Of a stretch of 64,000 bases of DNA, positions 1 to 64,000 are shown piece after piece. The position numbers were made by a program, and so were the translations under genes. Where the stretch lies: positions 1 through 64,000 of IMG/VR virus record IMGVR_UViG_3300022841_000015; one strand, given 5' to 3'. This stretch comes from a virus. The stretch's first letter is position 1. Each line of letters starts with the position of its first letter. A model generated the notes under the pieces. That model saw nothing but the letters and a program-made list of their open reading frames with translations, had not been told where the DNA came from and searched no databases.

Positions 1-201
1 GGGTTAGCTTTATACCATGCCTTAGCCCTGCTGCTGACCTTATCTTTTCTACTGTCGTCATAGGCGATATACTGATAGTTGCGACAAGGAATGCATATAT
101 TCCTATATCCATGCTTTGATCCCTTATTAATAACAAAGCCTTTAAGATCTTCCGCAGTATGAGCCGACTTATCACAAGAAGGGCAGGTTCTTAGTGCTTC
201 C
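1..201 (-). CDS. Recombination endonuclease VII, N-terminal part (runs off left edge)
   Basis: The first 67 codons of a minus-strand gene start with ATG at 201 and continue past base 1. The peptide begins MEALRTCPSCDKSAHTAEDL and has a CxxC pair near residues 7-10 and a second one (CIPC) near residues 41-44, the paired-cysteine N-terminus of phage endonuclease VII proteins, which cut branched DNA before packaging. The C-terminal half is at the other window edge (63846-64000), so this is probably one gene spanning the map origin. It lies just downstream of the tail fibre gene. Confidence 0.7.
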
Positions 202-204
202 ATA

Positions 205-3200
205 TTATTCTTTACCTCCGAAAATGTTAAGGCATAACTGAAAAGGATCGCTAGGAGAAAAACCACTATTCCAGTGATTTAAAATAATAGACCTAGTTTC
301 TGGACTTTGTGTACCTGTAACAGAGGGTGAGTTATTGTCTTCCAACCTATTCGCCTCACAGGAGTAAGAGTAAGTAGCAGTAAAAGGTACTTCGAAGATA
401 ACTTGGTATTTCCCAGTTCCCAAATCAACAACATCAGACACATTATAACTAGCGAGAATCAACGGTGGATTCTGAGTACCATCAAAGTTGACCCAAGCGG
501 TTGCAACACCAGTGTTCTTAATCTCACCATGAACTGTCAAGTCACCATGCGCTTCAACATTATTAAACCGTTGCTTGGCAACAGGCATATTGACGAGTGT
601 AGAGTTGATTACATCACCTTCGCTGTCAGTTCTAAACTCAGCTAAGTATGTCCGTTCAATAGCGGTGTCACTAGAGTTGTACATTCTACCAGCGTCGATT
701 AAGTAGTAGTCTGACGGGAGGATTGTGTTAAATTCTAGTTCTGCTATTCCAGTGTATGTAGCGGCTCCATTATTAGCGGTGTTGTTAATTCTGTGGTAAA
801 TATACGCAGTGGTGTTACCTGCAGTAGTGTATAGATCGCCCCACAACTTTACCCCATTTCCAGAGTAATCGGACGAGGTGAAAGTAGAATCAATAGCTGT
901 CCAAGTAAATCCGTCATTAGAGCCTTCAATAGTAAACCTTTTAGGTAATCTAGTATTGTCTGCAGGAGCACGTAATCTCCATGATTTAAGCACCCTAGCT
1001 TCAGTACCTTTATACTGAAGTTGCGAGTTTGTTGTAGACGTGCCTAACCATAGGTCCGAACTGCCAACAACTTGATCATTAGCGTTTTTATTAAACGCAT
1101 TCCAAGCTGGGTACAGACTAACACTAGCGCTGGCAGCACCCGTAGAACTCTCGTAACCAAAGTGCCTAGCGGTAGTTCTCAATGATGCATCTAACGGACT
1201 AACAACACCCCATTTATCAGCGTCATTACGAGTAATACCTTCTAGTGGTCTGTTCTCAGTTACACCATACGAACCACCTAAGTCTTTATAGATGTAGTAG
1301 TGCTTGCTCTCATGTCCAGCACCTAATGCATACGTTACACCAGAACCTACGTTCTCTTTGCTGTCCACTTGACCATTCGCATCAAAACCTTGAGCAAATG
1401 ATATGAGTGTATTCTGAGCGATTGAGAGAGTATCTGCCGTAGTTGGGTAGGTGTAGTCACTGTTGGTATACGTGTTTGTACCAGCACCTCCTGTTGATGA
1501 CTCTGCATAAGCCATGAAGAGGTATTCATCGTTTAGGTCGTTACCATTACCATTATCATCTCCAATATAAAATCCATTATCATCTAATCTAGTTCTAGTA
1601 GTTTGTGACACTTGCGCTCCTGAGTTTTCTAAACGCAAATAATTATCTAGTATCTGAGAATCTACTGTTTCCCAGCTACCAATATTAGTTAAATTTTTAA
1701 CCATTACAAAAGCAGGTTTAAAACCACAGTCTACATAATTACCAGCAGCACCAGTGCCAATGTACTTGCCTATTTTTGATACGTTGGGGACTGATGTGAA
1801 GTGGTAGGATACATAATTTTTATCAGCTTGATTACTGGCTAAATTTGAACCAATGCTTACAGTCAATTCGTTTACAAGATAGTTTACAGCGGCAATGTTG
1901 ATAACAGTACCCGTTGTATTAAGGATTATGGTGTTGTGAGAATCACCTAAAAGTTTACTCTGCACTAACCAATCAAACCCTGTGTCTCGTCCTTTAGTAA
2001 TAGTTAAATCAGGCTCAACACCTAAATGATGAGGTATTTCATGTCCTGCTGCACCATCACCTTCGTAACCAACAATACTGAAACCAAGGTCGGGGTTGTA
2101 GTGTGATGTATACGCTTTGTTGCGGTTAGTTGTACCAGTAACTTTCTTAGTTGTCTGCCATGACCATGAAGCGTAAGTTTCTGCGTTCCCATTTATTACA
2201 TCTGACGTTCCCACTGTAAAACCAGTGGGGGTGAAACTTTGGTGGGTTGTTGCAACAGTACCTTCTTCGTCGGTTGTATCACTTCGCAATCTAACTGAGT
2301 TACCCCTAATTGTGTCAAATAGGTGATGACTATCAGCACTACGACTTTTAGCCCAAACAAGCCCACCAAAGTCACCAGTGGACATATCAAGACCAGTGTT
2401 AATAGCTCGACCATCTGCACCATCACCTGTGTATATTGCAGCACTAAAACCTGATCTTTCTGATTTGCCTTGAGTTACTGCTTCTTGGTTCAAAGTTGAA
2501 TTACGAGCAATAGTATTAGATACAGCAGTATCTTTATCATCAATTTGTGTCTGAGTATAACCACTAACTATGTCTCCCCATAAAGAACCTGAGTAAGCTT
2601 GCATTTTATTACTAACACTATTGAAATATAGTGCTCCTATAACTAAAGCGTCACCATCATTATCTAATGTAGGATCTGAAGATTTTGCTCCTAAATACCT
2701 ATCATCAAAGTTATCGTAAGCCAATTCTGCAGCATCTCTAGCATTTTCTGCTAATGATCGTTCATAAGTTGCTGTTACTACATCAGCATTAGTAGCTACT
2801 ACATCAGCATTAGTAGCTGATAAGTCTAAAGCAGTATCGATTGTGTCTTGATGTGTAAGTACGAGATAAGCAGCTACAGCTATTCGATCTAAACCTGTCT
2901 GCACTTTGTCTGCTTCTGATAATATAACGTTGTTATTAGTTGTTACAACATCATTGTTAGTTGCCACAACATCAGCAGCAGTATCAATAGTATCTTGGTT
3001 AGTACTTACTAAGTCATTTGCAACAGCTGTTCTGTCTAAACCTGTCTGGTTTTTATCTGCTTCAACAAGTATGACGTTATTATTAGTAGTAACAACATCA
3101 GCTGCTGTATCTATCGTATCTTGGTTTGTTTCAACTAAGTCAGAAGCCGTATCGATTGTGTCTTGATTAGTAGCAACTAAATCTGCTGCAGTGTCTATAG

Positions 3201-3393
3201 TATCTTGATTAGTAGCAACTAAATTAGAAGAAGTTTGTTCTGCATTATCAGATATGTTATCAATTTCTGACTCTAATCTAGTAATTTCTGTAAGTTTATC
3301 AGCTACTGACTTTACAATATCATAACCAGTAGTAGCCAATTCTCTGTCTATAGCAACTTTATTTGATGTTAGCGAACTAAATTTTCTAGCCAT
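205..3393 (-). CDS. Tail fibre / receptor-binding protein
   Basis: A 1062-residue protein. Residues 1-60 form a helical lead-in, and about residues 50-205 form a long repetitive coiled-coil stalk built from units such as TNQDTIDTAADLV and TNNDVV. The middle has repeated phage-fibre modules with GDGAAG-like turns, followed by a discoidin-like (F5/8C) stretch near residues 790-880 (RFTIEGSNDGFTWTAID). The C-terminal segment carries a FEVPFTATYSYSC-type motif common at fibre ends. Domain order fits a trimeric fibre anchored by its N-terminus with a carbohydrate-binding tip; the ligand is unknown. Its ATG overlaps the stop of the adaptor gene (TAATG), so translation is probably coupled. Confidence 0.85.
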   Translation of the reverse strand: MARKFSSLTSNKVAIDRELATTGYDIVKSVADKLTEITRLESEIDNISDNAEQTSSNLVATNQDTIDTAADLVATNQDTIDTASDLVETNQDTIDTAADVVTTNNNVILVEADKNQTGLDRTAVANDLVSTNQDTIDTAADVVATNNDVVTTNNNVILSEADKVQTGLDRIAVAAYLVLTHQDTIDTALDLSATNADVVATNADVVTATYERSLAENARDAAELAYDNFDDRYLGAKSSDPTLDNDGDALVIGALYFNSVSNKMQAYSGSLWGDIVSGYTQTQIDDKDTAVSNTIARNSTLNQEAVTQGKSERSGFSAAIYTGDGADGRAINTGLDMSTGDFGGLVWAKSRSADSHHLFDTIRGNSVRLRSDTTDEEGTVATTHQSFTPTGFTVGTSDVINGNAETYASWSWQTTKKVTGTTNRNKAYTSHYNPDLGFSIVGYEGDGAAGHEIPHHLGVEPDLTITKGRDTGFDWLVQSKLLGDSHNTIILNTTGTVINIAAVNYLVNELTVSIGSNLASNQADKNYVSYHFTSVPNVSKIGKYIGTGAAGNYVDCGFKPAFVMVKNLTNIGSWETVDSQILDNYLRLENSGAQVSQTTRTRLDDNGFYIGDDNGNGNDLNDEYLFMAYAESSTGGAGTNTYTNSDYTYPTTADTLSIAQNTLISFAQGFDANGQVDSKENVGSGVTYALGAGHESKHYYIYKDLGGSYGVTENRPLEGITRNDADKWGVVSPLDASLRTTARHFGYESSTGAASASVSLYPAWNAFNKNANDQVVGSSDLWLGTSTTNSQLQYKGTEARVLKSWRLRAPADNTRLPKRFTIEGSNDGFTWTAIDSTFTSSDYSGNGVKLWGDLYTTAGNTTAYIYHRINNTANNGAATYTGIAELEFNTILPSDYYLIDAGRMYNSSDTAIERTYLAEFRTDSEGDVINSTLVNMPVAKQRFNNVEAHGDLTVHGEIKNTGVATAWVNFDGTQNPPLILASYNVSDVVDLGTGKYQVIFEVPFTATYSYSCEANRLEDNNSPSVTGTQSPETRSIILNHWNSGFSPSDPFQLCLNIFGGKE

Positions 3394-4010
3394 TATACAA
3401 AACCTCTTTGATCAAATTTATAAGATTCCATATCGTCAGGAAGCAGTAAACCTTGGTCTACTACTCTTTTACAGCTTTGGTCAAACCTTATATAGTGTGT
3501 ATTATTTTCTGCTTTTATGTCAGAAGATATAGTTGAATTACCTCTATAGCCTATGTAATGCAACAAAGCTTCTAGTAGTTGTGGAGGTAATGCTAAACTA
3601 TCAGTAGTGTAATTAACAAAAGGAATAGACCCTCTATATATAATACTTAATTTTTCATCTTGTGCTACATTAGGAACTTCTACTGTGTTATACGTGGGAG
3701 TCATTATACCTAGAGGATCTTTTTCATCATTTACAGAAACTAGTTCTCCTTGTTCGTCATAACACTCTATAACTACAAGGAAATTAGCAGGATTGTTTAT
3801 ACTAACATCTGTGTCGGTACCGTCTAGAGTATACGTTGTTTTACCTGTTTGAAGAGTAATAATAGCTTCTTCAGCTTTAAGTGTGAACCTTTTATGAAGT
3901 TCCAACATACCAAGATTTATAAATCCAATTACTGCTTCTTCATTATCTTTTACAGATAACTGCCTCAGCTCTGAACTTTTAGCTAGACTTATTACTTGGC
4001 TGACTAACAT
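3393..4010 (-). CDS. Head-tail adaptor / tail tubular-type structural protein
   Basis: A 205-residue protein between terminase and tail fibre. The N-terminal helical half includes EAVIGFINLGMLELHKRF. The middle is beta-rich (KTTYTLDGTD, FLVVIECYDEQG), and the C-terminal segment runs LPPQLLEALLHYIGYRGNST ... DDMESYKFDQRGFV. This combination matches phage adaptor proteins (DUF6682-like) that join the portal to the tail. Family assignment is from memory of conserved residues; position supports it. Confidence 0.6.
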   Translation of the reverse strand: MLVSQVISLAKSSELRQLSVKDNEEAVIGFINLGMLELHKRFTLKAEEAIITLQTGKTTYTLDGTDTDVSINNPANFLVVIECYDEQGELVSVNDEKDPLGIMTPTYNTVEVPNVAQDEKLSIIYRGSIPFVNYTTDSLALPPQLLEALLHYIGYRGNSTISSDIKAENNTHYIRFDQSCKRVVDQGLLLPDDMESYKFDQRGFV

Positions 4011-4051
4011 TTGTTAACCCTTAAATTTTCATTATACTACCATACTATACA
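4011..4051 (-). promoter_or_regulatory. Short AT-rich gap between terL and adaptor gene, possible -10 element
   Basis: This 41-base gap holds a TATAAT hexamer on the minus strand (about 4030-4035) inside a TATAGTATGGTAGTATAATG context. No convincing -35 box is present. It could boost expression of the adaptor and fibre genes inside the late operon. Weak evidence. Confidence 0.25.
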
Positions 4052-5662
4052 CTAAAATATAGTACTGTTATGTAGATTATCCAAATCATCCTCGTCTGGA
4101 AAGGTAGCATACGTACCTTCTTCATTTTGTACATACTGTGTATTAGTTTCTTCACTAGGTTCAAATGGGCTTAGTTCTGATAGCATAGCAAAAGTATCAG
4201 CTACATCATCATGTTTAGATTTAAACCCTTCTTTTGTAACAAACCTTAGTTCTTCTAAACACTCATTCATGTATTTAGATCCTTTCATTTCTTCAGGAAG
4301 TAATACTTTTTTAGCTATTATCTTAGGAAGAAAAAGCATAAATCTAGATATTTTCTTTTTAGTAGGTCTTATACCTTCTTTAACGTTATCAAAACCTTTA
4401 GCTAGATTAAAGAATACACTTTTTCTTATCATCTCAGCTTTAATCCAAGCTATAAAACCACCTTGTTGACCACTTACCTCAATTCCAACTTCTAAAGGCT
4501 TGTACATAGCTACGTACTTAAACAGATCTGCTAAAGTTTTATCCATCAGTTGTTGTGCAATTTTACCGTCTACTAAAAGCCAATCTCCGTTATTGTTATA
4601 AGCCCACACAGAAATTACGCTGTAGTCAGCTGTTTTTTCTTCACTAGTAGCAAAGTCAGTTGTTATGTACCAGTTGTAGTTGCCTTTGTTTTTTAGAACA
4701 TCTTTTCTGCTGTACCAAACTAAATCGTCACTGTTAACTAGTCTGTCTTCGTCACTTGTTATTCTAAGCATAAGCTCTTGGTCAAATGCAGCTAACTCGC
4801 CACTTTCTTTAAGACTGTGGTACTCGTGGTTAATAAAAGAAAAAGGAAATCTATCTTCCCACGCACCAACAAATTCTTCTTCTGTACACGGAAATTTTTC
4901 ACATAGAGGATAAAGCTTTGTTAGCCATGATTTAGACTCAGCTGCTTCGTATAGAGGATCTTGCTTATTAAACGGTGTACCTGTCCAATTGATCATACGT
5001 TTTTTAGGATGTAAGCACTGTCTTGCTGCTCTATACAGAACTTTTTTAATGTCTTCTACAATAGTTGCAGATTCTGCGTTTTTGTCTGACATGAGATCGT
5101 CTAGCCCTAGCCATGTAGGACGCTTACCATATTTCTTAAATCCACGAACACCTGTGTTAGCACCAAAACCTTTAACGAAAAACATTTTACCGTCAGCGTT
5201 TTGAAACTCCCATTCAGAATCTATAAACTTTGTGTAAGGAACATATTTCTGTAAAAATTGTGAATGGTCCCATCTGTACTGCAGGTTTTGCCTCATAGAC
5301 TTAACACCGTTGTCTATTGTGTCAGCTACGTACATGGCTACGTCAACTTCACCAAAACCGTCAACTTCACCGTAAACAGCTATGTACAAAAACATGTACT
5401 CATGTATTACTGAAGTTTTAGCACCACCACGAAAACAGACAAACAAGTTCTGCCTAGATTCAGTTATTGTGTCCAACATGTCATAGTGAAACAGAGGTGA
5501 AGTATTTTCTTCACCCATAGATCCGTTAACTAGTTTAATAAATGCTATAAACTTTAAAGCAAATCTAGTAGGTACGTAATCTTTAGAAAATTTGGAGTAA
5601 TCAATTTCTTTCAGCTTTTCTTCAAGATCTTTTTTAGCTTCTTCTACTATTACTTCTGTCAT
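4052..5662 (-). CDS. terL: Terminase large subunit (packaging ATPase-nuclease)
   Basis: A 536-residue protein starting at ATG 5662, whose A overlaps the TAA of the upstream gene. The ATPase domain has a Walker A-like CFRGGAKTS (about residues 76-84), a Walker B-like WLGLDDLMSD (about 184-193) and a motif III/C-like WTGTPFNKQD (about 226). The RNase H-like nuclease domain has the acidic motif TTDFATS (about 334), a second acidic position in the GIEVSG region (about 394) and a HDDVADTFA motif near residue 490. It would power DNA into the prohead and cut concatemers. Length fits podovirus TerL. Confidence 0.9.
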   Translation of the reverse strand: MTEVIVEEAKKDLEEKLKEIDYSKFSKDYVPTRFALKFIAFIKLVNGSMGEENTSPLFHYDMLDTITESRQNLFVCFRGGAKTSVIHEYMFLYIAVYGEVDGFGEVDVAMYVADTIDNGVKSMRQNLQYRWDHSQFLQKYVPYTKFIDSEWEFQNADGKMFFVKGFGANTGVRGFKKYGKRPTWLGLDDLMSDKNAESATIVEDIKKVLYRAARQCLHPKKRMINWTGTPFNKQDPLYEAAESKSWLTKLYPLCEKFPCTEEEFVGAWEDRFPFSFINHEYHSLKESGELAAFDQELMLRITSDEDRLVNSDDLVWYSRKDVLKNKGNYNWYITTDFATSEEKTADYSVISVWAYNNNGDWLLVDGKIAQQLMDKTLADLFKYVAMYKPLEVGIEVSGQQGGFIAWIKAEMIRKSVFFNLAKGFDNVKEGIRPTKKKISRFMLFLPKIIAKKVLLPEEMKGSKYMNECLEELRFVTKEGFKSKHDDVADTFAMLSELSPFEPSEETNTQYVQNEEGTYATFPDEDDLDNLHNSTIF

Positions 5663-6534
5663 TAAAATTTCCAAGGCTTATCAGGTGTAGAAGATTTACC
5701 AGTATTTGGTATATCCCATACGTCTTCTTCAGGATCAGGTACTTCTACAAAAGTATTACTTTTACTTGGTATAGGTTTATCCCTGATTTCTTCAGTAAAC
5801 TCAGCTTCTTCAATATCATCTGTTTCTATTTCTTTACTTACTATTTTAGATTCAATAATTGTTTTAATAGGTACACCAGCTTGAATACTTTGTTGTTCTT
5901 TTATAATTAATTTTTCTGTAGCTTCTCTTAAAGACGCTATAGCAGATTTAGCACCATCCTCAACTTGTATACTGATAACATTGTCATCAGAAGGTTTAAG
6001 CTCTTTAATTAATGTTTCACCTGCCTTTTGTCTAACGATTTCTGATTTAGCATTACGCATTAACTCAGCTTGGTTAGTTATTGATTCGTACAGCAGATGT
6101 CTAAAAATTAGTTGTACAGGGGTAGTAGCTACTTTTCGTATTTCACTAACTAAAGCAGTAGCGTTATATCTAGATGCTTCGCCTGTTATTGCACTTTTAG
6201 TTTGGCCTCTGTCAGTTCTAGCTTTAAGTCTTTCTGGAAAAACAAGAATATAAGACTCAGTTAAACTGTTACCAGATTCAACTAAAGAAAAAAACTTAAC
6301 AGCACACAAGTACCCTCTTGAAGTGTATTTGCTGTTACTGCTCAGTATATTTAAATGGTCCCTGTAAACGTCTAAAAATTCTTCACCGTAGTCAGGATTT
6401 TGAGCTAGCTTGTTAAGCTCATACACAGTATTCTCATCAATCATGTGTTTTTGTTTAGCAGACAGCTGAGACTGTAAAACTTTTAAATCAAGTTTAGCTT
6501 GTTTGGATTGTTCTGATGTTACTGTTGTTCCCAT
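5662..6534 (-). CDS. Probable terminase small subunit
   Basis: A 290-residue protein directly upstream of and overlapping terL. The first 200 residues are predicted helical (LDLKVLQSQLSAKQKHMIDE, YRDHLNILSS, LTESYILVFPERL) and resemble the DNA-binding and oligomerisation part of podovirus small terminases. The C-terminal 90 residues are acidic and proline-rich (EEAEFTEEIRDKPIPSK) and look like a flexible tail. Assignment rests mainly on position and size. Confidence 0.55.
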   Translation of the reverse strand: MGTTVTSEQSKQAKLDLKVLQSQLSAKQKHMIDENTVYELNKLAQNPDYGEEFLDVYRDHLNILSSNSKYTSRGYLCAVKFFSLVESGNSLTESYILVFPERLKARTDRGQTKSAITGEASRYNATALVSEIRKVATTPVQLIFRHLLYESITNQAELMRNAKSEIVRQKAGETLIKELKPSDDNVISIQVEDGAKSAIASLREATEKLIIKEQQSIQAGVPIKTIIESKIVSKEIETDDIEEAEFTEEIRDKPIPSKSNTFVEVPDPEEDVWDIPNTGKSSTPDKPWKF

Positions 6535-6543
6535 TTCTATAGC

Positions 6544-6999
6544 CTAATAAGGTATGTCTTGTTCTACAAATTCTACTGCTGATTTACTTAGTATGTAGTT
6601 GTAGTCTTCTGTGCTGATAGGCTTACTACCTTTTGGTAGCAGTACTTTATAATTAATATTTTTTATGTAACTTATTACTTCTTCAACATCAATGTCTTTA
6701 AATAACTCTGTGTGTCCATCAGTTTTCTTTTCAGGAACCCATTTCCACTCTGCTAGCAGTTCATGTAAATGCTGTTCTAATAAATAAGGTACACCTGTTT
6801 CAAAATCTAACTTTGATCTAGTGAAAGGAATATACCTGTACGCCATAAACCAAGACCTTAGTATTTCCATCATACGGTCAGTAGATCTAGGGGCGAAGCA
6901 CATTCCAATTTTATAGACAACTTCCATGTCATCTAAGGTAAGTTCCAGTATGTAGACTCTACCTACTGAAACTTCTGGTACTTTCCTAGTAGCAAACAT
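6544..6999 (-). CDS. T5orf172 / GIY-YIG-like protein
   Basis: A 151-residue protein. The sequence VYILELTLDDMEVVYKIGMC (residues 15-34), followed by an R-rich helix (STDRMMEILRSW) and a later YLLEQHLHELL segment, matches the T5orf172/MUG113 branch of the GIY-YIG superfamily: Y...YKIG, an arginine helix and a conserved glutamate. Members are thought to be nucleases. It lies between the Tad2-like gene and the terminase genes, so it may be a mobile insertion into the packaging operon or a packaging accessory. Confidence 0.6.
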   Translation of the reverse strand: MFATRKVPEVSVGRVYILELTLDDMEVVYKIGMCFAPRSTDRMMEILRSWFMAYRYIPFTRSKLDFETGVPYLLEQHLHELLAEWKWVPEKKTDGHTELFKDIDVEEVISYIKNINYKVLLPKGSKPISTEDYNYILSKSAVEFVEQDIPY

Positions 7000-7002
7000 T
7001 TA

Positions 7003-7455
7003 TTAATCTACAACACACCAATCTTCAGACATTATATCTATTACTGTACTGGCATAGGGTATTTTTCTTGTGCCTTCTTCACAATCAGGAATAACAAAAT
7101 AAGGATAAGAAACAGTCATTTCAGAGTTTGTAGAGTTACGAAGTACTAAGTACATACCTTTTCCATTCCAACCTGCTCTACATACTTTAGAACCACGTTT
7201 AAGTAATTCTATTGCGTGACCAAACGTTAAATTACCACTAGTTTTATATGAAGTTTCAAACACATCTTTAGGTGACCAACTGATGTAACCATCGTAAGCA
7301 GCTGTATTAGGAAACCCTGTTTCAAGATACTCAACTAAATAACCTTCATCAGTACCATCTTCGTCATCAGGTAATACCCAACCTCGAAATTCGTTGTAAT
7401 CTAAACGACTCATAGGTTTTGCAGACACTAATTTTGTTCCTACAAAAATTTCCAT
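7003..7455 (-). CDS. Two-domain protein with C-terminal DUF2829 (Tad2-like anti-Thoeris) domain
   Basis: A 150-residue protein. The first ~75 residues are a conserved phage domain (GTKLVSAKPMSRLDYNEFRG, GYLVEY, YISWSPKDVFE). From about residue 76 the sequence LTFGHAIELLKRGSKVCRAG, then WNGKGMYLVL and a C-terminal IDIMSEDWCVVD, follows the DUF2829 pattern. DUF2829 includes Tad2, which sequesters the cyclic ADP-ribose-type signal of Thoeris and so blocks abortive infection. It overlaps the Acb2-like gene by a base and would be co-translated with it. Anti-Thoeris activity is inferred from family membership; some DUF2829 proteins may bind other ligands. Confidence 0.75.
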   Translation of the reverse strand: MEIFVGTKLVSAKPMSRLDYNEFRGWVLPDDEDGTDEGYLVEYLETGFPNTAAYDGYISWSPKDVFETSYKTSGNLTFGHAIELLKRGSKVCRAGWNGKGMYLVLRNSTNSEMTVSYPYFVIPDCEEGTRKIPYASTVIDIMSEDWCVVD

Positions 7456-7733
7456 TAGAAAAATTCCGGCTGCGCTACTGCTCTGGTTGCGTACATTAAA
7501 CCGGTCTGTAAATCTGTTTTAGCTAGTGCCAAGAATCGTTCAGGTGTTGAATTTTTAATGTGGTCTTTTTCTTTTTTAGTCATGTCTGGACTGTATTGAC
7601 TAGATACGTGTTTAGAAATTTCAATAAGTACTTCTTCCATTTTAGGACCAAGTGCTTTAATTTTGTTCATTAAGTCGATTTCGGTCTGTGAGAGTTCACG
7701 GTATCCAGTAATTTTGCGGTGCTGGTTGTCCAT
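7455..7733 (-). CDS. acb2: Acb2-like cyclic-oligonucleotide sponge (anti-CBASS)
   Basis: A 92-residue protein using ATG 7733, preceded by an AGGA-containing ribosome site. The N-terminal MDNQHRKITGYRELSQTEID, followed by LMNKIKALG, and the C-terminal LQTGLMYATRAVAQPEFF are the family signature of Acb2/DUF7681. These small helical proteins form hexamers that soak up cyclic di- and trinucleotides made by CBASS (and cGAMP), protecting the phage. It is the first gene after the strong promoter at 7767-7795 and is followed at once by the Tad2-like gene. Family assignment is strong; ligand range cannot be read from sequence. Confidence 0.85.
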   Translation of the reverse strand: MDNQHRKITGYRELSQTEIDLMNKIKALGPKMEEVLIEISKHVSSQYSPDMTKKEKDHIKNSTPERFLALAKTDLQTGLMYATRAVAQPEFF

Positions 7734-7766
7734 CTTTAAATCCTGTATAGGTTGTTTAAAAATTAA

Positions 7767-7795
7767 AATATACACTATGTACTTTTTGTAGTCAA
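7767..7795 (-). promoter_or_regulatory. Sigma70-type promoter of the late operon
   Basis: On the minus strand TTGACT (7790-7795) is separated by exactly 17 bases from TATATT (7767-7772), each one mismatch from consensus. It lies about 30 bases upstream of the Acb2-like start and downstream of the tRNA cluster. In N4, late genes are read by host sigma70 polymerase with phage SSB as activator, which fits a host-type promoter here. Confidence 0.65.
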
Positions 7796-7841
7796 TAATA
7801 AACGGATCTTAGGCTGGTACGTAGAACTAGGGGGTACTGTC

Positions 7842-7931
7842 TGGCAGAAAGAGAGAGATTTGAACTCTCGGCCCCATTTCTGGGACTTTCCCTTAGCAGG
7901 GGAACGCCTTAAACCACTCAGCCATCTTTCT
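7842..7931 (-). tRNA. tRNA-Ser (anticodon GCT)
   Basis: A 90-base cloverleaf with encoded CCA. Acceptor AGAAAGA pairs with TCTTTCT; the D arm reads GCTGAGTGGTTTAAGGC. Anticodon stem TTCCC/GGGAA encloses loop CTGCTAA (anticodon GCT), a long class II variable arm follows, and the T arm is GAGAG-TTCAAAT-CTCTC. The long variable arm is as expected for serine. Confidence 0.93.
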
Positions 7932-8018
7932 TTAATTTGGGGCTTTACACAAGTTTTTACACTTACTGGTTAAAACACGTTAACCATCCACAGCTATCAA
8001 ACTGTGGGATAAAGCATT
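7932..8018 (-). other. tRNA spacer with two small hairpins
   Basis: This spacer contains two perfect inverted repeats: TGGTTAA...TTAACCA (loop AACACG) and CCACAG...CTGTGG (loop CTATCAAA). No cloverleaf can be drawn. They may be processing sites or the remains of a lost tRNA. Confidence 0.4.
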
Positions 8019-8092
8019 GGTAGCGATAACGGGATTCGAACCCGTGATTTCTAGGTTATGAGCCTAACGCCTTACCACTTGGCTATATCGCA
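8019..8092 (-). tRNA. tRNA-Met (anticodon CAT), possibly Ile2
   Basis: A 74-base cloverleaf with encoded CCA. Acceptor TGCGATA pairs with TATCGCT except for a U-U mismatch at position 1-72. The anticodon loop is CTCATAA, and the T arm is ACGGG-TTCGAAT-CCCGT. The anticodon stem lacks the three G-C pairs of initiator tRNA, so elongator Met or a lysidine-modified Ile(AUA) decoder is likelier than initiator. Confidence 0.9.
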
Positions 8093-8122
8093 AACTGCAC
8101 AGTACTATATTATTTATACTAA

Positions 8123-8196
8123 TGGAAGACCTGTCTGGAATCGAACCAGAATAAAAAGATTCAAAGTCTTTCGCATCACCATTCTGCCACAGGTCT
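8123..8196 (-). tRNA. tRNA-Gln (anticodon TTG)
   Basis: A 74-base cloverleaf with encoded CCA. Acceptor AGACCTG/CAGGTCT is fully paired; D arm GCAGAATGGTGATGC; anticodon stem AAAGA/TCTTT with loop CTTTGAA; T arm TCTGG-TTCGATT-CCAGA. It reads CAA, a frequent codon in this AT-rich genome. Confidence 0.93.
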
Positions 8197-8200
8197 AAAT

Positions 8201-8275
8201 TGGCTCCAAAGGTCGGACTCGAACCTACAACCTTTCCGTTAACAGCGGAATGCTCTACCATTGAGCTACTCTGGA
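8201..8275 (-). tRNA. tRNA-Asn (anticodon GTT)
   Basis: A 75-base cloverleaf with encoded CCA. Acceptor TCCAGAG pairs with CTTTGGA (one G-U pair); D arm GCTCAATGGTAGAGC; anticodon stem TTCCG/CGGAA with loop CTGTTAA; T arm reads GTAGG-TTCGAGT-CCGAC. Confidence 0.93.
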
Positions 8276-8316
8276 ATAATAAAATGTAAGTGCTAGGCGC
8301 TAACACTATTCGCACA

Positions 8317-8353
8317 TAAAAAAACCCCCAGTACTTTCGTAGTGGAGGTTTTT
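8317..8353 (-). terminator. Rho-independent terminator, probably bidirectional
   Basis: On the minus strand an 11-pair stem with one C-C mismatch (ACCTCCACTAC / GTACTGGGGGT) closes on a GAAA tetraloop and is followed by seven T. On the plus strand the hairpin is followed by five T. It would separate the upstream regulator genes from the tRNA cluster. Confidence 0.75.
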
Positions 8354-8389
8354 GTCTTCTAGGTTTTTCTTTACTTTTAGGTATAGATA

Positions 8390-8458
8390 CTACTGAAGAT
8401 CACCTCCACGGTGCTGTTTGAAATTCGGTTGATGTTTATTGTTAAAGTAAGTTTTCAT
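8390..8458 (-). CDS. Possible 22-residue microprotein
   Basis: The ATG at 8458 opens MKTYFNNKHQPNFKQHRGGD and stops at 8390-8392. The peptide is basic and polar. The ribosome site is weak, so this is a tentative call. The rest of 8354-8507 shows nothing else recognisable. Confidence 0.25.
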   Translation of the reverse strand: MKTYFNNKHQPNFKQHRGGDLQ

Positions 8459-8507
8459 TTTTGTACTCTATCAAGTATTTATTGTTTAGTACAGTACTTA
8501 TAGCAGT

Positions 8508-8750
8508 TTATTTTATCCACACGTAATTTGTTATTTGAGTACTATATTTAAAATCTTTATGTAGTACTCCTTCAGTAACTTCTATTTTACCAAATTTTAC
8601 TACTACTGCAGGAATCCCTTCAGCCCTTAGTTTGTCTGCTAACCAATGAAGATAAGGTCCATTTTCTATTACGCTGTGTGCATAGTTTCTGCTTGGAGCA
8701 GGACCATTGTACTCACATTCATTTATTTCTACTTTTACACTTTTAGCCAT
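8508..8750 (-). CDS. Small protein of unknown function
   Basis: An 80-residue minus-strand gene. It has alternating short hydrophobic strands (SVKVEINEC, AVVVKFGKIEV) around a helix (GPYLHWLADKLRAEG), suggesting a compact alpha/beta fold. No family recognised. It follows the next gene by three bases and probably shares its transcript, which ends at the 8317-8353 terminator. Confidence 0.6.
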   Translation of the reverse strand: MAKSVKVEINECEYNGPAPSRNYAHSVIENGPYLHWLADKLRAEGIPAVVVKFGKIEVTEGVLHKDFKYSTQITNYVWIK

Positions 8751-8753
8751 TAT

Positions 8754-9014
8754 TTACACAGCTTTAATTATTACTAAATTTGATTCAGCTGCTGTAGTGC
8801 CTTTTGGTACGTACAATCTGCATTTTACGTTATTATAGTCTACTGTATAAAAATCAGTTAACACGTAAGTTTTCTTTTCTTTTTGTACATCACCATGAAC
8901 TACGTACTTTTCTATTTCTTGGTGTAATTCTTTAGCATAACCTAATGGGCCACACCAATTACCATAACCACTAGGTTCGTGTACGTAAGTGTAGATATCA
9001 TAACCTTCTATCAT
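8754..9014 (-). CDS. Small protein of unknown function
   Basis: An 86-residue protein, ATG at 9014 in a TAATG overlap with the stop of the RepL-like gene, hence likely translationally coupled to it. The N-terminus IEGYDIYTYVHEPSGYGNWC is rich in Tyr and Gly; the C-terminal half is predicted beta. No family recognised. Location suggests a partner or accessory of the RepL-like regulator. Confidence 0.6.
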   Translation of the reverse strand: MIEGYDIYTYVHEPSGYGNWCGPLGYAKELHQEIEKYVVHGDVQKEKKTYVLTDFYTVDYNNVKCRLYVPKGTTAAESNLVIIKAV

Positions 9015-9415
9015 TAACAATCACCCCAACGTTTAAATAAGATAGCACCTTTGTTTTGATTACCATGTCGAAGTAAACTAGGGGATAGCATGTACACACC
9101 GTTATGCACTTTTTTAAGTAAATTTTTCTTGTACAGTTTTTGGAACAAAGTAGAAACAGTAGGTACTGTTGTATCACATTCTTTAGCAATAAAAGCAAAT
9201 GTTCCTATGATACGGTTATTACTATCTTTGTTTTTAATAAGCCACGCCAAAACAGTATTAGTAGCGGTACCAGCTACACCAATGTATTCAGCTAATAACT
9301 TAGCATAAGACCTTTCCCAATAAGCTTTAGGAATCTTTTCAATAAACATATCAACAGGCATTATTTCACCTGTACGATCATTTACCATTGTGTACGTGTC
9401 TTCATCTATATTCAT
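9014..9415 (-). CDS. RepL-like winged-helix DNA-binding protein
   Basis: A 133-residue protein. From about residue 46 it reads GVAGTATNTVLAWLIKNKDS, then IGTFAFIAKECDTTVPTVST and LFQKLYKKNLLKKVHNGVYM, ending in LSPSLL. This is the winged helix-turn-helix of RepL-type plasmid initiators and related regulators: helix, TxxxIA, turn, TVS recognition helix, wing. It sits near the divergence point of the two arms, and its own promoter region carries a 13-base inverted repeat, so an autoregulating repressor or activator is the simplest reading. A role in replication initiation is also possible. Confidence 0.65.
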   Translation of the reverse strand: MNIDEDTYTMVNDRTGEIMPVDMFIEKIPKAYWERSYAKLLAEYIGVAGTATNTVLAWLIKNKDSNNRIIGTFAFIAKECDTTVPTVSTLFQKLYKKNLLKKVHNGVYMLSPSLLRHGNQNKGAILFKRWGDC

Positions 9416-9442
9416 ACTTAAATATTCTTTAGTACTTATTAA

Positions 9443-9507
9443 AATCGTATTTTAGCAGTTATATAAGTTGTTGTCTACATTATTATAGTGTTTACTAAAA
9501 TACGATT
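9443..9507 (-). promoter_or_regulatory. Operator-like inverted repeat around a -10 element
   Basis: A perfect 13-base inverted repeat has arms AATCGTATTTTAG (9443-9455) and CTAAAATACGATT (9495-9507). Between the arms, a minus-strand TATAAT lies at 9482-9487, preceded at 17 bases by TAGAAT. One arm covers the -35/-10 spacer and the other lies downstream of the start, an arrangement that could allow looping. It is upstream of the RepL-like gene. Confidence 0.6.
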
Positions 9508-9523
9508 CTACTAATGGGTGTAT

Positions 9524-10198
9524 TTAATCTACGTACTCTTGTATTTTGTACGGAAGTTTAAAAAATAATATCCATTCATTTCTATGAGCTACTGCATCTT
9601 TTAACTTTACAAATCTGTCAGACGCTACTAACTTTCCTTCATGTTTTAGTACAGAAGACCATTTTCCTGTTTTTTTAACTAGTGTTATGCCTACGTACCC
9701 ACTAGAACTATTTTTATACACTCTTTTGTTAACTGCTTGTTCTTGTCTTGTAGCCCACGTACAGTTGCCGGGGTTATAACCACCATTGTTGTCAATACGC
9801 TCTATAGTCAGTTTTTCTTTGTACCCACTGTTTTTAGCCCACTCTATAAATGTCTCCATTGAGTTTGCCCATTCAGAACACATATCTATTCCTCTATTAC
9901 CATAGTCAATATAGCTTTTATTTTTTGGGTTAGTACATCTGTGAACCATCGCGTACCAGACTGCTGATATTTTGCTTGTTGAAAGTCCGTGAGTAGTTCT
10001 TACTTTTGATACAGCTTCTTTAGCAAAGCAACCACAAGATGTAGATAGACCTGATTTTAAATTACTACCTCTTATAGTTTTTTCATTACCACACTGACAT
10101 TCACATAACCAGTAATGAGTGTTCTTTACATCTTCTGCTCTACTAACAACAGTTAGTCTTGAGTATACGTTTCCTACAATGTCTTTAGTGTTTACCAT
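9524..10198 (-). CDS. HNH homing endonuclease with AP2 DNA-binding domain
   Basis: A 224-residue protein; ATG 10198 was chosen because AGGAG precedes it. The N-terminal segment has paired cysteines (CECQCG ... CGC). The HNH part is near residues 85-165, with YGNRGIDMCSEWANSMETFI, then TIERIDNNGGYNPGNCTWAT. A C-terminal AP2-like domain follows (SGYVGITLVKKTGKWSSVL). Such proteins are free-standing phage homing endonucleases. It is related to the genes at 33093 and 37574. Confidence 0.85.
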   Translation of the reverse strand: MVNTKDIVGNVYSRLTVVSRAEDVKNTHYWLCECQCGNEKTIRGSNLKSGLSTSCGCFAKEAVSKVRTTHGLSTSKISAVWYAMVHRCTNPKNKSYIDYGNRGIDMCSEWANSMETFIEWAKNSGYKEKLTIERIDNNGGYNPGNCTWATRQEQAVNKRVYKNSSSGYVGITLVKKTGKWSSVLKHEGKLVASDRFVKLKDAVAHRNEWILFFKLPYKIQEYVD

Positions 10199-10437
10199 TA
10201 CGAATCTCCTGTTAAAGCAGTAGCATAACATACTAAACAATGTTTATCACTACATTTACTAAAGTCTAATGCCACATACCCCTTAACTTATACAAATATT
10301 CTTTAGTAGACACTATTAAATATTATAGTGCCGTAGGGCTAAGAGCTAGGTGTGTCAAGGGGTACCTACCTTCTGCTTATATACTCTATGGTCCTTCGTT
10401 CCGCTTTGCTACTAACAGCTAGTTTTCCTCAACTACT
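10199..10437. promoter_or_regulatory. Divergent intergenic region
   Basis: No convincing gene. A near-palindrome CACTAT...ATAGTG at about 10311-10330 includes a minus-strand TATAAT (10322-10327). Downstream of it, AAATATTCTTTAGTA (about 10295-10309) repeats exactly a 15-base segment at about 9420-9434 upstream of the RepL-like gene. A TTGACA on the minus strand (10353-10358) is 25 bases from the TATAAT, too far for a standard pair. Confidence 0.4.
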
Positions 10438-10509
10438 TTATCGTAAACAAAGTGCCTTATCATACCCGTTAACAACCACTACATTACTAAACGTAAATTT
10501 AGAAGACAT
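10438..10509 (-). CDS. Possible 23-residue microprotein, perhaps a truncated gene
   Basis: ATG at 10509 with TAGGAG upstream opens MSSKFTFSNVVVVNGYDKAL and stops at TAA 10438. Reading on in frame past TAA and one TGA gives a basic stretch (GKLAVSSKAERRTIEYISRR) up to TAG at 10366. This may be a small early leftward gene broken by stops, or chance. Confidence 0.35.
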   Translation of the reverse strand: MSSKFTFSNVVVVNGYDKALCLR

Positions 10510-10640
10510 TCCAAACTCCTACACAAATAAAATTATATTATATATTAAAATAATTTTTTATTAAATATTAAAATAAAATTTATAAAAAATTTAAATAGGG
10601 TCGGAACAAATACTAAATTTTTAATATAACTTCTAAAGCA
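10510..10640. promoter_or_regulatory. Extremely AT-rich tract upstream of the early genes
   Basis: About 80 bases (10515-10597) are almost entirely A and T, with repeats of TTAAATATTAAAATAA. It could be an easily melted replication origin or an upstream promoter element. No gene is seen. Confidence 0.4.
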
Positions 10641-10663
10641 GTATATAGCATTCCGCTATATGT
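10641..10663 (+). promoter_or_regulatory. Hairpin promoter candidate 1 for the virion RNA polymerase
   Basis: ATATAGC (10643-10649), loop ATTCC, GCTATAT (10655-10661) make a perfect 7-pair hairpin with two more wobble pairs. On the template strand the loop reads GGAAT closed by C-G. N4 virion polymerase uses short hairpin promoters with a purine-rich template loop, and as I recall the P2 hairpin has loop GGA in the same AGC..GCT context. It lies 60 bases upstream of the first early gene. Confidence 0.5.
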
Positions 10664-10669
10664 ACCGCT

Positions 10670-10700
10670 GGGTACCCCCCGCATTCCGTGGATGGGACCC
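10670..10700 (+). promoter_or_regulatory. Hairpin promoter candidate 2 for the virion RNA polymerase
   Basis: A long imperfect hairpin has GGGT/ACCC, CCC/GGG and CCGC/GTGG stems stacked with small bulges, ending in the same ATTCC apex loop (10683-10687) as candidate 1. It ends 24 bases before the first early ATG. Confidence 0.45.
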
Positions 10701-10724
10701 ATTCAAACCAAAAGGTAAATAACC

Positions 10725-11108
10725 ATGAACGTAATCAAAACTGTAGTAAAAGACATCTACACAATCACAGGCACACTGCTAGGAGCAACAGGTGAGATAG
10801 TAACCACACTATCAGGTGAGGCAGCTAACGCTACTAAGTTAGTGACATCAGCTATCACTGCAACACCGGGTGTCATACGTGAGGTAATCAACGCACCTAT
10901 CACTGCGACAGCTGCTTACCAAGCAGAGGACAAGGGCATCTCATACGACGAAGCAGAGGCAGCACTAATAGCTATGCTACCAAGCACTGCTAGCCAAGCA
11001 GTGAAGGACTCTATGATAGCAGCAGGTAGGCTATCAGCGTCTCTCATGAAGGAAGAGGAAGCTGCGGAAGCTAAGGTAGCTACTTCAGTCACTACAACTG
11101 TAGGTTAG
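10725..11108 (+). CDS. First early gene, unknown function
   Basis: A 127-residue protein. The first 20 residues (MNVIKTVVKDIYTITGTLLG) are amphipathic or hydrophobic, the body is alanine- and threonine-rich and probably helical, and the C-terminus is acidic (MKEEEAAEAKVATS). Base composition is visibly more GC-rich than neighbouring genes, with many CAC, ATC and CTA codons. First position behind the hairpin promoters suggests a host-takeover or membrane-associated early protein. No family recognised with confidence. Confidence 0.65.
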   Translation: MNVIKTVVKDIYTITGTLLGATGEIVTTLSGEAANATKLVTSAITATPGVIREVINAPITATAAYQAEDKGISYDEAEAALIAMLPSTASQAVKDSMIAAGRLSASLMKEEEAAEAKVATSVTTTVG

Positions 11109-11173
11109 TACACACTCACACTAACTACACTCACCAGCTCTAGGCAAGCTATATAATACTGCCTACTTACCAC

Positions 11174-11203
11174 CATGCATACTGTGTACATGCAGTATGT
11201 ATG
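11174..11203 (+). promoter_or_regulatory. Hairpin in early leader
   Basis: CATACTG/CAGTATG (7 pairs) is extended outward by CAT/ATG across one mismatch; the loop contains the palindrome TGTACA. It lies in the 146-base gap between the first early gene and the 28-residue gene. It could be a processing site or a further promoter element. Confidence 0.4.
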
Positions 11204-11254
11204 CTAGTAAGTGTTACGTACTACTCAGTACGGCTTACAAACAGGAGAAATGTG

Positions 11255-11341
11255 ATGAAAGAATCCACCAAGCAAACTATCGTTGAAACTGTGCTGTATG
11301 TAGCATTAATGGTAGCAATACCATGTATGTTTATTCTTTAG
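11255..11341 (+). CDS. 28-residue membrane microprotein
   Basis: ATG 11255 follows an AGGAG site at 11243. The peptide starts MKESTKQTIVETV and continues as a single hydrophobic helix (LYVALMVAIPCMFIL), so it is probably a one-pass membrane peptide. Short membrane peptides are common among early phage genes. Function unknown. Confidence 0.55.
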   Translation: MKESTKQTIVETVLYVALMVAIPCMFIL

Positions 11342-11361
11342 GACACTTTAGGAGTATTATT

Positions 11362-11640
11362 ATGTCAGTAAAATCTAAGTACACTCATGGGTGCGGTGTG
11401 TGTAGTCTTATAAGTAACTGTGGGTGTGCAGCAGTATTACAAGTACCTGATTTAACAGGTTATAAATACTCTCATGAGTATGATTCTTGTGACTATCATC
11501 AGATTGTTAAACATGATATTTATGACAATCGTGATCTTGGTGTGGATAGTTTTGTTGAAACTATTTTAGTGACTTATAAAGCTTCTTTAGTGCTATCTGA
11601 AGATAGATTAAATGCTTATTTAGCTGATGATAGTAGATAG
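11362..11640 (+). CDS. Cysteine-rich small protein, unknown function
   Basis: A 92-residue protein. ATG 11362 is preferred because GGAG lies 9 bases upstream. The N-terminus has clustered cysteines (HGCGVCSLISNCGCA) and a further Cys/His (YDSCDYHQIVKHD), suggesting a bound metal. The C-terminal half is helical. No family recognised. Confidence 0.6.
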   Translation: MSVKSKYTHGCGVCSLISNCGCAAVLQVPDLTGYKYSHEYDSCDYHQIVKHDIYDNRDLGVDSFVETILVTYKASLVLSEDRLNAYLADDSR

Positions 11641-11709
11641 GTTTTAAGTTAGTTTATTTAGATAGGTGTTGCTACCACATTGAGTAGCAGTCTATTAATG
11701 GAGAATATT

Positions 11710-11997
11710 ATGAACACATTATTAATAAACAGTACACTTACTGTTTTAAGTATTGACGAAATAGTGGCGAATCATGCTCAAGCAGTATCTTTAGTATTAG
11801 TTGGTTTGTATGACATGCATGTTCAGGTAACTAAGGAAAATAACTCTTTATTCTTTAAGTACATGACAGATCAAGAGATGGATTACGCATTGAGTGATGT
11901 TGATGCTGGTACTTCAAGCCAGTTTAATTACCACAACCCTAATTGGCACTTTGTATCATCATTACGAATAGCTATCAGAGATAGTTTAGAAGGTTAA
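11710..11997 (+). CDS. Small early protein, unknown function
   Basis: A 95-residue protein. ATG 11710 is chosen because GGAGA precedes it. Sequence is mixed helix and strand (TLTVLSIDEIVANHAQ, MTDQEMDYALSDVDAG). No family recognised. Position just before the RNA polymerase suggests an early function. The gap before it holds a TGCTAC/GTAGCA hairpin (about 11669-11688). Confidence 0.55.
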   Translation: MNTLLINSTLTVLSIDEIVANHAQAVSLVLVGLYDMHVQVTKENNSLFFKYMTDQEMDYALSDVDAGTSSQFNYHNPNWHFVSSLRIAIRDSLEG

Positions 11998-12056
11998 ATA
12001 ATGACCACCTAGCTCTACGGAAAGGGTTAGGAAATGTTAAGGAGCAGTACAGTACC

Positions 12057-12076
12057 GTGTATACATTCGTATACAT
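12057..12076 (+). promoter_or_regulatory. Hairpin upstream of the early RNA polymerase gene
   Basis: A perfect inverted repeat TGTATAC - ATTC - GTATACA sits about 20 bases upstream of the polymerase start. The ATTC apex resembles the ATTCC loops at 10650 and 10683, and all lie on the same strand, so it may be a third virion-polymerase promoter. Confidence 0.4.
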
Positions 12077-12095
12077 GTCATGTTTGGAGAACATT

Positions 12096-14102
12096 ATGAA
12101 AAACTTACAACCAGCAGTGTCAGAAAAAGCAGCAATAGATCACACAAATGACAGCTTGAAAACTGCTATGTATTTGATGCTTAGCAACTCTGATTTGGTT
12201 ACAAAGACAGCATTTTACGCTAATGAAGAGTTATACGATGATTGGACAGCTATGGTACACGAATACGTGTTTGATACTTTATTACCGAACAGACTGAAGC
12301 ATGTAATAGCAGCAGTAACTAGCGTAACAAACAGTTGCGATAAGGTATTGCTGAGCACTTTTGTAGGCATGTTGAAGTATAAAAACATGGTTGGGCCATT
12401 AAAGGTTAAGCAAACTGAGGGACAGCTTAAACGTTTTAATATACTGGTGGCTGAATTAGTTACTAGTATACTAATTGACGAAGGCTTGCTTGAAGTACAA
12501 GTAGAAAAAGTTACAACAGCATTAGGTGTTAGAACACATAAGTATGTGACGTTTACTAAACATAATGTCAAAGATGTGTATAAAGGCATTATGGATAAAG
12601 CTGGTGTTGTGCTGCAGAAAGATATTGCTGGGCGTAAGCCTAATAATGCGCAGAAAACTTGTCTTGCATTGTTATCTAGTCAGGCGTATGAACTTCATAC
12701 TGCTCTTAGTCAGGCAGTACTGCACAAGTTTTATACACTTAAACCTGATTGGAACAAGACTCACGATAAGAATGGTAATGAAATTAAATGGGTTGGTGCT
12801 TATAAACGTAAGCATTACAAAGATATGGCAGCGGAAGTAATGGAACTGCAAGATTGCATTTACTATATTGCGCATAAGTTTGACAATCGTTTACGTGTCG
12901 GTCCTGAGGCAAATAGGCTTGAAGGTATTAATCTTCATGGAAAGTCTTTTGAAACTGGACAGCATTGTGCTGCAAACTATAAAGATATAAATGATCAGGC
13001 TTATAGAATGATTGAGCAGCAGTTGTATTCAGCTAGGCATAACCGTGTGACTGTTCAGCAAGCAGTAGATAATTTGTCATCTAATGACTATTTACCTGTT
13101 ACTGAGGACATTATGCTTGCAGCTACTAGCCAGAAGGAAATGGCTAACTTGCACACTGCTAAGAAAGCATTAAAGTCAATGCAACGACACGCTGAAGGCA
13201 AGCCTTGCGGTAATTTATTCGGCTGGGACTTCACGTTCTCAGGTGGCATTATGGCAGGTCTGTTGTTCAAGAGTCCTGAGTTCTTACAGTCAGGTAATCT
13301 TTATGGTGAGGATAAGGTAACTGATGCACATGCTAGGTTTGGTGAGTTATTTGGTCTTAGTGGTATTGATAGAGATACTGTTAAGGATATGCAGCAACCA
13401 GTTATGCATGGTGGTCACATTTCAGGTTTGCTGAAAGTACTAGCAGATCATGGATTTGAGATGTCAGAAGCAGAGGTAAAGAGAGGTCTTACAGGTGTAT
13501 ACGGTGAATGTGTTGGTAATGTAAATATCATTGCTGAGTGGGGTCAAGCGTTAGCATGCAGTGAGTATGCAACAATGACTTGGACTATGCCTGATAACAT
13601 GATTTCAGCACACAAAGCTTACCAAAGTGGTATTGCTGTTGAGAATTATGTTGCATCAGCTACTAGTAAGCGTGGTTATACTCATAATGTACAGCTTAGT
13701 AATTTGCCTTATGAGACTACTAATACTGGTAAACCTTTGTATGCTAAGGAGATGACTATTGGTCATACTAACTATAAAGTTACTACTCATCTGAGAGGAT
13801 TATTTGCCGATATTCTTCATAGTGTAGATGCTTATGTGTTACGTAGAGTAGTGAAAGCTGTTACTGATCAGGGCTATACTATATTGGTTAAGCATGACAA
13901 CTTTTATATTCAACCAGCAGCTTATCCTACTTTAATTAAAGCAGCTAAGAAGGTGTTTAGAGAGTTGCTTCATAGTAATTTGCTGCACAATATACTCACT
14001 GAAATTAGTGAACGGTCACATAAAGAATCTAATGTGCCAGAAATAGTTTATGGCGAAGCTCAAGATTTGATTGAAGAAAGCCATAATTTCTTACTACCAT
14101 AG
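12096..14102 (+). CDS. Single-subunit T7-family RNA polymerase (N4 RNA polymerase II equivalent)
   Basis: A 668-residue protein; ATG 12096 is chosen over an upstream in-frame start because TTGGAGA precedes it. Motif A: FGWDFTFSGG with D378. Motif B: R426-x3-K430-x7-H438-G439, matching T7 R627/K631/Y639 but with His for Tyr. H575-S-V-D578 and motif C VKHDNF (H600-D601) match T7 H784/D787 and H811/D812. An RxR element (DNRLRVG, about 263-269) corresponds to the RGRVY region. N4 RNA polymerase II is a heterodimer of about 269 and 404 residues; here one chain of nearly the summed length does the job. It would transcribe middle genes. Confidence 0.85.
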   Translation: MKNLQPAVSEKAAIDHTNDSLKTAMYLMLSNSDLVTKTAFYANEELYDDWTAMVHEYVFDTLLPNRLKHVIAAVTSVTNSCDKVLLSTFVGMLKYKNMVGPLKVKQTEGQLKRFNILVAELVTSILIDEGLLEVQVEKVTTALGVRTHKYVTFTKHNVKDVYKGIMDKAGVVLQKDIAGRKPNNAQKTCLALLSSQAYELHTALSQAVLHKFYTLKPDWNKTHDKNGNEIKWVGAYKRKHYKDMAAEVMELQDCIYYIAHKFDNRLRVGPEANRLEGINLHGKSFETGQHCAANYKDINDQAYRMIEQQLYSARHNRVTVQQAVDNLSSNDYLPVTEDIMLAATSQKEMANLHTAKKALKSMQRHAEGKPCGNLFGWDFTFSGGIMAGLLFKSPEFLQSGNLYGEDKVTDAHARFGELFGLSGIDRDTVKDMQQPVMHGGHISGLLKVLADHGFEMSEAEVKRGLTGVYGECVGNVNIIAEWGQALACSEYATMTWTMPDNMISAHKAYQSGIAVENYVASATSKRGYTHNVQLSNLPYETTNTGKPLYAKEMTIGHTNYKVTTHLRGLFADILHSVDAYVLRRVVKAVTDQGYTILVKHDNFYIQPAAYPTLIKAAKKVFRELLHSNLLHNILTEISERSHKESNVPEIVYGEAQDLIEESHNFLLP

Positions 14103-14826
14103 TAGGTAGTTAATGCACAAGGATGTGCCAATATACTATTAAGGATTTTTATGTAGTGTACAACAAGGTATTACATTAACCGCACCAGTTGTGGGTTTAC
14201 TTTAGTGTATACGAATATGTATTGATCTTTATTTATTATTTCCCTTATTACACCCCTAGATTCGACAGTTTTTTTCCTGCTCGCATTCGCTCCCTATAGT
14301 GAAAAAAGACGGTATGTTCTTTTTTACAGCAGCTAATGACGTACTGGCAATACGCAATCTGTAAATATATAGCTGTTTTAATATGTATAGCAATCTCGCA
14401 TTAATTTAAATAGGAGATGTGTAATGGATATACTGTGCCGTTAGAAGCGGCTTAAATAGACTTGTAATAAACCAACTCAAGTCTTTTACCAGAACTACCA
14501 ATAAGATACTAAGTATCTATGTACGATCTCACAGATGTAGCCATAGGCACACAGCTGAGTGAAACAAACTAGTAGAGTAAACTGCTTGACTAAATCTAAC
14601 CAAATTTAACACCGTAAGTGTGTAACGGCTATTGTGCTAGCTGTAAAGTTTAGCTATTCGCTCTGAAGTAGTCTGAGGCAAATTTACACATTTGTACAAC
14701 GACACGGTTGCCTTGAACAAGCAACACTGGAGACGTAACCAGTATAAATTATGTTAGTAAATTTTTAGTTAAGGTAACGTATTACACCTATTTTAAAGTA
14801 ATACAAAATTTAAGAGGATTTATATC
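14103..14826 (+). other. 724-base non-coding stretch with several hairpins
   Basis: No open frame of note. It contains hairpins GCCG/CGGC (about 14432-14446), AGACTTG/CAAGTCT (about 14459-14485) and AGATAC/GTATCT (about 14504-14518), plus GGTTGC/GCAAC and CTGG/CCAG pairs near 14709-14743. A well-placed AGGAG precedes a six-codon frame MDILCR at about 14424. A T7-like core CACTATAGGGAG lies on the minus strand at 14290-14301. It looks like a structured leader or non-coding RNA between polymerase and downstream genes. Confidence 0.45.
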
Positions 14827-15147
14827 ATGTCTATCATGAAAGATACGCCTGAAATGCGGTCAGCTGCATATAAAGAGGCGTTACAACGTAAGCAGCAAAT
14901 GAAGTTGCACAATATAACTGCAGACATGACTCAAGAACAGTCTGACGCAAAAATCATTCAACTTTCGGAAGCAAAGGCAGAATTAACAGGCAAGCCTGTG
15001 TCATCTGTTGCCGCAGGGCAGGAATGGTACGTTAACGAGTTAATTGAGTTTGCTGGAATGTCTCCTACAGAACGTTATCAATGGGGTAGAGACCAGTCAT
15101 TTCCTGATACTGCTTCTGATGCAGAACTGCTATCCGCACTAGCTTAA
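14827..15147 (+). CDS. Small protein of unknown function
   Basis: A 106-residue protein with AGAGG upstream of ATG 14827. It is polar, lysine/glutamine-rich and mostly helical at the N-terminus (YKEALQRKQQMKLHN), with an acidic C-terminus (SFPDTASDAELLSALA). No family recognised. The gap after it holds TGCCAGT/ACTGGCA (about 15163-15187), a 7-pair hairpin without a T run. Confidence 0.6.
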   Translation: MSIMKDTPEMRSAAYKEALQRKQQMKLHNITADMTQEQSDAKIIQLSEAKAELTGKPVSSVAAGQEWYVNELIEFAGMSPTERYQWGRDQSFPDTASDAELLSALA

Positions 15148-15248
15148 CTGTTAGTGCTCACGTGCCAGTACGTGTACCCAACTGGCAATTAACCAGCGTA
15201 ATTTATAGGCTTATTCTTAAACTTCTTAATATAAAAGGTTAATTAACT

Positions 15249-15623
15249 ATGACTAATTTACTAAAAAATCAAGTTGAAGCTGTAAAACTTTGGTGTCAAG
15301 CACTTGAGTCTGAAGAATACTTACAAGGAGTGAATACTTTACAAGAAAATGATAATAGTTTTTGTTGTTTAGGTGTTGCTTGTTTAGTAGCTGAAAAAAA
15401 TGGTGTACATGTAATTCGTGATGAGTTTGGAATTATAAAAGGCAATAATCTTGCTACACAAGCAGCAGTTATGGACTGGTTAGGATTACGTGATCCATCT
15501 GGTGCGTATAGCTATACTGATATAAATATACCTAGTTTAACTTCGCTTAATGATAGGGAAGTATCGTTTAAAAAGATTTCTAAAATTATACAAAGTAACC
15601 CAGAAGGTCTATTTATTTCTTAA
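15249..15623 (+). CDS. Conserved phage protein with CCLGVAC motif (copy 1)
   Basis: A 124-residue protein. It shares the pattern W..AL.S..Y.QG...L......FCCLGVAC.VAEKNGV with the gene at 18723, plus a C-terminal SLNDREVSFKKISKII element. This family is widespread in phages and plasmids with no assigned activity; the invariant Cys-Cys suggests a metal or redox role. The pair suggests duplication or separate acquisition. Confidence 0.7.
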   Translation: MTNLLKNQVEAVKLWCQALESEEYLQGVNTLQENDNSFCCLGVACLVAEKNGVHVIRDEFGIIKGNNLATQAAVMDWLGLRDPSGAYSYTDINIPSLTSLNDREVSFKKISKIIQSNPEGLFIS

Positions 15624-15662
15624 AAAGATAATTTAGGCTAATTACAAATTTTAGGTGTAGCT

Positions 15663-15860
15663 ATGAAAATAGATAACAAACATTGGTTATGTTTATGCTT
15701 AGTTAAAATGTCTGAAGAGAATAAAAAAGTTAAACATAACCACAGTACGTCTATTACTGATAACAGTTTTGAACATTTAACTAAGTCTGTATTTAGTATA
15801 GATCTTAATGGTGGTATTACTGAAGAAGGTTTAACTCTAGTAGAACGTAATTTTCCTTAA
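15663..15860 (+). CDS. Small protein of unknown function
   Basis: A 65-residue protein. It starts MKIDNKHWLCLCLVKMSEEN, then a polar, His-rich middle and a short beta-like C-terminus (KSVFSIDLNGGITEEGLTLV). No family recognised. It is followed after 21 bases by the next gene. Confidence 0.5.
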   Translation: MKIDNKHWLCLCLVKMSEENKKVKHNHSTSITDNSFEHLTKSVFSIDLNGGITEEGLTLVERNFP

Positions 15861-15881
15861 AGTAACTTTTAAGAGGTTATT

Positions 15882-16283
15882 ATGATTAGTAAATATCCGG
15901 GTAAGTACTGTAGTAAGAAAGTTGCTGATATGTCTCCTGAAGAGCATAAGCAACATAGAATACATTCTAACGCTTACAACAAATCTAAAAGTCCTGAACA
16001 AAATAAAAGAGATTTGGATTCACAAAATAGATGGAGATCTAAGAATACTGAAAAAGTACTAATTTACTCTAAACGTTGGAGAGACAAAAATACTACTAAA
16101 GTAAAAGTGTGCTCACGTGATTACTATAGAAGATCGTCTAAAAACTTAACTGATGTGTATATAAGAAATCTTGTACATATCAGTACAGGATTACAGAAAA
16201 ATTTAATAACTCAGGAAATGATAAATATTCATCGTTCAACCCTCGCAATAAAGCGAATTATTAAAACAACCAGAGAGAAATAA
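15882..16283 (+). CDS. Basic, probably nucleic-acid-binding protein
   Basis: A 133-residue, strongly basic protein with AAGAGG upstream of the ATG. It contains repeated RW/RD helices (SQNRWRSKNTEKV, YSKRWRDKNTTKV, CSRDYYRRSSKNL) and a C-terminal LTDVYIRNLV ... ITQEMINIHRSTLAIKRII block seen in a family of phage proteins that look like the DNA-binding halves of HNH nucleases. No HNH catalytic motif is visible, so it may be a nuclease remnant or a binding protein. Confidence 0.55.
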   Translation: MISKYPGKYCSKKVADMSPEEHKQHRIHSNAYNKSKSPEQNKRDLDSQNRWRSKNTEKVLIYSKRWRDKNTTKVKVCSRDYYRRSSKNLTDVYIRNLVHISTGLQKNLITQEMINIHRSTLAIKRIIKTTREK

Positions 16284-16285
16284 AA

Positions 16286-16822
16286 ATGAAAGATCAAAAT
16301 TTTAAAGTTATTGTAGATACTATTAAAAAACTTAGTTTTAATAGTGATTCACAAAAGTATGACCTAGCTAAAGTATTACATCAAGCTCGTATTGTTAATT
16401 GGTCACAGACTAAGTACAAGACATTTGACAACATGATTAAAGTAGAGATTAATGACACTAATCGTGAAGTTTATACTTTAATTTATGGTTATTCTTGTAT
16501 GCAGAAGTTTAAATGGTCTGATGCAGCTATTAAGACAGTGTTAAAACAATTAGGGTGGTCTAGATTTGTAGCTGCTATACAAAAAGAATTTGTTATTAAA
16601 ACAAAATATGATTTTATTAATAAGTATTACAAAATGCCTATGAATAAGTTAATACCTGTACGTGCAGTAGATCCTGAAGGTGATAGAGCTTACGGTTTTA
16701 ATTTACCTGCAGAACATGCTAATAAATGGGATGGTATTCTTACACAACACGGTATGACTATTATCAATGGTCGTAGACATGGTGTAAGAGACTCTGTTAT
16801 ATCATTGATTAACACACTTTAA
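16286..16822 (+). CDS. Protein of unknown function
   Basis: A 178-residue protein two bases after the previous stop. It is basic and helical, with motifs IVNWSQTKYKTFDNMIKVEI and DAAIKTVLKQLGWSRFVAAI, ending VISLINTL. No family recognised. It may be transcribed with the basic protein before it. Confidence 0.55.
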   Translation: MKDQNFKVIVDTIKKLSFNSDSQKYDLAKVLHQARIVNWSQTKYKTFDNMIKVEINDTNREVYTLIYGYSCMQKFKWSDAAIKTVLKQLGWSRFVAAIQKEFVIKTKYDFINKYYKMPMNKLIPVRAVDPEGDRAYGFNLPAEHANKWDGILTQHGMTIINGRRHGVRDSVISLINTL

Positions 16823-17066
16823 TATAATTCGAATAGGTAGCTGATGCTCTCTGCTGTTAATTACACGATGTTTCTGTTGACAACCAACATGTTCTGAAAA
16901 GAAATGTGCAGGGGATTAGAGTAAGAGTGATAGAGTACCTCCTACGAGAAATCTAGGTGTGCCTGAAGCACAGTAAAAAGCAGTATTAAATTATAACCCT
17001 AGCTAGAGGGTAAAGTCGGTATTCGTGTTTCTAGTGAAGCGTCTAATTAACGTATGCGAATAAGCA
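16823..17066 (+). other. Non-coding gap with small hairpins
   Basis: No gene recognised. Small inverted repeats include TGTTG/CAACA (about 16871), TGTGC/GCACA (about 16956) and ACCCT/AGGGT (about 16999). It leads into a degenerate tRNA, so decayed tRNA or leader sequence is plausible. Confidence 0.35.
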
Positions 17067-17138
17067 TTAGTGGTGTAATGGTTGCACACCTTCATTGCGA
17101 GGGAGTGTAGAGTTCGATTCTCTGCCTAATGTCGGCAC
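17067..17138 (+). pseudogene. Degenerate tRNA-like sequence
   Basis: Acceptor-like GCATTAG pairs with CTAATGT, the D arm reads GTGTAATGGTTGCAC, and the T arm is TAGAG-TTCGATT-CTCTG. The anticodon stem CCTTC/GAGGG encloses only five bases (ATTGC), there is an extra base between T stem and acceptor, and no CCA follows. It looks like a tRNA damaged by small indels. Confidence 0.5.
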
Positions 17139-17165
17139 TTATTTTTAATCAACTAGGTAAATATT

Positions 17166-17372
17166 ATGTCTACAATTCAAGTAAATAAAGAAGCTCACAG
17201 AGCTAAAGCACAACTATTTCGTACTGGACACATTGTACGTGAATTGTCAGGAAACGTTGTGTGTGATGGAAGTGTAACAGTTAAAAACTACCCTTGGTGT
17301 AATAACGTCAGTGGTATTAATGTTGCAAAGAAATTTGTTCGTAAGTCAGGTCAAGTTTCTGTTAATAATTGA
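17166..17372 (+). CDS. Small basic protein of unknown function
   Basis: A 68-residue protein ending in TGA. Basic residues are scattered (NKEAHRAKAQLFRTG, NVAKKFVRKSGQVSV) with a central beta-like region. No family recognised. It lies between two tRNA-like remnants. Confidence 0.5.
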   Translation: MSTIQVNKEAHRAKAQLFRTGHIVRELSGNVVCDGSVTVKNYPWCNNVSGINVAKKFVRKSGQVSVNN

Positions 17373-17378
17373 TAAGTT

Positions 17379-17438
17379 TTGCCTTTCCACGGTTGGCAGT
17401 AAAGTAACTGGCAGGTTCGACTCCTCGCTTTAGGCACC
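17379..17438 (+). pseudogene. tRNA remnant with encoded CCA
   Basis: About 60 bases begin GCCTTTCC, contain a T-loop GGTTCGACTCC and end TTTAGGCACCA. The GCC/GGC acceptor ends pair, but the anticodon arm is missing. It looks like a tRNA with an internal deletion. Confidence 0.45.
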
Positions 17439-17469
17439 ATTTACTATTTTTAAACTTACAGAGGCAGTT

Positions 17470-17871
17470 ATGAAAATTGATTTCAGTAACCCATTGTTTG
17501 GAACATCAAAACCAAATCCTTGTGAGTATGCATTTCGTTATTGTGATAGTAGTAACATGCTTGGGTATTGGGATATTTATTCAGAAGAATTTACAGCTAC
17601 TGGAAGAGAAACTAATATTTACTTAGAGTACTGGAAAATACTTAGATTTACTCCTAAAGGCATTGTTATTGAATGTTACAGAGTTGGAAAGTTTAAGGAA
17701 AAATTTATAGCCCATAAATGGCTAAAGAAATTTGCTCACTTAAATCTAGAGGAAGCTCAAACAGCTTTCTTGTATCGTAAAAGTAAACAAATAGGGTTAC
17801 TTAAAGGACAACTAGTAAACGCAAATGCTGCTTATAACCTAGCTAAAAACAAAAAATGGGGACATGACTAA
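17470..17871 (+). CDS. Protein of unknown function
   Basis: A 133-residue protein. The N-terminal half is aromatic and strand-rich (YAFRYCDSSNMLGYWDIYSE, ILRFTPKGIVIECYRVGKF); the C-terminal half is helical (LNLEEAQTAFLYRKSKQIGL). It ends in TAATG with the phosphatase gene, so the two are probably co-translated. No family recognised. Confidence 0.6.
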   Translation: MKIDFSNPLFGTSKPNPCEYAFRYCDSSNMLGYWDIYSEEFTATGRETNIYLEYWKILRFTPKGIVIECYRVGKFKEKFIAHKWLKKFAHLNLEEAQTAFLYRKSKQIGLLKGQLVNANAAYNLAKNKKWGHD

Positions 17872-18317
17872 TGAAACCACTTTATATTTTCGATATTGAT
17901 GGAACACTAGCTGATCTTAGGCATCGTCTTCATTTAATTAAACAAAAAAGTCCTGATTGGGATGCGTTTCACTCTAGCGTAATGAGTGACGCACCAATTC
18001 CTAGCACGATAAGTACATTGCAAATGTTGGCTGAGTTTTGTGATATTTGGTATTTTACAGGACGTATGGAGACTTGCCGAGACTACACTGAGATGTGGTT
18101 AAAAGCACACGTACAAGGTTGGAGTAACCCTAATGTGACAATGAGAGCTAAAGACGACACTAGGCCAGATTACGTAATTAAGCAGGAGATGTTAGATAAT
18201 ATGCTAGATGTTGATCGTCGTAGATTAGTTGCTGTATTTGATGATCGTCAAAAAGTTGTTCAGATGTGGAGAGCAAATAATATTACTTGCTACCAAGTAG
18301 ATAACGGAAACTTTTGA
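17871..18317 (+). CDS. HAD-superfamily polynucleotide 3'-phosphatase-like protein
   Basis: A 148-residue protein. It opens with IFDIDGTLADLRHR (DxDGT, D8 and D10), followed by WYFTGRMETCRDYTEMWL and a C-terminal VAVFDDRQKVVQMWR acidic motif. This is the phosphatase half of T4 polynucleotide kinase without the kinase domain. Together with the RNA ligase 2.1 kb downstream it could restore 3'-OH ends on nuclease-damaged tRNAs. A nucleotide-directed HAD phosphatase is an alternative. Confidence 0.75.
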   Translation: MKPLYIFDIDGTLADLRHRLHLIKQKSPDWDAFHSSVMSDAPIPSTISTLQMLAEFCDIWYFTGRMETCRDYTEMWLKAHVQGWSNPNVTMRAKDDTRPDYVIKQEMLDNMLDVDRRRLVAVFDDRQKVVQMWRANNITCYQVDNGNF

Positions 18318-18327
18318 GGATAGTTTA

Positions 18328-18711
18328 ATGAAATTAACAAGTGAAAATGTAGAAAAAGTTTTTAGATCGTGTTTGTTTGAAGACAATGAAGAACAGATAG
18401 ATATTGTTAACTCTGCTGGAGTAGTTATAGATGCAGAATTTAAAAAACAAAAACTAGAAGAAAACAAAGAAAACATTATTGCTATGTTAGATCAGCTACC
18501 TGATGACTTTAATCAAGAACTCGGAGGAGGTATGCATTTTACTAATGCTGCTTATAGAAATGACAACTATTTATGGGGTGAACACTGCCATGTTGATTTT
18601 CTTATTTGTTTAGGTATAGCTGTAGGTTATGTCAGATTTTGTTTAGCAAGGGAATTTTGGGCAGTATTGCCACAAAAACTTCCTTATTTTGTAACAGGAA
18701 AAATTAATTAG
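18328..18711 (+). CDS. Conserved phage protein of unknown function
   Basis: A 127-residue protein with a conserved pattern: LDQLPDDF..ELGGGMHFTNAA, WGEHCHVDFLICLGIAVG and C-terminal LAREFWAVLPQKLPYFV. Proteins with this LP..F..GGG...F.N / W...H...E.L..LG.A / R..W..LP...PY pattern occur in many tailed phages without known function. Confidence 0.65.
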   Translation: MKLTSENVEKVFRSCLFEDNEEQIDIVNSAGVVIDAEFKKQKLEENKENIIAMLDQLPDDFNQELGGGMHFTNAAYRNDNYLWGEHCHVDFLICLGIAVGYVRFCLAREFWAVLPQKLPYFVTGKIN

Positions 18712-18722
18712 GTAATAATATT

Positions 18723-19124
18723 ATGACTAATAAAGAAGAATACAAAAGAAGAAGAAAACTTTTAACAGACGCTTTGCGTTCTGGTGACTACAATCAAGGT
18801 TTTGGAGCTTTAGAAACTAAAGCAGGGTTCTGTTGTTTGGGTGTAGCTTGTGTAGTTGCTGAAAAAAATGGTGTAAAAGTTAACCGTGTTAGTGGAATAC
18901 AAACTCTTGAAGGAAATACTTTTTTATCTCAAAAAAATGTTATTGATTGGTACGGTTTTCGTAGTTTTTCAGCTAAATTTACATTAGCAGGCGATACAAG
19001 CGAACTTTCTTTGATAAATTTAAACGATGTATACAAATTTTCATTTGACCAAATAGCAGACATTATTGAAAATGAGACTGGCAATCTTTTTGTAGAAAGT
19101 GATGATCACCATGTTAAACTCTAA
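18723..19124 (+). CDS. Conserved phage protein with CCLGVAC motif (copy 2)
   Basis: A 133-residue paralogue of the gene at 15249. It has LTDALRSGDYNQGFGALE, then GFCCLGVACVVAEKNGVKV and SLINLNDVYKFSFDQIADII. Both copies keep the Cys-Cys motif and the C-terminal N.....F..I..II element. Function unknown. Confidence 0.7.
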   Translation: MTNKEEYKRRRKLLTDALRSGDYNQGFGALETKAGFCCLGVACVVAEKNGVKVNRVSGIQTLEGNTFLSQKNVIDWYGFRSFSAKFTLAGDTSELSLINLNDVYKFSFDQIADIIENETGNLFVESDDHHVKL

Positions 19125-19371
19125 TCATCCCTTACATATATGTACTGACTGCACTTATTATGATGCTCACAGAGACAACTACGGAAAAATTATAGCTAGG
19201 TGGTGTAAAAAACACACTGCTATTTGTGAAGACGCTGTAAAAGTTTGCGATTACCAAGTTGTACAAAAGCAAACAAATTTTGTTTTATATACGTGTGATT
19301 TTCATAATAAACATTTTATTAACAGGTTTGCTCTTGAAACACAAGATACTGAGTATAACCTCCACTTGTAG
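19111..19371 (+). CDS. Cys/His-rich small protein
   Basis: An 86-residue protein; ATG 19111 inside the end of the previous gene is preferred to upstream alternatives. It has CTDCTYYDAH, WCKKHTAICEDAVKVCDY and CDFHNKHF, enough Cys/His for one or two zinc sites. No family recognised. Confidence 0.5.
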   Translation: MLNSNHPLHICTDCTYYDAHRDNYGKIIARWCKKHTAICEDAVKVCDYQVVQKQTNFVLYTCDFHNKHFINRFALETQDTEYNLHL

Positions 19372-19380
19372 GTTTAAATT

Positions 19381-19509
19381 ATGAAAATGGTTTGTTATTT
19401 ATTAGTAGTATTAATAATTGTAATCGTAGCTGTTTTTGCAGATCCAAGAACAGAACTAGGGAGTAAAAAACACTTACCGGGAAGTTCTTTTTGTGTAACG
19501 TTTTATTAA
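19381..19509 (+). CDS. 42-residue secreted or membrane microprotein
   Basis: ATG 19381. A hydrophobic segment MKMVCYLLVVLIIVIVAVFA is followed by DPRTELGSKKHLPGSSFC. It looks like a signal peptide or N-terminal anchor with a short periplasmic tail. Length and position suggest an accessory membrane peptide. Confidence 0.55.
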   Translation: MKMVCYLLVVLIIVIVAVFADPRTELGSKKHLPGSSFCVTFY

Positions 19510-19525
19510 CAACAGGAGTAAAAAT

Positions 19526-19816
19526 ATGACTACTTTTGAATCTTGGATACAAAATATTAAAAGCATTATGTGGACTAAAGACAAAGTAGCTTGTGCTACA
19601 GTTGCTTGGCATTATCAACAAAAAATAATTAACAAACTTAATGCAAAATTAAGTTTAATTGAAAATAACAACCATACTTTAAAAGAAGATACTAAAAAGC
19701 AATCTGGGTTATTAAAAGAAGCTGTTACAAGGCTAGAATGGTTCATAAACACATTTCCTGAAGGATGTAGTTATAATGACCACAATTTGATAGCTAGAGT
19801 TAAAGAAGTTATATAA
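19526..19816 (+). CDS. Small helical protein of unknown function
   Basis: A 96-residue protein with AGGAG upstream. It is largely helical with a coiled-coil-like middle (QQKIINKLNAKLSLIENNNH ... KEAVTRLEWF). Its stop overlaps the ATG of the following broken frame (TAATG). Confidence 0.55.
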   Translation: MTTFESWIQNIKSIMWTKDKVACATVAWHYQQKIINKLNAKLSLIENNNHTLKEDTKKQSGLLKEAVTRLEWFINTFPEGCSYNDHNLIARVKEVI

Positions 19817-20007
19817 TGATAATGAAAAAACCTATGAATATTTTATTTATTGCTATATGACAAGCACAAACAATAACTAATTGTGTACTAGTAGTTACTA
19901 TTAGTATATGTAACCCAGTAGCTAAATACCACAGTGTTGATGTATTTTCTACGTTAATCCAGCCACAACCAGTACCGCCATTCTTTGGGAGTGGTACGGA
20001 CTATTAA
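19816..20007 (+). pseudogene. Small membrane-type gene interrupted by an in-frame TGA
   Basis: ATG 19816 overlaps the previous stop. The frame reads MIMKKPMNILFIAI, then TGA (19858-19860), then 48 further sense codons (QAQTITNCVLVVTISICNPV ...) to TAA at 20005. A hydrophobic start suits a signal peptide or anchor. A TGG-to-TGA change would explain it; readthrough or a sequencing error is possible. Confidence 0.45.
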
Positions 20008-20021
20008 AATGAAATAACTAA

Positions 20022-20192
20022 TACAGCGTAAATAAAGCTAAATTAAAGTGGAATTACAAACTACGTACAAATGGTAAAGTAGTGAGTAAAAGTGGTTATT
20101 TGACTGCTAAAAACGCTTCTACAGAAAAAGATTTGTATATATTGGAAAACAACTTAATTAATCAATTATCAGGTATAGAAACATGGATATAA
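20022..20192 (+). pseudogene. Coding-like frame without a normal start
   Basis: The frame is open from 20022 to TAA 20190-20192 and reads KWNYKLRTNGKVVSKSGYLT, then KNASTEKDLYILENNLINQL. No ATG is available; GTG at 20082 is the first standard start. Composition looks coding, so this may be a gene that lost its start. Confidence 0.4.
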
Positions 20193-20377
20193 AACCCTGC
20201 CAATTTTGTAATTCAACAGATACACAATTAGGAGTTTATAAAAATCGTGTGTTTATTATATGTATAGGATGTGAAGCAAAAGGACCAACTGTTTATGTAG
20301 ATGATACAGAAAAACTAGGGGAATCTAAAAAACTAGCTATTAGTAATTTTAACAACCGAGAATACAAAAATGATTAG
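20183..20377 (+). CDS. Lar-like restriction-alleviation zinc-ribbon protein
   Basis: A 64-residue protein. It has KPCQFCNSTDTQLGVY, then IICIGCEAKGPTVYV and a C-terminal AISNFNNRE, matching the Lar family pattern PCPFC...C..C...A...WN.R. Lar proteins relieve type I restriction by favouring modification. It overlaps the RNA ligase gene by eight bases. Activity is inferred from family only. Confidence 0.65.
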   Translation: MDIKPCQFCNSTDTQLGVYKNRVFIICIGCEAKGPTVYVDDTEKLGESKKLAISNFNNREYKND

Positions 20378-21359
20378 GTATCCAAGTATTGAACAATTTA
20401 GAAGAGTAATTAAAGAAGTAGAAATGACTTTTAAAAATGAAATTCAGCCTACATTAAAATTTAAAGGTACTGTAAAAGTACATGGTACTAACGCTTCAGT
20501 AGTTATTGAACCTAACGGAACTATAACAACACAGTCTAGAAACAACGTAATAACTGTTGAAAATGATAATGCTGGTTTTGCTAAATGGATTGAAGAACGA
20601 AAAAGCTGGTTTTATGAATACAAAAAACAACTAGAACACCAACTAATAGCTTGGGGAAGTGACACTGTAGTTATTTACGGTGAGTTTGCTGGTGGCAATA
20701 TTCAAAAAAATGTTGCAGTGACAGGTATTGATAAATTCTTTTACGTATTTGGTATTAAAATTATTAATGAAAAAGAAAATGAAGATTACTGGTCTTCAGA
20801 AATTCCTGAATTTACACGAATGGATAATTATAACTTTGACAGAATTTTTATGGCTAACAAAATTTGGAAAAGAAATATACTTATCGATTTTAACAAGCCA
20901 CAAGAATTGCAAAATCAAATGATTCAGCTAACTGAAGAAATTGAAGCTAACTGCCCTGTAGGAGCATTATTAGGCTCTACTGAGTGTACTGTTGGTGAAG
21001 GAGTAGTGTGGGAACACATTGACTGTAATGGCAACAGATTAGCGTTTAAAGTTAAAGGGAAAAAACATAGCTCATCTAAAGTTAAAGTTATGGCTGCTGT
21101 TGACGTAGAAAAAATGAAATCAATAGATGAATTTGTTGATTATGTATTAACTGAAGCTAGGTTAGAACAAGGCTTTAAAGAAATATGTGATTGTAATGCA
21201 GACAGAAAATACTTAGGTAACTTTATTAAATGGGTTTGTTCTGATGTGTTTAAAGAAGAAACTGATACTCTTTTAGCTAGTGGTTTAACAACAAAAGAAG
21301 TATCTAGTACTTTAAGCAAAACAATTAGAAATTGGTTTTTCAATAAGGAGTTATTATAA
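20370..21359 (+). CDS. RNA ligase (T4 Rnl2 type)
   Basis: A 329-residue protein. The nucleotidyl-transfer lysine is in KVHGTNA (K36, motif I). Motif IIIa-like VVIYGEFAGGNIQ, motif IV GEGVVWEH and motif V AFKVKGKKHSSSK follow in the expected order. Rnl2-type ligases seal RNA nicks. With the upstream 3'-phosphatase it could repair tRNAs cut by host anticodon nucleases. The C-terminal ~100 residues (EFVDYVLTEARLEQGF) form the usual helical extension. Confidence 0.85.
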   Translation: MIRYPSIEQFRRVIKEVEMTFKNEIQPTLKFKGTVKVHGTNASVVIEPNGTITTQSRNNVITVENDNAGFAKWIEERKSWFYEYKKQLEHQLIAWGSDTVVIYGEFAGGNIQKNVAVTGIDKFFYVFGIKIINEKENEDYWSSEIPEFTRMDNYNFDRIFMANKIWKRNILIDFNKPQELQNQMIQLTEEIEANCPVGALLGSTECTVGEGVVWEHIDCNGNRLAFKVKGKKHSSSKVKVMAAVDVEKMKSIDEFVDYVLTEARLEQGFKEICDCNADRKYLGNFIKWVCSDVFKEETDTLLASGLTTKEVSSTLSKTIRNWFFNKELL

Positions 21360-21361
21360 AA

Positions 21362-21670
21362 ATGTATTTAAAAGAAGAAATTGAAAAATGGGCAACAGCT
21401 GTAGGAATAATTAAAGATGGTACTTTTATAGGACAACTTAAAGGTTTAAGTACGGAAGTAGTAGAAGCTACTGAAGCATACACTATGTTTAAAACACAGA
21501 ATGCAAATGTAGCAGAAATAGAAATGGAAATGGGTGATATTTATATTTACTGGATGAATGCCTGTACAAAACTAGGGTTAGATCCAGAAAAATGTGTAGA
21601 TAAAGCTTTTAATAAAGTAATTAAAAGAACTGGAACAATAGTATCAGGAAGGTATAAAAAAGATGATTAG
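21362..21670 (+). CDS. MazG-like nucleotide pyrophosphohydrolase
   Basis: A 102-residue protein two bases after the ligase stop. It has GLSTEVVEATEAY, then EIEMEMGDIYIYWMNACTKL and a C-terminal FNKVIKRTGTIVSGRYKKDD. The ExxE...ExxD helices are the magnesium site of all-alpha NTP pyrophosphohydrolases. Likely roles are clearing abnormal NTPs or lowering ppGpp during infection. Confidence 0.75.
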   Translation: MYLKEEIEKWATAVGIIKDGTFIGQLKGLSTEVVEATEAYTMFKTQNANVAEIEMEMGDIYIYWMNACTKLGLDPEKCVDKAFNKVIKRTGTIVSGRYKKDD

Positions 21671-21965
21671 AAAACCATTAGTAAATAACTATATGCGTAG
21701 AATTAAAACTATTAAAGTCGGAATGAAAAAAATTAACGGCAAAATGATTCCTGCATATCGTGATGTTTACGTAGATGTTTATGACGTTATCAGAGCATTT
21801 AATGTTACAGATCCTGCTATGGCACATGCAATTAAAAAGTGTTTAGCTGCAGGACAACGTGGAGCTAAAGACAGTATTAAAGATAAAAATGAATCTATAC
21901 AAGCTATTGAAAGGTCAATAGTAATAGAAGAGGAAGAAGAAATTTACTCTTCATTAGTACCTTAA
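21663..21965 (+). CDS. Conserved phage protein (HAIKKxLxxGQRG family)
   Basis: A 100-residue protein overlapping MazG by eight bases. The core YDVIRAFNVTDPAMAHAIKK, then CLAAGQRGAKDSIKD and SIQAIERSI, is shared by many small phage proteins often found near nucleotide-metabolism genes. It is helical. No activity is known. Confidence 0.65.
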   Translation: MIRKPLVNNYMRRIKTIKVGMKKINGKMIPAYRDVYVDVYDVIRAFNVTDPAMAHAIKKCLAAGQRGAKDSIKDKNESIQAIERSIVIEEEEEIYSSLVP

Positions 21966-22083
21966 TTTAACAACAATAACAAATTACAGAACTTATGGAA
22001 AAATTAAAGATACATGTCCTGTATGTAACAAGTTAATTGCTGCTACAGGTTTGGATCAACACATGAAAGCAAAACACGTATAA
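21958..22083 (+). pseudogene. C2H2 zinc-finger fragment without a start
   Basis: The frame between 21958 and TAA 22081 reads TYGKIKDTCPVCNKLIAATG, then LDQHMKAKHV: CPVC plus H...H in correct C2H2 spacing. No standard start or ribosome site is seen, so the gene start is lost, recoded or non-standard. Confidence 0.5.
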
Positions 22084-22095
22084 AGGAACATACTA

Positions 22096-22206
22096 ATGTC
22101 AGAAAGTAACTTATTCGAAGAAGCAAGCCGTTATAAATGGACTTTTAAAACAGCAAAATAAACTATTTCAGTTCAAGATCTGGATGCGTTAAACTCTACT
22201 CTTTAA
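22096..22206 (+). pseudogene. Broken small gene with two in-frame stops
   Basis: ATG 22096 opens MSESNLFEEASRYKWTFKTA, meets TAA at 22159, and continues in frame as TISVQDLDALNSTL to TAA 22204. The pieces resemble the N-terminus of a common phage protein family (NLFE.A.R.K..F....G.L.VEDLW.L). The rest is not found in frame, so this appears to be a truncated copy. Confidence 0.5.
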
Positions 22207-22396
22207 AAAATATAGGTTGCTGCAATTTCTCCATCGTTAACTTTTATACAAAGTTTAACGGTAAAAAGACCACGACCGAAAGTGTCGTCAAAAATAACAA
22301 TGTGCAAACACTAAAGATCCTAAATTTGTATAATTTTATGTTTGTATTAAAACTGGCAGCGTAATCATATACAGTAAATTGTTTTACTTGAATTAA
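22207..22396 (+). other. Decayed or structured gap
   Basis: This stretch follows the broken gene. It holds a hairpin CGTTAACTTT / AAAGTTTAACG with one bulge (about 22227-22252). An alternative frame stays open from about 22170 to 22365 with no start, which may be the shifted rest of the broken gene. No intact gene seen. Confidence 0.35.
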
Positions 22397-22424
22397 GGTC
22401 GGTATTTAAGTACCGGCCTTTTTT
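22397..22424 (+). terminator. Rho-independent terminator
   Basis: GGTCGGTA (22397-22404) pairs with TACCGGCC (22411-22418) including one G-U pair, loop TTTAAG, followed by six T. A strong stop for rightward transcription within the early arm. Confidence 0.85.
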
Positions 22425-22452
22425 CTACATTAACCTAATAGAAACTAATACT

Positions 22453-22617
22453 ATGAAAAGAACTAGAGAAGAGTTAACCAAATACATAGACCACGTAATT
22501 AAAGATATTCATGAAGACTGTAACAAAACAAAAAATAGAGAAGAAATAAACTATAGTAATGATCTTCTTTTAGTGGCTTTCAAGATTAAAGAATTGTTAG
22601 TGAGCAGCAGCCCGTAA
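22453..22617 (+). CDS. 54-residue protein of unknown function
   Basis: ATG 22453 to TAA 22615-22617. It opens MKRTREELTKYIDHVIKDIH, is mostly helical and charged, and ends IKELLVSSSP. It sits between two terminators, so it must be read from its own promoter or by readthrough. No family recognised. Confidence 0.55.
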   Translation: MKRTREELTKYIDHVIKDIHEDCNKTKNREEINYSNDLLLVAFKIKELLVSSSP

Positions 22618-22642
22618 TTTAGTAAATAATCAATAAACTAGT

Positions 22643-22669
22643 ATGCCTGTACTTGTTACAGGTATTTTT
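22643..22669 (+). terminator. Rho-independent terminator
   Basis: ATGCCTGTA (22643-22651) pairs with TACAGGTAT (22657-22665) with one wobble, loop CTTGT, followed by a T run. It comes 26 bases after the 54-residue gene. Confidence 0.8.
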
Positions 22670-22688
22670 TTGCCTGAAGGAAAGTAAT

Positions 22689-22937
22689 ATGTTAAACATA
22701 AAAAAGTACATAAGAGATTTAGTCAATGAACAAGTAAGTTTACTAAACAGAGAAAAAGAAAAAGAAGTAAAAAATGACACCGTTAAAGAAGTAACGTACT
22801 TAATGAGAGATAAAATTAATAGTTACATCAGAGATAAACAGCAAAATGAAATACGACAAGAAACTAGCAGGTATACAGAAAGTGAAGAATTTCTTTCTAA
22901 AATAGTTCAAAGGATAATTAACCTTCAGGTGAAATAA
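22689..22937 (+). CDS. Small coiled-coil protein of unknown function
   Basis: An 82-residue protein. ATG 22689 is preferred because GAAGGAAAG lies just upstream. Highly charged, predicted almost fully helical (VSLLNREKEKEVKNDTVKEV, INSYIRDKQQNEIRQETSRY). Its stop touches the helicase start (TAATG), suggesting a helicase partner. Confidence 0.55.
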   Translation: MLNIKKYIRDLVNEQVSLLNREKEKEVKNDTVKEVTYLMRDKINSYIRDKQQNEIRQETSRYTESEEFLSKIVQRIINLQVK

Positions 22938-24343
22938 TGGAGTTTACAACAGAACAACATAACATTATCGATCATGTAATAAATAACCCAGTAACTCCTG
23001 ACAAATATGGAAATATAACACTTGTACCAGCTAGTGCTGGCTGTGGTAAGACGTTTATAGGTAAAGAGATAGTATCACGGCTTAACCCACGTAAAGGTCT
23101 TTACACAGCATTTAATAAAGCCATAGTGCTTGAATCCGAAGAGAAATTCAGCAACTACGATGTGGAGTGTAAAACATTTCATGCACTAGCTTATAAATTT
23201 GTAAAACCAAAAAGAGGTATGCAAGAACTTAGCTACAATGACATAAAAGAAAAAATTACTTACCCTGACAAAGCACTTGTACTGGAAGTTATAAACTTAT
23301 TTTTTGTTTCTAGTTCATTAGATATGTATGACTTTTTTGAAGAGTATTTTTTTAAAAGAGATGATCTTATACCTATAGCAAGTAAATATGTTAACTTGAT
23401 GATAGATAGAAAAATACCTATGAGTTTTAATTTTCTACTAAAGTACTTACATTTAATGCTAGTAGAAGGAACTTCATGTAAATACGATATAGTTATTCTT
23501 GATGAAATTAATGATGTTACTGCAGTTCAATTAGAAATATTCAAATTAATTGAATCACCTATAAAAATAGGTCTTGGAGAATCTAACCAAGCTATTTATA
23601 AATTCTTGAATCTTAAAGATGGTTTTGATGAACTACATGAAGCAGTCCAACTACCTCTAACAAATTCTTTTAGGTGTAGTATTGATATTGCAAAAAATAT
23701 TGAAAAGTTTATGAAAACTTACGTAAAACATGATTTCCTGTTTACAGGTACATCTAACCCTGTGAAAAATGGAAATACACTTTACGTTACAATGACAAAT
23801 GCGGCTATTATATTTTTAATAAAAGAGTTTATTAGTATAAACAAAGGGTTTACGTTACTAAGAAAAATATCAGATATATTTGCTTATCCTTTAGCTATTG
23901 TAAGTGCTTCATCAGGTAAAGAAGTATACCAATATAAATATAAGTTTTTAGAAAAAGAGTATAAAAAATATAAAAAAGACCAATCAGATAAAACATCATT
24001 TTTTTCTTATTTAATAGAAGAAATCGGTGATCAAGAAACAGAATCTGCAATCTCTTTACTATCCACTTTAGCTGCAAATAAAACAAATATATTTGATTTG
24101 TATAAAAAAGCTAAGTTTGTTAAAGCAGATTCAAAATATACTATTGCAACTGTGTTTACTTCTAAAGGTTTAGAATTTGAAACAGTTAACATTAATAATG
24201 ATATGAACAGTGCTGTTGGCAGAGTAATTGAGAATGGTGGTGTACAGTCAGAAGATGACTTAGTTATTATGAGAGCATATTATGTTGCTACTAGCCGGGC
24301 TGGAGTCAACCTAAATAACGCAATATTCTTAAAAATACAGTAG
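22937..24343 (+). CDS. Superfamily 1 (UvrD/Dda-type) DNA helicase
   Basis: A 468-residue protein. Walker A: PASAGCGKTF (31-40). Motif Ia-like region TAFNKAIVLES and CKTFHALAYKF. Walker B IVILDEIND (about 185). Motif III-like GLGESNQAIYKF, motif IV-type LTNSFRCS, motif V-like FTSKGLEFETV and motif VI-like YYVATSRAGVN near the C-terminus. It would unwind DNA during replication or recombination. Motif VI carries VATSR, as in UvrD-type enzymes. Confidence 0.85.
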   Translation: MEFTTEQHNIIDHVINNPVTPDKYGNITLVPASAGCGKTFIGKEIVSRLNPRKGLYTAFNKAIVLESEEKFSNYDVECKTFHALAYKFVKPKRGMQELSYNDIKEKITYPDKALVLEVINLFFVSSSLDMYDFFEEYFFKRDDLIPIASKYVNLMIDRKIPMSFNFLLKYLHLMLVEGTSCKYDIVILDEINDVTAVQLEIFKLIESPIKIGLGESNQAIYKFLNLKDGFDELHEAVQLPLTNSFRCSIDIAKNIEKFMKTYVKHDFLFTGTSNPVKNGNTLYVTMTNAAIIFLIKEFISINKGFTLLRKISDIFAYPLAIVSASSGKEVYQYKYKFLEKEYKKYKKDQSDKTSFFSYLIEEIGDQETESAISLLSTLAANKTNIFDLYKKAKFVKADSKYTIATVFTSKGLEFETVNINNDMNSAVGRVIENGGVQSEDDLVIMRAYYVATSRAGVNLNNAIFLKIQ

Positions 24344-24353
24344 GCTAAAATCT

Positions 24354-24599
24354 ATGAATAACGCAAAAAATATGAACTTAGGATCATTATCAACATACGA
24401 AATACAAGGATTAGCATTAGATAACACATCCTTTCTTGAGGAGCTTGGTAGAAGATGTTTGAAACTAAACCTAGATTGTTATGATAAGGATTCAACTTGT
24501 TATCATGAAGAAGAATGTAACGAGCTTAAAGATGAGATAAGCAACCTACAACAAGAATCAGCACTGTGTGCGGAATGTGGAGAAGACCTTGATACATAA
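24354..24599 (+). CDS. Small Cys-containing protein of unknown function
   Basis: An 81-residue protein. The N-terminal half has LSTYEIQGLALDNTSFLEEL. Cysteines cluster in CYDKDSTCYHEEEC and a C-terminal CAECGED, suggesting a metal site. Acidic overall. No family recognised. Confidence 0.55.
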   Translation: MNNAKNMNLGSLSTYEIQGLALDNTSFLEELGRRCLKLNLDCYDKDSTCYHEEECNELKDEISNLQQESALCAECGEDLDT

Positions 24600-24630
24600 A
24601 ACAATATTATTTACTTAAAATAAAAATTAC

Positions 24631-24670
24631 GCAGTCACTCACTCTGCATAATAACTTAAATTTAGTGAGT
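24631..24670 (+). promoter_or_regulatory. Possible pseudoknot leader of the 24691 gene
   Basis: GCAG (24631-24634) pairs with CTGC (24644-24647), and the ACTCACT in that loop (24637-24643) can pair with AGTGAGT (24664-24670), giving an H-type pseudoknot about 20 bases before the start codon. The first stem is short, so this is tentative. Confidence 0.3.
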
Positions 24671-24690
24671 ACCTTTAAAGGAAAATAAAA

Positions 24691-25041
24691 ATGTCAATTA
24701 GTAATATTTTAGAACAGAAAAAAGAAGATCTTTCAGATGCTGAGAAAATTAAAGCAATTGCTGAAATTGTAAGTCAAGCACGTAAAAGTTATGGAAATTC
24801 AGATGCAGTTGTTACTTCACCTGAAATTAACACAACTGATGGTGTTGTAGAATTACAGTTTGTTTCGGTTGAGACAAAACTATCTCTGGTTAAACAAGAA
24901 GTAGTAGCTATCAAAATGGCTGCAATCGAGTTTGAAAAAAGTAATGAAGGTGTTAACCGTGACAAAATGGTAGAGCAATTGCTTGCTACATCACCCATTA
25001 TGGTAAACCTTGCTGACACAGCTAAGTTTTCTTACTTGTAA
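24691..25041 (+). CDS. Protein of unknown function
   Basis: A 116-residue protein with AAAGGAAAA upstream. Helical N-terminus (LEQKKEDLSDAEKIKAIAEI), a central beta segment (GVVELQFVSVETKLSLV) and a helical end. No family recognised. It sits directly ahead of the gene with an in-frame stop. Confidence 0.55.
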   Translation: MSISNILEQKKEDLSDAEKIKAIAEIVSQARKSYGNSDAVVTSPEINTTDGVVELQFVSVETKLSLVKQEVVAIKMAAIEFEKSNEGVNRDKMVEQLLATSPIMVNLADTAKFSYL

Positions 25042-25074
25042 GCTTTAACTAAATAATATTAAGAGGTAGTAGTA

Positions 25075-25971
25075 ATGTTTTTATCATTTGTAAAAAAAGA
25101 TGCTTCTGAGCTAGAAGTAGTAGCAAAGATTCGTGGTAAGTACAAAACACTGCCTTTTGATATTATTTTAAGATTGTTACTGATTTATAAAACTATAGGT
25201 TTAAAAGAATTAAACCTAAAAATAGACGAATTTGCTAATAAAATAACTAACCAGTCTTTATCTAACTACTGTGACAGTTACGGTAATGAAGAACAGGATC
25301 TTTATTTTAATATAACTAAAGTGCTGCCTTTTTATGAGCATTTTTATTTTAGAGATGATTTAAAAAATTTGTTAATAAAAGACGCTTTGCGTTTTGTTTT
25401 TGCTATAAAACAAAACACTTTAGGTTTATTTGACACAAAAGTAAATGATATATTTGATGTACAAAAAAATTTACATATTTCTATAGCTTGGATAATACAA
25501 GAACAAGATGCTGTATTTGCTCATTTACCTAATCATATAAATCTAAGCAGCAATAACTTTGATCAAATTGTTGAATTCAGTAATCTTAGCAATTTAAAAA
25601 TTCAAATAATTAATACAATAATTTTAGATGCTGCACGAGAAAAAAAGTACAAGTTTGTGTTTAACGAAAATTATAAAAAATCTTTTCCTGACGTTACCAG
25701 TGAGTTAGAAAAAACTACAAAATATAAAACTGAATCAGGTCAAGTAACAGAAACAACATCAGCAAGTGCACCGGGAAGCCAAGATGCAATACTGCCAGAT
25801 GGGTCAATTTATGATTATAAAACTGTGGAAAAACCTTAATTACCAAGACCTGAATTAAAATTTGGTAAAGGATACGATGATGTAAAAAAATATAATTCTC
25901 CTGAATCAGTAGTAAAAATTGCTAAAAAGAAATCACAAATTATTTACGACAACGACGACATACCTTTTTAA
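25075..25971 (+). CDS. Unknown protein; frame continues past an in-frame TAA
   Basis: The frame from ATG 25075 gives 254 residues, ending ...YDYKTVEKP at TAA 25837-25839. It continues without a shift for 43 more sense codons (LPRPELKFGKGYDDVKKYNS ... YDNDDIPF) to TAA 25969-25971, and no internal start is available. The first part is helical with hydrophobic patches (LPFDIILRLLLIYKTIGLKE). Either a nonsense mutation truncated the protein, or the stop is read through. No family recognised. It precedes the MoxR gene by 11 bases. Confidence 0.6.
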
Positions 25972-25982
25972 GAGAAACAATA

Positions 25983-26762
25983 ATGAAACACCCTAAATAT
26001 GATGAAGTTAAATTACTGGTTGATAATGACATAGCTGTTTTGCTAGTAGGTCCAGCTGGTAGTGGTAAAACAACTATTATAGAAACAATATCAAAAGAAA
26101 GAGATATGGAGTTTTATGTTATATCTATGACAAGACAAACTACGTTATCTGCACTAATAGGTTTTAAAAATATTAATGGTGACTATACATCTACTGAACT
26201 TAGGAAAGCTGTTGAATTTGGACACTTATTATTAATTGATGAAATAGATGGAGGTGATCCAAATGTCCTACTATGTCTTAATACGTTAGAAAATGGGTTT
26301 ATGTCATTTCCTGACGGCGTTGTCAAAAAACATAAAAATTTCAGATTGTGTGCAACAGCTAACCCAAAAGAAAAACAATACACTGGTAGAGCAGTATTAG
26401 ATGAATCTACGTTAGACAGGTTTGACAATATTTTTATAGATACAGACGCAAACCTAGAAAAAGAAATTGTTGGTGCAACTATTCATGATTGTATGAATGA
26501 TGTACGAAAAGTACTAAAAAACTGGAATCACCAAAAAACAATTTCTATGCGTGATGCAATCCGTTTTAAAAAACGTCATGACATAAAATTGATAGACGGA
26601 TTTGTAGAAAAACTTCTCGATAATGAAGATAGTATGATAGATAAATATAACACTTTAAGAGAAGTTAAAACTTTTATAGTACAAGAGTTATGTCCTACAG
26701 TAGAAATTTTGTACAAAAATATAATGAAATCACAAGGAATATTCAATGAAAACACTACCTAA
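25983..26762 (+). CDS. MoxR-type AAA+ ATPase
   Basis: A 259-residue protein. Walker A: VGPAGSGKTT (22-31). Walker B: LLLIDEIDGG (about 80-88). Sensor 1-like CATANP (about 120) and an arginine-finger-type LDRFDNIF (about 143). The CbbQ/MoxR class remodels proteins together with vWA partners. N4 has a similar ATPase beside a vWA-domain gene, and here it overlaps the next gene by 17 bases, suggesting a two-protein complex. Confidence 0.8.
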   Translation: MKHPKYDEVKLLVDNDIAVLLVGPAGSGKTTIIETISKERDMEFYVISMTRQTTLSALIGFKNINGDYTSTELRKAVEFGHLLLIDEIDGGDPNVLLCLNTLENGFMSFPDGVVKKHKNFRLCATANPKEKQYTGRAVLDESTLDRFDNIFIDTDANLEKEIVGATIHDCMNDVRKVLKNWNHQKTISMRDAIRFKKRHDIKLIDGFVEKLLDNEDSMIDKYNTLREVKTFIVQELCPTVEILYKNIMKSQGIFNENTT

Positions 26763-27546
26763 TATATACCCTGACGTATGGAAAAAAGAGCTAAAGATAG
26801 AAACTTTAGACTATTTACCTTTTCGTAACTTAATGCATTTTAAACATTTTGTATCAAATATTACACAAATTGAAGATAACAAATGTGATGTTTCTTATTC
26901 TGATGCGTTATCTGATTTAATGCTGGGAAAATACGAAAAAGATGATAGTAGATATGAAAGCGTTAGAAACTTAGTGAGAAAAAATCTATTAAAACGTGGA
27001 CTTATTACTCAAGAAATTTATGAAAACTTTAAATACTCTACTGATGGTATTGTAGTTGACTATGATGTAGGAAAATATGCAGCTGGTGAACCTGATTGTG
27101 TTATTACACCTTCAGTACAATATGTAGATTTTTTTCATGAACTTTATATAAATATATCTTATAGATATGATATTAGTGATATTGATATTTCTAAAAATAT
27201 TAATAAATTGTTGGCTACTATCGAAGAACTAGAGCGTCAACATATATTCATTAAAATTACTTTAATACTAGCTTGTAGAGAAATTAACAACAAAAACAAT
27301 TTCCTGTCTGTAATACCTTTATTTTCTCATAGAGAATTTAAAACAGTAGAAATTATGTCTTCAGTTTTAAATAATAGACTGTTGAGAAAATTCTTTTTTG
27401 CTATATTTGAAAATAAGTATGGTGATGAATTATCAGATTTTTATGGAAGAGTACTAAAAGTATCTGACTCTTTATCATTAAATGATGAATTTAATGAAAT
27501 AGAATTCTTTACTGAAATTAAAGACACTGTTGAAAGGAGATTATAA
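26746..27546 (+). CDS. MoxR-associated protein, possibly degenerate vWA-like
   Basis: A 266-residue protein. It has a conserved central GKYAAGEPDCVITPS and a Rossmann-like run YINISYRYDISDIDIS, IFIKITLILACREI and FLSVIPLFSHRE. The order of strands and the pairing with a MoxR ATPase resemble the vWA-like partner of N4-type phages, but no MIDAS (DxSxS) is visible. Function unknown. Confidence 0.5.
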   Translation: MKTLPNIYPDVWKKELKIETLDYLPFRNLMHFKHFVSNITQIEDNKCDVSYSDALSDLMLGKYEKDDSRYESVRNLVRKNLLKRGLITQEIYENFKYSTDGIVVDYDVGKYAAGEPDCVITPSVQYVDFFHELYINISYRYDISDIDISKNINKLLATIEELERQHIFIKITLILACREINNKNNFLSVIPLFSHREFKTVEIMSSVLNNRLLRKFFFAIFENKYGDELSDFYGRVLKVSDSLSLNDEFNEIEFFTEIKDTVERRL

Positions 27547-28964
27547 TGAGTACTATTGATATGCTTGAAAGTTATGTAAAAAGCAAAACTTCATCTTTAT
27601 CAAATTTTCCTATTATTGTTAAAAAAGGTATAAACACTATATCTGGTGAAGCTCCTTTTAAACTAAAATTAGCTATTGTTCTTTCTGAACTAGTTACTTT
27701 ATCTTCACACCTAAGAAAACCTATAGTGTTGTTTGACGGCACATTAGTTCCTACTAATGCTATTACGTTTGCTTTGTGTGGTTCTGGCGAAGGTAAAGAT
27801 AAAGCAGTAAATGCTGTAAGAAAATCTTTAAAAGAAGCTTATTATAAACTAGAAGAAAAACGTAAAGAGTATGCTGAAGAAAAAGCTAAGAATGACGCTA
27901 TAATACATGGTGAGTCACGAGAAGATTGGCAAAAATATTACTCAGCACCTAAGCCTTTACAAGCTGGTCTTGGCACTGTTGAAGGGCTAACAAGCCATTT
28001 TGCTAGTATAGAGTCAAACCCTTTAGGTGCAGGAAGTATCATGAGCACTGAAATTGGTAGTGAGTTACAAACTAATGGATCTATTATGGAAATTTTTAAA
28101 GTAATTTCTGTTGCTTATGATCTAGGTGCTATAGCAGCAAAAATAATTAAATCTTCAGAAAATCAAACAGCTTCAATATTAAGTTTACCTGTAAACGCTT
28201 TACTGTTTGGCTCACAAGAAGCTTTACTATTTAATAATGATGTAAAATCAAAGTTTAAGCTTGTGTTTAATACACAATTAGCTAGAAGATCAATATTCTC
28301 GTTTACACCCGGAACTTCTCCAAGAAAACAAATAAACTCTGTAGAAGAGTTATATAAAATAAGAGAAAAAGAACGTGATCGTGTAGTAGCTAGTCAAGAA
28401 GAGTTAAACAACTTTACTTCAAATTTAGTAGATGTAACAAATCAAGAACCTTTAACTGTGAGCAAAGACGCTAATAAACTATTTGATGTTTATATGGAAT
28501 ACAACTCTATGAAATCTGATGAGTTATCAAATAAGTACCCAATATCAAAACTTAGCCGTAGGCACAAACAATGGCTAGCTTTAAAGTTAGCTGGTAGTTA
28601 TGCAATACTAAATCATGAAGATCATGTATCAGAACAAACTTATGCTTACGCTATAAATACTGTTGAATTTTTATCAGATGACTTAAAACTATTTGAAATA
28701 GAGTTAATTAAAGAACCTTATGAGCAATTAGCTGATTTATGTGCAACTAATGCAGAAGATGGCAAGTTTACTATGTCACTTCACGATTTACGTAAAATGG
28801 GGTATATAACTGGTACAGGCTCATCTAAGAATAAAATATTAGATTTAGCAACATTAGTTAACAGTTACGACCAAGAAGCCAGTTACACAGGTAACCCAGA
28901 TTCAATCAGTTATCAGCAAACTATGAAAACTGATGTAATCGGAGTTTCTTATATTATATTTTAG
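27546..28964 (+). CDS. DUF3987-type replication ATPase / helicase-like protein
   Basis: A 472-residue protein. The Walker A-like ALCGSGEGKDKA (76-87) is followed by a long charged helix and a HEXA-like GAGSIMSTEIGSEL acidic element (about 174-187). Later segments include LPVNALLFGSQEALL and ARRSIFSFTPG. This is the pattern of DUF3987/RepA-like RecA-fold ATPases beside phage primases, probably the replicative helicase (N4 gp42 counterpart). It overlaps the previous gene by one base. Confidence 0.6.
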   Translation: MSTIDMLESYVKSKTSSLSNFPIIVKKGINTISGEAPFKLKLAIVLSELVTLSSHLRKPIVLFDGTLVPTNAITFALCGSGEGKDKAVNAVRKSLKEAYYKLEEKRKEYAEEKAKNDAIIHGESREDWQKYYSAPKPLQAGLGTVEGLTSHFASIESNPLGAGSIMSTEIGSELQTNGSIMEIFKVISVAYDLGAIAAKIIKSSENQTASILSLPVNALLFGSQEALLFNNDVKSKFKLVFNTQLARRSIFSFTPGTSPRKQINSVEELYKIREKERDRVVASQEELNNFTSNLVDVTNQEPLTVSKDANKLFDVYMEYNSMKSDELSNKYPISKLSRRHKQWLALKLAGSYAILNHEDHVSEQTYAYAINTVEFLSDDLKLFEIELIKEPYEQLADLCATNAEDGKFTMSLHDLRKMGYITGTGSSKNKILDLATLVNSYDQEASYTGNPDSISYQQTMKTDVIGVSYIIF

Positions 28965-28973
28965 GAAAATAAA

Positions 28974-29171
28974 ATGTCACTATTTTTAATTTGGACTTTA
29001 TCAATAACTGTATTAATACCTTTGTGTGTATTATGCCATATAATAATTTTTCCTATATGGTTTATAGCAACAACAATAGCAACAACAGTTTCTATTACTA
29101 CTTATCGTGAATCTTTCAGATATTTTTTAAAAGATTTTGTTGTTGAATTGAAAGGATGTTTACCAAAATAA
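28974..29171 (+). CDS. Small two-pass membrane protein
   Basis: A 65-residue protein. Hydrophobic spans at about residues 3-25 (LFLIWTLSITVLIPLCVLC) and 26-45 (IIIFPIWFIATTIATTVSI), then a basic or polar tail. AGGAAA precedes the ATG. Function unknown. Confidence 0.6.
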   Translation: MSLFLIWTLSITVLIPLCVLCHIIIFPIWFIATTIATTVSITTYRESFRYFLKDFVVELKGCLPK

Positions 29172-29194
29172 AATTAATTAAACTAGGAATAAAA

Positions 29195-29458
29195 ATGAGT
29201 ATTGTATCAGCACAACATGTTAAAGATGTAATAATAGGGTACATTAATGGTAAAACTATTCAAATGTTAAATGTTAATAATATTTGGAGAGATTTAAGTC
29301 ATGCCCCTAATTGGGATTTTTCTAAAGAAAACTACAGAATTAAGCCAGTACCTAAAAAAATTTGGGTACATGATAACCATGAGTATGATTGGTTTGAACC
29401 TAAAAATGACGAAGACTTTAAACCTTTAGGATATAAGTTATTCGAGCAGGTGCTGTAA
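29195..29458 (+). CDS. Small phage protein with YRIKP motif
   Basis: An 87-residue protein; ATG 29195 follows AGGAATAA. The sequence ends in the common phage pattern NYRIKPVPKKIWVHDN, WFEPKND. These proteins are widespread near replication genes and uncharacterised. The start of the frame overlaps the end of the membrane gene if an upstream start is used. Confidence 0.55.
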   Translation: MSIVSAQHVKDVIIGYINGKTIQMLNVNNIWRDLSHAPNWDFSKENYRIKPVPKKIWVHDNHEYDWFEPKNDEDFKPLGYKLFEQVL

Positions 29459-29460
29459 TC

Positions 29461-30237
29461 ATGACACAAGACATGAAAGAGTACATGAAGGTAAACTGCT
29501 CAAAAGGGTATACTTATGAAGAAGCTAAGTTTGAAGAATTACCTTCTGGTATTCTAGAATCTAACGCTGCTTATAGTCCTTTTAGGTTTGCAGGTGGTAT
29601 TAGGTCAAAGTCTAATATTGAAGGTGGTGCCAAGTTTGTTGTACTTGATATTGATAAATCTATGTTAACTGATTTAGAAACGCATACATTATTAAACGAG
29701 TATAATCATCATATTGCTAGAACTAGTGATCCAGATAACGAATATAAATTTCGTGTGCTTATAGAGCTAGATTCTATAGTAGATGTTGAAGATCGTATGT
29801 GGTCTGTATTTATTGAAGAAATAGGTATTGAGCTAGGTATTGTTATAGATAATCTACCTAAAAGTTCTATATTCTTTTCTTACGAAAATCGTGAAATACA
29901 CAGTCAAACAGAAGGTACTCCTTTACCTGTTAAGCCATTATTAGATCGTGCTGCTATTCGTTTACGTGATAAACCAAAGCCAGCTAGAGAGTTACCTACT
30001 GCTAGCAAGAAAGCATTATTAGATGATCCACGTACTACTTTTGAATTTGCGTTTAACGCAGAAAAAGGTGAACGTAGTAGATTTCTTTATAGAGCACTAG
30101 CTTACGCAATTGACGTTGGTGCTACTGAAGAATACATCATAGATTTAGCTAATGAAATTAATGATTATTGGACTGATAGTATGGATACAGATAGGTTAGA
30201 AAATACTTTAATTACACCAGCGTTACGTAGGATATAA
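29461..30237 (+). CDS. Archaeo-eukaryotic-type primase domain protein
   Basis: A 258-residue protein. FVVLDIDKS (about 59-67) supplies the DxD metal motif of AEP/prim-pol primases. HHIARTSDPDNEYKFRVLIE follows with the conserved TS...FR element, and the C-terminal helical part resembles PriCT. It would make primers beside the DUF3987-type ATPase, in the order of N4 gp42-gp43. Confidence 0.65.
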   Translation: MTQDMKEYMKVNCSKGYTYEEAKFEELPSGILESNAAYSPFRFAGGIRSKSNIEGGAKFVVLDIDKSMLTDLETHTLLNEYNHHIARTSDPDNEYKFRVLIELDSIVDVEDRMWSVFIEEIGIELGIVIDNLPKSSIFFSYENREIHSQTEGTPLPVKPLLDRAAIRLRDKPKPARELPTASKKALLDDPRTTFEFAFNAEKGERSRFLYRALAYAIDVGATEEYIIDLANEINDYWTDSMDTDRLENTLITPALRRI

Positions 30238-30239
30238 TT

Positions 30240-30473
30240 ATGTCTATTTACTCTCACCCAACTCAAATTACAGAATTAGAAGGTATTTACGTTGTAAAAA
30301 ATAATCAAAAAAATAAGTACGTTTATTTAAGTGTTGTATTTTTTGGTATGAAAAAAGAAATTTTTAAAAGTCATTTAGATATTGTAAATTATTTAGAAGC
30401 AGCAGATGTTTCCGAAGATGATTTATTTTTTAATAAAAATGAAACTTTAGATTCTGTATTTTTAGAAGCATAA
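30240..30473 (+). CDS. Small protein of unknown function
   Basis: A 77-residue protein starting two bases after the primase stop. Beta-rich middle (GIYVVKNNQKNKYVYLSVVF) and an acidic C-terminus (AADVSEDDLFFNKNETLDSV). No family recognised. Confidence 0.5.
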   Translation: MSIYSHPTQITELEGIYVVKNNQKNKYVYLSVVFFGMKKEIFKSHLDIVNYLEAADVSEDDLFFNKNETLDSVFLEA

Positions 30474-30493
30474 AATAAAAATGGAGAATAACA

Positions 30494-31075
30494 ATGTTTG
30501 CAAAACGTGTAATCAAAAAAATAAAACCTACAGATGTGAGTATTCTTACTCAATCTAATGTTCCTAAACCTTTACATGGGTTAAATCCTAGAACACTTTT
30601 AGGAAAAATTTGGTGGGATAAAACTAGGTTTAAAGCACAAGAATGCTATGGCTATAAATGTGCTGCATGTGGTGTAGATAAAGAAAACGCTAAAGAACAT
30701 CAATGGTTAGAAGGACATGAAGCTTGGAATATAAATTATCAAACAGGTATTTGTGAAGTAACAGAAATACTGCCTTTATGCCACTACTGTCATAACTTTA
30801 TTCATAGCGGTAGGTTAGTTGTTACAGCAAGTAGAAAAAAAGCTGTTGACGTTATTACTCATGGAATTGCATTGCTAGCTGAAACTAAACTTAAAGTATT
30901 CCCCGGGACGCTTATAGTTGCAAACAGATTAGGCATTGACACAAAAGAATTAAGATCTTACGCTCTGCCGTCAAATCTTTATTGGTCAGATTATAAAATG
31001 AAGTTAAACGGAAAACTGTACGACAGTTTGTACAAAAATTACGAAGAATGGGAAAATCATTATGTGGGAATATGA
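30494..31075 (+). CDS. HNH-type nuclease family protein
   Basis: A 193-residue protein. The conserved lead PLHGLNPRTLLGKIWWDKTR is followed by CAACGVDKENA, LEGHEAWNI and LPLCHYCHNFIHSGRL. Two CxxC pairs and the GHE...H..HNFIHSG arrangement fit a zinc-stabilised HNH fold known as a recurrent phage gene. It overlaps the next gene by 14 bases. Confidence 0.65.
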   Translation: MFAKRVIKKIKPTDVSILTQSNVPKPLHGLNPRTLLGKIWWDKTRFKAQECYGYKCAACGVDKENAKEHQWLEGHEAWNINYQTGICEVTEILPLCHYCHNFIHSGRLVVTASRKKAVDVITHGIALLAETKLKVFPGTLIVANRLGIDTKELRSYALPSNLYWSDYKMKLNGKLYDSLYKNYEEWENHYVGI

Positions 31076-31715
31076 AGGAACACCAATTAATTTTCACGAA
31101 GATTTACACGAGTACTGTGTAGCAATTGTCTACGAAATAACATTTAAAGGTGGCAAGAAATACATAGGTAAAAAGCAAGTAAGATCTTTGCGTAGATTAA
31201 AAGCAACTAAAAAACAATTAGCTATTCGTAAAAACTATAAACGTGTAGAAATGAAAAACATACCTTTTATAGATTACGCAGGTACGTCTGAATTTACTGA
31301 AAATTTAGTGCCTGTAAAAAAAGAAATACTTCATCAATGCAGCAACAAAAAAACAGCAACTTACTTAGAAGCTGGTGAAATGTTTCATGTAAATGCAATA
31401 TTTAACACAGACTATTTAAACAAAAATATTCAAGGTTGTTATTTTGATAATTCACTAGATGGTTTGATTGATATAGAAGCTGAAATAGAAATGCTAACAG
31501 TAGAAAAATTTACAAGAAAAACAGCAATAATTGAACATAATATTGAGTACTCTGTACCAAAAGACGAATGGTACGCTTTAATAGATGCAGGTGTAGATCC
31601 AGAAGAAGCATTCCAACAATTAAACCAAATAGTAGATACTAAAATACGTTTTGTAGACTGTAAAACTGATTTAGTTGAGTCAATACAAATTCACAGCACT
31701 GAATTTATCTGGTAG
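31062..31715 (+). CDS. Putative GIY-YIG-like (Seg-type) endonuclease
   Basis: A 217-residue protein. VYEITFKGGKKYIGKKQV (about 23-40) is the GIY-YIG-like core, followed by basic helices, DYAGTSEFTENLV and ATYLEAGEMFHVNAIFNTDY with a conserved glutamate. This is close to putative Seg-like homing endonucleases. Following an HNH-type gene directly, it suggests a stacked pair of mobile nucleases. Confidence 0.6.
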   Translation: MWEYEGTPINFHEDLHEYCVAIVYEITFKGGKKYIGKKQVRSLRRLKATKKQLAIRKNYKRVEMKNIPFIDYAGTSEFTENLVPVKKEILHQCSNKKTATYLEAGEMFHVNAIFNTDYLNKNIQGCYFDNSLDGLIDIEAEIEMLTVEKFTRKTAIIEHNIEYSVPKDEWYALIDAGVDPEEAFQQLNQIVDTKIRFVDCKTDLVESIQIHSTEFIW

Positions 31716-31757
31716 CAACTATTCCTTAAAACTAGGGGGTATAAATAGGAAGTTAAA

Positions 31758-31988
31758 ATGAATATAAAAGAAATAAGTAAAGATATAGAAATTCTTCTAA
31801 GTGCAATGTATGACGCAATGATAACAAAATCACTTGCACCAGAAGAATACGATATTAATAATTACGAAGAAAAACACCGCAGTTTCATAAATAACTATGT
31901 AGAAAAAAGCTCTGGTATGACTTGTGCTGAAGTGTTAATCAGCTATTTACAATTTAATAATCTTTTAATTGAAGGTATTGCAGAATGA
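31758..31988 (+). CDS. Small helical protein of unknown function
   Basis: A 76-residue protein. Helical throughout (ISKDIEILLSAMYDAMITKS, CAEVLISYLQFNNLLIEG). It overlaps the nucleotidyltransferase-like gene by four bases, so they are probably co-expressed; it could be its partner. No family recognised. Confidence 0.5.
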   Translation: MNIKEISKDIEILLSAMYDAMITKSLAPEEYDINNYEEKHRSFINNYVEKSSGMTCAEVLISYLQFNNLLIEGIAE

Positions 31989-32401
31989 AAACAGTTCATC
32001 AAATAACTTTACAACTTTTACGTAACAAAAATTCAGTATTGTTTGGATCTCAATCTTTAGAGCTAGACAACTGCGATGATACTGACATAGCAATAATGCT
32101 TAGTGACTTGCCTGAAGAATTAAAACATTTACAAGTTTTTAGTCCAGAAAACTATTTTACTGTTCTTCCATTTGGTTGTATTGGTTTTATACGCATTACT
32201 GATCAAATAAAAGATTTTTACGAAAAACCAAATCATATTGATATATTGTTATTCAATAACAAACTAGGTCTTAGTGTTATTTCAGGTGTTGTAAGAGATT
32301 TAAAAAGTATTCCTAAATTTTACGTAACAGAAAAAAAAGTTAGAATAAAACTGTACGAAATAGGTATAACTTACTATAACAAAATGGTGGAAAACATCTA
32401 A
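31985..32401 (+). CDS. Nucleotidyltransferase-fold protein
   Basis: A 138-residue protein. VLFGSQSLELDNCDDTDIAIM (about 19-39) has the GS...DxD signature of pol-beta/minimal nucleotidyltransferases, and a third acidic strand, HIDILLF, follows near residue 80. Substrate unknown; relatives modify RNA, proteins or antibiotics, or act in toxin systems. It ends in TAATG with the exonuclease. Confidence 0.6.
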   Translation: MKTVHQITLQLLRNKNSVLFGSQSLELDNCDDTDIAIMLSDLPEELKHLQVFSPENYFTVLPFGCIGFIRITDQIKDFYEKPNHIDILLFNNKLGLSVISGVVRDLKSIPKFYVTEKKVRIKLYEIGITYYNKMVENI

Positions 32402-33066
32402 TGTCCTATAATACAGTAAATTATCAAGTCTATAACACACTGTATAGTATTAACAAAATTTTACGAGTTCTTAACGAGCACAAAATACTAGGATTTGATG
32501 TAGAAACTAGATCAATTTACACTGCAGAACAAGTAAAAGAAGCTAAAGAGCTTCTTAAACATCCTAAAAATATTAATCCTTGTTTTTTAATTAATGTTAA
32601 AAAAGTGGCTAAGTCTTCTGGATTAAGCCACCCAACTCTTATAAGAACTACACATTTTATATTTGGCATAACTAGTACTGAGAGTGTTATTTTGATAGCT
32701 CATGATGAAAAAACAGAAATGGCAATTTGGAATTGGATTGTAAAATACAAAGGCAAATTTCTTATACACAACTCAGGTTTTGATTTAAAAATATGCTATC
32801 AAAGAACAGGAAAACTTCCTGTAAATTTTGAAGACACTCAGTTAATTGCTAAATGTTACATAAACAATGCAGATAACTGGAAAGCTAAAGTAGGACTTAA
32901 AGTGCTCATGGGTGGTTATTACAATCCAAAGTGGAGCATGTATGAGGATTACAATATCAAGAATATCAATGATACAGACTTCTTGGAATATTGTGCAATT
33001 GACGGAAGCTCTGTGGTAATGCTTTATAGGTTGCTGCAAGAGCATAAAGAGAGTATGCTACCATAG
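32401..33066 (+). CDS. DnaQ-like (DEDDy) 3'-5' exonuclease, detached from DNA polymerase
   Basis: A 221-residue protein. Exo I: LGFDVETRS (D33, E35). Exo II: LIHNSGFDLKI (D128). Exo III: Y197-C-A-I-D201. All four acidic residues and the tyrosine are present, so it should be an active proofreading nuclease. In most family A phage polymerases this domain is fused N-terminal to the polymerase; here the polymerase (34503-36314) is separate and an HNH-AP2 gene lies between. Confidence 0.8.
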   Translation: MSYNTVNYQVYNTLYSINKILRVLNEHKILGFDVETRSIYTAEQVKEAKELLKHPKNINPCFLINVKKVAKSSGLSHPTLIRTTHFIFGITSTESVILIAHDEKTEMAIWNWIVKYKGKFLIHNSGFDLKICYQRTGKLPVNFEDTQLIAKCYINNADNWKAKVGLKVLMGGYYNPKWSMYEDYNIKNINDTDFLEYCAIDGSSVVMLYRLLQEHKESMLP

Positions 33067-33092
33067 ACGTTTAGCAAACAAGGTTTAAAGTT

Positions 33093-33794
33093 ATGGAAAA
33101 GTCTAGTGTACGACTTAAAAGAATACTGGTAGGTATGAAGTGCAGATGCAACGGAACAGCAGGAGAGCACTCACTAGTTAACTATAAAAACAGAGGAATA
33201 ACAGTCTGTGATTTGTGGTTAAACTCAACAAAAGACTTCATGTTATGGGCAATGGAAAATGGTTACACACCAGAGTTGTCTATAGACCGTATAAATAATG
33301 ACAAAGGATACTCTCCAGATAACTGTAGGTGGACAGATCAATCAGTACAATCTGCTAATACAAGAGTTCTTTATAAACATAACGTGTCTGGTTTCCGTGG
33401 GGTAAGTTGGAATAAGCAGTATGGTAAATGGGAAGTGTCTATAAGTGTTGACCGAAAAACAGTAAAGGTTGGCTACTACGACACTACCTTGGAGTCAGCT
33501 ATGGCTTACGACACTTATATAAGGGATAACAATTTACCACATACAACAAATAACACTGTTGGAAGGGTAGAGTCCAGCAAAGGAAAGTTATTGTTGTCTA
33601 GTAACGTATCAGGTTACGTAGGTGTATCAGCACCTAAACGTATAGCTCACTTAAAAAATTGCTGGTTCACTCAAATACAAGTAAAAGGTGAAAGAGTGTT
33701 TAGTAAGTATACTGATTCGGCAATGAACGCAGCAATTTTACGTGAACAATACATAAAAGATAACAACTTACCTAACAAGTTGAACTTCCAGTGA
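33093..33794 (+). CDS. HNH homing endonuclease with two AP2 domains
   Basis: A 233-residue protein. HNH part: NYKNRGITVCDLWLNSTKDF, then SIDRINNDKGYSPDNCRWTD. First AP2-like domain: SGFRGVSWNKQYGKWEVSI, followed by TLESAMAYDTYIRD. Second, more divergent AP2-like copy: SGYVGVSAPKR, then TQIQVKGERVFSKY and AAILREQYIKDNNLPNK. It sits between the exonuclease and polymerase genes, a typical homing target. Confidence 0.85.
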   Translation: MEKSSVRLKRILVGMKCRCNGTAGEHSLVNYKNRGITVCDLWLNSTKDFMLWAMENGYTPELSIDRINNDKGYSPDNCRWTDQSVQSANTRVLYKHNVSGFRGVSWNKQYGKWEVSISVDRKTVKVGYYDTTLESAMAYDTYIRDNNLPHTTNNTVGRVESSKGKLLLSSNVSGYVGVSAPKRIAHLKNCWFTQIQVKGERVFSKYTDSAMNAAILREQYIKDNNLPNKLNFQ

Positions 33795-33833
33795 TGGTTG
33801 TAAAACTGTGGTACCAATTAAAGGAATTTAAAC

Positions 33834-34034
33834 ATGACTGAACATGACAATGAGATAAGAACTATTTATTGTGACTGTGGTGAATGGGAAATGTTTCCTT
33901 CTGATATGCCAAGACGAAAATCACAAAACTTTGAACATGTACAAAACACTGAAAACAACGAAGCTATTTATAAATGCAATTGTGGTTTAACTACTACTAG
34001 TGTTTGTGAAATTTCAGATAGTTCTGAGGAATAA
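33834..34034 (+). CDS. Zinc-ribbon-like small protein
   Basis: A 66-residue protein. CDCGEWEMFPSD and CNCGLTTTSVC give two CxC pairs, as in small zinc ribbons. It lies between HNH-AP2 and polymerase. Function unknown. Confidence 0.5.
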   Translation: MTEHDNEIRTIYCDCGEWEMFPSDMPRRKSQNFEHVQNTENNEAIYKCNCGLTTTSVCEISDSSEE

Positions 34035-34037
34035 AAC

Positions 34038-34220
34038 ATGACTGAATACACAGTTAAATGGGAAATTCAGTTAGAAGCTGAAAGCCATAGGGAAGCAGCT
34101 AAACTAGCTAGAGGAATACATCTAGACCAAAACTCAGAAGCTTTAAATTTTAAAGTAACTAAAGATGACGATGGTACTATAAAGTTTATTAACTTAATGG
34201 ACTATAACGGAGAAATCTAA
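34038..34220 (+). CDS. Small conserved phage protein
   Basis: A 60-residue protein. YTVKWEIQLEAESHREAAKL and a C-terminal VTKDDDGTIKFINL follow a widespread small phage pattern (Y.V.WEI...A.S..EAA..A). Uncharacterised. Overlaps the next gene by one base. Confidence 0.5.
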   Translation: MTEYTVKWEIQLEAESHREAAKLARGIHLDQNSEALNFKVTKDDDGTIKFINLMDYNGEI

Positions 34221-34510
34221 TGGTTTACAAAAATCTTAGAGATCTGGCTGCTGCACTTGACGTTGTGGTAGGAAGGTACATGTTACTCAACTACCGTATA
34301 ACGGACACAGAAAACCAACATACACTGATGGTATTTCGTTTAGTACGGGAAGGTTACAAACTTCATGGCAAAAGCTCTGGTGGTGGTATTAAATCAGTCA
34401 ACATAAAGCTAGACGATATTTTTGGTGTTGATGAACACTTACAAGAACTTGATGAGTTATGTCGTAACTCAATAGATAACAGTAAAAGGTATATGGTGCA
34501 CTATGAGTAA
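34220..34510 (+). CDS. Small protein of unknown function
   Basis: A 96-residue protein with helix/strand mix (LRDLAAALDVVVGRYMLLNY, TLMVFRLVREGYKLHG). It overlaps the polymerase gene by eight bases. No family recognised. Confidence 0.5.
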   Translation: MVYKNLRDLAAALDVVVGRYMLLNYRITDTENQHTLMVFRLVREGYKLHGKSSGGGIKSVNIKLDDIFGVDEHLQELDELCRNSIDNSKRYMVHYE

Positions 34511-36314
34511 CACACAGCTAAGACCTTGGCAATTACTGCCTGTACCTTACCCAGCAGAATTTGATCCATCAGATGATGATCCTGATTATTTTTACAAAAA
34601 CGTTGTAAAGCAGTTAATACCTGACATTATTAAAATGACTCTAGAAGGTATCCCTATAGACCAAGAAGCAGTTGAAAAACTGAGATTAACTATCGATAAT
34701 GTTTTAACTTCTGTAACAGAAAGATTAAATAAAAATCCACTTATAGAGCAATACAAAGAACATGTATACCCTGCATTAGTTAAAGAATACAAAGATAAAG
34801 TACTTGTTTCTGTAAGAACATATCATTATTATTTAAAAGAATTTAATACTAAAAATATTACTCATAGAACTTATGTTGTAAATGCTTTTTTAATAAATCA
34901 AAAACTTAATGATAAATGTAAAGAAAAATGGACAATACCAGAGCTTAAAAAAACAAACCAATTTTTAAAAAGTAGGTTTTTAACTAATGCAATTGACGGA
35001 ACTCTTTCTCCTGTAAATCTTACTGTTGAAACTGGAATGATTAATCTAGCAAAAGAACAAGCAAGACTGTGGAATAAACCTAGATACAAAAAATCTGATA
35101 TACCTGTAATAGTTCCTGACATTAATCCTGCAAGTGCTAAACAACTTCAAACGTTTTTTAATATGCTGGAAATAGAACCTATTACGTTATCAAGTAAAAC
35201 AGGTGATGCCAGTTGGAACCGTAAAAACATAGAAATGTTATTTAATACTGAAACAGATGAAGATCTTTTAGATGTACTACAAGCGTTTATTGACCATTCA
35301 TTTAGTGGAATTATAAAAAATAACTTTTTAGCAGCATTTGATAGTTTTACAATTGACGGTGTACTGTACGGTAACATTAAATTGTTCGGTGCTAAGAGCT
35401 TCAGACCAACCTCTAACTCGCCTAACCTGCTTAACATGCCTAGTTCTAAGTCTATATACGCAAAGCCCTTAAAAGAGTGTTTTATATCTCCTGAAGGCAA
35501 AGTTATATATGCAGTAGACTTAGGTGCTTTAGAAGACAGAGGCATTGCAAATCTGTCAGGTGATAAAAACAAACAAAATATTTTTCTAGAAAACTTAGAT
35601 GGTCACTCTCTCAACGCTTGTGGTTACTTTAAAAAAGAAATAGAAAAGTATATGGGTGTAAATACTGACAACGTAGCTTATGTAAAAGAATTTTTTAGGT
35701 TAACTGATGAAGAAAAACATCCTGAACTTATTAAAATTAGATTTAATTCTAAAGCTCCTACTTTTAAACTAGCTTATGGCGGTTTTCCAGATGACACCAA
35801 AGGTGGAGTAATTACCGAAGAAATATTTAACAACTACCATACTGTTTTATACCCGGGTATTACTGATTACCGGGAAAACTATGTACTTCCGTTTGCTCAA
35901 GAAAATGGCTACATACATCTAGGTTTAGGTTGCAGAATATACACAGATGACGCTGAAGGTAAAATTAGATCTATAAATAATGCAACAGTACAATTTTGGA
36001 GCATATTAACTCTAATAGCAGTTAACGAAATTAATTTTAGAATTTCAGAACTGGGTTATGAAAATAACATAAAAGCAATTTCAACTATTTACGACAGTAT
36101 TTACTTTATAGTAGATGCAGACACCGAAATGATTAAATGGCTTAACGACAATATTATTCCAATACTTTGTACTAAATGGCTTGAAGAAGAAGTTGTTTGT
36201 AACGTTGCTGAAGGTGAAATAGGTCTTAATTGGGCTAATTTACATAAAGTTAAAAACAACGCACCGCTAGAAGACATATACAAAATTTTGGAGAAAATTC
36301 ATGATAAAAAATAA
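34503..36314 (+). CDS. Family A DNA polymerase (polymerase domain only)
   Basis: A 603-residue protein. It has RPTSNSPNLLNMP (301-313), motif A YAVDLGALEDRGIAN (D339), motif B RFNSKAPTFKLAYGG (R413, K418, Y425) and motif C STIYDSIYF (D531). Motif C reads YDS where T7 and Pol I have HDE. No exonuclease motifs are present; that activity is in the separate 32401 gene. The first ~270 residues are helical and poorly conserved. It replicates the genome with the primase, ATPase, helicase and SSB. Confidence 0.88.
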   Translation: MSNTQLRPWQLLPVPYPAEFDPSDDDPDYFYKNVVKQLIPDIIKMTLEGIPIDQEAVEKLRLTIDNVLTSVTERLNKNPLIEQYKEHVYPALVKEYKDKVLVSVRTYHYYLKEFNTKNITHRTYVVNAFLINQKLNDKCKEKWTIPELKKTNQFLKSRFLTNAIDGTLSPVNLTVETGMINLAKEQARLWNKPRYKKSDIPVIVPDINPASAKQLQTFFNMLEIEPITLSSKTGDASWNRKNIEMLFNTETDEDLLDVLQAFIDHSFSGIIKNNFLAAFDSFTIDGVLYGNIKLFGAKSFRPTSNSPNLLNMPSSKSIYAKPLKECFISPEGKVIYAVDLGALEDRGIANLSGDKNKQNIFLENLDGHSLNACGYFKKEIEKYMGVNTDNVAYVKEFFRLTDEEKHPELIKIRFNSKAPTFKLAYGGFPDDTKGGVITEEIFNNYHTVLYPGITDYRENYVLPFAQENGYIHLGLGCRIYTDDAEGKIRSINNATVQFWSILTLIAVNEINFRISELGYENNIKAISTIYDSIYFIVDADTEMIKWLNDNIIPILCTKWLEEEVVCNVAEGEIGLNWANLHKVKNNAPLEDIYKILEKIHDKK

Positions 36315-36489
36315 AGAACAACTTATAAAAAATATATCAGAAAAAGCAGTAGATGAAATGGACCTATCTACTCTTATGGAAATAGTTTTTGAAACTATTT
36401 GTAAAAATTTAAATAATTTAACTGATAAGGAACTTGTAGAAAATATAAAAGAATTCTACGAAGAATTTACTAACGATATTGAATACTAG
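36301..36489 (+). CDS. Small acidic helical protein
   Basis: A 62-residue protein overlapping the polymerase end by 14 bases. Helical and acidic (ISEKAVDEMDLSTLMEIVFE, DKELVENIKEFYEEFTNDIE). No family recognised; coupling suggests a polymerase accessory, unproven. Confidence 0.5.
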   Translation: MIKNKEQLIKNISEKAVDEMDLSTLMEIVFETICKNLNNLTDKELVENIKEFYEEFTNDIEY

Positions 36490-36497
36490 GAAAAAAC

Positions 36498-36707
36498 ATG
36501 CAAAACATAGGAAAATTAAGAGAAAATGGTTGGCTTGATACTAAAGCACCAAATTCTCCACGTAAGGTACTTTTAAACATGAAGTTAGCTGTAGCTGTTG
36601 AAGAAAATAATGATGGTACTTGTAAAGTTTTATTTCCATCAAGATCTTGTAAAAATACAATTACATCTTTTGAGGCTGTAGAAACTTTTTTATCGGAGAT
36701 GAAATAA
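36498..36707 (+). CDS. Small protein of unknown function
   Basis: A 69-residue protein, GGAAAAAAC before the ATG. Contains SPRKVLLNMKLAVAVEENND and FPSRSCKNTITSF, likely a small beta-barrel or mixed fold. No family recognised. Confidence 0.5.
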   Translation: MQNIGKLRENGWLDTKAPNSPRKVLLNMKLAVAVEENNDGTCKVLFPSRSCKNTITSFEAVETFLSEMK

Positions 36708-36708
36708 C

Positions 36709-37518
36709 ATGTCAAATCCATTAGATTATGACCACAGTACTGACTATCTACCAAAAGACTGTGTACTAAAAATAAGTCCAAGCAAATTTAGTACTTTTAT
36801 TGAAAAGCCTCATAACTGGTTTAGACAAGTTATACTTGGAGAAAACCAATTTACTTATAGTACGTCATCAGTACTTGGTACAGTAGTGCATTACTTATCT
36901 GAAATGGTAGCTAAAAAACAAGATATAAGTAAAGACGCTATTTTTGAATACATAAATAAACATGAAGATAATGATGATTACTGTGCTCAAACAGTAATTG
37001 ATAATTTTGAACAAATGGCAGGGGTACTTATTAATGAATACGTACTTCCTAATATGGATAACTACCTAGAAATTGAATCTAGGCATTTTGTAGAAATACT
37101 AAAAGGCTTTTATGCTAGTGGTAGTTTAGATGTGTTAGAAGGCACTAAAGACGATTGTATGGTATCTGATTATAAAACTTACCATTCAAAAACTAAACCT
37201 AAGTCAATACCTTACTATTACAAATACCAACTGCTTGTTTATGCTTACATTCTTACAAAGCTAAAGTACAAACCAACACGTATAAGACTTATATATGTAA
37301 GCAGAAATATTGAAGGTCTTATGAGTCCTACTGGTAACGGTAAACAATTAAAGTCATACCCTCCTGAATTAACAGTTCTTACAGAAATGATTACTGATGA
37401 AGATATGCAATTTATTACCGGGCAGTTAGAAATGTGTGTTGATGCATGTCTCGCTACTGATGAACATCCTGAATTAACGCATGTAATTTGGCATGATCCG
37501 CGCCTTCGTGGTTTATAA
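36709..37518 (+). CDS. PD-(D/E)XK nuclease (RecB/Cas4-like)
   Basis: A 269-residue protein. SPSKFSTFIEKPHNWFRQVI is the usual N-terminal S...F..CP-type helix; VVHYLSEMV holds the conserved H. ASGSLDVL and DYKTY give the D...xK catalytic core, followed by PYYYKYQLLVYAYILTKLKY as the QxxxY helix. It probably resects DNA ends in recombination, with the Sak4-like ATPase and SSB nearby. No cysteine cluster for an Fe-S site. Confidence 0.75.
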   Translation: MSNPLDYDHSTDYLPKDCVLKISPSKFSTFIEKPHNWFRQVILGENQFTYSTSSVLGTVVHYLSEMVAKKQDISKDAIFEYINKHEDNDDYCAQTVIDNFEQMAGVLINEYVLPNMDNYLEIESRHFVEILKGFYASGSLDVLEGTKDDCMVSDYKTYHSKTKPKSIPYYYKYQLLVYAYILTKLKYKPTRIRLIYVSRNIEGLMSPTGNGKQLKSYPPELTVLTEMITDEDMQFITGQLEMCVDACLATDEHPELTHVIWHDPRLRGL

Positions 37519-37573
37519 TAGTAGACAAACGTGCCACAACAAGGTAGTATTTGTTTTTTAAGGAGTAAAGAAC

Positions 37574-38074
37574 ATGGCACAAAGACAGTCAAGATTTGGA
37601 AGAAGTACAGGAAAAAATAACGCTACTGACTCACCTAACTACACAAGATGGAGTCACATGAGACATCGTTGTTATGTTGAGTCAGATAATAACTATTTTA
37701 ACTATGGTAAAAAAGGAATCATTGTTTATAAAGAATGGATTACTGATTTTTTTGCTTATGAAAAATACATAATGTCTTTACCTAATGCAGGAAAAGAAAC
37801 CTACACAATAGACAGAATAGATTCATCTAAAAACTATGAACCTGAAAATTTACGTTGGGCTTCTAAAGTAACGCAATCAAGAAACTGTAGAATTTCTTCT
37901 AACAACAAGTCAGGAGTTACAGGTGTGTCTTGGGATAAAAGAAATAACAAATGGAGAGCAGTGATAGCTATTAACTACAAAACAGTATCACTAGGAAGAT
38001 TTGATTTACTTGAAGATGCTATTTCAGCAAGAAAACAAAAAGAAAATGAAATTAAATTTTATAAGCAGGCTTAA
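37574..38074 (+). CDS. HNH homing endonuclease with AP2 domain
   Basis: A 166-residue protein with AAGGAG upstream. HNH part: YGKKGIIVYKEWITDFFAYE, TIDRIDSSKNYEPENLRWAS. AP2-like: SGVTGVSWDKRNNKWRAVI and SLGRFDLLEDAISARKQ. Third member of the set with 9524 and 33093, inserted after the RecB-like nuclease gene. Confidence 0.85.
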   Translation: MAQRQSRFGRSTGKNNATDSPNYTRWSHMRHRCYVESDNNYFNYGKKGIIVYKEWITDFFAYEKYIMSLPNAGKETYTIDRIDSSKNYEPENLRWASKVTQSRNCRISSNNKSGVTGVSWDKRNNKWRAVIAINYKTVSLGRFDLLEDAISARKQKENEIKFYKQA

Positions 38075-38086
38075 AGGTGCGTAATT

Positions 38087-38311
38087 GTGACTTGGACAAA
38101 AGAAGAATACGGAGTTCTTTCAGATAAAAGAGGTGGTCGTTGGACAATAACTAATGGTCATTTAAGATTTGATGTGCATGTTATGTACGACGGTAGTGGA
38201 CGAAAAGAAAAATATCCTGATGGTGTAATAATATCAGTTGACCAAGCTGACGAGTATGTAGATAAAATTATCAATGCTTTAAATGAAGCTAATGTAAAAC
38301 TAGAAAGGTAA
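38087..38311 (+). CDS. Small protein of unknown function (GTG start)
   Basis: A 74-residue protein beginning with GTG 38087. Strand-rich middle (GRWTITNGHLRFDVHVMYDG) and a helical tail. No family recognised. Confidence 0.45.
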   Translation: MTWTKEEYGVLSDKRGGRWTITNGHLRFDVHVMYDGSGRKEKYPDGVIISVDQADEYVDKIINALNEANVKLER

Positions 38312-38315
38312 AATA

Positions 38316-38618
38316 ATGATACAATCATTACAAGAAATTATATCAAAAAAAGCTCAATCTGAACTAAACACAAAATACATAAATGTATGCAACAAATTTT
38401 TAACTGACTTAAAGATGGTCGGTGAAAGAGTTGATTTAGAAATAGATGGCAAAGTAATATTTGTTCCTTCCAGAAAAATTATAGAAGCTTTTATTTATTC
38501 AGCTTACAAAATCAACGCAGAAACACACGTAGAAAAAGAAACTATAAAGTTTATGCAAAGTGTACAACAAGCAAAAGTTAGATTAGAAGAACTTGGAGAA
38601 TGGAATTATGATGAGTAA
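38316..38618 (+). CDS. Small helical protein of unknown function
   Basis: A 100-residue protein. Mostly helical with a central hairpin (GERVDLEIDGKVIFVPSRK) and a charged helix at the end (ETIKFMQSVQQAKVRLEELG). No family recognised. Confidence 0.5.
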   Translation: MIQSLQEIISKKAQSELNTKYINVCNKFLTDLKMVGERVDLEIDGKVIFVPSRKIIEAFIYSAYKINAETHVEKETIKFMQSVQQAKVRLEELGEWNYDE

Positions 38619-38787
38619 TGTACCAGATGACTATTGGAGTCACACAGACAATCCATTACATCCAGACTTTGATGACAAACAAGGAATGTTGGATGAAAAA
38701 GAGTATGAAAAGCAAAGGGAAATTGCTATAGACGCTGAAGCTGAAAGACGAGCTGAAGAAAAAACTGACGCATTTTTATTTGAGTAA
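38608..38787 (+). CDS. 59-residue acidic protein
   Basis: ATG 38608 (or 38611), with GGAG upstream inside the previous gene, is preferred to an earlier in-frame start. Acidic, with a C-terminal helix (KEYEKQREIAIDAEAERRAE). No family recognised. Confidence 0.45.
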   Translation: MMSNVPDDYWSHTDNPLHPDFDDKQGMLDEKEYEKQREIAIDAEAERRAEEKTDAFLFE

Positions 38788-38800
38788 CAAAGGTTAGATT

Positions 38801-39538
38801 ATGAGCGCAAAAATATTAGTAAACGGTAAATCAGGTTCTGGTAAAACTAACCTGTTAAAAACATTAACAGACGCATTTGTTATATCTAGAGACGGTAAAC
38901 AATTTCCTTTTAGTATACCTCACATGATGGTACCAACATTTTATGATATGCAAATACTGACACAAGGAGGTCAAGTTGTAATAGACGGTTTAGAAGTTGA
39001 CGTTGAAGGATTTTTTGATAAAGTTGAAAAATACAATGACAAAATGGGATTTTACCCTAAAACAATTGTAATTGACTCAGTTTCTAAAATCATGCAAGAC
39101 ATAATCGATTACGCAAACATAAACTTTGTTAACTTTGATATCCATTCTTATATAAATAAAGAAACAGCAGTGCTTACTAAATTTGTACAAGAAGATTTAG
39201 TAGCAGAAGGCATGAACGTAGTTATTATTAATCACGTTATGGACAATGACAAAAAAGGTCTTATACCGATCGGTCAAGGCAAGTTTAAAGACAAAGGTGG
39301 TTTTTACGGTGAAGTAGATCACTCTATACTCGTAGAAAATTTAAAAGTTGTTCATCGTGGCGTAGAGAATCAAGCTAGAACTACTATTGCAACACTGCCT
39401 GATAGACAGCATATTGAAAATGACGTTAACCCTGCTAAAAGTAAAAAACTAGCAGAAGGTGAAGTTTATTACAATTTGCAAGAACACATTGACATGATTT
39501 TGAAAACAGAAAATGACAATGCTGAATGGTGCTTTTAA
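38801..39538 (+). CDS. Sak4-like RecA-fold ATPase
   Basis: A 245-residue protein. Walker A: NGKSGSGKTNLL (7-18). Walker B: KTIVIDSVSK (about 86-95). Then VVIINHVMDNDKKGLIPIGQ and a Gly/Lys-rich loop. Sak4/AAA_24-type single-strand annealing proteins have this size and are found beside phage SSB genes, as here. Likely drives recombination-dependent replication. Confidence 0.75.
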   Translation: MSAKILVNGKSGSGKTNLLKTLTDAFVISRDGKQFPFSIPHMMVPTFYDMQILTQGGQVVIDGLEVDVEGFFDKVEKYNDKMGFYPKTIVIDSVSKIMQDIIDYANINFVNFDIHSYINKETAVLTKFVQEDLVAEGMNVVIINHVMDNDKKGLIPIGQGKFKDKGGFYGEVDHSILVENLKVVHRGVENQARTTIATLPDRQHIENDVNPAKSKKLAEGEVYYNLQEHIDMILKTENDNAEWCF

Positions 39539-39981
39539 TGAATAAACAGCTATTACATTCTTCTGGCAAAATTTCTTACCTTTTAGGTATAGACAAAGAT
39601 AATGCAAAAGTTTGGCTAGAAGACGCTGTGTGGGATTGTAGTTGGTATTGGGGATTTGGTTACATGGTAACTTACAATATATCAAAAACAGACATTACTT
39701 CACATACTCATTTTAACAGTTTGTTTAAAGAAGGCAAAATTACACTATCAGATAACGGTATTAAAACACCTCTTTCAGCAAAAGAAGAATGGGAACTAGC
39801 TGAACTTATGAAAAGTTTTTACATACTAAGGGAAGCAGCAGATCTTTTACACCGTGGTGGAACACACATATCAAACAATCCTGCTTCAAAAGTTCTTAAA
39901 TTACCAAAGTACTCAAATCATATAAATAAAGTACTACTGCCAGCTATTTTTAAATCAGTTTTTAAAATACTGCAACCATAA
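39538..39981 (+). CDS. Conserved phage protein of unknown function
   Basis: A 147-residue protein; ATG 39538 overlaps the Sak4-like stop (TAATG). Conserved-looking WYWGFGYMVTYN, SHTHFNSLF, EWELAELMKSFYILREAADL and FHRGG-like LHRGGTHISNN. Proteins with this pattern occur next to recombination genes in large podoviruses; no activity known. Confidence 0.6.
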   Translation: MNKQLLHSSGKISYLLGIDKDNAKVWLEDAVWDCSWYWGFGYMVTYNISKTDITSHTHFNSLFKEGKITLSDNGIKTPLSAKEEWELAELMKSFYILREAADLLHRGGTHISNNPASKVLKLPKYSNHINKVLLPAIFKSVFKILQP

Positions 39982-39989
39982 TTACCAAC

Positions 39990-40010
39990 AAGGGCTGACA
40001 CCCTTTACTA
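39990..40010 (+). promoter_or_regulatory. Small hairpin upstream of ssb
   Basis: AAGGG pairs with CCCTT around loop CTGACA in the 48-base gap before the SSB gene. No T run follows. It may raise ssb mRNA stability or mark an internal promoter. Confidence 0.35.
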
Positions 40011-40029
40011 ACCCATGAGGGACTAAAAC

Positions 40030-40734
40030 ATGTCATTTGCAAAGAAAAGCACAAATAAAGAAGACGTTAAAGCGTCAGCCAGTAACTACATTTCAGCATC
40101 TGGTTTTTACAACGTATCTGTATTAGCAGCTTTTGTTGATACGTCAGAAAAAGGATCTAATGTTGTTAACTTTTTCGTAAACAATGAAGGTCAAGAACAA
40201 GTTCTGTACGGTAACTTACGTGTTACTAACAGTAACGATGACAATGGCGATTCAGTAGAAAACAAAATAGGTATGAAAGTTTTTAACCATATACTAGTTG
40301 TTGCTGACATTGATACTGTTGCTGACCCTGTTGAAGGCGATTTGCCTATTGGAAAAGAAGGTATAGACAAAACTGTAGCAATTCTCGAAGACCTACAAGA
40401 TATTGACCTTGTTATGCGTATTCAACTTGAGTACACAAAATATATGGGCAAGATCCAAGAAAAGAAAGTGTTAAAAGCTGTCTATCGTGCTGGTGATAAC
40501 GCAACTGCAGAAGAAATTGTTAATGATGGTAACTTTGGTGCTGGTTTTGAAAAAGATCAAAAATATAAAGACAACATCACATACAAAGATGACCTTACTG
40601 CTGAAGATATTGAAAAATGGGTATCTGGTGGACGTAAAAATACTGGTAGTAGTGGTGGTGGTGGAAAATCTTCAACTTCAAAAACACCTTCATTCGGTAA
40701 TTCTGAAAAGCGTTTCGGCAATAAAAAAGCGTAA
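40030..40734 (+). CDS. Single-stranded DNA-binding protein (N4 gp45-like)
   Basis: A 234-residue protein. The first ~165 residues are beta-rich (YISASGFYNVSVLAAFVDTS, VVNFFVNNEGQ, VMRIQLEYTKY) as in an OB fold. The C-terminus is a flexible glycine/serine linker (NTGSSGGGGKSSTSKTPS) ending in basic residues. N4 SSB (gp45) is of similar size, follows the recombination gene and also activates host polymerase at late promoters. Assigned from position and architecture. Confidence 0.6.
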   Translation: MSFAKKSTNKEDVKASASNYISASGFYNVSVLAAFVDTSEKGSNVVNFFVNNEGQEQVLYGNLRVTNSNDDNGDSVENKIGMKVFNHILVVADIDTVADPVEGDLPIGKEGIDKTVAILEDLQDIDLVMRIQLEYTKYMGKIQEKKVLKAVYRAGDNATAEEIVNDGNFGAGFEKDQKYKDNITYKDDLTAEDIEKWVSGGRKNTGSSGGGGKSSTSKTPSFGNSEKRFGNKKA

Positions 40735-40922
40735 TGTGGAGTAGACTAGTTATTGGCTTTAAAACATTAATAACTGCCATACTAATTGGAGGCACAGTTG
40801 TTGCCTCTTTTTACGTAGGGTATTTGTTGTTAGTTTTAGTAACATTGCTGATTATAGTTGGAATAGCTTATCTGTTTTTTAACAGAGATAAGGTAGTCGA
40901 GTGGTTTAACTCAGATGATTAA
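40734..40922 (+). CDS. Small membrane protein
   Basis: A 62-residue protein overlapping the SSB stop (TAATG). Two hydrophobic spans (TLITAILIGGTVVASFYVGY, LLLVLVTLLIIVGIAYLFF) and a short acidic tail. Last gene of the rightward arm. Function unknown. Confidence 0.6.
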   Translation: MWSRLVIGFKTLITAILIGGTVVASFYVGYLLLVLVTLLIIVGIAYLFFNRDKVVEWFNSDD

Positions 40923-40928
40923 AATATT

Positions 40929-40950
40929 GGGGAGGTAACTCCCCTTTATT
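40929..40950. terminator. Bidirectional terminator between converging arms
   Basis: GGGGAG (40929-40934), loop GTAA, CTCCCC (40939-40944), then TTTATT on the plus strand and AATATTTT on the minus strand. It lies seven bases after the last rightward stop and just past the virion RNA polymerase stop, serving both operons. Confidence 0.85.
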
Positions 40951-40952
40951 CA

Positions 40953-43900
40953 TTAGTAAAAAACACCCTTAAAAACATTCTCAGGAACTACGCTTCCAAC
41001 TCCAACAGACTCTAACGGCATGTGTGCAATACCACCGTAACGAGTACTCATGTTAAGAACGTTAGCACTAAAGATAGTGTTCATGTTTCCTGTTACATAC
41101 TCTTGTATAACCATTTCAGTAGACAAGTTAACAGGTTTATCTTTAACCATTCTGTAAATAGCTTTCTGTATACGTAACCAGTAAGAAGGAAACATTAGTA
41201 TACCTACGTCGCTTAGCTGTTTAACAGCCATAGGCAAGTTTTCTTTGTAATCAGGAAAAGAGTCAAGTACGTGTATTCGTGCTTGTGAAGGTGTCATTTT
41301 CTCATTCTGAATAGCATGTCTGTACAGAGTTTCTTTAGCAAACACATCAATCCTATCCGTTACACTAGAACCTAATCTTACAATTTCACTATTTGGGCTA
41401 GTAGTAAACTGAGATACATAACCTACAACATCCTCGTCCGTCTTCAATTCCTTAATACGATCAGTAACCATATCAAGTTGCTGTTGAGCACCTTTACCAT
41501 AACCAGATTTACCAACTATCCCGCCAATATGACTTAAGAAGTCCTCACCTTGAAAACCAATCTTATTTAACGTTTTAATAAAATGAGCTACAACATTCTT
41601 ATTACCTTTTCTGTCTGTAAGCATGTACTCAAGTGCTGTTTGAACATCAGCTTGGAATCCAGAAGAAGCATCAGAATTTTTAGCTACAAGATCAGAACCT
41701 AGAGAGTTAATAAAACCTTTGTTACCTAAGTTACCTACAGAAGTATTATCAATCTGAGTTTTTAACGCAGTTATTCTATCCTTTATAGCTTGATTGTCTT
41801 TAGTACCTACTAACCTAACTTTTAGCTGAATAATTTCATTAGTTATATTTTGATACTTATCATAGTCTTTAGATATTTCTAAAAAGTTTTTACCTATAAA
41901 CAATGGTGAAGCACCTGCAACACTTAAGTAAGCTACGTTAGACATAACATCAATAGCCCATTTAGCAGGGTTTACAACAACCATACCTATTTTAGAACCA
42001 GCTGTAAGGTCTTTTACTATTCTCATTGCCCACTTCATGTGGTGATTATCAATAAGCGATTTAGAAAATCCACCTATAAGTAAATGAGACATGTCTTTTC
42101 TTACTAGCGTAATTTGGTCACTAAATTTTACACCGCTAGTTCCTTTTACATCAGAAATTCTACCACCAACTGGTTTGTATCTAGCTCTAATAGACTTGTC
42201 TAATGTGTTGTAAGCTTTGCCATCATCTAGCTTAACAAACCAAGGGTTGTCCATGTTATCAGAATCAACTACTTCTTTTAACTTACCTAGATCTGTATCG
42301 TTTGTAGCAAGAAATCTATTTTCAGACATAACTATGTTATTTCGTATTATCTGAGAATCCTTAATAGCCATGCTGTGTGCTGCACCTCTAACAAGAGTAT
42401 TTACAAAGTCAGTCTCTATACCTAAAGTTTCTTTTTCAGCAGGACTAAGTACTACTTTAAATTTGTTACTTTCAGCTTTAACAACGTTAGAGTAGTTTAT
42501 TTGACTAGCACTAGTTACGTCTACGTCTGTAGAACTCAACTTTATGTCAGTGTATGCTCCACGAAGTTCTGTAGAATCAATAAGCTTTTTGTAAACAATA
42601 CCTAAATTGTCTTTAGTTGGATTTCTTAATACTTTCCAACCTGTTTCTTCACCTATTTCATAAGATCTTAAATCTTTAAGTTCTATAGCTTTTGTTTGAT
42701 GAGATTCTTTGTAGTACTCAGGCAACATACTGTCTCTTAAACCTTCAGTACCTTCTACACCTAGCATAGTAACTCTATTAGCAATACTATTGTCTTTAAC
42801 TAGGTTAACTAAATCAGTTTTAGCTAGGAATGACTCAAATTCTTTATTACCTATTTTTTGTATGGACTTAAGAGCTAATAACTTTCTAATGTCTACACTA
42901 AATGTAGCACTATCTGACATAGCATAAGTAGAAGCTAAGTTGTACAATTTGCCACCTTCTTTAGTACCTGCCTCAGTTTCTACAGTACGTTCTACGTTAC
43001 GTTCAATTAAGTGATCTACATCTCTAATAGCAGACTTACTAACTTTTTTTATTTCAGTCTCTAACCGGGTTACTTCAGCGTCTATTTGACTGCTTGTAGT
43101 AATGTCACTAGCAAACACAAAGTAATCATGTAGCGGTAATTGAGTTACAAACCTGCCTATAGTACTAACCTCATCTTTAGACACACCAGTAAGTGCTTTT
43201 TTAAACTCACTTTTTTGAAAAGCAATAGAAGAAATTTGCTGACCTTCCAGTAAAGCTGAATCAGCTAACAAATCTGCCTTGTTAACTTTATTAGTACCTT
43301 CACCAGTAATAGTTTGAACTAAACCTTGAAGTGCTTCAGACCCTTCGTAAATGCCGGATAATTTATCAGCAGCATCACTATAAAGAGGAAACAACCTTTT
43401 CATGTTTTTGTCTAAAGTGTTTAATAAACGTTTACCTTTTCTTTCAATTTTACTGTTAAGCATACTAGATACAGCAGCATTTAAATAACGAAGTGAAGCT
43501 TTGTCTTGCATATCAGCAGCACTAGTTGTTTGTCTATTTTTTCCAGAAAACAAAACTGTTTCAAATTGTTTTTGCATATCTGTAATAAAGTTTATGTCTT
43601 CTTCTCTTTTACTTTTTCCTGAAACAATAACACCATTAATAGCAGAAAATAACTTTTCAGCATTAGGATCACCAATTTTAAAATCAGCGTAAGTAACATT
43701 ATTAATAATAGTTATTACTTTATTTTTGACAAATTCTAATACTTTAGCTAATTTATTTTTAGAAGTGTTATTTAGTGAACTGTACACTTCAGCAGCTACA
43801 TCAGGTTCTGAATTCATAATAGCAATAAATTCAGATAACATAGTTTCTTGTGAAGAATTTATATCAATGTAATCCATTCGTTCTTGAGTTTTATTACTAA

Positions 43901-46900
43901 AAGTTTTTCTTAAAACATGATTCATAGTTTTATCTATGTAAGCCATGTTTAAGTCTAATTGAGTACTGGTACCACTAGTTTTATTAGCAAATCTTTTAAC
44001 CCAATCAATTACAACTCCTGCTGTAAAACTGTGAACTATTTCATGTTCAATAAGTTCTATTCTAGTTTTACGATCAGTAGAATTTTCTGAAATAACTACA
44101 GTATCAGTTTCAGTATCAAATTCAAATTCTTCACCTATTCTTACATTAGAACTGTTAGATCCTTCAAGAAAACTTTTAATAATAGGTGATTCTTCTTTGT
44201 ACTGCTCTAATATAGTTTCTACGTCTGTAAGTGACTCAGTAGCTGTTTCTGGCTCACTAGCAGTTGTAGTAGTATTAGGAGCAGCATTATCAAATGCGTC
44301 CTTCATAGCTGAATTAGAAGGGTTAGCAGTAGCAGGTTCAGCATTAGGAACAGTAGCAGTCTCAACTTCTGTATTAGCATCAGCACCAGCAAACTCTCTG
44401 GCTTTTATACTGTTACCAATAAGAGCGTTAGTCTTCATGTTCATTCTTTCACTGTTAGCTATTTTAGCTTTAGCAGCTACTCTTGCATCAATCTTTGCTT
44501 TAAGTTTAGTAAACTTATCTGACTTAGCTAGTGCAGGATCATAAAACTCAATAGAGTTTAGTACTTGTTGATGAGTGTCATACTCACCTAAAAGTCTTTT
44601 ATTTAATCTTACGTAAGCTTCTTCTACAAGGCGTACAGTCTCTGTTGTGCCAATTATCTGATCGTGTACGACAATTGCACCGCTATCACCTAGGACTTCG
44701 TTTATAGCGTGATACATAAGCCCAGAGTCTATTCCGTGTATAACAGACACATCCATTATAGATTGAAACAGTTCTTGTTTACGTGTTAGTACTGTGTGGC
44801 CACCTTCTTTAGCTAGGTCACTATCTCCGGTTAAAGGACTAGATACTTCAACAATTTTTGTAAGAGGCATACCATAAGTTTTAACTTGGTCAATACCAAT
44901 ACCATCTAATACAGCTCCAAAAGGAAGTACTTTCATTCTATGGTTATCTTTAACTTGAGTAGCTAAATTATAAATGTCAGCACCATCTTTTCTAAAGTCT
45001 TTTAGGTAAGCTTCGTAAATTTCTGCCTGCATTATTTCATACAGTTGTTTAGGAACACCTTTAGTAATAAGAGCAGATTTAATATTAGAGTACAGACCTG
45101 ATATGTCTTTTAAATCTTTACTGTCAGCATTTTTAAGACTTGGTGAATCCATTAGGTCACCTAAGTAATCTCTAATGTTTTCGTCAGCTAGGTTGTCTAT
45201 AATACGTTTAGCTAGGGTGTCAGCCATAGATTTAACAGCTCCTTTAGGTCCCTGTCCGTATATAAATACCATAGTAGGATCTTTAGCAAAGGCTCTTTCA
45301 CCTTCTTTAGTACCACCAAATAACAAGTTTAAAGTAGTTTGTAATAATTCTCTTACGTTGCCTTGGCCTATGTCTGGTGACATAACTAAACTGTCTTTTT
45401 TATTAATAAACCTGCTAGTAGCATCTGACATAAGTGCGTAAACGTCATCTATTTTATTTTCGTCTAGTACTAAATTTCCATCTGCATCTGTAATAATACC
45501 TATGCTTTCCATAAACGTTTCTACATTGGCGTTAGTTCCTAATGCTTGTTGAAATGTTAATGTACCACCCTGTGCTGTAGCGTCAGCTGAATCCATAAGC
45601 TCAGTTTGTAAAGTGTCACCAGTATTATCTCTAATATCTTGAACACCTTTTAAAGTTACTAACAATGCTGCGTAGTCTACGCCTTGAAATCTTTCAGGTA
45701 GGTTACTTAAAGCTACTATTTTACGTTGCAGAGTTTTTGCATTTTCGTAACTTTTAAAGTCTTGTAAAGCAGCATCTAGATTAGCATTGCCACCTTCTAC
45801 AATTTCTTTATAAGTCAGTTCTTTATCATCTAGTGTTTCTTTAATGCTGTACACAAGACGGTTAAAATCAAAAGACTTTACTTTAACTGACTGAGTACCA
45901 CTAGTAAGCATGTGTCTGCTTTGTTTAGATGCATGAGCGTTTAACACACTGTTATCGTAGTAAAGTCTTATGTTTCTACCACCTTTCATTATCATGTGCA
46001 GTTCTTCAGGATTACCTTCAGAATTAACAAGCTGGTTATAAGTTTCTATAATATCGTCTAAAGGTACTGTTTTAGATAAGTTTTGACCACTAACACTTTC
46101 TTGCCTATCAACAGAGTGATCATCAGAAGTTTTAATTCCAAATAAAGACTTAATCATTAAAGGTTTATTTTTAAACTTGTCAGTTAAAAGTTTTGTAGCT
46201 GACTCACCTGTTTTGTCAGTTTCTTCTTTAATAAGTGCAAATAAATCATGTACTGTGTTATTTACGTAAAGAGGATTATCAAATAATTTCTGTCTAGCAC
46301 TTTGTGTACTAGGAGATTGAACATTACCATCAGGATCACTTTGAGCTACATCAACTGAACCGTCCTGTTTACCTGTGTAAGGCATAGTAATATTAGATGG
46401 CTGTGTCACATGTCTTACAACAGATAACGTGTCTACTATGGTACCTAGTTCGGTACCGCTTAAGTCAGCTGCAGTTCTATTAAGAAAATGAGATGACTCC
46501 TGAGACAAAGTATCAGTAAGTTTACCGGAAGAACTAACTTTGTATTTAGAAATGCCTAGTTTACTTGTATTTAAAGAAACACTTTTAGCATTTGTTGTTG
46601 TAATTTTCTTTGACTCAAAAGTTTGTGTTATAGCTTCACTGTCAGTGTAATCACGAATAGTAGTTACATCATCATGAAAATTTACATAGCCTTTTTCTTC
46701 AAGTAGCTCTAGTGCTGCTATACCTTGAGTGTAATAAAGTTGCTCAATTTCTGCTGCAGTCTTAGGACTTTCTTCCATAGACTTGTATCTAGCTTGGTTT
46801 TTGTACATCCATTTACGACCAATACTAGCAGCTAGCCTAGACAATGGTAGTACTGGAAGTATTCCATCTACAGACAATTGACTCATTTGTACGTCATTAT

Positions 46901-47264
46901 TACGTGCTTTGTCAGACTCACCTTTAACTGCTTCCATAACTTCATGAAGTGCTATAGCTTTTGAAATACTGTCTTGATCTACATTATCGTTGTCTATACC
47001 AATAATATCTTCTTTAAAAGTATCAGCTTTTTGACCAGAATTTAATATTCTTGTAAGAGCATTCTCTATTTTTAAAAGAGTAGGTTTAGATTCATCTTTA
47101 CCCGGAAGTCCTTCAACACTATTAGTATTTACAAGTCTGTGAACATCTTCAGGTGTAATATTCCATACATTAAAACGCATGTTTTTTTCTGTATTAGGAT
47201 CTATTTCTACACCATTAAATTCTTGAATGTATTTTAAATATAGTTCTGGTGAAGGACAGGACAT
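40953..47264 (-). CDS. Virion RNA polymerase (N4 gp50-type) with HExxH metalloprotease-like segment
   Basis: A 2103-residue protein, last gene of the late operon as in N4. T7-family motifs in the first half: RNIRLYYDNSVLNAHASKQS (430-449); motif A SADATAQGG (D561, D-x4-G); motif B R657-x3-K661-x7-Y669-G670, the spacing of T7 R627/K631/Y639; H843-G-I-D846; motif C IVVHDQ (H867-D868). It is much shorter than N4's ~3500 residues. Residues 1069-1080 (IEHEIVHSFTAG) hold HExxH (H1074-H1078), with a downstream LSEFIA glutamate like a gluzincin third ligand. It would be injected with the DNA and transcribe early genes. The C-terminal ~800 residues are helical. Confidence 0.85.
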   Translation of the reverse strand: MSCPSPELYLKYIQEFNGVEIDPNTEKNMRFNVWNITPEDVHRLVNTNSVEGLPGKDESKPTLLKIENALTRILNSGQKADTFKEDIIGIDNDNVDQDSISKAIALHEVMEAVKGESDKARNNDVQMSQLSVDGILPVLPLSRLAASIGRKWMYKNQARYKSMEESPKTAAEIEQLYYTQGIAALELLEEKGYVNFHDDVTTIRDYTDSEAITQTFESKKITTTNAKSVSLNTSKLGISKYKVSSSGKLTDTLSQESSHFLNRTAADLSGTELGTIVDTLSVVRHVTQPSNITMPYTGKQDGSVDVAQSDPDGNVQSPSTQSARQKLFDNPLYVNNTVHDLFALIKEETDKTGESATKLLTDKFKNKPLMIKSLFGIKTSDDHSVDRQESVSGQNLSKTVPLDDIIETYNQLVNSEGNPEELHMIMKGGRNIRLYYDNSVLNAHASKQSRHMLTSGTQSVKVKSFDFNRLVYSIKETLDDKELTYKEIVEGGNANLDAALQDFKSYENAKTLQRKIVALSNLPERFQGVDYAALLVTLKGVQDIRDNTGDTLQTELMDSADATAQGGTLTFQQALGTNANVETFMESIGIITDADGNLVLDENKIDDVYALMSDATSRFINKKDSLVMSPDIGQGNVRELLQTTLNLLFGGTKEGERAFAKDPTMVFIYGQGPKGAVKSMADTLAKRIIDNLADENIRDYLGDLMDSPSLKNADSKDLKDISGLYSNIKSALITKGVPKQLYEIMQAEIYEAYLKDFRKDGADIYNLATQVKDNHRMKVLPFGAVLDGIGIDQVKTYGMPLTKIVEVSSPLTGDSDLAKEGGHTVLTRKQELFQSIMDVSVIHGIDSGLMYHAINEVLGDSGAIVVHDQIIGTTETVRLVEEAYVRLNKRLLGEYDTHQQVLNSIEFYDPALAKSDKFTKLKAKIDARVAAKAKIANSERMNMKTNALIGNSIKAREFAGADANTEVETATVPNAEPATANPSNSAMKDAFDNAAPNTTTTASEPETATESLTDVETILEQYKEESPIIKSFLEGSNSSNVRIGEEFEFDTETDTVVISENSTDRKTRIELIEHEIVHSFTAGVVIDWVKRFANKTSGTSTQLDLNMAYIDKTMNHVLRKTFSNKTQERMDYIDINSSQETMLSEFIAIMNSEPDVAAEVYSSLNNTSKNKLAKVLEFVKNKVITIINNVTYADFKIGDPNAEKLFSAINGVIVSGKSKREEDINFITDMQKQFETVLFSGKNRQTTSAADMQDKASLRYLNAAVSSMLNSKIERKGKRLLNTLDKNMKRLFPLYSDAADKLSGIYEGSEALQGLVQTITGEGTNKVNKADLLADSALLEGQQISSIAFQKSEFKKALTGVSKDEVSTIGRFVTQLPLHDYFVFASDITTSSQIDAEVTRLETEIKKVSKSAIRDVDHLIERNVERTVETEAGTKEGGKLYNLASTYAMSDSATFSVDIRKLLALKSIQKIGNKEFESFLAKTDLVNLVKDNSIANRVTMLGVEGTEGLRDSMLPEYYKESHQTKAIELKDLRSYEIGEETGWKVLRNPTKDNLGIVYKKLIDSTELRGAYTDIKLSSTDVDVTSASQINYSNVVKAESNKFKVVLSPAEKETLGIETDFVNTLVRGAAHSMAIKDSQIIRNNIVMSENRFLATNDTDLGKLKEVVDSDNMDNPWFVKLDDGKAYNTLDKSIRARYKPVGGRISDVKGTSGVKFSDQITLVRKDMSHLLIGGFSKSLIDNHHMKWAMRIVKDLTAGSKIGMVVVNPAKWAIDVMSNVAYLSVAGASPLFIGKNFLEISKDYDKYQNITNEIIQLKVRLVGTKDNQAIKDRITALKTQIDNTSVGNLGNKGFINSLGSDLVAKNSDASSGFQADVQTALEYMLTDRKGNKNVVAHFIKTLNKIGFQGEDFLSHIGGIVGKSGYGKGAQQQLDMVTDRIKELKTDEDVVGYVSQFTTSPNSEIVRLGSSVTDRIDVFAKETLYRHAIQNEKMTPSQARIHVLDSFPDYKENLPMAVKQLSDVGILMFPSYWLRIQKAIYRMVKDKPVNLSTEMVIQEYVTGNMNTIFSANVLNMSTRYGGIAHMPLESVGVGSVVPENVFKGVFY

Positions 47265-50200
47265 TAAATTTTACACCTTGGATTTAGTTTAGTATAAAGA
47301 GCTTCAGCTTTTTTCTTGTCAGAAATAACTTGTGAAGGTTCATTATCAAATGATTCTGTCATAACTACCTCTGTTTGTACATCAGGAAAAGCTTGTTCAA
47401 ATGCACTAAGTATTTCAGGGTACTTATCTAAAGAAGTAAAATTTCTTAGTAAGTTTTTAACTTCAGCAATATTAGTATAACCAGCTTCTTTAAGTTTTGT
47501 AATTATTTTAGGTAACGTAGGAGTAATTGTAGTAGAAACAATTGCTTGTTTAGAAGGACTATCTTCAACAGAAGCAATTATACTATCAAATGAACTTAGT
47601 TGTTTATTTATAGTGTCACGTTTCTTTTGTACTTCTGGTGTTACTTCAACAGTTTTTATTTCTTCAACAGCAGCTTCCTGTTTTGTAGAAGGAGTAGGTT
47701 TAGGACTAGGAGCAGCAGGTCTTTTAGGACCTACAACATTTTCTTTCTTTTCTGGTCCAACAACTAATTCTTTAGCAGCAGTAGCAGTATCTGTAACTGT
47801 TTTAGCAACTGAGTTGTAAGCATTTTCTAACTGTTTATCAAATTTAGCCATACCTTCTTCAGTTTCAAGATTAGGCATATCAGGCATATTAGGTAAGTCA
47901 GGTAAAAATTCCTTAACTTTTTTTGTAAAATCTTTAGAACTTTCTGAGTCTAAAAGACTTATCAATTCTTTTGTTGATTCAGCATTTTTAAAATACTCAA
48001 CTAAACCTTTAGATTTAATATTTTTAGACAACTCAGCTATTTTAGCTTTAGCTTCTGTTCTAACAGGTTTACGTATTTTATTTGATTCTAGTTTTAACTT
48101 GTTAGTAAGTACACCTAGACTAACTTTGTTTTTGCCTTTTTTAACTGAATCAAGTTCTTTGTATTTATCTAGGGCAGCCTCAACAATTTCTAAAGAAGGT
48201 AAATCTGCTACTTTGCCATTTATTGTATCTGAAACAAGTTTAAATACAGAGTCTGCTCCATTTTCTGAAAGAGCTGGACCTTTAGCAATATCTTTTAGCT
48301 CTGGCTTAATATTGTCTATAGTTGTTAAAGTATCGTTACTTTGACCTATATTTTTTAAAGCTTGTTTTTTATTAGCAAGAGTTTTCTGTAATTTCTTGGC
48401 TAGGTCCGGGTGTTTTTTATCAATAACAGATATTACTTTTGTAAGATCGTTTATTTCCATATCTTTAACAGCAGCTAAAACAGTATTAGAAGACTTAATT
48501 CCGTTTCTAAGACCTAACTCTATAACACCTCTAGCAGTACTAGATTCTAGATTTTTAACAATTTCTACACTTGCTGTACCAAGTGCAGTAACAGTTTTAA
48601 CTAAGTTTTCTACAGGAACATTTTTTAGAAGTTTTTTAGCTTTTTCAGTACTTTTGTTTACAACATTAGTACCTACTTTGCTTACAACTCTTCCTACACT
48701 AGTTGCCATTAACTCTGTTTTTACAAGAGCTTGATCACTTCTAAATTGACTAATTAACTTAGTTTTTATAGAGTTAAATTGTTTTGGATCAGCAGCAGCT
48801 TCAGTAGTTATGTTCCCATTAGTTTGTATTTTTATGGTTTCTACACCTACTACGTCATCAGCTAGTAAGTCATCAATAGTTTTAGCATTTAAAACAGTGT
48901 CAATATTTTTTTCTTTGCCTGCTATTTCTTTATCTGCTATAGCTGTTCTTGCTGTTTCAGATTCAGACAATACTGCACGATCTGTTTCAGACAATAGTTC
49001 AAAACTTGCTTTAGTAAGTGCATCTTGACTTATTTCTTTAACTTTTTTACCACCTCTTACAGCAACACCTGCAGTTCCTACAACAGTGTCTAAAGCTGCA
49101 CCAGCAACAACTCCCGGAGCAACAGTAGCACCTTTAACACCACCGCCTACCATAGCACCTACTAAAGCAGAGTAGTTGGCTTCATCTATATTACCTTCTT
49201 CATTAAGTTCATCTAAAGCAGACCTAATAGAAAAGTCATCCATCTTAGCTTGTAGTATTGAATGCCAAGTTTGTAAATATTCTAGTGTTGCTTCTAATCC
49301 GCCAACAGCAGACACTTTTACAGCAGCTTTTAGTACTCTTTTAGCAACTTCTACACTGTATTTTTTAGGTATAGGAGACAATGCTTTTGAAATGTCTTTT
49401 GCATATTGTTTAGTAGCGTTTTTAGCAACTGTAACACCTGCTATAGATGGCAAAGCACTCATAAATATAGCTCTATCAAACATCATAAGTGCTAAAGCAG
49501 CAGGAGCATTAACTAATTTGTGCATAACTGAAGACGCTTCACCATTTTCTTTAATGTAAGCTTCTTCATTTTGTTGTAATACAGCAGCAGTTGATAAACT
49601 TACTTGACTAGCTTTTTTACCAACAGACTTAGTAGCAGCTAGTGCTTTTTGTAATACGTTTAATTTTACACCTGCATCTTTAGCAGCTACTGCATCAGTA
49701 ACAGCATCTGATATATCACCTATTGCATTAGCACCACGAAAAAGCTTTTTACCAAGCATAGGTAAACCACCAATACCAGCAGTACCAAGAGTACCAGCAA
49801 TGCCTGACGCTATTGTTCCAGTTAAACTGTCTACAGCTAGTTCTGGAAGTACTTTTGCAGTTGTACTTATAGCGTCTATTACATTACCTGCTGCGTCTAA
49901 ATACTCACCTTCTCTTAAACTTATTCTAGCGTTAGCTAAACTGTTTATGCCTGAAGATGCTGCTTCATTAAGCTCTTGCCTTACCGTGGCTCTAACGTTA
50001 CTTCTAACGTCAGCTTCTTCCATTAGATTAGGGTTAGATTCTCCTGAAGCAATATTTTTTATGTTGTTAAATTCTCTATCAACAGCAGCAGTACCTAATG
50101 AGTACAAGTCATTAGCAAAACTAGTACTATTTGCAAGACCACCATTAAATCTGTCTATGTTGTTAGCTTGTTCTTCAGACACAGGAGTAACTTTAGGTTC

Positions 50201-50323
50201 AGGTGTAAGCTTTTGTTGCTTACTTGCTATTTTGTCTTTTAAAGAATCAATTTTCATGTCCAATAAAGAAGACGAGTAGTCTACCTGATAAGCATTTCCA
50301 GCATTTCTAAATATTTCAGACAT
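47264..50323 (-). CDS. Internal virion / ejection protein
   Basis: A 1019-residue protein. Residues ~145-430 are rich in alanine, glycine and valine with several hydrophobic stretches (LTGTIASGIAGTLGTAGIGG, ALALMMFDRAIFMSALPSIA, VVAGAALDTVVGTAGVAVRG); the rest is helical and lysine-rich. This looks like a protein that inserts into the host envelope during DNA ejection. It ends in TAATG with the virion polymerase gene, so the two may be injected together. No enzymatic motif seen. Confidence 0.65.
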   Translation of the reverse strand: MSEIFRNAGNAYQVDYSSSLLDMKIDSLKDKIASKQQKLTPEPKVTPVSEEQANNIDRFNGGLANSTSFANDLYSLGTAAVDREFNNIKNIASGESNPNLMEEADVRSNVRATVRQELNEAASSGINSLANARISLREGEYLDAAGNVIDAISTTAKVLPELAVDSLTGTIASGIAGTLGTAGIGGLPMLGKKLFRGANAIGDISDAVTDAVAAKDAGVKLNVLQKALAATKSVGKKASQVSLSTAAVLQQNEEAYIKENGEASSVMHKLVNAPAALALMMFDRAIFMSALPSIAGVTVAKNATKQYAKDISKALSPIPKKYSVEVAKRVLKAAVKVSAVGGLEATLEYLQTWHSILQAKMDDFSIRSALDELNEEGNIDEANYSALVGAMVGGGVKGATVAPGVVAGAALDTVVGTAGVAVRGGKKVKEISQDALTKASFELLSETDRAVLSESETARTAIADKEIAGKEKNIDTVLNAKTIDDLLADDVVGVETIKIQTNGNITTEAAADPKQFNSIKTKLISQFRSDQALVKTELMATSVGRVVSKVGTNVVNKSTEKAKKLLKNVPVENLVKTVTALGTASVEIVKNLESSTARGVIELGLRNGIKSSNTVLAAVKDMEINDLTKVISVIDKKHPDLAKKLQKTLANKKQALKNIGQSNDTLTTIDNIKPELKDIAKGPALSENGADSVFKLVSDTINGKVADLPSLEIVEAALDKYKELDSVKKGKNKVSLGVLTNKLKLESNKIRKPVRTEAKAKIAELSKNIKSKGLVEYFKNAESTKELISLLDSESSKDFTKKVKEFLPDLPNMPDMPNLETEEGMAKFDKQLENAYNSVAKTVTDTATAAKELVVGPEKKENVVGPKRPAAPSPKPTPSTKQEAAVEEIKTVEVTPEVQKKRDTINKQLSSFDSIIASVEDSPSKQAIVSTTITPTLPKIITKLKEAGYTNIAEVKNLLRNFTSLDKYPEILSAFEQAFPDVQTEVVMTESFDNEPSQVISDKKKAEALYTKLNPRCKI

Positions 50324-50329
50324 AGTTAG

Positions 50330-52336
50330 TTACTTACCTTGTTCTTCTAATAAAAGTTTCAAGTATTCTGCTTGTTGTTTTTCAGCTCCTGATTTAGGTT
50401 TAAAATCTTTTAGTTTTTGATCACCTGTTCTAAGAGCTTCTAATAACTGTTTAATTTTATCTTCATCAACTTTACTTTTTAAATCTCGAAGTTTTTGGAG
50501 TTTTACATTGCTTGCAGTTTTTTCAGCTTTTTCTTGAGCTTGTTCAAAATTAAAATTTTGTAGTCTAAAATCAGTACCATTAGGGTTAGTTCTTTCAGGT
50601 CGATCTCCAGCACTGTAGTTAAAAATAGAAGTATCTTTATACTTAGGATTTTTTGCGTCTACTTCACTTAAACCTTTTTGAGCTGCAGCTTTTTCTGCTT
50701 CAGTACTATTAGGGTCTAATGCTATAGCTATAAAACCTCTTTTATCAGCAGCAACTTTTTGAGATTTAACTTTTGCTCTAGCCTCTAATTCTTTAGCTTT
50801 TGTAGTTATTTCTTTAGTTTTAAGTTCAGGTGTGTACGTATTACCGGGACCAGAAAGTATTCTATTTTCAGCAGGTGTAATATCTCTTTCTTTTGTGCTA
50901 ATAGGAGCTTCTACAGGTTCTTCAACATCATCACTAGTATCTATTTCATCTTCAGAAATTATAGGCTTAAGCTTAATTTTAGGCTTAGTTTTAGGTTTAT
51001 TTCCACCTAGTTTAAAGTCTCTACTAACTCCTGTTTGTTCTTCAATAAACTTTTGAGCTTGTTTTTGTCTTTCTTCAGAAGTAGTAGCTTGCTGTATAGA
51101 ATTTTTTAATATTTTGTTAATAGAGTCATCGTACTGAGAAATTAAACTATTATATAGAGACTGTTGTTGTTGAAATTTTTGATCATTACTTTCACTACCA
51201 CCAATTTTTCTACTGCTAGAAGCTTCTTGGTTTTGTTGAGCACCTAGTGCAATAGCAGCCATAGTATCATCGTTAGACATCATATCTGATATGTCTTTGC
51301 TAAACGTACCATCACCATTTATTAATTTTAAAGCTCTCATAGCTCTAATAGTGGCTGCTGGTCCAACTTTAGATTGAGACTGACTAGCAGCAACTATAGT
51401 TTGTAAATCATCTATAGACATATCAGGAGAATTTAAAGGAAATAAACCAAAAAATGTTTCAGGAGTAAGTGCTTCACTGATCCATTTTATAGCACCTTTA
51501 CTTTGAGGAACATTTAATGTTTCTGAAATATCTTTAAAAGCATCAGCATTTTCTTTTTGACTTATAGAACCAGTTTTAAATGCGTTAGTTCCAATATTAG
51601 TAGTATTACTATTTCCTGAGTTGCTAAATATTTTGCCAGCAAAATTTAATCTATTTTCAGCATTTTTACTTAATCTTTCTTGACTTTTAACATCTAACAC
51701 ACTGTAATTTTCAGTAGCTGTTTGTTGCATTTGTGCTATTTCTGTTTCACTTAGACCAGCTTCTCTTGCTAAAGCAGCTACATCTGATTTTATTTTAGCA
51801 GGGTCTTGATACAGTCTAGGGTTATCAATCATATTTTGGATAAACCCATCCATAAGATCATCTTTTCTTTTATAACCATCTACTTGATTTAGATTTATAG
51901 AAGTATTTCTTCCACCGTCACTAATAGTTCTTGTACCAGAAGTTTGTGTTTGGTAACCCGGAGAATTAAATATAGCTTGTTTTGTGCCTTGTTCCATCTC
52001 AAAAGAAGGCTGCATATCTTTAGCTTGTTGAATTAAATTGCTCATAGCTAAATTTTTATCTATACCTCTTTGTTTTTCTAAATCAAAAATACGTTGTTCT
52101 TCAACTACAGCTCTTTGACCTTCGTTTTCACGAAAATTTTGTTGTCTTTCAAAATTGGCTTGTTGTTGCATAACAGCATTTTGCTCAAGCTGTGCATTTC
52201 TAGCTTCTTGCATTTGTGCATTTATACTAGCAAGACCTTTTTGAGAACTCTCAATAGAACGTGCAGCGTTAGCAAAAGCTTGGTTAGAGCCACTAAAGTT
52301 AGGATTTATTCTAGATCTAAAAAGTTCACCAGCCAT
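50330..52336 (-). CDS. Glutamine-rich helical structural protein
   Basis: A 668-residue protein. The N-terminal third is a glutamine-rich coiled coil (ARSIESSQKGLASINAQMQE, AVMQQQANFERQQNFRENEG); the C-terminal third is lysine- and glutamate-rich with a PKTKPKIKLKP linker. Position among virion genes suggests an internal core or ejection component. No family recognised. Confidence 0.55.
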   Translation of the reverse strand: MAGELFRSRINPNFSGSNQAFANAARSIESSQKGLASINAQMQEARNAQLEQNAVMQQQANFERQQNFRENEGQRAVVEEQRIFDLEKQRGIDKNLAMSNLIQQAKDMQPSFEMEQGTKQAIFNSPGYQTQTSGTRTISDGGRNTSINLNQVDGYKRKDDLMDGFIQNMIDNPRLYQDPAKIKSDVAALAREAGLSETEIAQMQQTATENYSVLDVKSQERLSKNAENRLNFAGKIFSNSGNSNTTNIGTNAFKTGSISQKENADAFKDISETLNVPQSKGAIKWISEALTPETFFGLFPLNSPDMSIDDLQTIVAASQSQSKVGPAATIRAMRALKLINGDGTFSKDISDMMSNDDTMAAIALGAQQNQEASSSRKIGGSESNDQKFQQQQSLYNSLISQYDDSINKILKNSIQQATTSEERQKQAQKFIEEQTGVSRDFKLGGNKPKTKPKIKLKPIISEDEIDTSDDVEEPVEAPISTKERDITPAENRILSGPGNTYTPELKTKEITTKAKELEARAKVKSQKVAADKRGFIAIALDPNSTEAEKAAAQKGLSEVDAKNPKYKDTSIFNYSAGDRPERTNPNGTDFRLQNFNFEQAQEKAEKTASNVKLQKLRDLKSKVDEDKIKQLLEALRTGDQKLKDFKPKSGAEKQQAEYLKLLLEEQGK

Positions 52337-52343
52337 TATATTA

Positions 52344-52808
52344 TTACCCTATTGCACTACCATCTACATTAGCTGCTTTAGCTCTTGCCATTCGGTCTAT
52401 ATATTCTTGACTACCAGCTTCCACACTATTTAATGCTAAACCATTACGAGTTCTTTCCATAAGATCTGCATTATAAGAAGTTGCATTATTAGCAAGACTT
52501 CTATTCATACCAGCTAGCTCAATACCAAACTGTTTTTTTCCTTGCTTACGCATTTGGTGAGCATTATACATACCATATAGGCTACCTAAACCTTGAGCAG
52601 CTAACCCAAAGTTTTGAAATCCATTTAAAGATTCTGGTGCTTTTGGGTAATTTTGATCACCCATTAAAACACCATTACCTGCATTCATTCTGTAGTCTTG
52701 TGGTTTATAACTAAAATCGTCATAGGAAGCTGCTAAACTAAATTCTTTAGCAGGGTCGTATATTTGTGTTGTTGTAGGAATTTTGAAATTACTGTAAGTT
52801 TCACCCAT
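52344..52808 (-). CDS. Small structural protein
   Basis: A 154-residue protein. Polar N-terminus with Tyr/Phe repeats (YDDFSYKPQDYRMNAGNG), a middle NFGLAAQGLGSLYGMYNAHQ segment and a helical C-terminus. Its order between two internal virion genes resembles T7 gp14-type or N4 small internal proteins. Tentative. Confidence 0.5.
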   Translation of the reverse strand: MGETYSNFKIPTTTQIYDPAKEFSLAASYDDFSYKPQDYRMNAGNGVLMGDQNYPKAPESLNGFQNFGLAAQGLGSLYGMYNAHQMRKQGKKQFGIELAGMNRSLANNATSYNADLMERTRNGLALNSVEAGSQEYIDRMARAKAANVDGSAIG

Positions 52809-52825
52809 AATTCTGTACCTTTTTG

Positions 52826-55567
52826 TTAAACTACACCTAAAGTTAAGGCGTTTTTATGATAGTTGCCCACTACTGTACCATAATCATACATGCTAGAATA
52901 GTTGTATTGTATTGGTCCAGCCATAAACCTATATGTGTCAGGACTATTAAGAAAAGCTAGGTAGGTTGGGTCTAATCCATTTTCTTGTGCTTCTATTAAT
53001 CTAGCTAGTTCTTGTGACCTAATATCAAATTGATTATTTATTTCTAGCATCTCTGCTTGAAGCTCTAGTATATCTGCATTTATATCAGCTACTATCATAT
53101 TACTAAACTGTGTGACGCTTTGTGTAATAACAGCAGGATCACTCATACCTGTTGAACCTGAACCAGTTTGGCTAGTTAAGTAAGCAGCACCAGCAGCAAC
53201 AACTACTTTTAAAAATTCACTATCTATACTAGATATTATAGCAATTGCTATAGAAATAATAACATAATTAGCTAATGCAACCTGAAAAAAAGCAGCTAAA
53301 GATAGTTTTGTAGGGTCAAAAGTTATCAGAGTGTAAACTATTAGTACTATTTCTAGTAAATCTGCAAACGCTGAAGTTTCATACCAAGCCACTTCAGTTA
53401 TCTGTACAGAATAAAAATTCATCCTTAAAGCTAGGGTGTACAACTGTAGTTGTTCAACTGGAGTTAAACTATCAATAGAAAAATGAGACAACAGTATAGA
53501 AAAGTTATCATCCCCTAGTTTACTAAGGCTCATGTTTTCTTGCCCATTACCTAAAATAAACTCTATACCAGACATGTTTGTTAATACAATTGTAGAACAA
53601 GAAGTAGTAGACACCTGTTTTCTCATAGTAAGAGTGTTTACGTTAGTTACAGTATGGCTGTAAGTACCAATTGGACCTGAATCAAATATGGTAGTAGAAG
53701 CATTTTGTGTAGACCATACTACAGCTCGTTTTACATTTTGTTCTAAAAACGTAGCATAATACCCTTGGTTGTCTACTGTTGTATTAAAATCAACAGCTTC
53801 TGTAATTACTAATGTATAAAACATCTCATAAAGAATTTTAGAAACTACTGTTGCTGTATCAGTAGGGTTTACAGCGAAGGATAAAAATCCTTCTGATATA
53901 CCAGCAATATTAGGGTTAGCTTCTATTTGTTGTATTATGTCGTTAAACTCTAAGTCTAAAGTACCTAATAGCCCTACTATACCATCATAGTTTTCTTGTC
54001 CTACACTAACTACACTGGCAGAAACTGTGTTAGACCTAAGTATACCAATAGGCATAAACTCTAAGTTACTTAAACTACTGCTTACCATTTTAACATCAGG
54101 GTAAGTATTACTACTTATGTCATACACCCAATATTTCCATTCAGCAATTTCGTCAATATAGTAAGTAACAATTACATAAGAAATAATTCTATAAGCAGGT
54201 CTAGTAATCACACTAGTCAAAGTTTCTGTTAAAGGAGATGGCATATTAGTGTTATCTGTGTCTACAGGGTTAGCAACACTATAAGTAATAGTAGTTGATA
54301 TGCTGTGTTTTCCTTCAGCTAAAGCGGTAGCTTCAAAACTGTCTTGTGTAGAGATACTTTCTATACTTACAACCATAGTAACAGAGGAACTTAACAAGTT
54401 TACTGTTTCCGGGGTTATAGTAAAACCTAAACCTGTACCACTAGAAGAAATTTGGTTTATGGTAGTTCCTGCAGAAGCATCACCACCAGAACTTGTCACT
54501 GTAAAAGTTATTACATTTCCGTCTACATCTACACTATCTACTGTTAACACATCATCATTGTCCAAAGTTATTGTGTCTAATGCACTGTAGAAATTAGTAC
54601 TGTCGCTTCCAGAACTAGAGTACGAACCATTACTGCCAGAATCATCGTAGTTTGCCTCTGTTTGATCTTCTAACAAGGTATATTCATAAGGTAATGAGTT
54701 TGCTTCAGTACTAATAGTAAAGTCTGTGTACGATGTACCAGCTAGCAATACTACAGTATCAACTGAGGTAAAATGGGTACCGTTTGTAGCTGTTCCTGTG
54801 TAACTTAAATTAACTGTGACAGTTTTGTTAGCAGGTATAAGTCTATCGACACTAACTGTGTACATTAGTGTGTTATCTCCTTGAACTACTTCTGAATAAC
54901 CAGATAAATAAAACGTAGCAGTTTCTCTTAGTCTCTGTACTGTTAATTGGTAGTTATTAGCTCCTGCATTGTACGTAACAGCAGATAAAAAATAGCTATC
55001 GAAAGTACCGTACTCGTCACTAAAAGTTAATGTATTAAGATGGGGAAGATAACTATAAACATTTTGTAAATAGTGTTTAAAATAAACTTCTTTTGTAGGG
55101 TACTTTTGTACTGCACTAGTAATATTAACTGTGTAACCAGTTATAGAAAACAAAGCATTAATAACAGCAGATTGGTCTATAGTATTTTTACGTACATTTG
55201 TTGTAGGTAAAGCATAAGGATACTCACCTTCTTCTGCGTAATTGTAGTAACCGTCTATTTTTCCTTGAGCAACTTTAGTGTACTTATTAAACGGAGATAT
55301 TAATGCAATAGCAGAATTTTTTGTGTACTCAAGTGCTATTTTAACTAACGCATCTTCTTCTAGATCTGTAGTTGAAGGATAAACTTTCTGTGAAACATGT
55401 TGTACTTGTACTACGGTCTCATCTTCGATACCAAATATACCTACTACAAATTCCAGTAAAGGCATAACAATATCATCCCATACTGTTTCTACAGCCTCTA
55501 CTACTCCTTCAACAACATCTTCTACTATGTCTATTATATCTTCAATAATTTCTACAACAGCACCCAT
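52826..55567 (-). CDS. Large structural protein with Calx-beta-like domain
   Basis: A 913-residue protein. The N-terminal ~50 residues form an acidic amphipathic helix with EDIIDIVEDVVEGVVEAVET. Residues ~228-290 (KTVTVNLSYTGTATNGTHFT, then TVVLLAGTSYTDFTISTE) match the Calx-beta pattern. A threonine/serine-rich beta region follows, and hydrophobic helices lie at about 770-830 (LSLAAFFQVALANYVIISIA). A mixed adhesin-like and membrane-active virion protein. Function not known. Confidence 0.55.
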   Translation of the reverse strand: MGAVVEIIEDIIDIVEDVVEGVVEAVETVWDDIVMPLLEFVVGIFGIEDETVVQVQHVSQKVYPSTTDLEEDALVKIALEYTKNSAIALISPFNKYTKVAQGKIDGYYNYAEEGEYPYALPTTNVRKNTIDQSAVINALFSITGYTVNITSAVQKYPTKEVYFKHYLQNVYSYLPHLNTLTFSDEYGTFDSYFLSAVTYNAGANNYQLTVQRLRETATFYLSGYSEVVQGDNTLMYTVSVDRLIPANKTVTVNLSYTGTATNGTHFTSVDTVVLLAGTSYTDFTISTEANSLPYEYTLLEDQTEANYDDSGSNGSYSSSGSDSTNFYSALDTITLDNDDVLTVDSVDVDGNVITFTVTSSGGDASAGTTINQISSSGTGLGFTITPETVNLLSSSVTMVVSIESISTQDSFEATALAEGKHSISTTITYSVANPVDTDNTNMPSPLTETLTSVITRPAYRIISYVIVTYYIDEIAEWKYWVYDISSNTYPDVKMVSSSLSNLEFMPIGILRSNTVSASVVSVGQENYDGIVGLLGTLDLEFNDIIQQIEANPNIAGISEGFLSFAVNPTDTATVVSKILYEMFYTLVITEAVDFNTTVDNQGYYATFLEQNVKRAVVWSTQNASTTIFDSGPIGTYSHTVTNVNTLTMRKQVSTTSCSTIVLTNMSGIEFILGNGQENMSLSKLGDDNFSILLSHFSIDSLTPVEQLQLYTLALRMNFYSVQITEVAWYETSAFADLLEIVLIVYTLITFDPTKLSLAAFFQVALANYVIISIAIAIISSIDSEFLKVVVAAGAAYLTSQTGSGSTGMSDPAVITQSVTQFSNMIVADINADILELQAEMLEINNQFDIRSQELARLIEAQENGLDPTYLAFLNSPDTYRFMAGPIQYNYSSMYDYGTVVGNYHKNALTLGVV

Positions 55568-55574
55568 AATTAAA

Positions 55575-56054
55575 CTACCTAGAATTATGTAAAATTTTAT
55601 CCAATTTCTGTTTTATTAGACTAATGTTTATGATAACAGGGGTACCAAACTCATACCATTTTTTAATACTTTTAACTGTTAGTAAACTTTTTAAGTTAAT
55701 AACTCCTTCTTTTTTATGGGGAATAAAACTAAGAGTCTTTACAGGTGAATAAGCATTTCCATAGAATATACTTATAAGAAGTGTTAGTGTACCTACAGGA
55801 TTTCCTTTACCATAAAACAAAACTCCTTCAGTTTTGTAAGGACTTAGTTTCTTAAAATACAAAAAACAAGACCCATCAATTAAACAATACGCTGTGTTCT
55901 CAGCTATACACTTTAACATACGTTTTTTGTGTATATTAGTGTCACTATCAGAAACTAAGGATTCTACAACAGAGTAGTGGTTATCTATATCTTGTTCATT
56001 ACATTTACGGATGTAGTTATCATTCTGCAGTAAATTAATAAGTTTGTATTTCAC
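55575..56054 (-). CDS. Virion-region protein of unknown function
   Basis: A 159-residue protein. Central CLIDGSCFLYFKKLSPYKTE, VLFYGKGNP and GTLTLLISIFYGNAYSPVKT suggest an acetyltransferase-like or small alpha/beta fold. No catalytic motif identified. It lies between structural genes. Confidence 0.5.
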   Translation of the reverse strand: MKYKLINLLQNDNYIRKCNEQDIDNHYSVVESLVSDSDTNIHKKRMLKCIAENTAYCLIDGSCFLYFKKLSPYKTEGVLFYGKGNPVGTLTLLISIFYGNAYSPVKTLSFIPHKKEGVINLKSLLTVKSIKKWYEFGTPVIINISLIKQKLDKILHNSR

Positions 56055-56055
56055 A

Positions 56056-56295
56056 TTATACAGAAGTAGTTGAGTGGCAGATAGAAACTAACATTTTTAC
56101 GGACAAAGCATCTACATCTATATCATCAAATTCTGCTGTGTCAATATCATAATCATTGGCTATTGTAAGCAGTACTATTACTACTCCTAAACTATCAAGC
56201 TCGCTATCCATAAACATACCGTCCATGAGAACAGGCAACCCATTCTCATAGACAATACAACTATTTATGTTAGCTAGTGTTTCTTCTTTAGTCAT
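56056..56295 (-). CDS. Small acidic protein of unknown function
   Basis: A 79-residue protein. Acidic and hydrophobic (DSELDSLGVVIVLLTIANDY, DIDTAEFDDIDVDALSVKML). ATG overlaps the upstream stop. The pattern resembles acyl-carrier-like helical bundles only superficially. Confidence 0.45.
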   Translation of the reverse strand: MTKEETLANINSCIVYENGLPVLMDGMFMDSELDSLGVVIVLLTIANDYDIDTAEFDDIDVDALSVKMLVSICHSTTSV

Positions 56296-56825
56296 TAGGC
56301 TGGCAAATCATTTAGTATATCTTCATATAGTGCAGAAGTTTTAGCTTCATTAACAATAGTTGGAGCAGCACCTGTTTTATTAACAGAATAGTAAATAGCC
56401 CAAGTTTCTAGTGTTTTAGCTAGTACTTTTTGTTTAGCATCTACTTTAAACCCTAGTGTTTGAGCTGTAATTAGGTCGTCTTTTTTATCTTCCGTAGTTT
56501 TTTGTGCTTCAAGAAGTAAATTTTTACTAATACTTTCTATGACCTGTTTATCAACTAAAAGTTTTTGTGCTTGCAGTAAAGCAGAAGTATCTATCTGTAT
56601 TTGTGTCTCTAGATAAATTTTTGCAGCTGTTTGAATTACTGACTGCATAGCTCCAAGATACACTTTAGCGTAGTCAACACCATTAATAGCACCTGAATCG
56701 TACTGAGACTTAATGTGAGCAGTAATACTCTCCATCATATCATCAAAAATACCATCTCCTTGTACTTTATAAGTAGAGGAGTCAGTAGTTACGTTATTTG
56801 TAAACTCAGTAAAAGCTAAGGTCAT
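56295..56825 (-). CDS. N4-type structural protein (gp54-like)
   Basis: A 176-residue protein. GDGIFDDMMESITAHIKSQY, then GAINGVDYAKVYLGAMQSVI, is a recurrent pattern of N4-like virion proteins encoded near the capsid gene (G.FD.LM.A...H....Y..G.I.G.DYA.VYL.....). The rest is helical. Assigned from motif and position. Confidence 0.6.
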   Translation of the reverse strand: MTLAFTEFTNNVTTDSSTYKVQGDGIFDDMMESITAHIKSQYDSGAINGVDYAKVYLGAMQSVIQTAAKIYLETQIQIDTSALLQAQKLLVDKQVIESISKNLLLEAQKTTEDKKDDLITAQTLGFKVDAKQKVLAKTLETWAIYYSVNKTGAAPTIVNEAKTSALYEDILNDLPA

Positions 56826-56827
56826 TT

Positions 56828-57310
56828 TTATTCACCTTCACCATAACTAATAGCGTATTTTTTTACTCTTATAGTAATCATATTACCTGTGTCTTTTCCA
56901 TCAACAAATTCACGTTTATGTAGAGGCATAAGAGTAGAAGCTGCAATTTTAATTAGTGCTACTTCTAGCTCTACAGGAATATCTAACGGTACATTTTTAG
57001 CTAATCCGAAGTAGTTATTCTCAAAACTCAAATGTGCAGTATTAGCTACAGCAGAATCACGAGGATCTTTATTTGTAATAGTTACTACTCTTGTTTTGAA
57101 AGCCGCTTTACGTTTTTCATTAATTTTTTGTCTTTTAGTTAGCGGTTTTTTAGAATGTTTTTCAGAAACAACTACTGGTTCTACATCTTGTGTTTCTACT
57201 TTTCCGTTAGCTTCATCAACTTTAGCTTGTAGTTTTTTAGTAGGAATATTAGCTTGAAACTCTAAACCTAGCTCATTAGCTTCCAGTATTAGGTCATCTC
57301 GATCTGACAT
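56828..57310 (-). CDS. Capsid-associated protein with SAP-like N-terminus
   Basis: A 160-residue protein. N-terminal DLILEANELGLEFQANIPTK, then LQAKVDEA, resembles a SAP/LEM-like helical module; a basic linker KKPLTKRQKINEKRKAAFKT follows; the C-terminal half is beta-rich (VPLDIPVELEVALIKIAAST). Similar proteins precede the major capsid gene in N4-like phages. Tentative decoration protein. Confidence 0.5.
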   Translation of the reverse strand: MSDRDDLILEANELGLEFQANIPTKKLQAKVDEANGKVETQDVEPVVVSEKHSKKPLTKRQKINEKRKAAFKTRVVTITNKDPRDSAVANTAHLSFENNYFGLAKNVPLDIPVELEVALIKIAASTLMPLHKREFVDGKDTGNMITIRVKKYAISYGEGE

Positions 57311-57348
57311 GTGTTAAATCCTTTCAGTTGTTTAACAAATTAATAATA

Positions 57349-57372
57349 GCCGGGACTTTTTCAAGTCCCAGC
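57349..57372 (-). terminator. Strong hairpin just after the capsid gene, partial terminator or processing site
   Basis: On the minus strand GCTGGGACTT pairs with AAGTCCCGGC (ten pairs, one G-U) around a GAAA tetraloop. It is followed by TATTATTAATTT rather than a clean T run. It may stabilise capsid mRNA or reduce downstream readthrough. Confidence 0.6.
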
Positions 57373-57389
57373 TGGTTAATACTTATTGG

Positions 57390-58613
57390 TTATTTGCTAG
57401 CGCAAACATACCCTTTAAGTAAACGTTCTTCTCGCAAGATAAGACCTGCGTACCAAAAATTGTAACTAAAGAAACCTTGAGTTGCATAAGGATTACTAAG
57501 TTCAATCTTACCGGGAGACTGACTGTTAAACTTAATTTTTCCTTTACCTTTTAGTCCTACAATAGCAAAAGAGCCTTTTGTTGGAAACAAGATAGGGAAA
57601 ACATCAAAGTTATCACGATCACCAGCAGTACCAGAAGTATTATCAGTACCACCACTAGAAGATAGATCACCTACGTAGTTCTGAGGTACAACACTACCTT
57701 GAGCAGCGTAAACTAGAGCAGACTCAGATTCGATGAAACGAACATCACCCATAGAACCAACTTCACCTTCAGCTAGGCTAGCTGCTGCTGCATACTTGTA
57801 TGCAGGGATATAAGCGAACTCTTCAGCGTTACCTGTACCACGAGTCAAGTTATCAAGATCGTACTTGATTTCTGGACCAATAACAGCGTAGTAAGCTTTA
57901 TTGATTGCACGAGTATCAACTTTAGTGTCACCTGAAACAACAGTAGTGTTCTTTTCAGCACGATTACGTACCAATCGACGAGTAATTTTACGGATCATAT
58001 CGTATGAAATCCGTGAATCATTATCATCTGTACCGTCAGTTTCAGCAGTATCTTGACCAATTTCTGCAATAGCAGTAGCACTTCCAACGTACTGGATAGT
58101 AGTAGTAGCTAGCAAATCAAGCTGTGTAAGATCTTCGTACCGCATATTAGCTAGGTGTCCTAACTCTTCACGGTATTGAATCTGTACCATGTCCTCAGAG
58201 AACATATCAACTTCATCAGTATAATCAAGCATTTCACCGTAACGAGCAAAACCTGTTTCAATAGTAACTTTTTTAATTGTTACTTTATTAGCTGCACCAG
58301 AACCTTCTGATAGCGTAGGCATACCTGCTGAAACATCAGTGATGTTACGTGCAGTAAGATAACCCTTAGTACCAAATTCTGAGTCAGTTCCACCTACTTG
58401 ACTACTAGGATCAAGTTTACGATCATAAATGTGTAACCATTTACTGACCTTAAAAGTTTTACCCATTTTGAGAGGCATAGATCGACGATCAGCAAACTGA
58501 CCATAAATATTTACAACGTTAGCTGCTTTAACACCAGCTTTGTCGTAATAATGCGTAATTGTATTCGGACCAGAAGTACTGTTAGTACCATTTCCGTAGA
58601 CGTTATCTACCAT
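57390..58613 (-). CDS. Major capsid protein (N4 gp56 family)
   Basis: A 407-residue protein. Hallmarks are THYYDKAGVKAANVVNIYGQ and FADRRSMPLKMGKTFKVSKW near the start, LTARNITDVSAGMPTLSEGS, TVIGP-like AYYAVIGPEIKYDLDNL, and C-terminal YNFWYAGLILREERLLKGYV. This matches the N4-gp56 family HK97-fold capsid protein, almost the same length as N4's 401. It is encoded next to scaffold and portal. Confidence 0.9.
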   Translation of the reverse strand: MVDNVYGNGTNSTSGPNTITHYYDKAGVKAANVVNIYGQFADRRSMPLKMGKTFKVSKWLHIYDRKLDPSSQVGGTDSEFGTKGYLTARNITDVSAGMPTLSEGSGAANKVTIKKVTIETGFARYGEMLDYTDEVDMFSEDMVQIQYREELGHLANMRYEDLTQLDLLATTTIQYVGSATAIAEIGQDTAETDGTDDNDSRISYDMIRKITRRLVRNRAEKNTTVVSGDTKVDTRAINKAYYAVIGPEIKYDLDNLTRGTGNAEEFAYIPAYKYAAAASLAEGEVGSMGDVRFIESESALVYAAQGSVVPQNYVGDLSSSGGTDNTSGTAGDRDNFDVFPILFPTKGSFAIVGLKGKGKIKFNSQSPGKIELSNPYATQGFFSYNFWYAGLILREERLLKGYVCASK

Positions 58614-58634
58614 TTAAATCACCTTTTTAGTAAA

Positions 58635-59765
58635 TTAGTTTGCACTTGTTACTTTTTTATACCAAGCGTCAAAATTTTCATCATTGTCGTCATCTAAATA
58701 ATCGATGACACCTTTTTTACCAGCAGTAGAGGCTGTTGAACTAGCTGCTCTTTTGCTTTCAGCTTCTGATGATTCTTTACCAAATTTTGTCTCTGCCTCT
58801 TGTGCGCTTTTATTCAAGTCATCTACAGCGTTCTGGTTATTACCAGCTTCTATAGATTTTTGATAATCAGCACCTGCAAGAAGGTAGTAATCTAAACTAG
58901 ATTTAGAATTTCCATCTAACATTTGTAACTTTGCTGCTTCAGGAGCTACTTTAGCGTAGACACCTGATTTTATATCGTGATGCAGACCCATAATAATTTT
59001 AGGGTTGCCTGCAATAATTTTCCTAGATCCATCATCCCATTGATTGTCTATAACATCAACAGTTGTTTTGTACTCTGGGTCTTTAGATATAGAATCTTCA
59101 ATCTCTGAAATTTCTAACTCAAAGTCTGATTTGCCGTAACTTTTAGATTCATACGGTTCAGTCTCTTCATCAAAACTCAGATCACTGAGATCAATATCTC
59201 TATCAGAAGCCAATTTTTTAATAGCACCTTTGTCACCTTTAAGGATGTCTAAGGCTAAGTCAAATTGGTCTTGAGTAATACTTTCTTCTTCCAGTGCAGA
59301 GATCATCTTCCTGTAAGGAGCCATCTTCTGCATTTTTTGAGTGTAGTCCATTGCCTTACCGAACACACCTTCAAACTGGTCCATGATTTCTTCATCAGAG
59401 AATTCAAAGTCTTGACCATTAGCTTTAAACTTTCGTTTAATAATGTTTTTAACTTCTTCTACTTTCTTTTCAGAACCATCTTCAAGATCTTTATCAGTAT
59501 CAAGTTCGTATTTATTTTCATTAATATTATCTGCGTCTGTATCAGACTTTTTAGTATCTTCATCTAAAACTTTGCCATCAGATAAATTTTTATCACCAGA
59601 AGTTGTAGTATCCTCTTCAGATGTTGTTTCGTTACTGTTATCTTTATTTCTAGATAACAACTCAGCTGCGTCTTCATTTCCTTCTTCACGACGAATTGCA
59701 GCCAGTGCATCAATAGGATCAATGTCGTTATCAAAAATTTCGTCTTCAGATAACTCGGTACTCAT
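58635..59765 (-). CDS. Scaffolding protein (N4 gp57-like)
   Basis: A 376-residue, very acidic protein. The N-terminal ~110 residues are low-complexity acidic (DNSNETTSEEDTTTSGDKNL); a middle domain has NIIKRKFKANGQDFEFSDEE and KAMDYTQKMQKMAPYRKMIS, as in phage scaffolds; the C-terminus is charged. It would shape the procapsid with the gp56-type capsid and leave before or during packaging. Confidence 0.75.
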   Translation of the reverse strand: MSTELSEDEIFDNDIDPIDALAAIRREEGNEDAAELLSRNKDNSNETTSEEDTTTSGDKNLSDGKVLDEDTKKSDTDADNINENKYELDTDKDLEDGSEKKVEEVKNIIKRKFKANGQDFEFSDEEIMDQFEGVFGKAMDYTQKMQKMAPYRKMISALEEESITQDQFDLALDILKGDKGAIKKLASDRDIDLSDLSFDEETEPYESKSYGKSDFELEISEIEDSISKDPEYKTTVDVIDNQWDDGSRKIIAGNPKIIMGLHHDIKSGVYAKVAPEAAKLQMLDGNSKSSLDYYLLAGADYQKSIEAGNNQNAVDDLNKSAQEAETKFGKESSEAESKRAASSTASTAGKKGVIDYLDDDNDENFDAWYKKVTSAN

Positions 59766-60097
59766 TATTCAGTACCTTCAAGTTCTTCTTCATCTACTAT
59801 TTCAGAGTTAAGAGCACCTGCGTAGTTATACTCAACCATCATAAAGAAATAACCTAAGTTACTGCCTGCCACTAGATCTTCCATAATAGCTGATCGTTCA
59901 CCTCGTCTAATAACTCCGGGATCTGCTAACATACTAACAGAATCTAATGCTTTATCTTTAAGATAACCATTAGTAATTACTCTTTGAAACTGAGAGTTAT
60001 TTTTTAGCCAAGCTAAATCTTCTCCCATAGTAATGTGGTGTTCTGTTTCAATTGTTTCTAGCTCTACTTGATCTTGTTCTTCTGTCAGGCTACTCAT
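59765..60097 (-). CDS. N4 gp58-like small structural protein
   Basis: A 110-residue protein overlapping the scaffold start. Helical with MGEDLAWLKNNSQFQRVITN, then GYLKDKALDSVSML and RSAIMEDLVAGSNLGYFFMM, the pattern of small proteins between portal and scaffold in N4-like phages. Role unknown. Confidence 0.6.
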   Translation of the reverse strand: MSSLTEEQDQVELETIETEHHITMGEDLAWLKNNSQFQRVITNGYLKDKALDSVSMLADPGVIRRGERSAIMEDLVAGSNLGYFFMMVEYNYAGALNSEIVDEEELEGTE

Positions 60098-60150
60098 TAA
60101 GGAGTCCTATAGTTAAGTTATGTAAATAAGTTTTGTATTTATACTATAAT

Positions 60151-62088
60151 TTAATTGGTTTGTAAACTATCAATAGATTTTAATCCTATTTGTGTGTCTC
60201 TATCATGATCTTTTTTGACTAGTTCATCAGATAAGTCTTCACCTGTAGCTTTTTTCATAAAGTCTAAATCTTTAACATCTGTGTCGGAATCGGTAAACCT
60301 AGCTTTAGCTTCAGCTAATACAGCATTCGCAGTTTTTAAACGAAGATCAGCTGAGTTTTCTTCTGCTCTAGATTGTCTTTCTAGTATCTCCACTTTCTTT
60401 AACTGCAATTCAAGAGATTTCATTTCTTCTAAATATGGATCAGGCTCAGGTCTGTATTCTTCTATGGACTTTGCTACATCAGGCATTTTATGAAGTTTCA
60501 TTATCTGAGCCATTATAATTTTACGTACACCGGGATCTTCATTAGGCCCATTAGTTTGAAGTAAGAAAGATAGTTCTTGGCTTTTAGCAGCATTATCTTC
60601 AGCTGTAGATACTTCAATATCTATATCTACTTCACCAGCTAAGTCATCCCTTCTAATAGGAACATGTTGATCATTCGTTATACGTATTATTTCTTCTTCT
60701 TGTAGCCATACGGAGTTGTATGACATCCATTTACGCATAAGAGGTTTCATTAAGTTTTCAGCTACGTTTCTTACAATATCTAGTCTACGTACTGATACAG
60801 CATCTAATACTCCCCCTGCTGCTCTAGCAGTAGATCCTAGTCCTTGCCCGTTAATACCACCTGAGAAACTTTTAATACCTGTAATAGCATCTGTCTCGTT
60901 ATTATTAAGTTCAAGCATAGAAAACATACTGTTAGGTAAGTTATTATAAGAACCTTCATAAAAATCAGAAGAATTAGTGTTGTACTCAAAATTTCCTCCT
61001 GCAAGAAATCTTTTTTTGTTAAGTGTATCTAACGAACCTTTACGTATACCTTTCTGCCCATTATTGGAGTTAGCCATATTATCTATAGCACCACGTTTAA
61101 TAGCAGTAGAGACTTTTTGGTTATCCCCTATCATTTCAGCGTTAGCTTCACCTGTCATTTGGAAAGGTATAGAATTATGTGCTACTACTAAAAAAGGTAT
61201 TTTCTTATCAGGATAAGGATTACTTTCTAGCCTGATAATCACGTTGTTAACCCAAGTACAAATAATAGGTTTAGCAATACCTGTGCCATCTATATCGTAG
61301 TTTCCCCAATACTCATGAATAATAAGTTTCTTTCTAGGTTTATCTTTAAACTCAAAACTACTACCTTTCTTTTCGTGTTCAGGAGTATAGTCATCACTAT
61401 CTCTAGCCATATCTTCAGATACTTTATTTAGTGCTTTATCGTTATACTTTTTATTTACACGTAGGGTACTAAGGTCACTCTCATACCTATGTACCATAAA
61501 CTGACACTTATCTAAGTCTCCTTGACAAGTAGGATCAATGTAGATGTCTTCTATACGACAAGTTTCTGCAAATGGTTTATTTACTAGTACTTTAAGTTCC
61601 TTTACTGTTTTGATACCTATTTGTACAGGTTTACCACTGTAAGGATCTAAATCATACACTGGGTAATCTTTTTCTACTTCTTCATCTTCGTAATCCCATG
61701 AACACTTAACAATTAGTGTGCCTTCAGTAGTAAGTAGTTTTATGCTATCCGTAATAAACTTGTACCTATTAAACTTACGAGTAAATTGGTAGTTTAGTAT
61801 TAACTGGTTCTGTTCTGCTGCTTGACGATCTTCAGCTGTAATAGGAGTACATTTAACAATGTCTGCTGAAGATAGAAAAGGGTCTTTAAGAGAAGCATGT
61901 TGCCACTCGTCCTGACGCTTTATATCTCTCGATACTATCTTCGATTTACCCTTCTGCTCATTACCATAAGGTTCACCGTTATACTCTTTCTTCCAAGTTT
62001 CTACCTTAGAGACAGTTTCTAGTCTAAGGCTGTCAGCACTTGTAAGGTCATCTTTTAAACTTGATAATATTTTTGCTTTGTCTACCAT
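60151..62088 (-). CDS. Portal protein
   Basis: A 645-residue protein. N-terminal clip/stem regions include KSKIVSRDIKRQDEWQHASL and LNYQFTRKFNRYKFITDSIK. The middle has AETCRIEDIYIDPTCQGDLD, CTWVNNVIIRLESNPYPDKK and PFQMTGEANAEMIGDNQKVS, typical of podovirus portals. The C-terminal ~100 residues form a coiled coil. It forms the dodecameric DNA gate and binds terminase. Confidence 0.85.
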   Translation of the reverse strand: MVDKAKILSSLKDDLTSADSLRLETVSKVETWKKEYNGEPYGNEQKGKSKIVSRDIKRQDEWQHASLKDPFLSSADIVKCTPITAEDRQAAEQNQLILNYQFTRKFNRYKFITDSIKLLTTEGTLIVKCSWDYEDEEVEKDYPVYDLDPYSGKPVQIGIKTVKELKVLVNKPFAETCRIEDIYIDPTCQGDLDKCQFMVHRYESDLSTLRVNKKYNDKALNKVSEDMARDSDDYTPEHEKKGSSFEFKDKPRKKLIIHEYWGNYDIDGTGIAKPIICTWVNNVIIRLESNPYPDKKIPFLVVAHNSIPFQMTGEANAEMIGDNQKVSTAIKRGAIDNMANSNNGQKGIRKGSLDTLNKKRFLAGGNFEYNTNSSDFYEGSYNNLPNSMFSMLELNNNETDAITGIKSFSGGINGQGLGSTARAAGGVLDAVSVRRLDIVRNVAENLMKPLMRKWMSYNSVWLQEEEIIRITNDQHVPIRRDDLAGEVDIDIEVSTAEDNAAKSQELSFLLQTNGPNEDPGVRKIIMAQIMKLHKMPDVAKSIEEYRPEPDPYLEEMKSLELQLKKVEILERQSRAEENSADLRLKTANAVLAEAKARFTDSDTDVKDLDFMKKATGEDLSDELVKKDHDRDTQIGLKSIDSLQTN

Positions 62089-62096
62089 GTTAAAAC

Positions 62097-62204
62097 CTAA
62101 AGGTTGTCTTTTACAACAAATTTTTCAATACTAAAAGATCCTGTCCATGTAACTAGTGCATTTAAACCACCAATTAACATGTAGACTTGTGTTGTTGTGG
62201 TCAT
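62097..62204 (-). CDS. 35-residue microprotein between lysis and portal genes
   Basis: ATG 62204 overlaps the stop of the preceding microgene as ATGA, with AAGGA upstream. It reads MTTTTQVYMLIGGLNALVTW, then a polar tail (FSIEKFVVKDNL). One weakly hydrophobic segment, so a membrane or head-tail accessory peptide is possible. No family recognised. Confidence 0.5.
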   Translation of the reverse strand: MTTTTQVYMLIGGLNALVTWTGSFSIEKFVVKDNL

Positions 62205-62329
62205 TTAATGTCCTTACTAACGATAGACATATTCAATTTAACAAAACTAGTGGGCATAGTAATAAATGTCTCTAGGACTAACAGGTTACTTGTTTTTATA
62301 GTCACTATGTTAGGAGTTTTAACTAACAT
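62201..62329 (-). CDS. 42-residue microprotein overlapping the holin gene
   Basis: ATG 62329 lies within the last codons of the holin gene in another frame. The peptide MLVKTPNIVTIKTSNLLVLE continues to DIK at TGA 62201. It is coupled by overlap on both sides. Function unknown. Confidence 0.4.
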   Translation of the reverse strand: MLVKTPNIVTIKTSNLLVLETFITMPTSFVKLNMSIVSKDIK

Positions 62330-62522
62330 TATTTTCTCTCTGGTACTTCATCTTAAACCATATAGTAAACCCAGCCATACCAAGCGTGGTTACTATACCT
62401 ATAAGAACTCCTAAAATTCCCCACTCTGCTGCGTTTAACCCAAATAACACTGTACCGCCACCTGCTACATACGTTGATGTGTTCAGCCAGTTGGCTATAT
62501 TTTGTAATATGTCATCTTTCAT
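62319..62522 (-). CDS. Holin
   Basis: A 67-residue protein. A hydrophobic GGGTVLFGLNAAEWGILGVL span and IGIVTTLGMAGFTIWF span are followed by a basic tail (KMKYQREN). The AEWG..G...G layout is typical of small phage holins that form membrane holes. It is next to a second membrane protein and the endolysin. Confidence 0.7.
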   Translation of the reverse strand: MKDDILQNIANWLNTSTYVAGGGTVLFGLNAAEWGILGVLIGIVTTLGMAGFTIWFKMKYQRENNVS

Positions 62523-63019
62523 TATTTGGCTACTCTATCTTTGTTAGCACTGCTTCTGGTTGTTCCGACCCAGTATGCGATTGAAGCCATCCATGCTGCT
62601 ACGATCTGACCAACAAGCATGTTTAACATCTGATCATTACCAATAGGAATTGGTGCAAATATCAAAGCCAGTGTGATGACAGTTACAACTATCGATAGGC
62701 CGATACAGATAGCTGCTGGCATTCGACTGTGTTTGTGTGCTGATCTGGCATTTTGAGTATCCCCTAGCTCAGAGGCAACCAGCTCGTTATCAAGCTCTTT
62801 CATTCGTATCTTGAAAGAGTTGTTAGCTTGAGTCACTTTCAACATCATCTCAGGACTGGCTTCTTCTACTGCTACACGCAACTGTTCTTCATTTGATACT
62901 ACGCCACCAGTAGCATCTGATATAGCTCTAATAGCTAATTGGGGCAGTGTGGCTCCACCAGATAATACTGCTGCTGCTATATCGGGAGCGTAACTTGTAA
63001 GTTTTTTTAACCAGTCCAT
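62522..63019 (-). CDS. Holin-like (GTA 3TM-type) membrane protein
   Basis: A 165-residue protein. An N-terminal hydrophobic segment (APDIAAAVLSGGATLPQLAI), a helical soluble middle (LKVTQANNSFKIRMKELDNE), then two membrane spans (ICIGLSIVVTVITLALIFAP, MLVGQIVAAWMASIAYWVGT). This fits the three-TM holin family seen in gene transfer agents and phages. May act as holin or antiholin with the 62319 gene. Confidence 0.65.
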   Translation of the reverse strand: MDWLKKLTSYAPDIAAAVLSGGATLPQLAIRAISDATGGVVSNEEQLRVAVEEASPEMMLKVTQANNSFKIRMKELDNELVASELGDTQNARSAHKHSRMPAAICIGLSIVVTVITLALIFAPIPIGNDQMLNMLVGQIVAAWMASIAYWVGTTRSSANKDRVAK

Positions 63020-63021
63020 AA

Positions 63022-63462
63022 TTACACTCCAACTATTTCAAAGTGTACTAAGTCTTCAAATGTCTGATCACCAACATCATTATCCATGTCCCAATCACCA
63101 CCCCATCTTAATTTGTAAGCTATAGCTCCGTCAAGGTATAAAGCGTCTGCAACACCGATAACGTAAAAAGCAAAATAACGAAATTTTTCGTATTCGTTTC
63201 TATTACCTTCTCCCCACTTTTTTGGAATAGGGTAAGGGCTAACGTCTAAAGCCATTGATGGAACAGAGTTATGTTTACTATTAGGCCATTTAACTTTAGA
63301 CAGTTTAGGTTTGTTACTAAACATTTTTGTTTGGTCTGCTTCGTTTCTATGTCCAGTTAAAATAGTGTTGTCCCAACCTTGCAAAACAGTTTTAAAAATA
63401 AGCTGTAAATCAGGATGAGCCTGCAGTAATTTACTTTCTGAATTTTTGCTGTACTTGTTCAT
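63022..63462 (-). CDS. Endolysin, M15-family L-alanyl-D-glutamate-type peptidase
   Basis: A 146-residue protein. Zinc ligands H64 and D73 lie in SKHNSVPSMALDVSP and the C-terminal DLVHFEI (H about 142), with RWGGDWD between. This matches VanY/M15 phage endopeptidases that cut peptidoglycan cross-bridges. No signal peptide, so release depends on the neighbouring holins. Confidence 0.85.
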   Translation of the reverse strand: MNKYSKNSESKLLQAHPDLQLIFKTVLQGWDNTILTGHRNEADQTKMFSNKPKLSKVKWPNSKHNSVPSMALDVSPYPIPKKWGEGNRNEYEKFRYFAFYVIGVADALYLDGAIAYKLRWGGDWDMDNDVGDQTFEDLVHFEIVGV

Positions 63463-63465
63463 AAA

Positions 63466-63846
63466 TTAAAGTCCTTCAGTTATATGAATGTCAATTAATT
63501 CTTGTTCAGTAGTGCAGTCATTAATGTCTATTTGCATAGCGTCATCAGCGTTACGAATAACTAGTCTATCAGCTTCTGCTTGAGTAGCATCATTTCCGGG
63601 AATTTGTAACGCTATAATAGCGTCTAATGGTGCAAATGCTAATTGTCGTTGTACTCTACGTAAATCATGTGTAATTAGTTTAGCAGAATCTATATTTGTT
63701 ACCACCGCGTCACCTACAATTCTCCATGCTGAACGAAAAACGCTATCGGGTACTGACTCCACCTCTTTCCATGTTGCACCTTCAGGGATTGAGGACTGCT
63801 TTGAGCAAATCGCAACGGTGTTGTCTTCTTGTTGATATACGTACAT
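63466..63846 (-). CDS. Tail fibre assembly-type protein
   Basis: A 126-residue protein. VFRSAWRIVGDAVVTNID, then AKLITHDLRRVQRQLAFAPL, matches small phage proteins with an FR.AW motif and a helical R.....R...L..LD segment, often called tail-fibre assembly or chaperone-like. Encoded three bases from the endolysin gene and overlapping the endonuclease VII stop. Confidence 0.5.
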   Translation of the reverse strand: MYVYQQEDNTVAICSKQSSIPEGATWKEVESVPDSVFRSAWRIVGDAVVTNIDSAKLITHDLRRVQRQLAFAPLDAIIALQIPGNDATQAEADRLVIRNADDAMQIDINDCTTEQELIDIHITEGL

Positions 63847-64000
63847 TAATGCTTCCTCAAATAGTTAATAGCCTTCTCAAGAAGCCCTATATTATCTTTA
63901 AAATGGCCTAAAGCAAAGTTACAGCTTATACATAACAAGCCTCTAACCTCACCTGTTATGTGGTCATGGTCTACGTTTAAGCTCTTAGTGCAGTCATCTT
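63846..64000 (-). CDS. Recombination endonuclease VII, C-terminal part (runs off right edge)
   Basis: The last 51 codons of a minus-strand gene, stop 63846-63848. LNVDHDHITGEVRGLLCISC, then NFALGHFKDN, is the unmistakable catalytic and second-cysteine part of the endonuclease VII family. The N-terminal half is at 1-201 in matching orientation, so the gene probably spans the map origin with a short missing middle. The frame does not join directly across base 64000/1, so some bases are missing. Confidence 0.85.
   Translation of the reverse strand, partial: DDCTKSLNVDHDHITGEVRGLLCISCNFALGHFKDNIGLLEKAINYLRKH

Follow-up and report, generated by a model that had tools for sequence, protein, structure and literature searches.

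A short N4-type virion RNA polymerase with a separate upstream gene for its probable N-terminal domain and single cysteines at the facing chain ends

The window, a 64,000-nucleotide stretch of virus record IMGVR_UViG_3300022841_000015, contains at positions 40953..47264 (minus strand) a gene for a short N4-type virion RNA polymerase (vRNAP) of 2103 amino acids, which comprises an RNAP domain, a C1 subdomain, and a C2 domain and is without the N-terminal domain (NTD). Directly upstream, at 47264..50323 (minus strand), lies a gene here called U, the 1019-amino-acid product of which is predicted to be almost all helical and matches the vRNAP NTD at the profile level as a remote, colinear homologue. 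The U stop and the vRNAP start overlap by one base, in different frames, within the sequence TAATG (47262..47266, minus strand). Each protein has a sole cysteine, encoded by TGT on the minus strand: Cys1017 of U, two residues from the end (47273..47275), and Cys3 of vRNAP (47256..47258). Beyond U, also on the minus strand, are genes for a gp51-position protein (668 amino acids, no cysteine; 50330..52336), a gp52-position protein (154 amino acids, no cysteine, phrog_2646; 52344..52808), and a gp53-position protein (913 amino acids, one cysteine, phrog_2220; 52826..55567), and the resulting order, gp53-gp52-gp51-vRNAP, is by position that of Escherichia phage N4 (Schitoviridae). In the split clade, the proteins at the gp51 position gave no match to gp51 (0.1% by hhalign) and are therefore named by position only.

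An earlier note had read 40953-47264 as a 2103-residue N4-type virion RNA polymerase much shorter than that of N4. The open reading frame was confirmed, on the minus strand (which had gone unstated), and profile alignment of the chain to residues 1049-3500 of the 3500-amino-acid N4 protein, gp50, gave Prob 100% and E 1.4e-48. The RNAP domain occupies residues ~1-945 (44430..47264, minus strand) and contains R433, D561, R657/K661/Y669, and D868. In the profile alignment R433, D561, K661, Y669, and D868 fell on N4 R424, D559, K670, Y678, and D951, in the mini-vRNAP numbering and with the catalytic residues given in the available portion of PMC2784036; the T/DxxGR, A, B, and C motif residues of gp50 are thus present. 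Of the motif residues, R433, D561, R657, K661, and D868 were invariant in 37/37 sequences of an alignment of 18 short vRNAPs and 19 long vRNAPs trimmed of the NTD (KPP21, the gene of which crosses the record start, is outside the 19), but H843 was not conserved in the long vRNAPs. No match above cutoffs was found for the window vRNAP in Pfam, none for its family in PDB by phmmer and hmmsearch, and no relative in one scan of genome contigs. Complete vRNAPs of 1884-2142 amino acids were present in 20 of the loci examined, the window among them, and the window vRNAP does not carry the NTD within the same single chain of ~3500 amino acids as gp50 does. Because the NTD homologue is a separate gene, we class the window protein as a split variant rather than as a canonical gp50, and its shortness is best explained by a separately encoded NTD, which fits better than a compact polymerase. 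From homology and gene neighborhood, the window vRNAP is presumably packaged in the virion and ejected.

The C-terminal part of the chain, residues ~1251-2103 (start uncertain; 40956..43514, minus strand), corresponds to the C2 domain. An AlphaFold2 model matched the N4 vRNAP structures 9pnr (Z 14.1, 418 residues aligned, rmsd 19.6) and 9pnt (Z 13.8), with the next row at Z 6.4; the rmsd is large, and therefore the arrangement of parts differs between the C2 model and 9pnr. Model positions 354..1049 aligned to N4 2726..3434 (Z 14.1), colinear with the sequence profile alignment, and Foldseek gave E 1e-9 and TM 0.23, with the next match at 1.4e-2. We conclude that the C2 fold of gp50 is present. 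The structure rows below the two N4 chains included long-helix proteins such as pore-forming toxins and transporters, which we take as common arrangements.

Residues ~1000-1250 (end uncertain; 43515..44267, minus strand) correspond to the C1 subdomain, with residue 1000 falling on N4 2126; in N4 vRNAP, C1 is residues 2124-2375 according to a cryo-electron microscopy preprint (PMC12633501). Within C1, the HEIVH motif (H1074-H1078; 44031..44045, minus strand) and the EFIA glutamate E1145 (43830..43832, minus strand), a candidate third metal ligand, are in the sequence as first described, and together they resemble the gluzincin arrangement of HExxH plus a downstream glutamate as a sequence pattern only. 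What did not hold was the description of this segment as an additional, unusual protease fused to a polymerase. HEIVH aligned by profile with N4 H2228-H2232, including H2228/E2229/H2232, and of 96 nonredundant long vRNAPs, 95 have an HExxH past residue 1700. With the motif near-universal in the family, an added protease was rejected as the distinctive feature. A glutamate followed by a hydrophobic residue lay 40-110 residues past HExxH in 90 of those 95, by a loose pattern without a chance control. E1145 was placed on the glutamate of the N4 NEF motif by MAFFT but not by profile alignment. Both the prevalence of HExxH and the invariance of H1074, E1075, H1078, and E1145 in eight short vRNAPs (alignment A3) make a metal site plausible across the family, and C1 is possibly such a site.

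The same conservation could be read in favor of the earlier view, in which HExxH belongs to an injected protease that would act on virion proteins, on itself, or on a host target. We consider that view unlikely, if not implausible. The motif is not particular to the window phage; C1 is deleted in one related locus (L038), and Alteromonas phage AD45-P1 and L076 retain no HExxH; and recombinant N4 vRNAP showed no degradation (PMC12633501). In the AlphaFold2 model two helices carry HExxH and E1145, with modest confidence (pLDDT ~60-78), and the structural match to N4 covers C2, not C1, a region that the structure rows barely probe; no zincin appeared among the structural matches listed for the window model. 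We conclude that the HExxH-containing C1 is a standard part of vRNAP and not the distinctive feature of the window phage.

Long vRNAPs are nearly free of cysteine, which was absent from 86 of 96 nonredundant sequences (12 cysteines in 337,188 residues), and the available portions of PMC3715699 and PMC3915230 explain this absence as a way to keep disulfides from forming while the protein passes through the tail and periplasm. N4 gp50 is one cysteine-free 3500-amino-acid chain that includes the NTD, whereas the window has two chains with one terminal cysteine each, at the ends created by the split. The pattern recurred in all 21 loci in which both genes were complete: U had exactly one cysteine, 0-5 residues from the C terminus, in 21/21, and vRNAP had a cysteine within residues 2-8 in 21/21, which was its only one in 19/21. 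The exceptions were L007, with two near the start (one if an inner ATG is used), and L062, the three-piece case. At the opposite ends, cysteine was found at the start of U in 0/21 and at the end of vRNAP in 1/21, the three-piece case. The 21 loci leave out copies (L003, L008, L011, L012, L051, L053, L058-L061, L064-L066, L068, and L069) and N-terminally incomplete loci (L035-L037, L042-L044, L048, L052, L054, L055, and L057); L063, which has U only, is outside the 21 yet in the U alignments, and L045 and L049 are within the 21 and absent from some alignments and the tree. Both TGT and TGC encode the terminal cysteines across loci. Overlap with a ribosome-binding site was rejected as the cause of the terminal codon in U, as several loci are without such overlap and the vRNAP cysteine is left unexplained.

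A second kind of junction, between RNAP and CTD, had the same property. The 1003-residue RNAP piece of contig 3300010392_000731 has Cys3 and Cys1000 and its CTD piece only Cys6, and in the clade formed by L075 (the AD45-P1 record), L076, L077, L078, and L080 there is one terminal cysteine on each side of the split in 5/5, two of the upstream pieces losing the 5′ end at a contig edge. The RNAP-CTD cut lies 480-564 residues past motif A, compared with 546 residues to the end of RNAP in N4. Some observations count against a strict association: one or two cysteines are present in 10 of the 96 long vRNAPs, and these in L163, L166, Ab2712, and 1238A lie mid-chain or towards the C terminus without a split and in L176 at position 2388; and L152 encodes an NTD-less vRNAP of 2550 amino acids with an N-terminal Cys7, for which no NTD gene was found in a search that had no positive control.

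The terminal cysteines are consistent with an interchain disulfide between U and vRNAP. Since the bacterial cytoplasm is reducing, such a bond could form only late, which counts against it. If the split is real, the cysteines might instead pair U with U or vRNAP with vRNAP, attach the chains elsewhere in the virion, form a shared metal site, or take part in a noncovalent contact; the evidence is of sequence, one cysteine per chain also allows such homodimers, and vRNAP is multicopy in the N4 virion (4 +/- 1 copies; PMC12633501). We regard these other roles as rather improbable, because the new cysteines flank every new junction, the RNAP-CTD one included, and spare the other ends. Moreover, of the 20 split loci listed (some truncated at a contig edge), 19 have a cysteine-free gp51-position protein, L040 being the exception, which leaves few other disulfide partners.

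The identification of U as the NTD depends on remote homology. Comparison by hhalign of a profile of 20 U proteins with one of 83 nonredundant NTDs gave Prob 96.1%, E 3.1e-9, and a score of 93.2, with profile positions 1-713 aligned on 4-703; another hhalign run gave a comparable result. The reversed profile gave 0.3%, 20 block shuffles scored at most 62.0, and the gp51, C2, and RNAP profiles gave 0.1-0.3%. Some results count against homology: among NTD subsets the Vibrio-type gave 96.0% and the three others 27.4%, 9.2%, and 0.3%, and shuffling the NTD profile in blocks gave probabilities as high as 50.5%. U is not a gp51 homologue (rejected at 0.2-0.5% by hhalign). In all 21 complete loci, a gene of 911-1248 amino acids precedes vRNAP, its end lying at -13 to +16 bp relative to the start of vRNAP; in 19 phages with long vRNAPs, the next upstream open reading frame encodes 285-832 amino acids. 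By sequence, the break between U and vRNAP is at the place of the flexible NTD-RNAP linker of N4, and a T/P/E/K-rich stretch precedes the end of the window U, as in that linker.

Were vRNAP simply to have lost its NTD, U would be an unrelated ejection protein, and several comparisons are compatible with that: hmmsearch of U against long vRNAPs and tblastn of U in phages gave no matches, Pfam and PHROGs gave no recognition at a useful level, and three of the four NTD subsets matched weakly. The AlphaFold2 model of U was poor (pLDDT 57), and a search of viral folds with it gave no significant match (best E 0.068; a Vibrio phage phi50-12 vRNAP piece, E 0.25). Hydrophobic stretches above the 1.4 threshold occur in only 13/21 U proteins. 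Simple loss is nonetheless very unlikely, as the profile match is colinear from the first residues and scores above all controls, U has the size and place of the missing domain, and its end resembles the N4 linker. We conclude that the hypothesis of a vRNAP made as two chains, U and RNAP-C1-C2, from overlapping genes is well supported.

A single protein, interrupted through sequencing error or made whole by frameshifting or stop read-through, is hardly credible, even though real errors exist, as 21 + 5 loci have their own starts, the gap modulo 3 differs among loci, the CTD half is present at 99.7-100% in all AD45 isolates P1-P4 (with the same GenBank frameshift label), and each accepted split has a single terminal cysteine on either side. 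The gap between U and vRNAP takes all three values modulo 3 and every piece starts at an ATG of its own, and therefore the pieces are not joined by translation. Among real errors, the pSb-1 vRNAP is broken into three open reading frames, one break being inside C1 just past HExxH, with no cysteine. Contig L141 was rejected as a split with terminal cysteines, its breaks being overlapping out-of-frame open reading frames inside domains; it is kept in the tree. We note that frameshift artifacts, as in L141, can mimic the terminal-cysteine pattern. Eleven short complete open reading frames comprise five accepted splits and L141, L152, L159 (a pSb-1 copy), L106 and L223 (which start within ~210 bases of a contig edge), and L195 (the start of which looks out of frame).

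The two-chain arrangement, with U as the counterpart of the NTD and a terminal cysteine pair joined by an interchain disulfide until the host cytoplasm is reached, is in our judgment probable. U would correspond to the NTD of N4 gp50, which is associated with the membrane. The cysteine pair would form the bond in an oxidizing environment, met either after lysis or, during ejection, in the periplasm; this would restore a covalent beads-on-a-string chain in which U and the polymerase are carried along together. Reduction in the host cytoplasm would then break the bond and release the polymerase from membrane-bound U. We lean, by a little, towards a general form of this proposal, in which schitovirus vRNAPs split at least three times near flexible interdomain linkers and gained cysteines on both new ends each time, giving two or three pieces coupled by disulfides like the cars of a train; these would be ejected together, and reduction in the host cytoplasm would uncouple them and free the polymerase from its membrane anchor.

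Known phages show related arrangements. The window protein shares with N4 gp50 the RNAP catalytic residues, C1 with HExxH, and the C2 domain. Alteromonas phages vB_AmeP_R22Y and vB_AmeP_PT11-V19 have the same split and the same terminal cysteines, with vRNAPs of 2083 and 2082 amino acids that are ~30% identical. R22Y was published with a large 2083-amino-acid vRNAP, the split and cysteines being unmentioned in the available portion of PMC11705849. Alteromonas phage vB_AmaP_AD45-P1 also has a split vRNAP with one terminal cysteine on each side of the junction, but its split is between RNAP and CTD, whereas that of the window is between NTD and RNAP; it is annotated in GenBank as a potential frameshift, and its open reading frames were concatenated in PMC10654107. 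That survey, in its available portion, discarded vRNAPs below 2500 amino acids and concatenated separated open reading frames as presumed errors, rules that would miss split-vRNAP viruses. Among the literature matches listed, which covered few subscription journals, there was no earlier report of a split vRNAP, its protease motif, terminal cysteines, or disulfide-linked ejection proteins, and the split vRNAP with cysteines at facing ends is a new observation.

The phages that split vRNAP keep the no-cysteine rule everywhere but at the cut, where exactly one disulfide appears to have been placed. If the proposal is true, the coupling of ejected proteins would be under redox control, and NTD and CTD need not share one polypeptide with the polymerase. 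How, and in what order, vRNAP is ejected could then be tested with the isolated phages R22Y, PT11-V19, and AD45-P1 to P4.

The window belongs to a phage record 65,148 bases long. On the window's minus strand, the gene at 40953..47264 encodes a chain of 2103 aa that scored best against the virion RNA polymerase family PHROG 2206 (E 9.4e-21). Full-length relatives, at 29.5% identity over 99%, are encoded by the isolated Alteromonas phages PT11-V19 and R22Y, and others occur among IMG/VR contigs. A virion RNA polymerase (vRNAP) of 2083 aa was noted in the R22Y paper (PMC11705849). When 18 short vRNAPs were aligned by profile to 19 long ones, the match (Prob 100%, E 1.4e-48, 1836 columns) was colinear with N4 residues 1049 to 3500. 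Window residues R433, D561, K661, Y669, and D868 fell on N4 positions 1421, 1556, 1667, 1675, and 1948, which, minus 997, are the published N4 R424, D559, K670, Y678, and D951 (PMC2784036). An earlier note, made from the sequence alone, had called the protein an N4-type vRNAP with single-subunit motifs, and the profile match and the catalytic correspondence confirm that assignment. Because the alignment is colinear and the catalytic residues map, we infer that the chain starts approximately where the N4 RNAP domain starts. The motif ExDGxxxG was absent from the 18 aligned short vRNAPs; a published survey required that motif and removed proteins under 2500 aa (PMC10654107). The window also encodes a second single-subunit RNA polymerase (12057-14102, plus strand), one 681-aa chain matching phrog_2051 at 362-604 and phrog_414 at 573-662, which may be a fusion, as N4 RNAP II has two subunits (PMC2784036). 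Four tRNA genes in a row (Ser, Met, Gln, and Asn) lie at 7842-8275 on the minus strand.

Among 19 long-vRNAP phages, N4 included, vRNAP is directly preceded by an ORF of 285 to 832 aa, either gp51 itself or a gene in the gp51 position. The window clade has, between vRNAP and the gp51-position gene, a gene of 911 to 1248 aa, here called U, which ends -13 to +16 bp from the start of vRNAP (21 loci with both genes complete). The U family (20 sequences) matched a profile of the N-terminal domain (NTD) of 83 nonredundant long vRNAPs with Prob 96.1%, E 3.1e-9, and a score of 93.2, spanning positions 1-713 against 4-703. The reversed control gave 0.3%, 20 block shuffles scored at most 62.0, and control profiles of gp51, C2, and RNAP gave 0.2%, 0.3%, and 0.1%, respectively. 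A first, smaller-scale comparison gave 96.4%; column shuffles reached no more than 0.1% and block shuffles as much as 50.5%. Against four NTD subsets, one match was strong (96.0%) and three were weak (27.4%, 9.2%, and 0.3%); hmmsearch returned no hit for the link, and the predicted U structure was too poor for comparison. We read U as the NTD of vRNAP, encoded separately. The earlier description of a vRNAP much shorter than that of N4 holds for the 2103-aa chain, and the missing NTD is read as the upstream gene. The same genes, with a single U copy, recur at 100% identity in the viral record IMGVR_UViG_3300022843_000001, which, at 198,785 bp against 65,148 bp for the window's own record, represents either a genome of larger size or a chimeric contig.

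The vRNAPs of N4-like phages are reported to be cysteine-free, a property suggested to aid passage (PMC3715699, PMC2784036, PMC3915230). Our long-vRNAP sample agrees, as 86 of 96 nonredundant proteins have no cysteine and the total is 12 per 337,188 residues. One of the 12, that of EcP1, precedes the annotated start, and further cysteines close to N-termini may likewise do so. In the window, the one cysteine of U is C1017 of 1019 and that of vRNAP is C3; at the mean of 0.63% Cys in window ORFs of at least 200 aa, about 6 and about 13 would be expected. Across the 21 split loci, U always has exactly one cysteine, 0 to 5 residues from its end, and vRNAP always has one within residues 2 to 8, with no other in 19. 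The exceptions are L007, with two at the start (one if an inner ATG is the start), and L062, part of a three-piece case. At non-junction ends, cysteines were found at the start of U in 0/21 and at the end of vRNAP in 1/21, again the three-piece case. Among the literature matches listed, none described a vRNAP that is split and has terminal cysteines. Separately, locus L152 (4907-12559) encodes a 2550-aa vRNAP without an NTD, whose only cysteine is residue 7 and whose HExxH lies at 1431. No NTD gene was found when the 75.9-kb record of L152 was searched by profile, a search run without a positive control.

The earlier note also regarded the protease-like HExxH segment of the window protein as an addition to the polymerase that makes an unusual fusion; comparison with N4 contradicts both the addition and its being unusual. 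A cryo-EM preprint describes N4 vRNAP as NTD, RNAP, C1, and C2, with a low-complexity linker at 907-1006 after the NTD and a second linker at 2102-2123 after RNAP; a conserved HExxH lies in C1 (2124-2375) (PMC12633501). The window HEIVH aligned with N4 H2228-H2232. In a first sample of 19 long and 9 short vRNAPs (two of the short ones near-identical), all 28 had HExxH. The motif also lies after residue 1700 in 95/96 nonredundant long vRNAPs and is present in 19/21 split-locus vRNAPs. One exception, L062, is an RNAP piece whose CTD piece carries the motif; the other, the 1884-aa protein of L038 (9001-14655), is a natural variant with the C1 HExxH region deleted. No HExxH was found in the vRNAPs of AD45-P1 and contig L076. 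From these counts and natural losses, we conclude that HExxH is an old, nearly universal yet dispensable part of vRNAP. A Glu-hydrophobe pair 40 to 110 residues past HExxH occurred in 90 of the 95 long vRNAPs, by a loose pattern with no chance control. The NEF glutamate of N4 was paired with window E1145 by MAFFT but not by the profile alignment, such that E1145 as putative third ligand is less sure than the HExxH assignment. In an AlphaFold2 model of residues 985-2103 (17 sequences, mean pLDDT 65.6), HExxH and E1145 lie in separate helices. The sole PDB matches of that model by Foldseek at E 0.001 or better were N4 vRNAP 9pnt and 9pnr (E 1e-9, TM 0.23; next 1.4e-2), and the part aligned by VIA-align was C2, up to N4 3434, not C1 (Z 14.1, against 6.4 for the next row; rmsd 19.6).

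Further splits carry the same mark. In IMGVR_UViG_3300010392_000731, vRNAP carries a second cut, which separates RNAP from C1. The cysteines of the RNAP piece (L062:11520-14531, 1003 aa) are Cys3 and Cys1000; the CTD piece (L041:8308-12150, 1280 aa) has only Cys6, with HExxH at 274, and several other genes, among them ones of 751, 595, and 413 aa, separate the two. AD45-P1 encodes a 2495-aa piece with its sole cysteine at 2493, followed by a 1409-aa piece with its sole cysteine at 4. That split is labeled a potential frameshift in GenBank, and the survey, presuming read-through or an error in gene calling, concatenated the pieces (PMC10654107). Isolates P1 to P4 bear the same label and share the CTD half at 99.7-100%, and four contigs (L076, L077, L078, and L080) repeat the pattern, the upstream pieces of L077 and L078 being cut by the contig edge. 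By contrast, the vRNAP of pSb-1 lies in three ORFs with no cysteine and one break inside C1, just after HExxH; we take its breaks to be sequencing error, and the record also has two adjacent SSB ORFs. A quick maximum likelihood tree built from 75 rows of the vRNAP C-terminal region, with SH-aLRT as the only support measure, placed the window clade on one side of a branch (100); the three-piece case lay within that clade, adjoining L038. The RNAP|CTD group of AD45-P1 and the four contigs was separate (100) and shared a fork of support 84 with long vRNAPs. Given these placements and the different cut sites, we conclude that there were at least three separate split events.

The pieces are separate genes, cut near the N4 linkers, with cysteines only at the cut. 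Each has an independent start and the gap modulo 3 varies among loci, and therefore no single frameshift or read-through joins the pieces in general. Alternatively, the terminal cysteines could serve homodimers or other attachments. We favor an interchain disulfide that would form across each cut in oxidizing surroundings. Such linkage would preserve the beads-on-a-string chain proposed for N4 vRNAP (PMC12633501), and the disulfide would then be reduced in the cytoplasm. A simple hydropathy scan supported a hydrophobic stretch in only 13/21 U proteins; the isolated N4 NTD enters membrane nanodiscs (PMC12633501), and on that basis reduction would free the polymerase from membrane-bound U.
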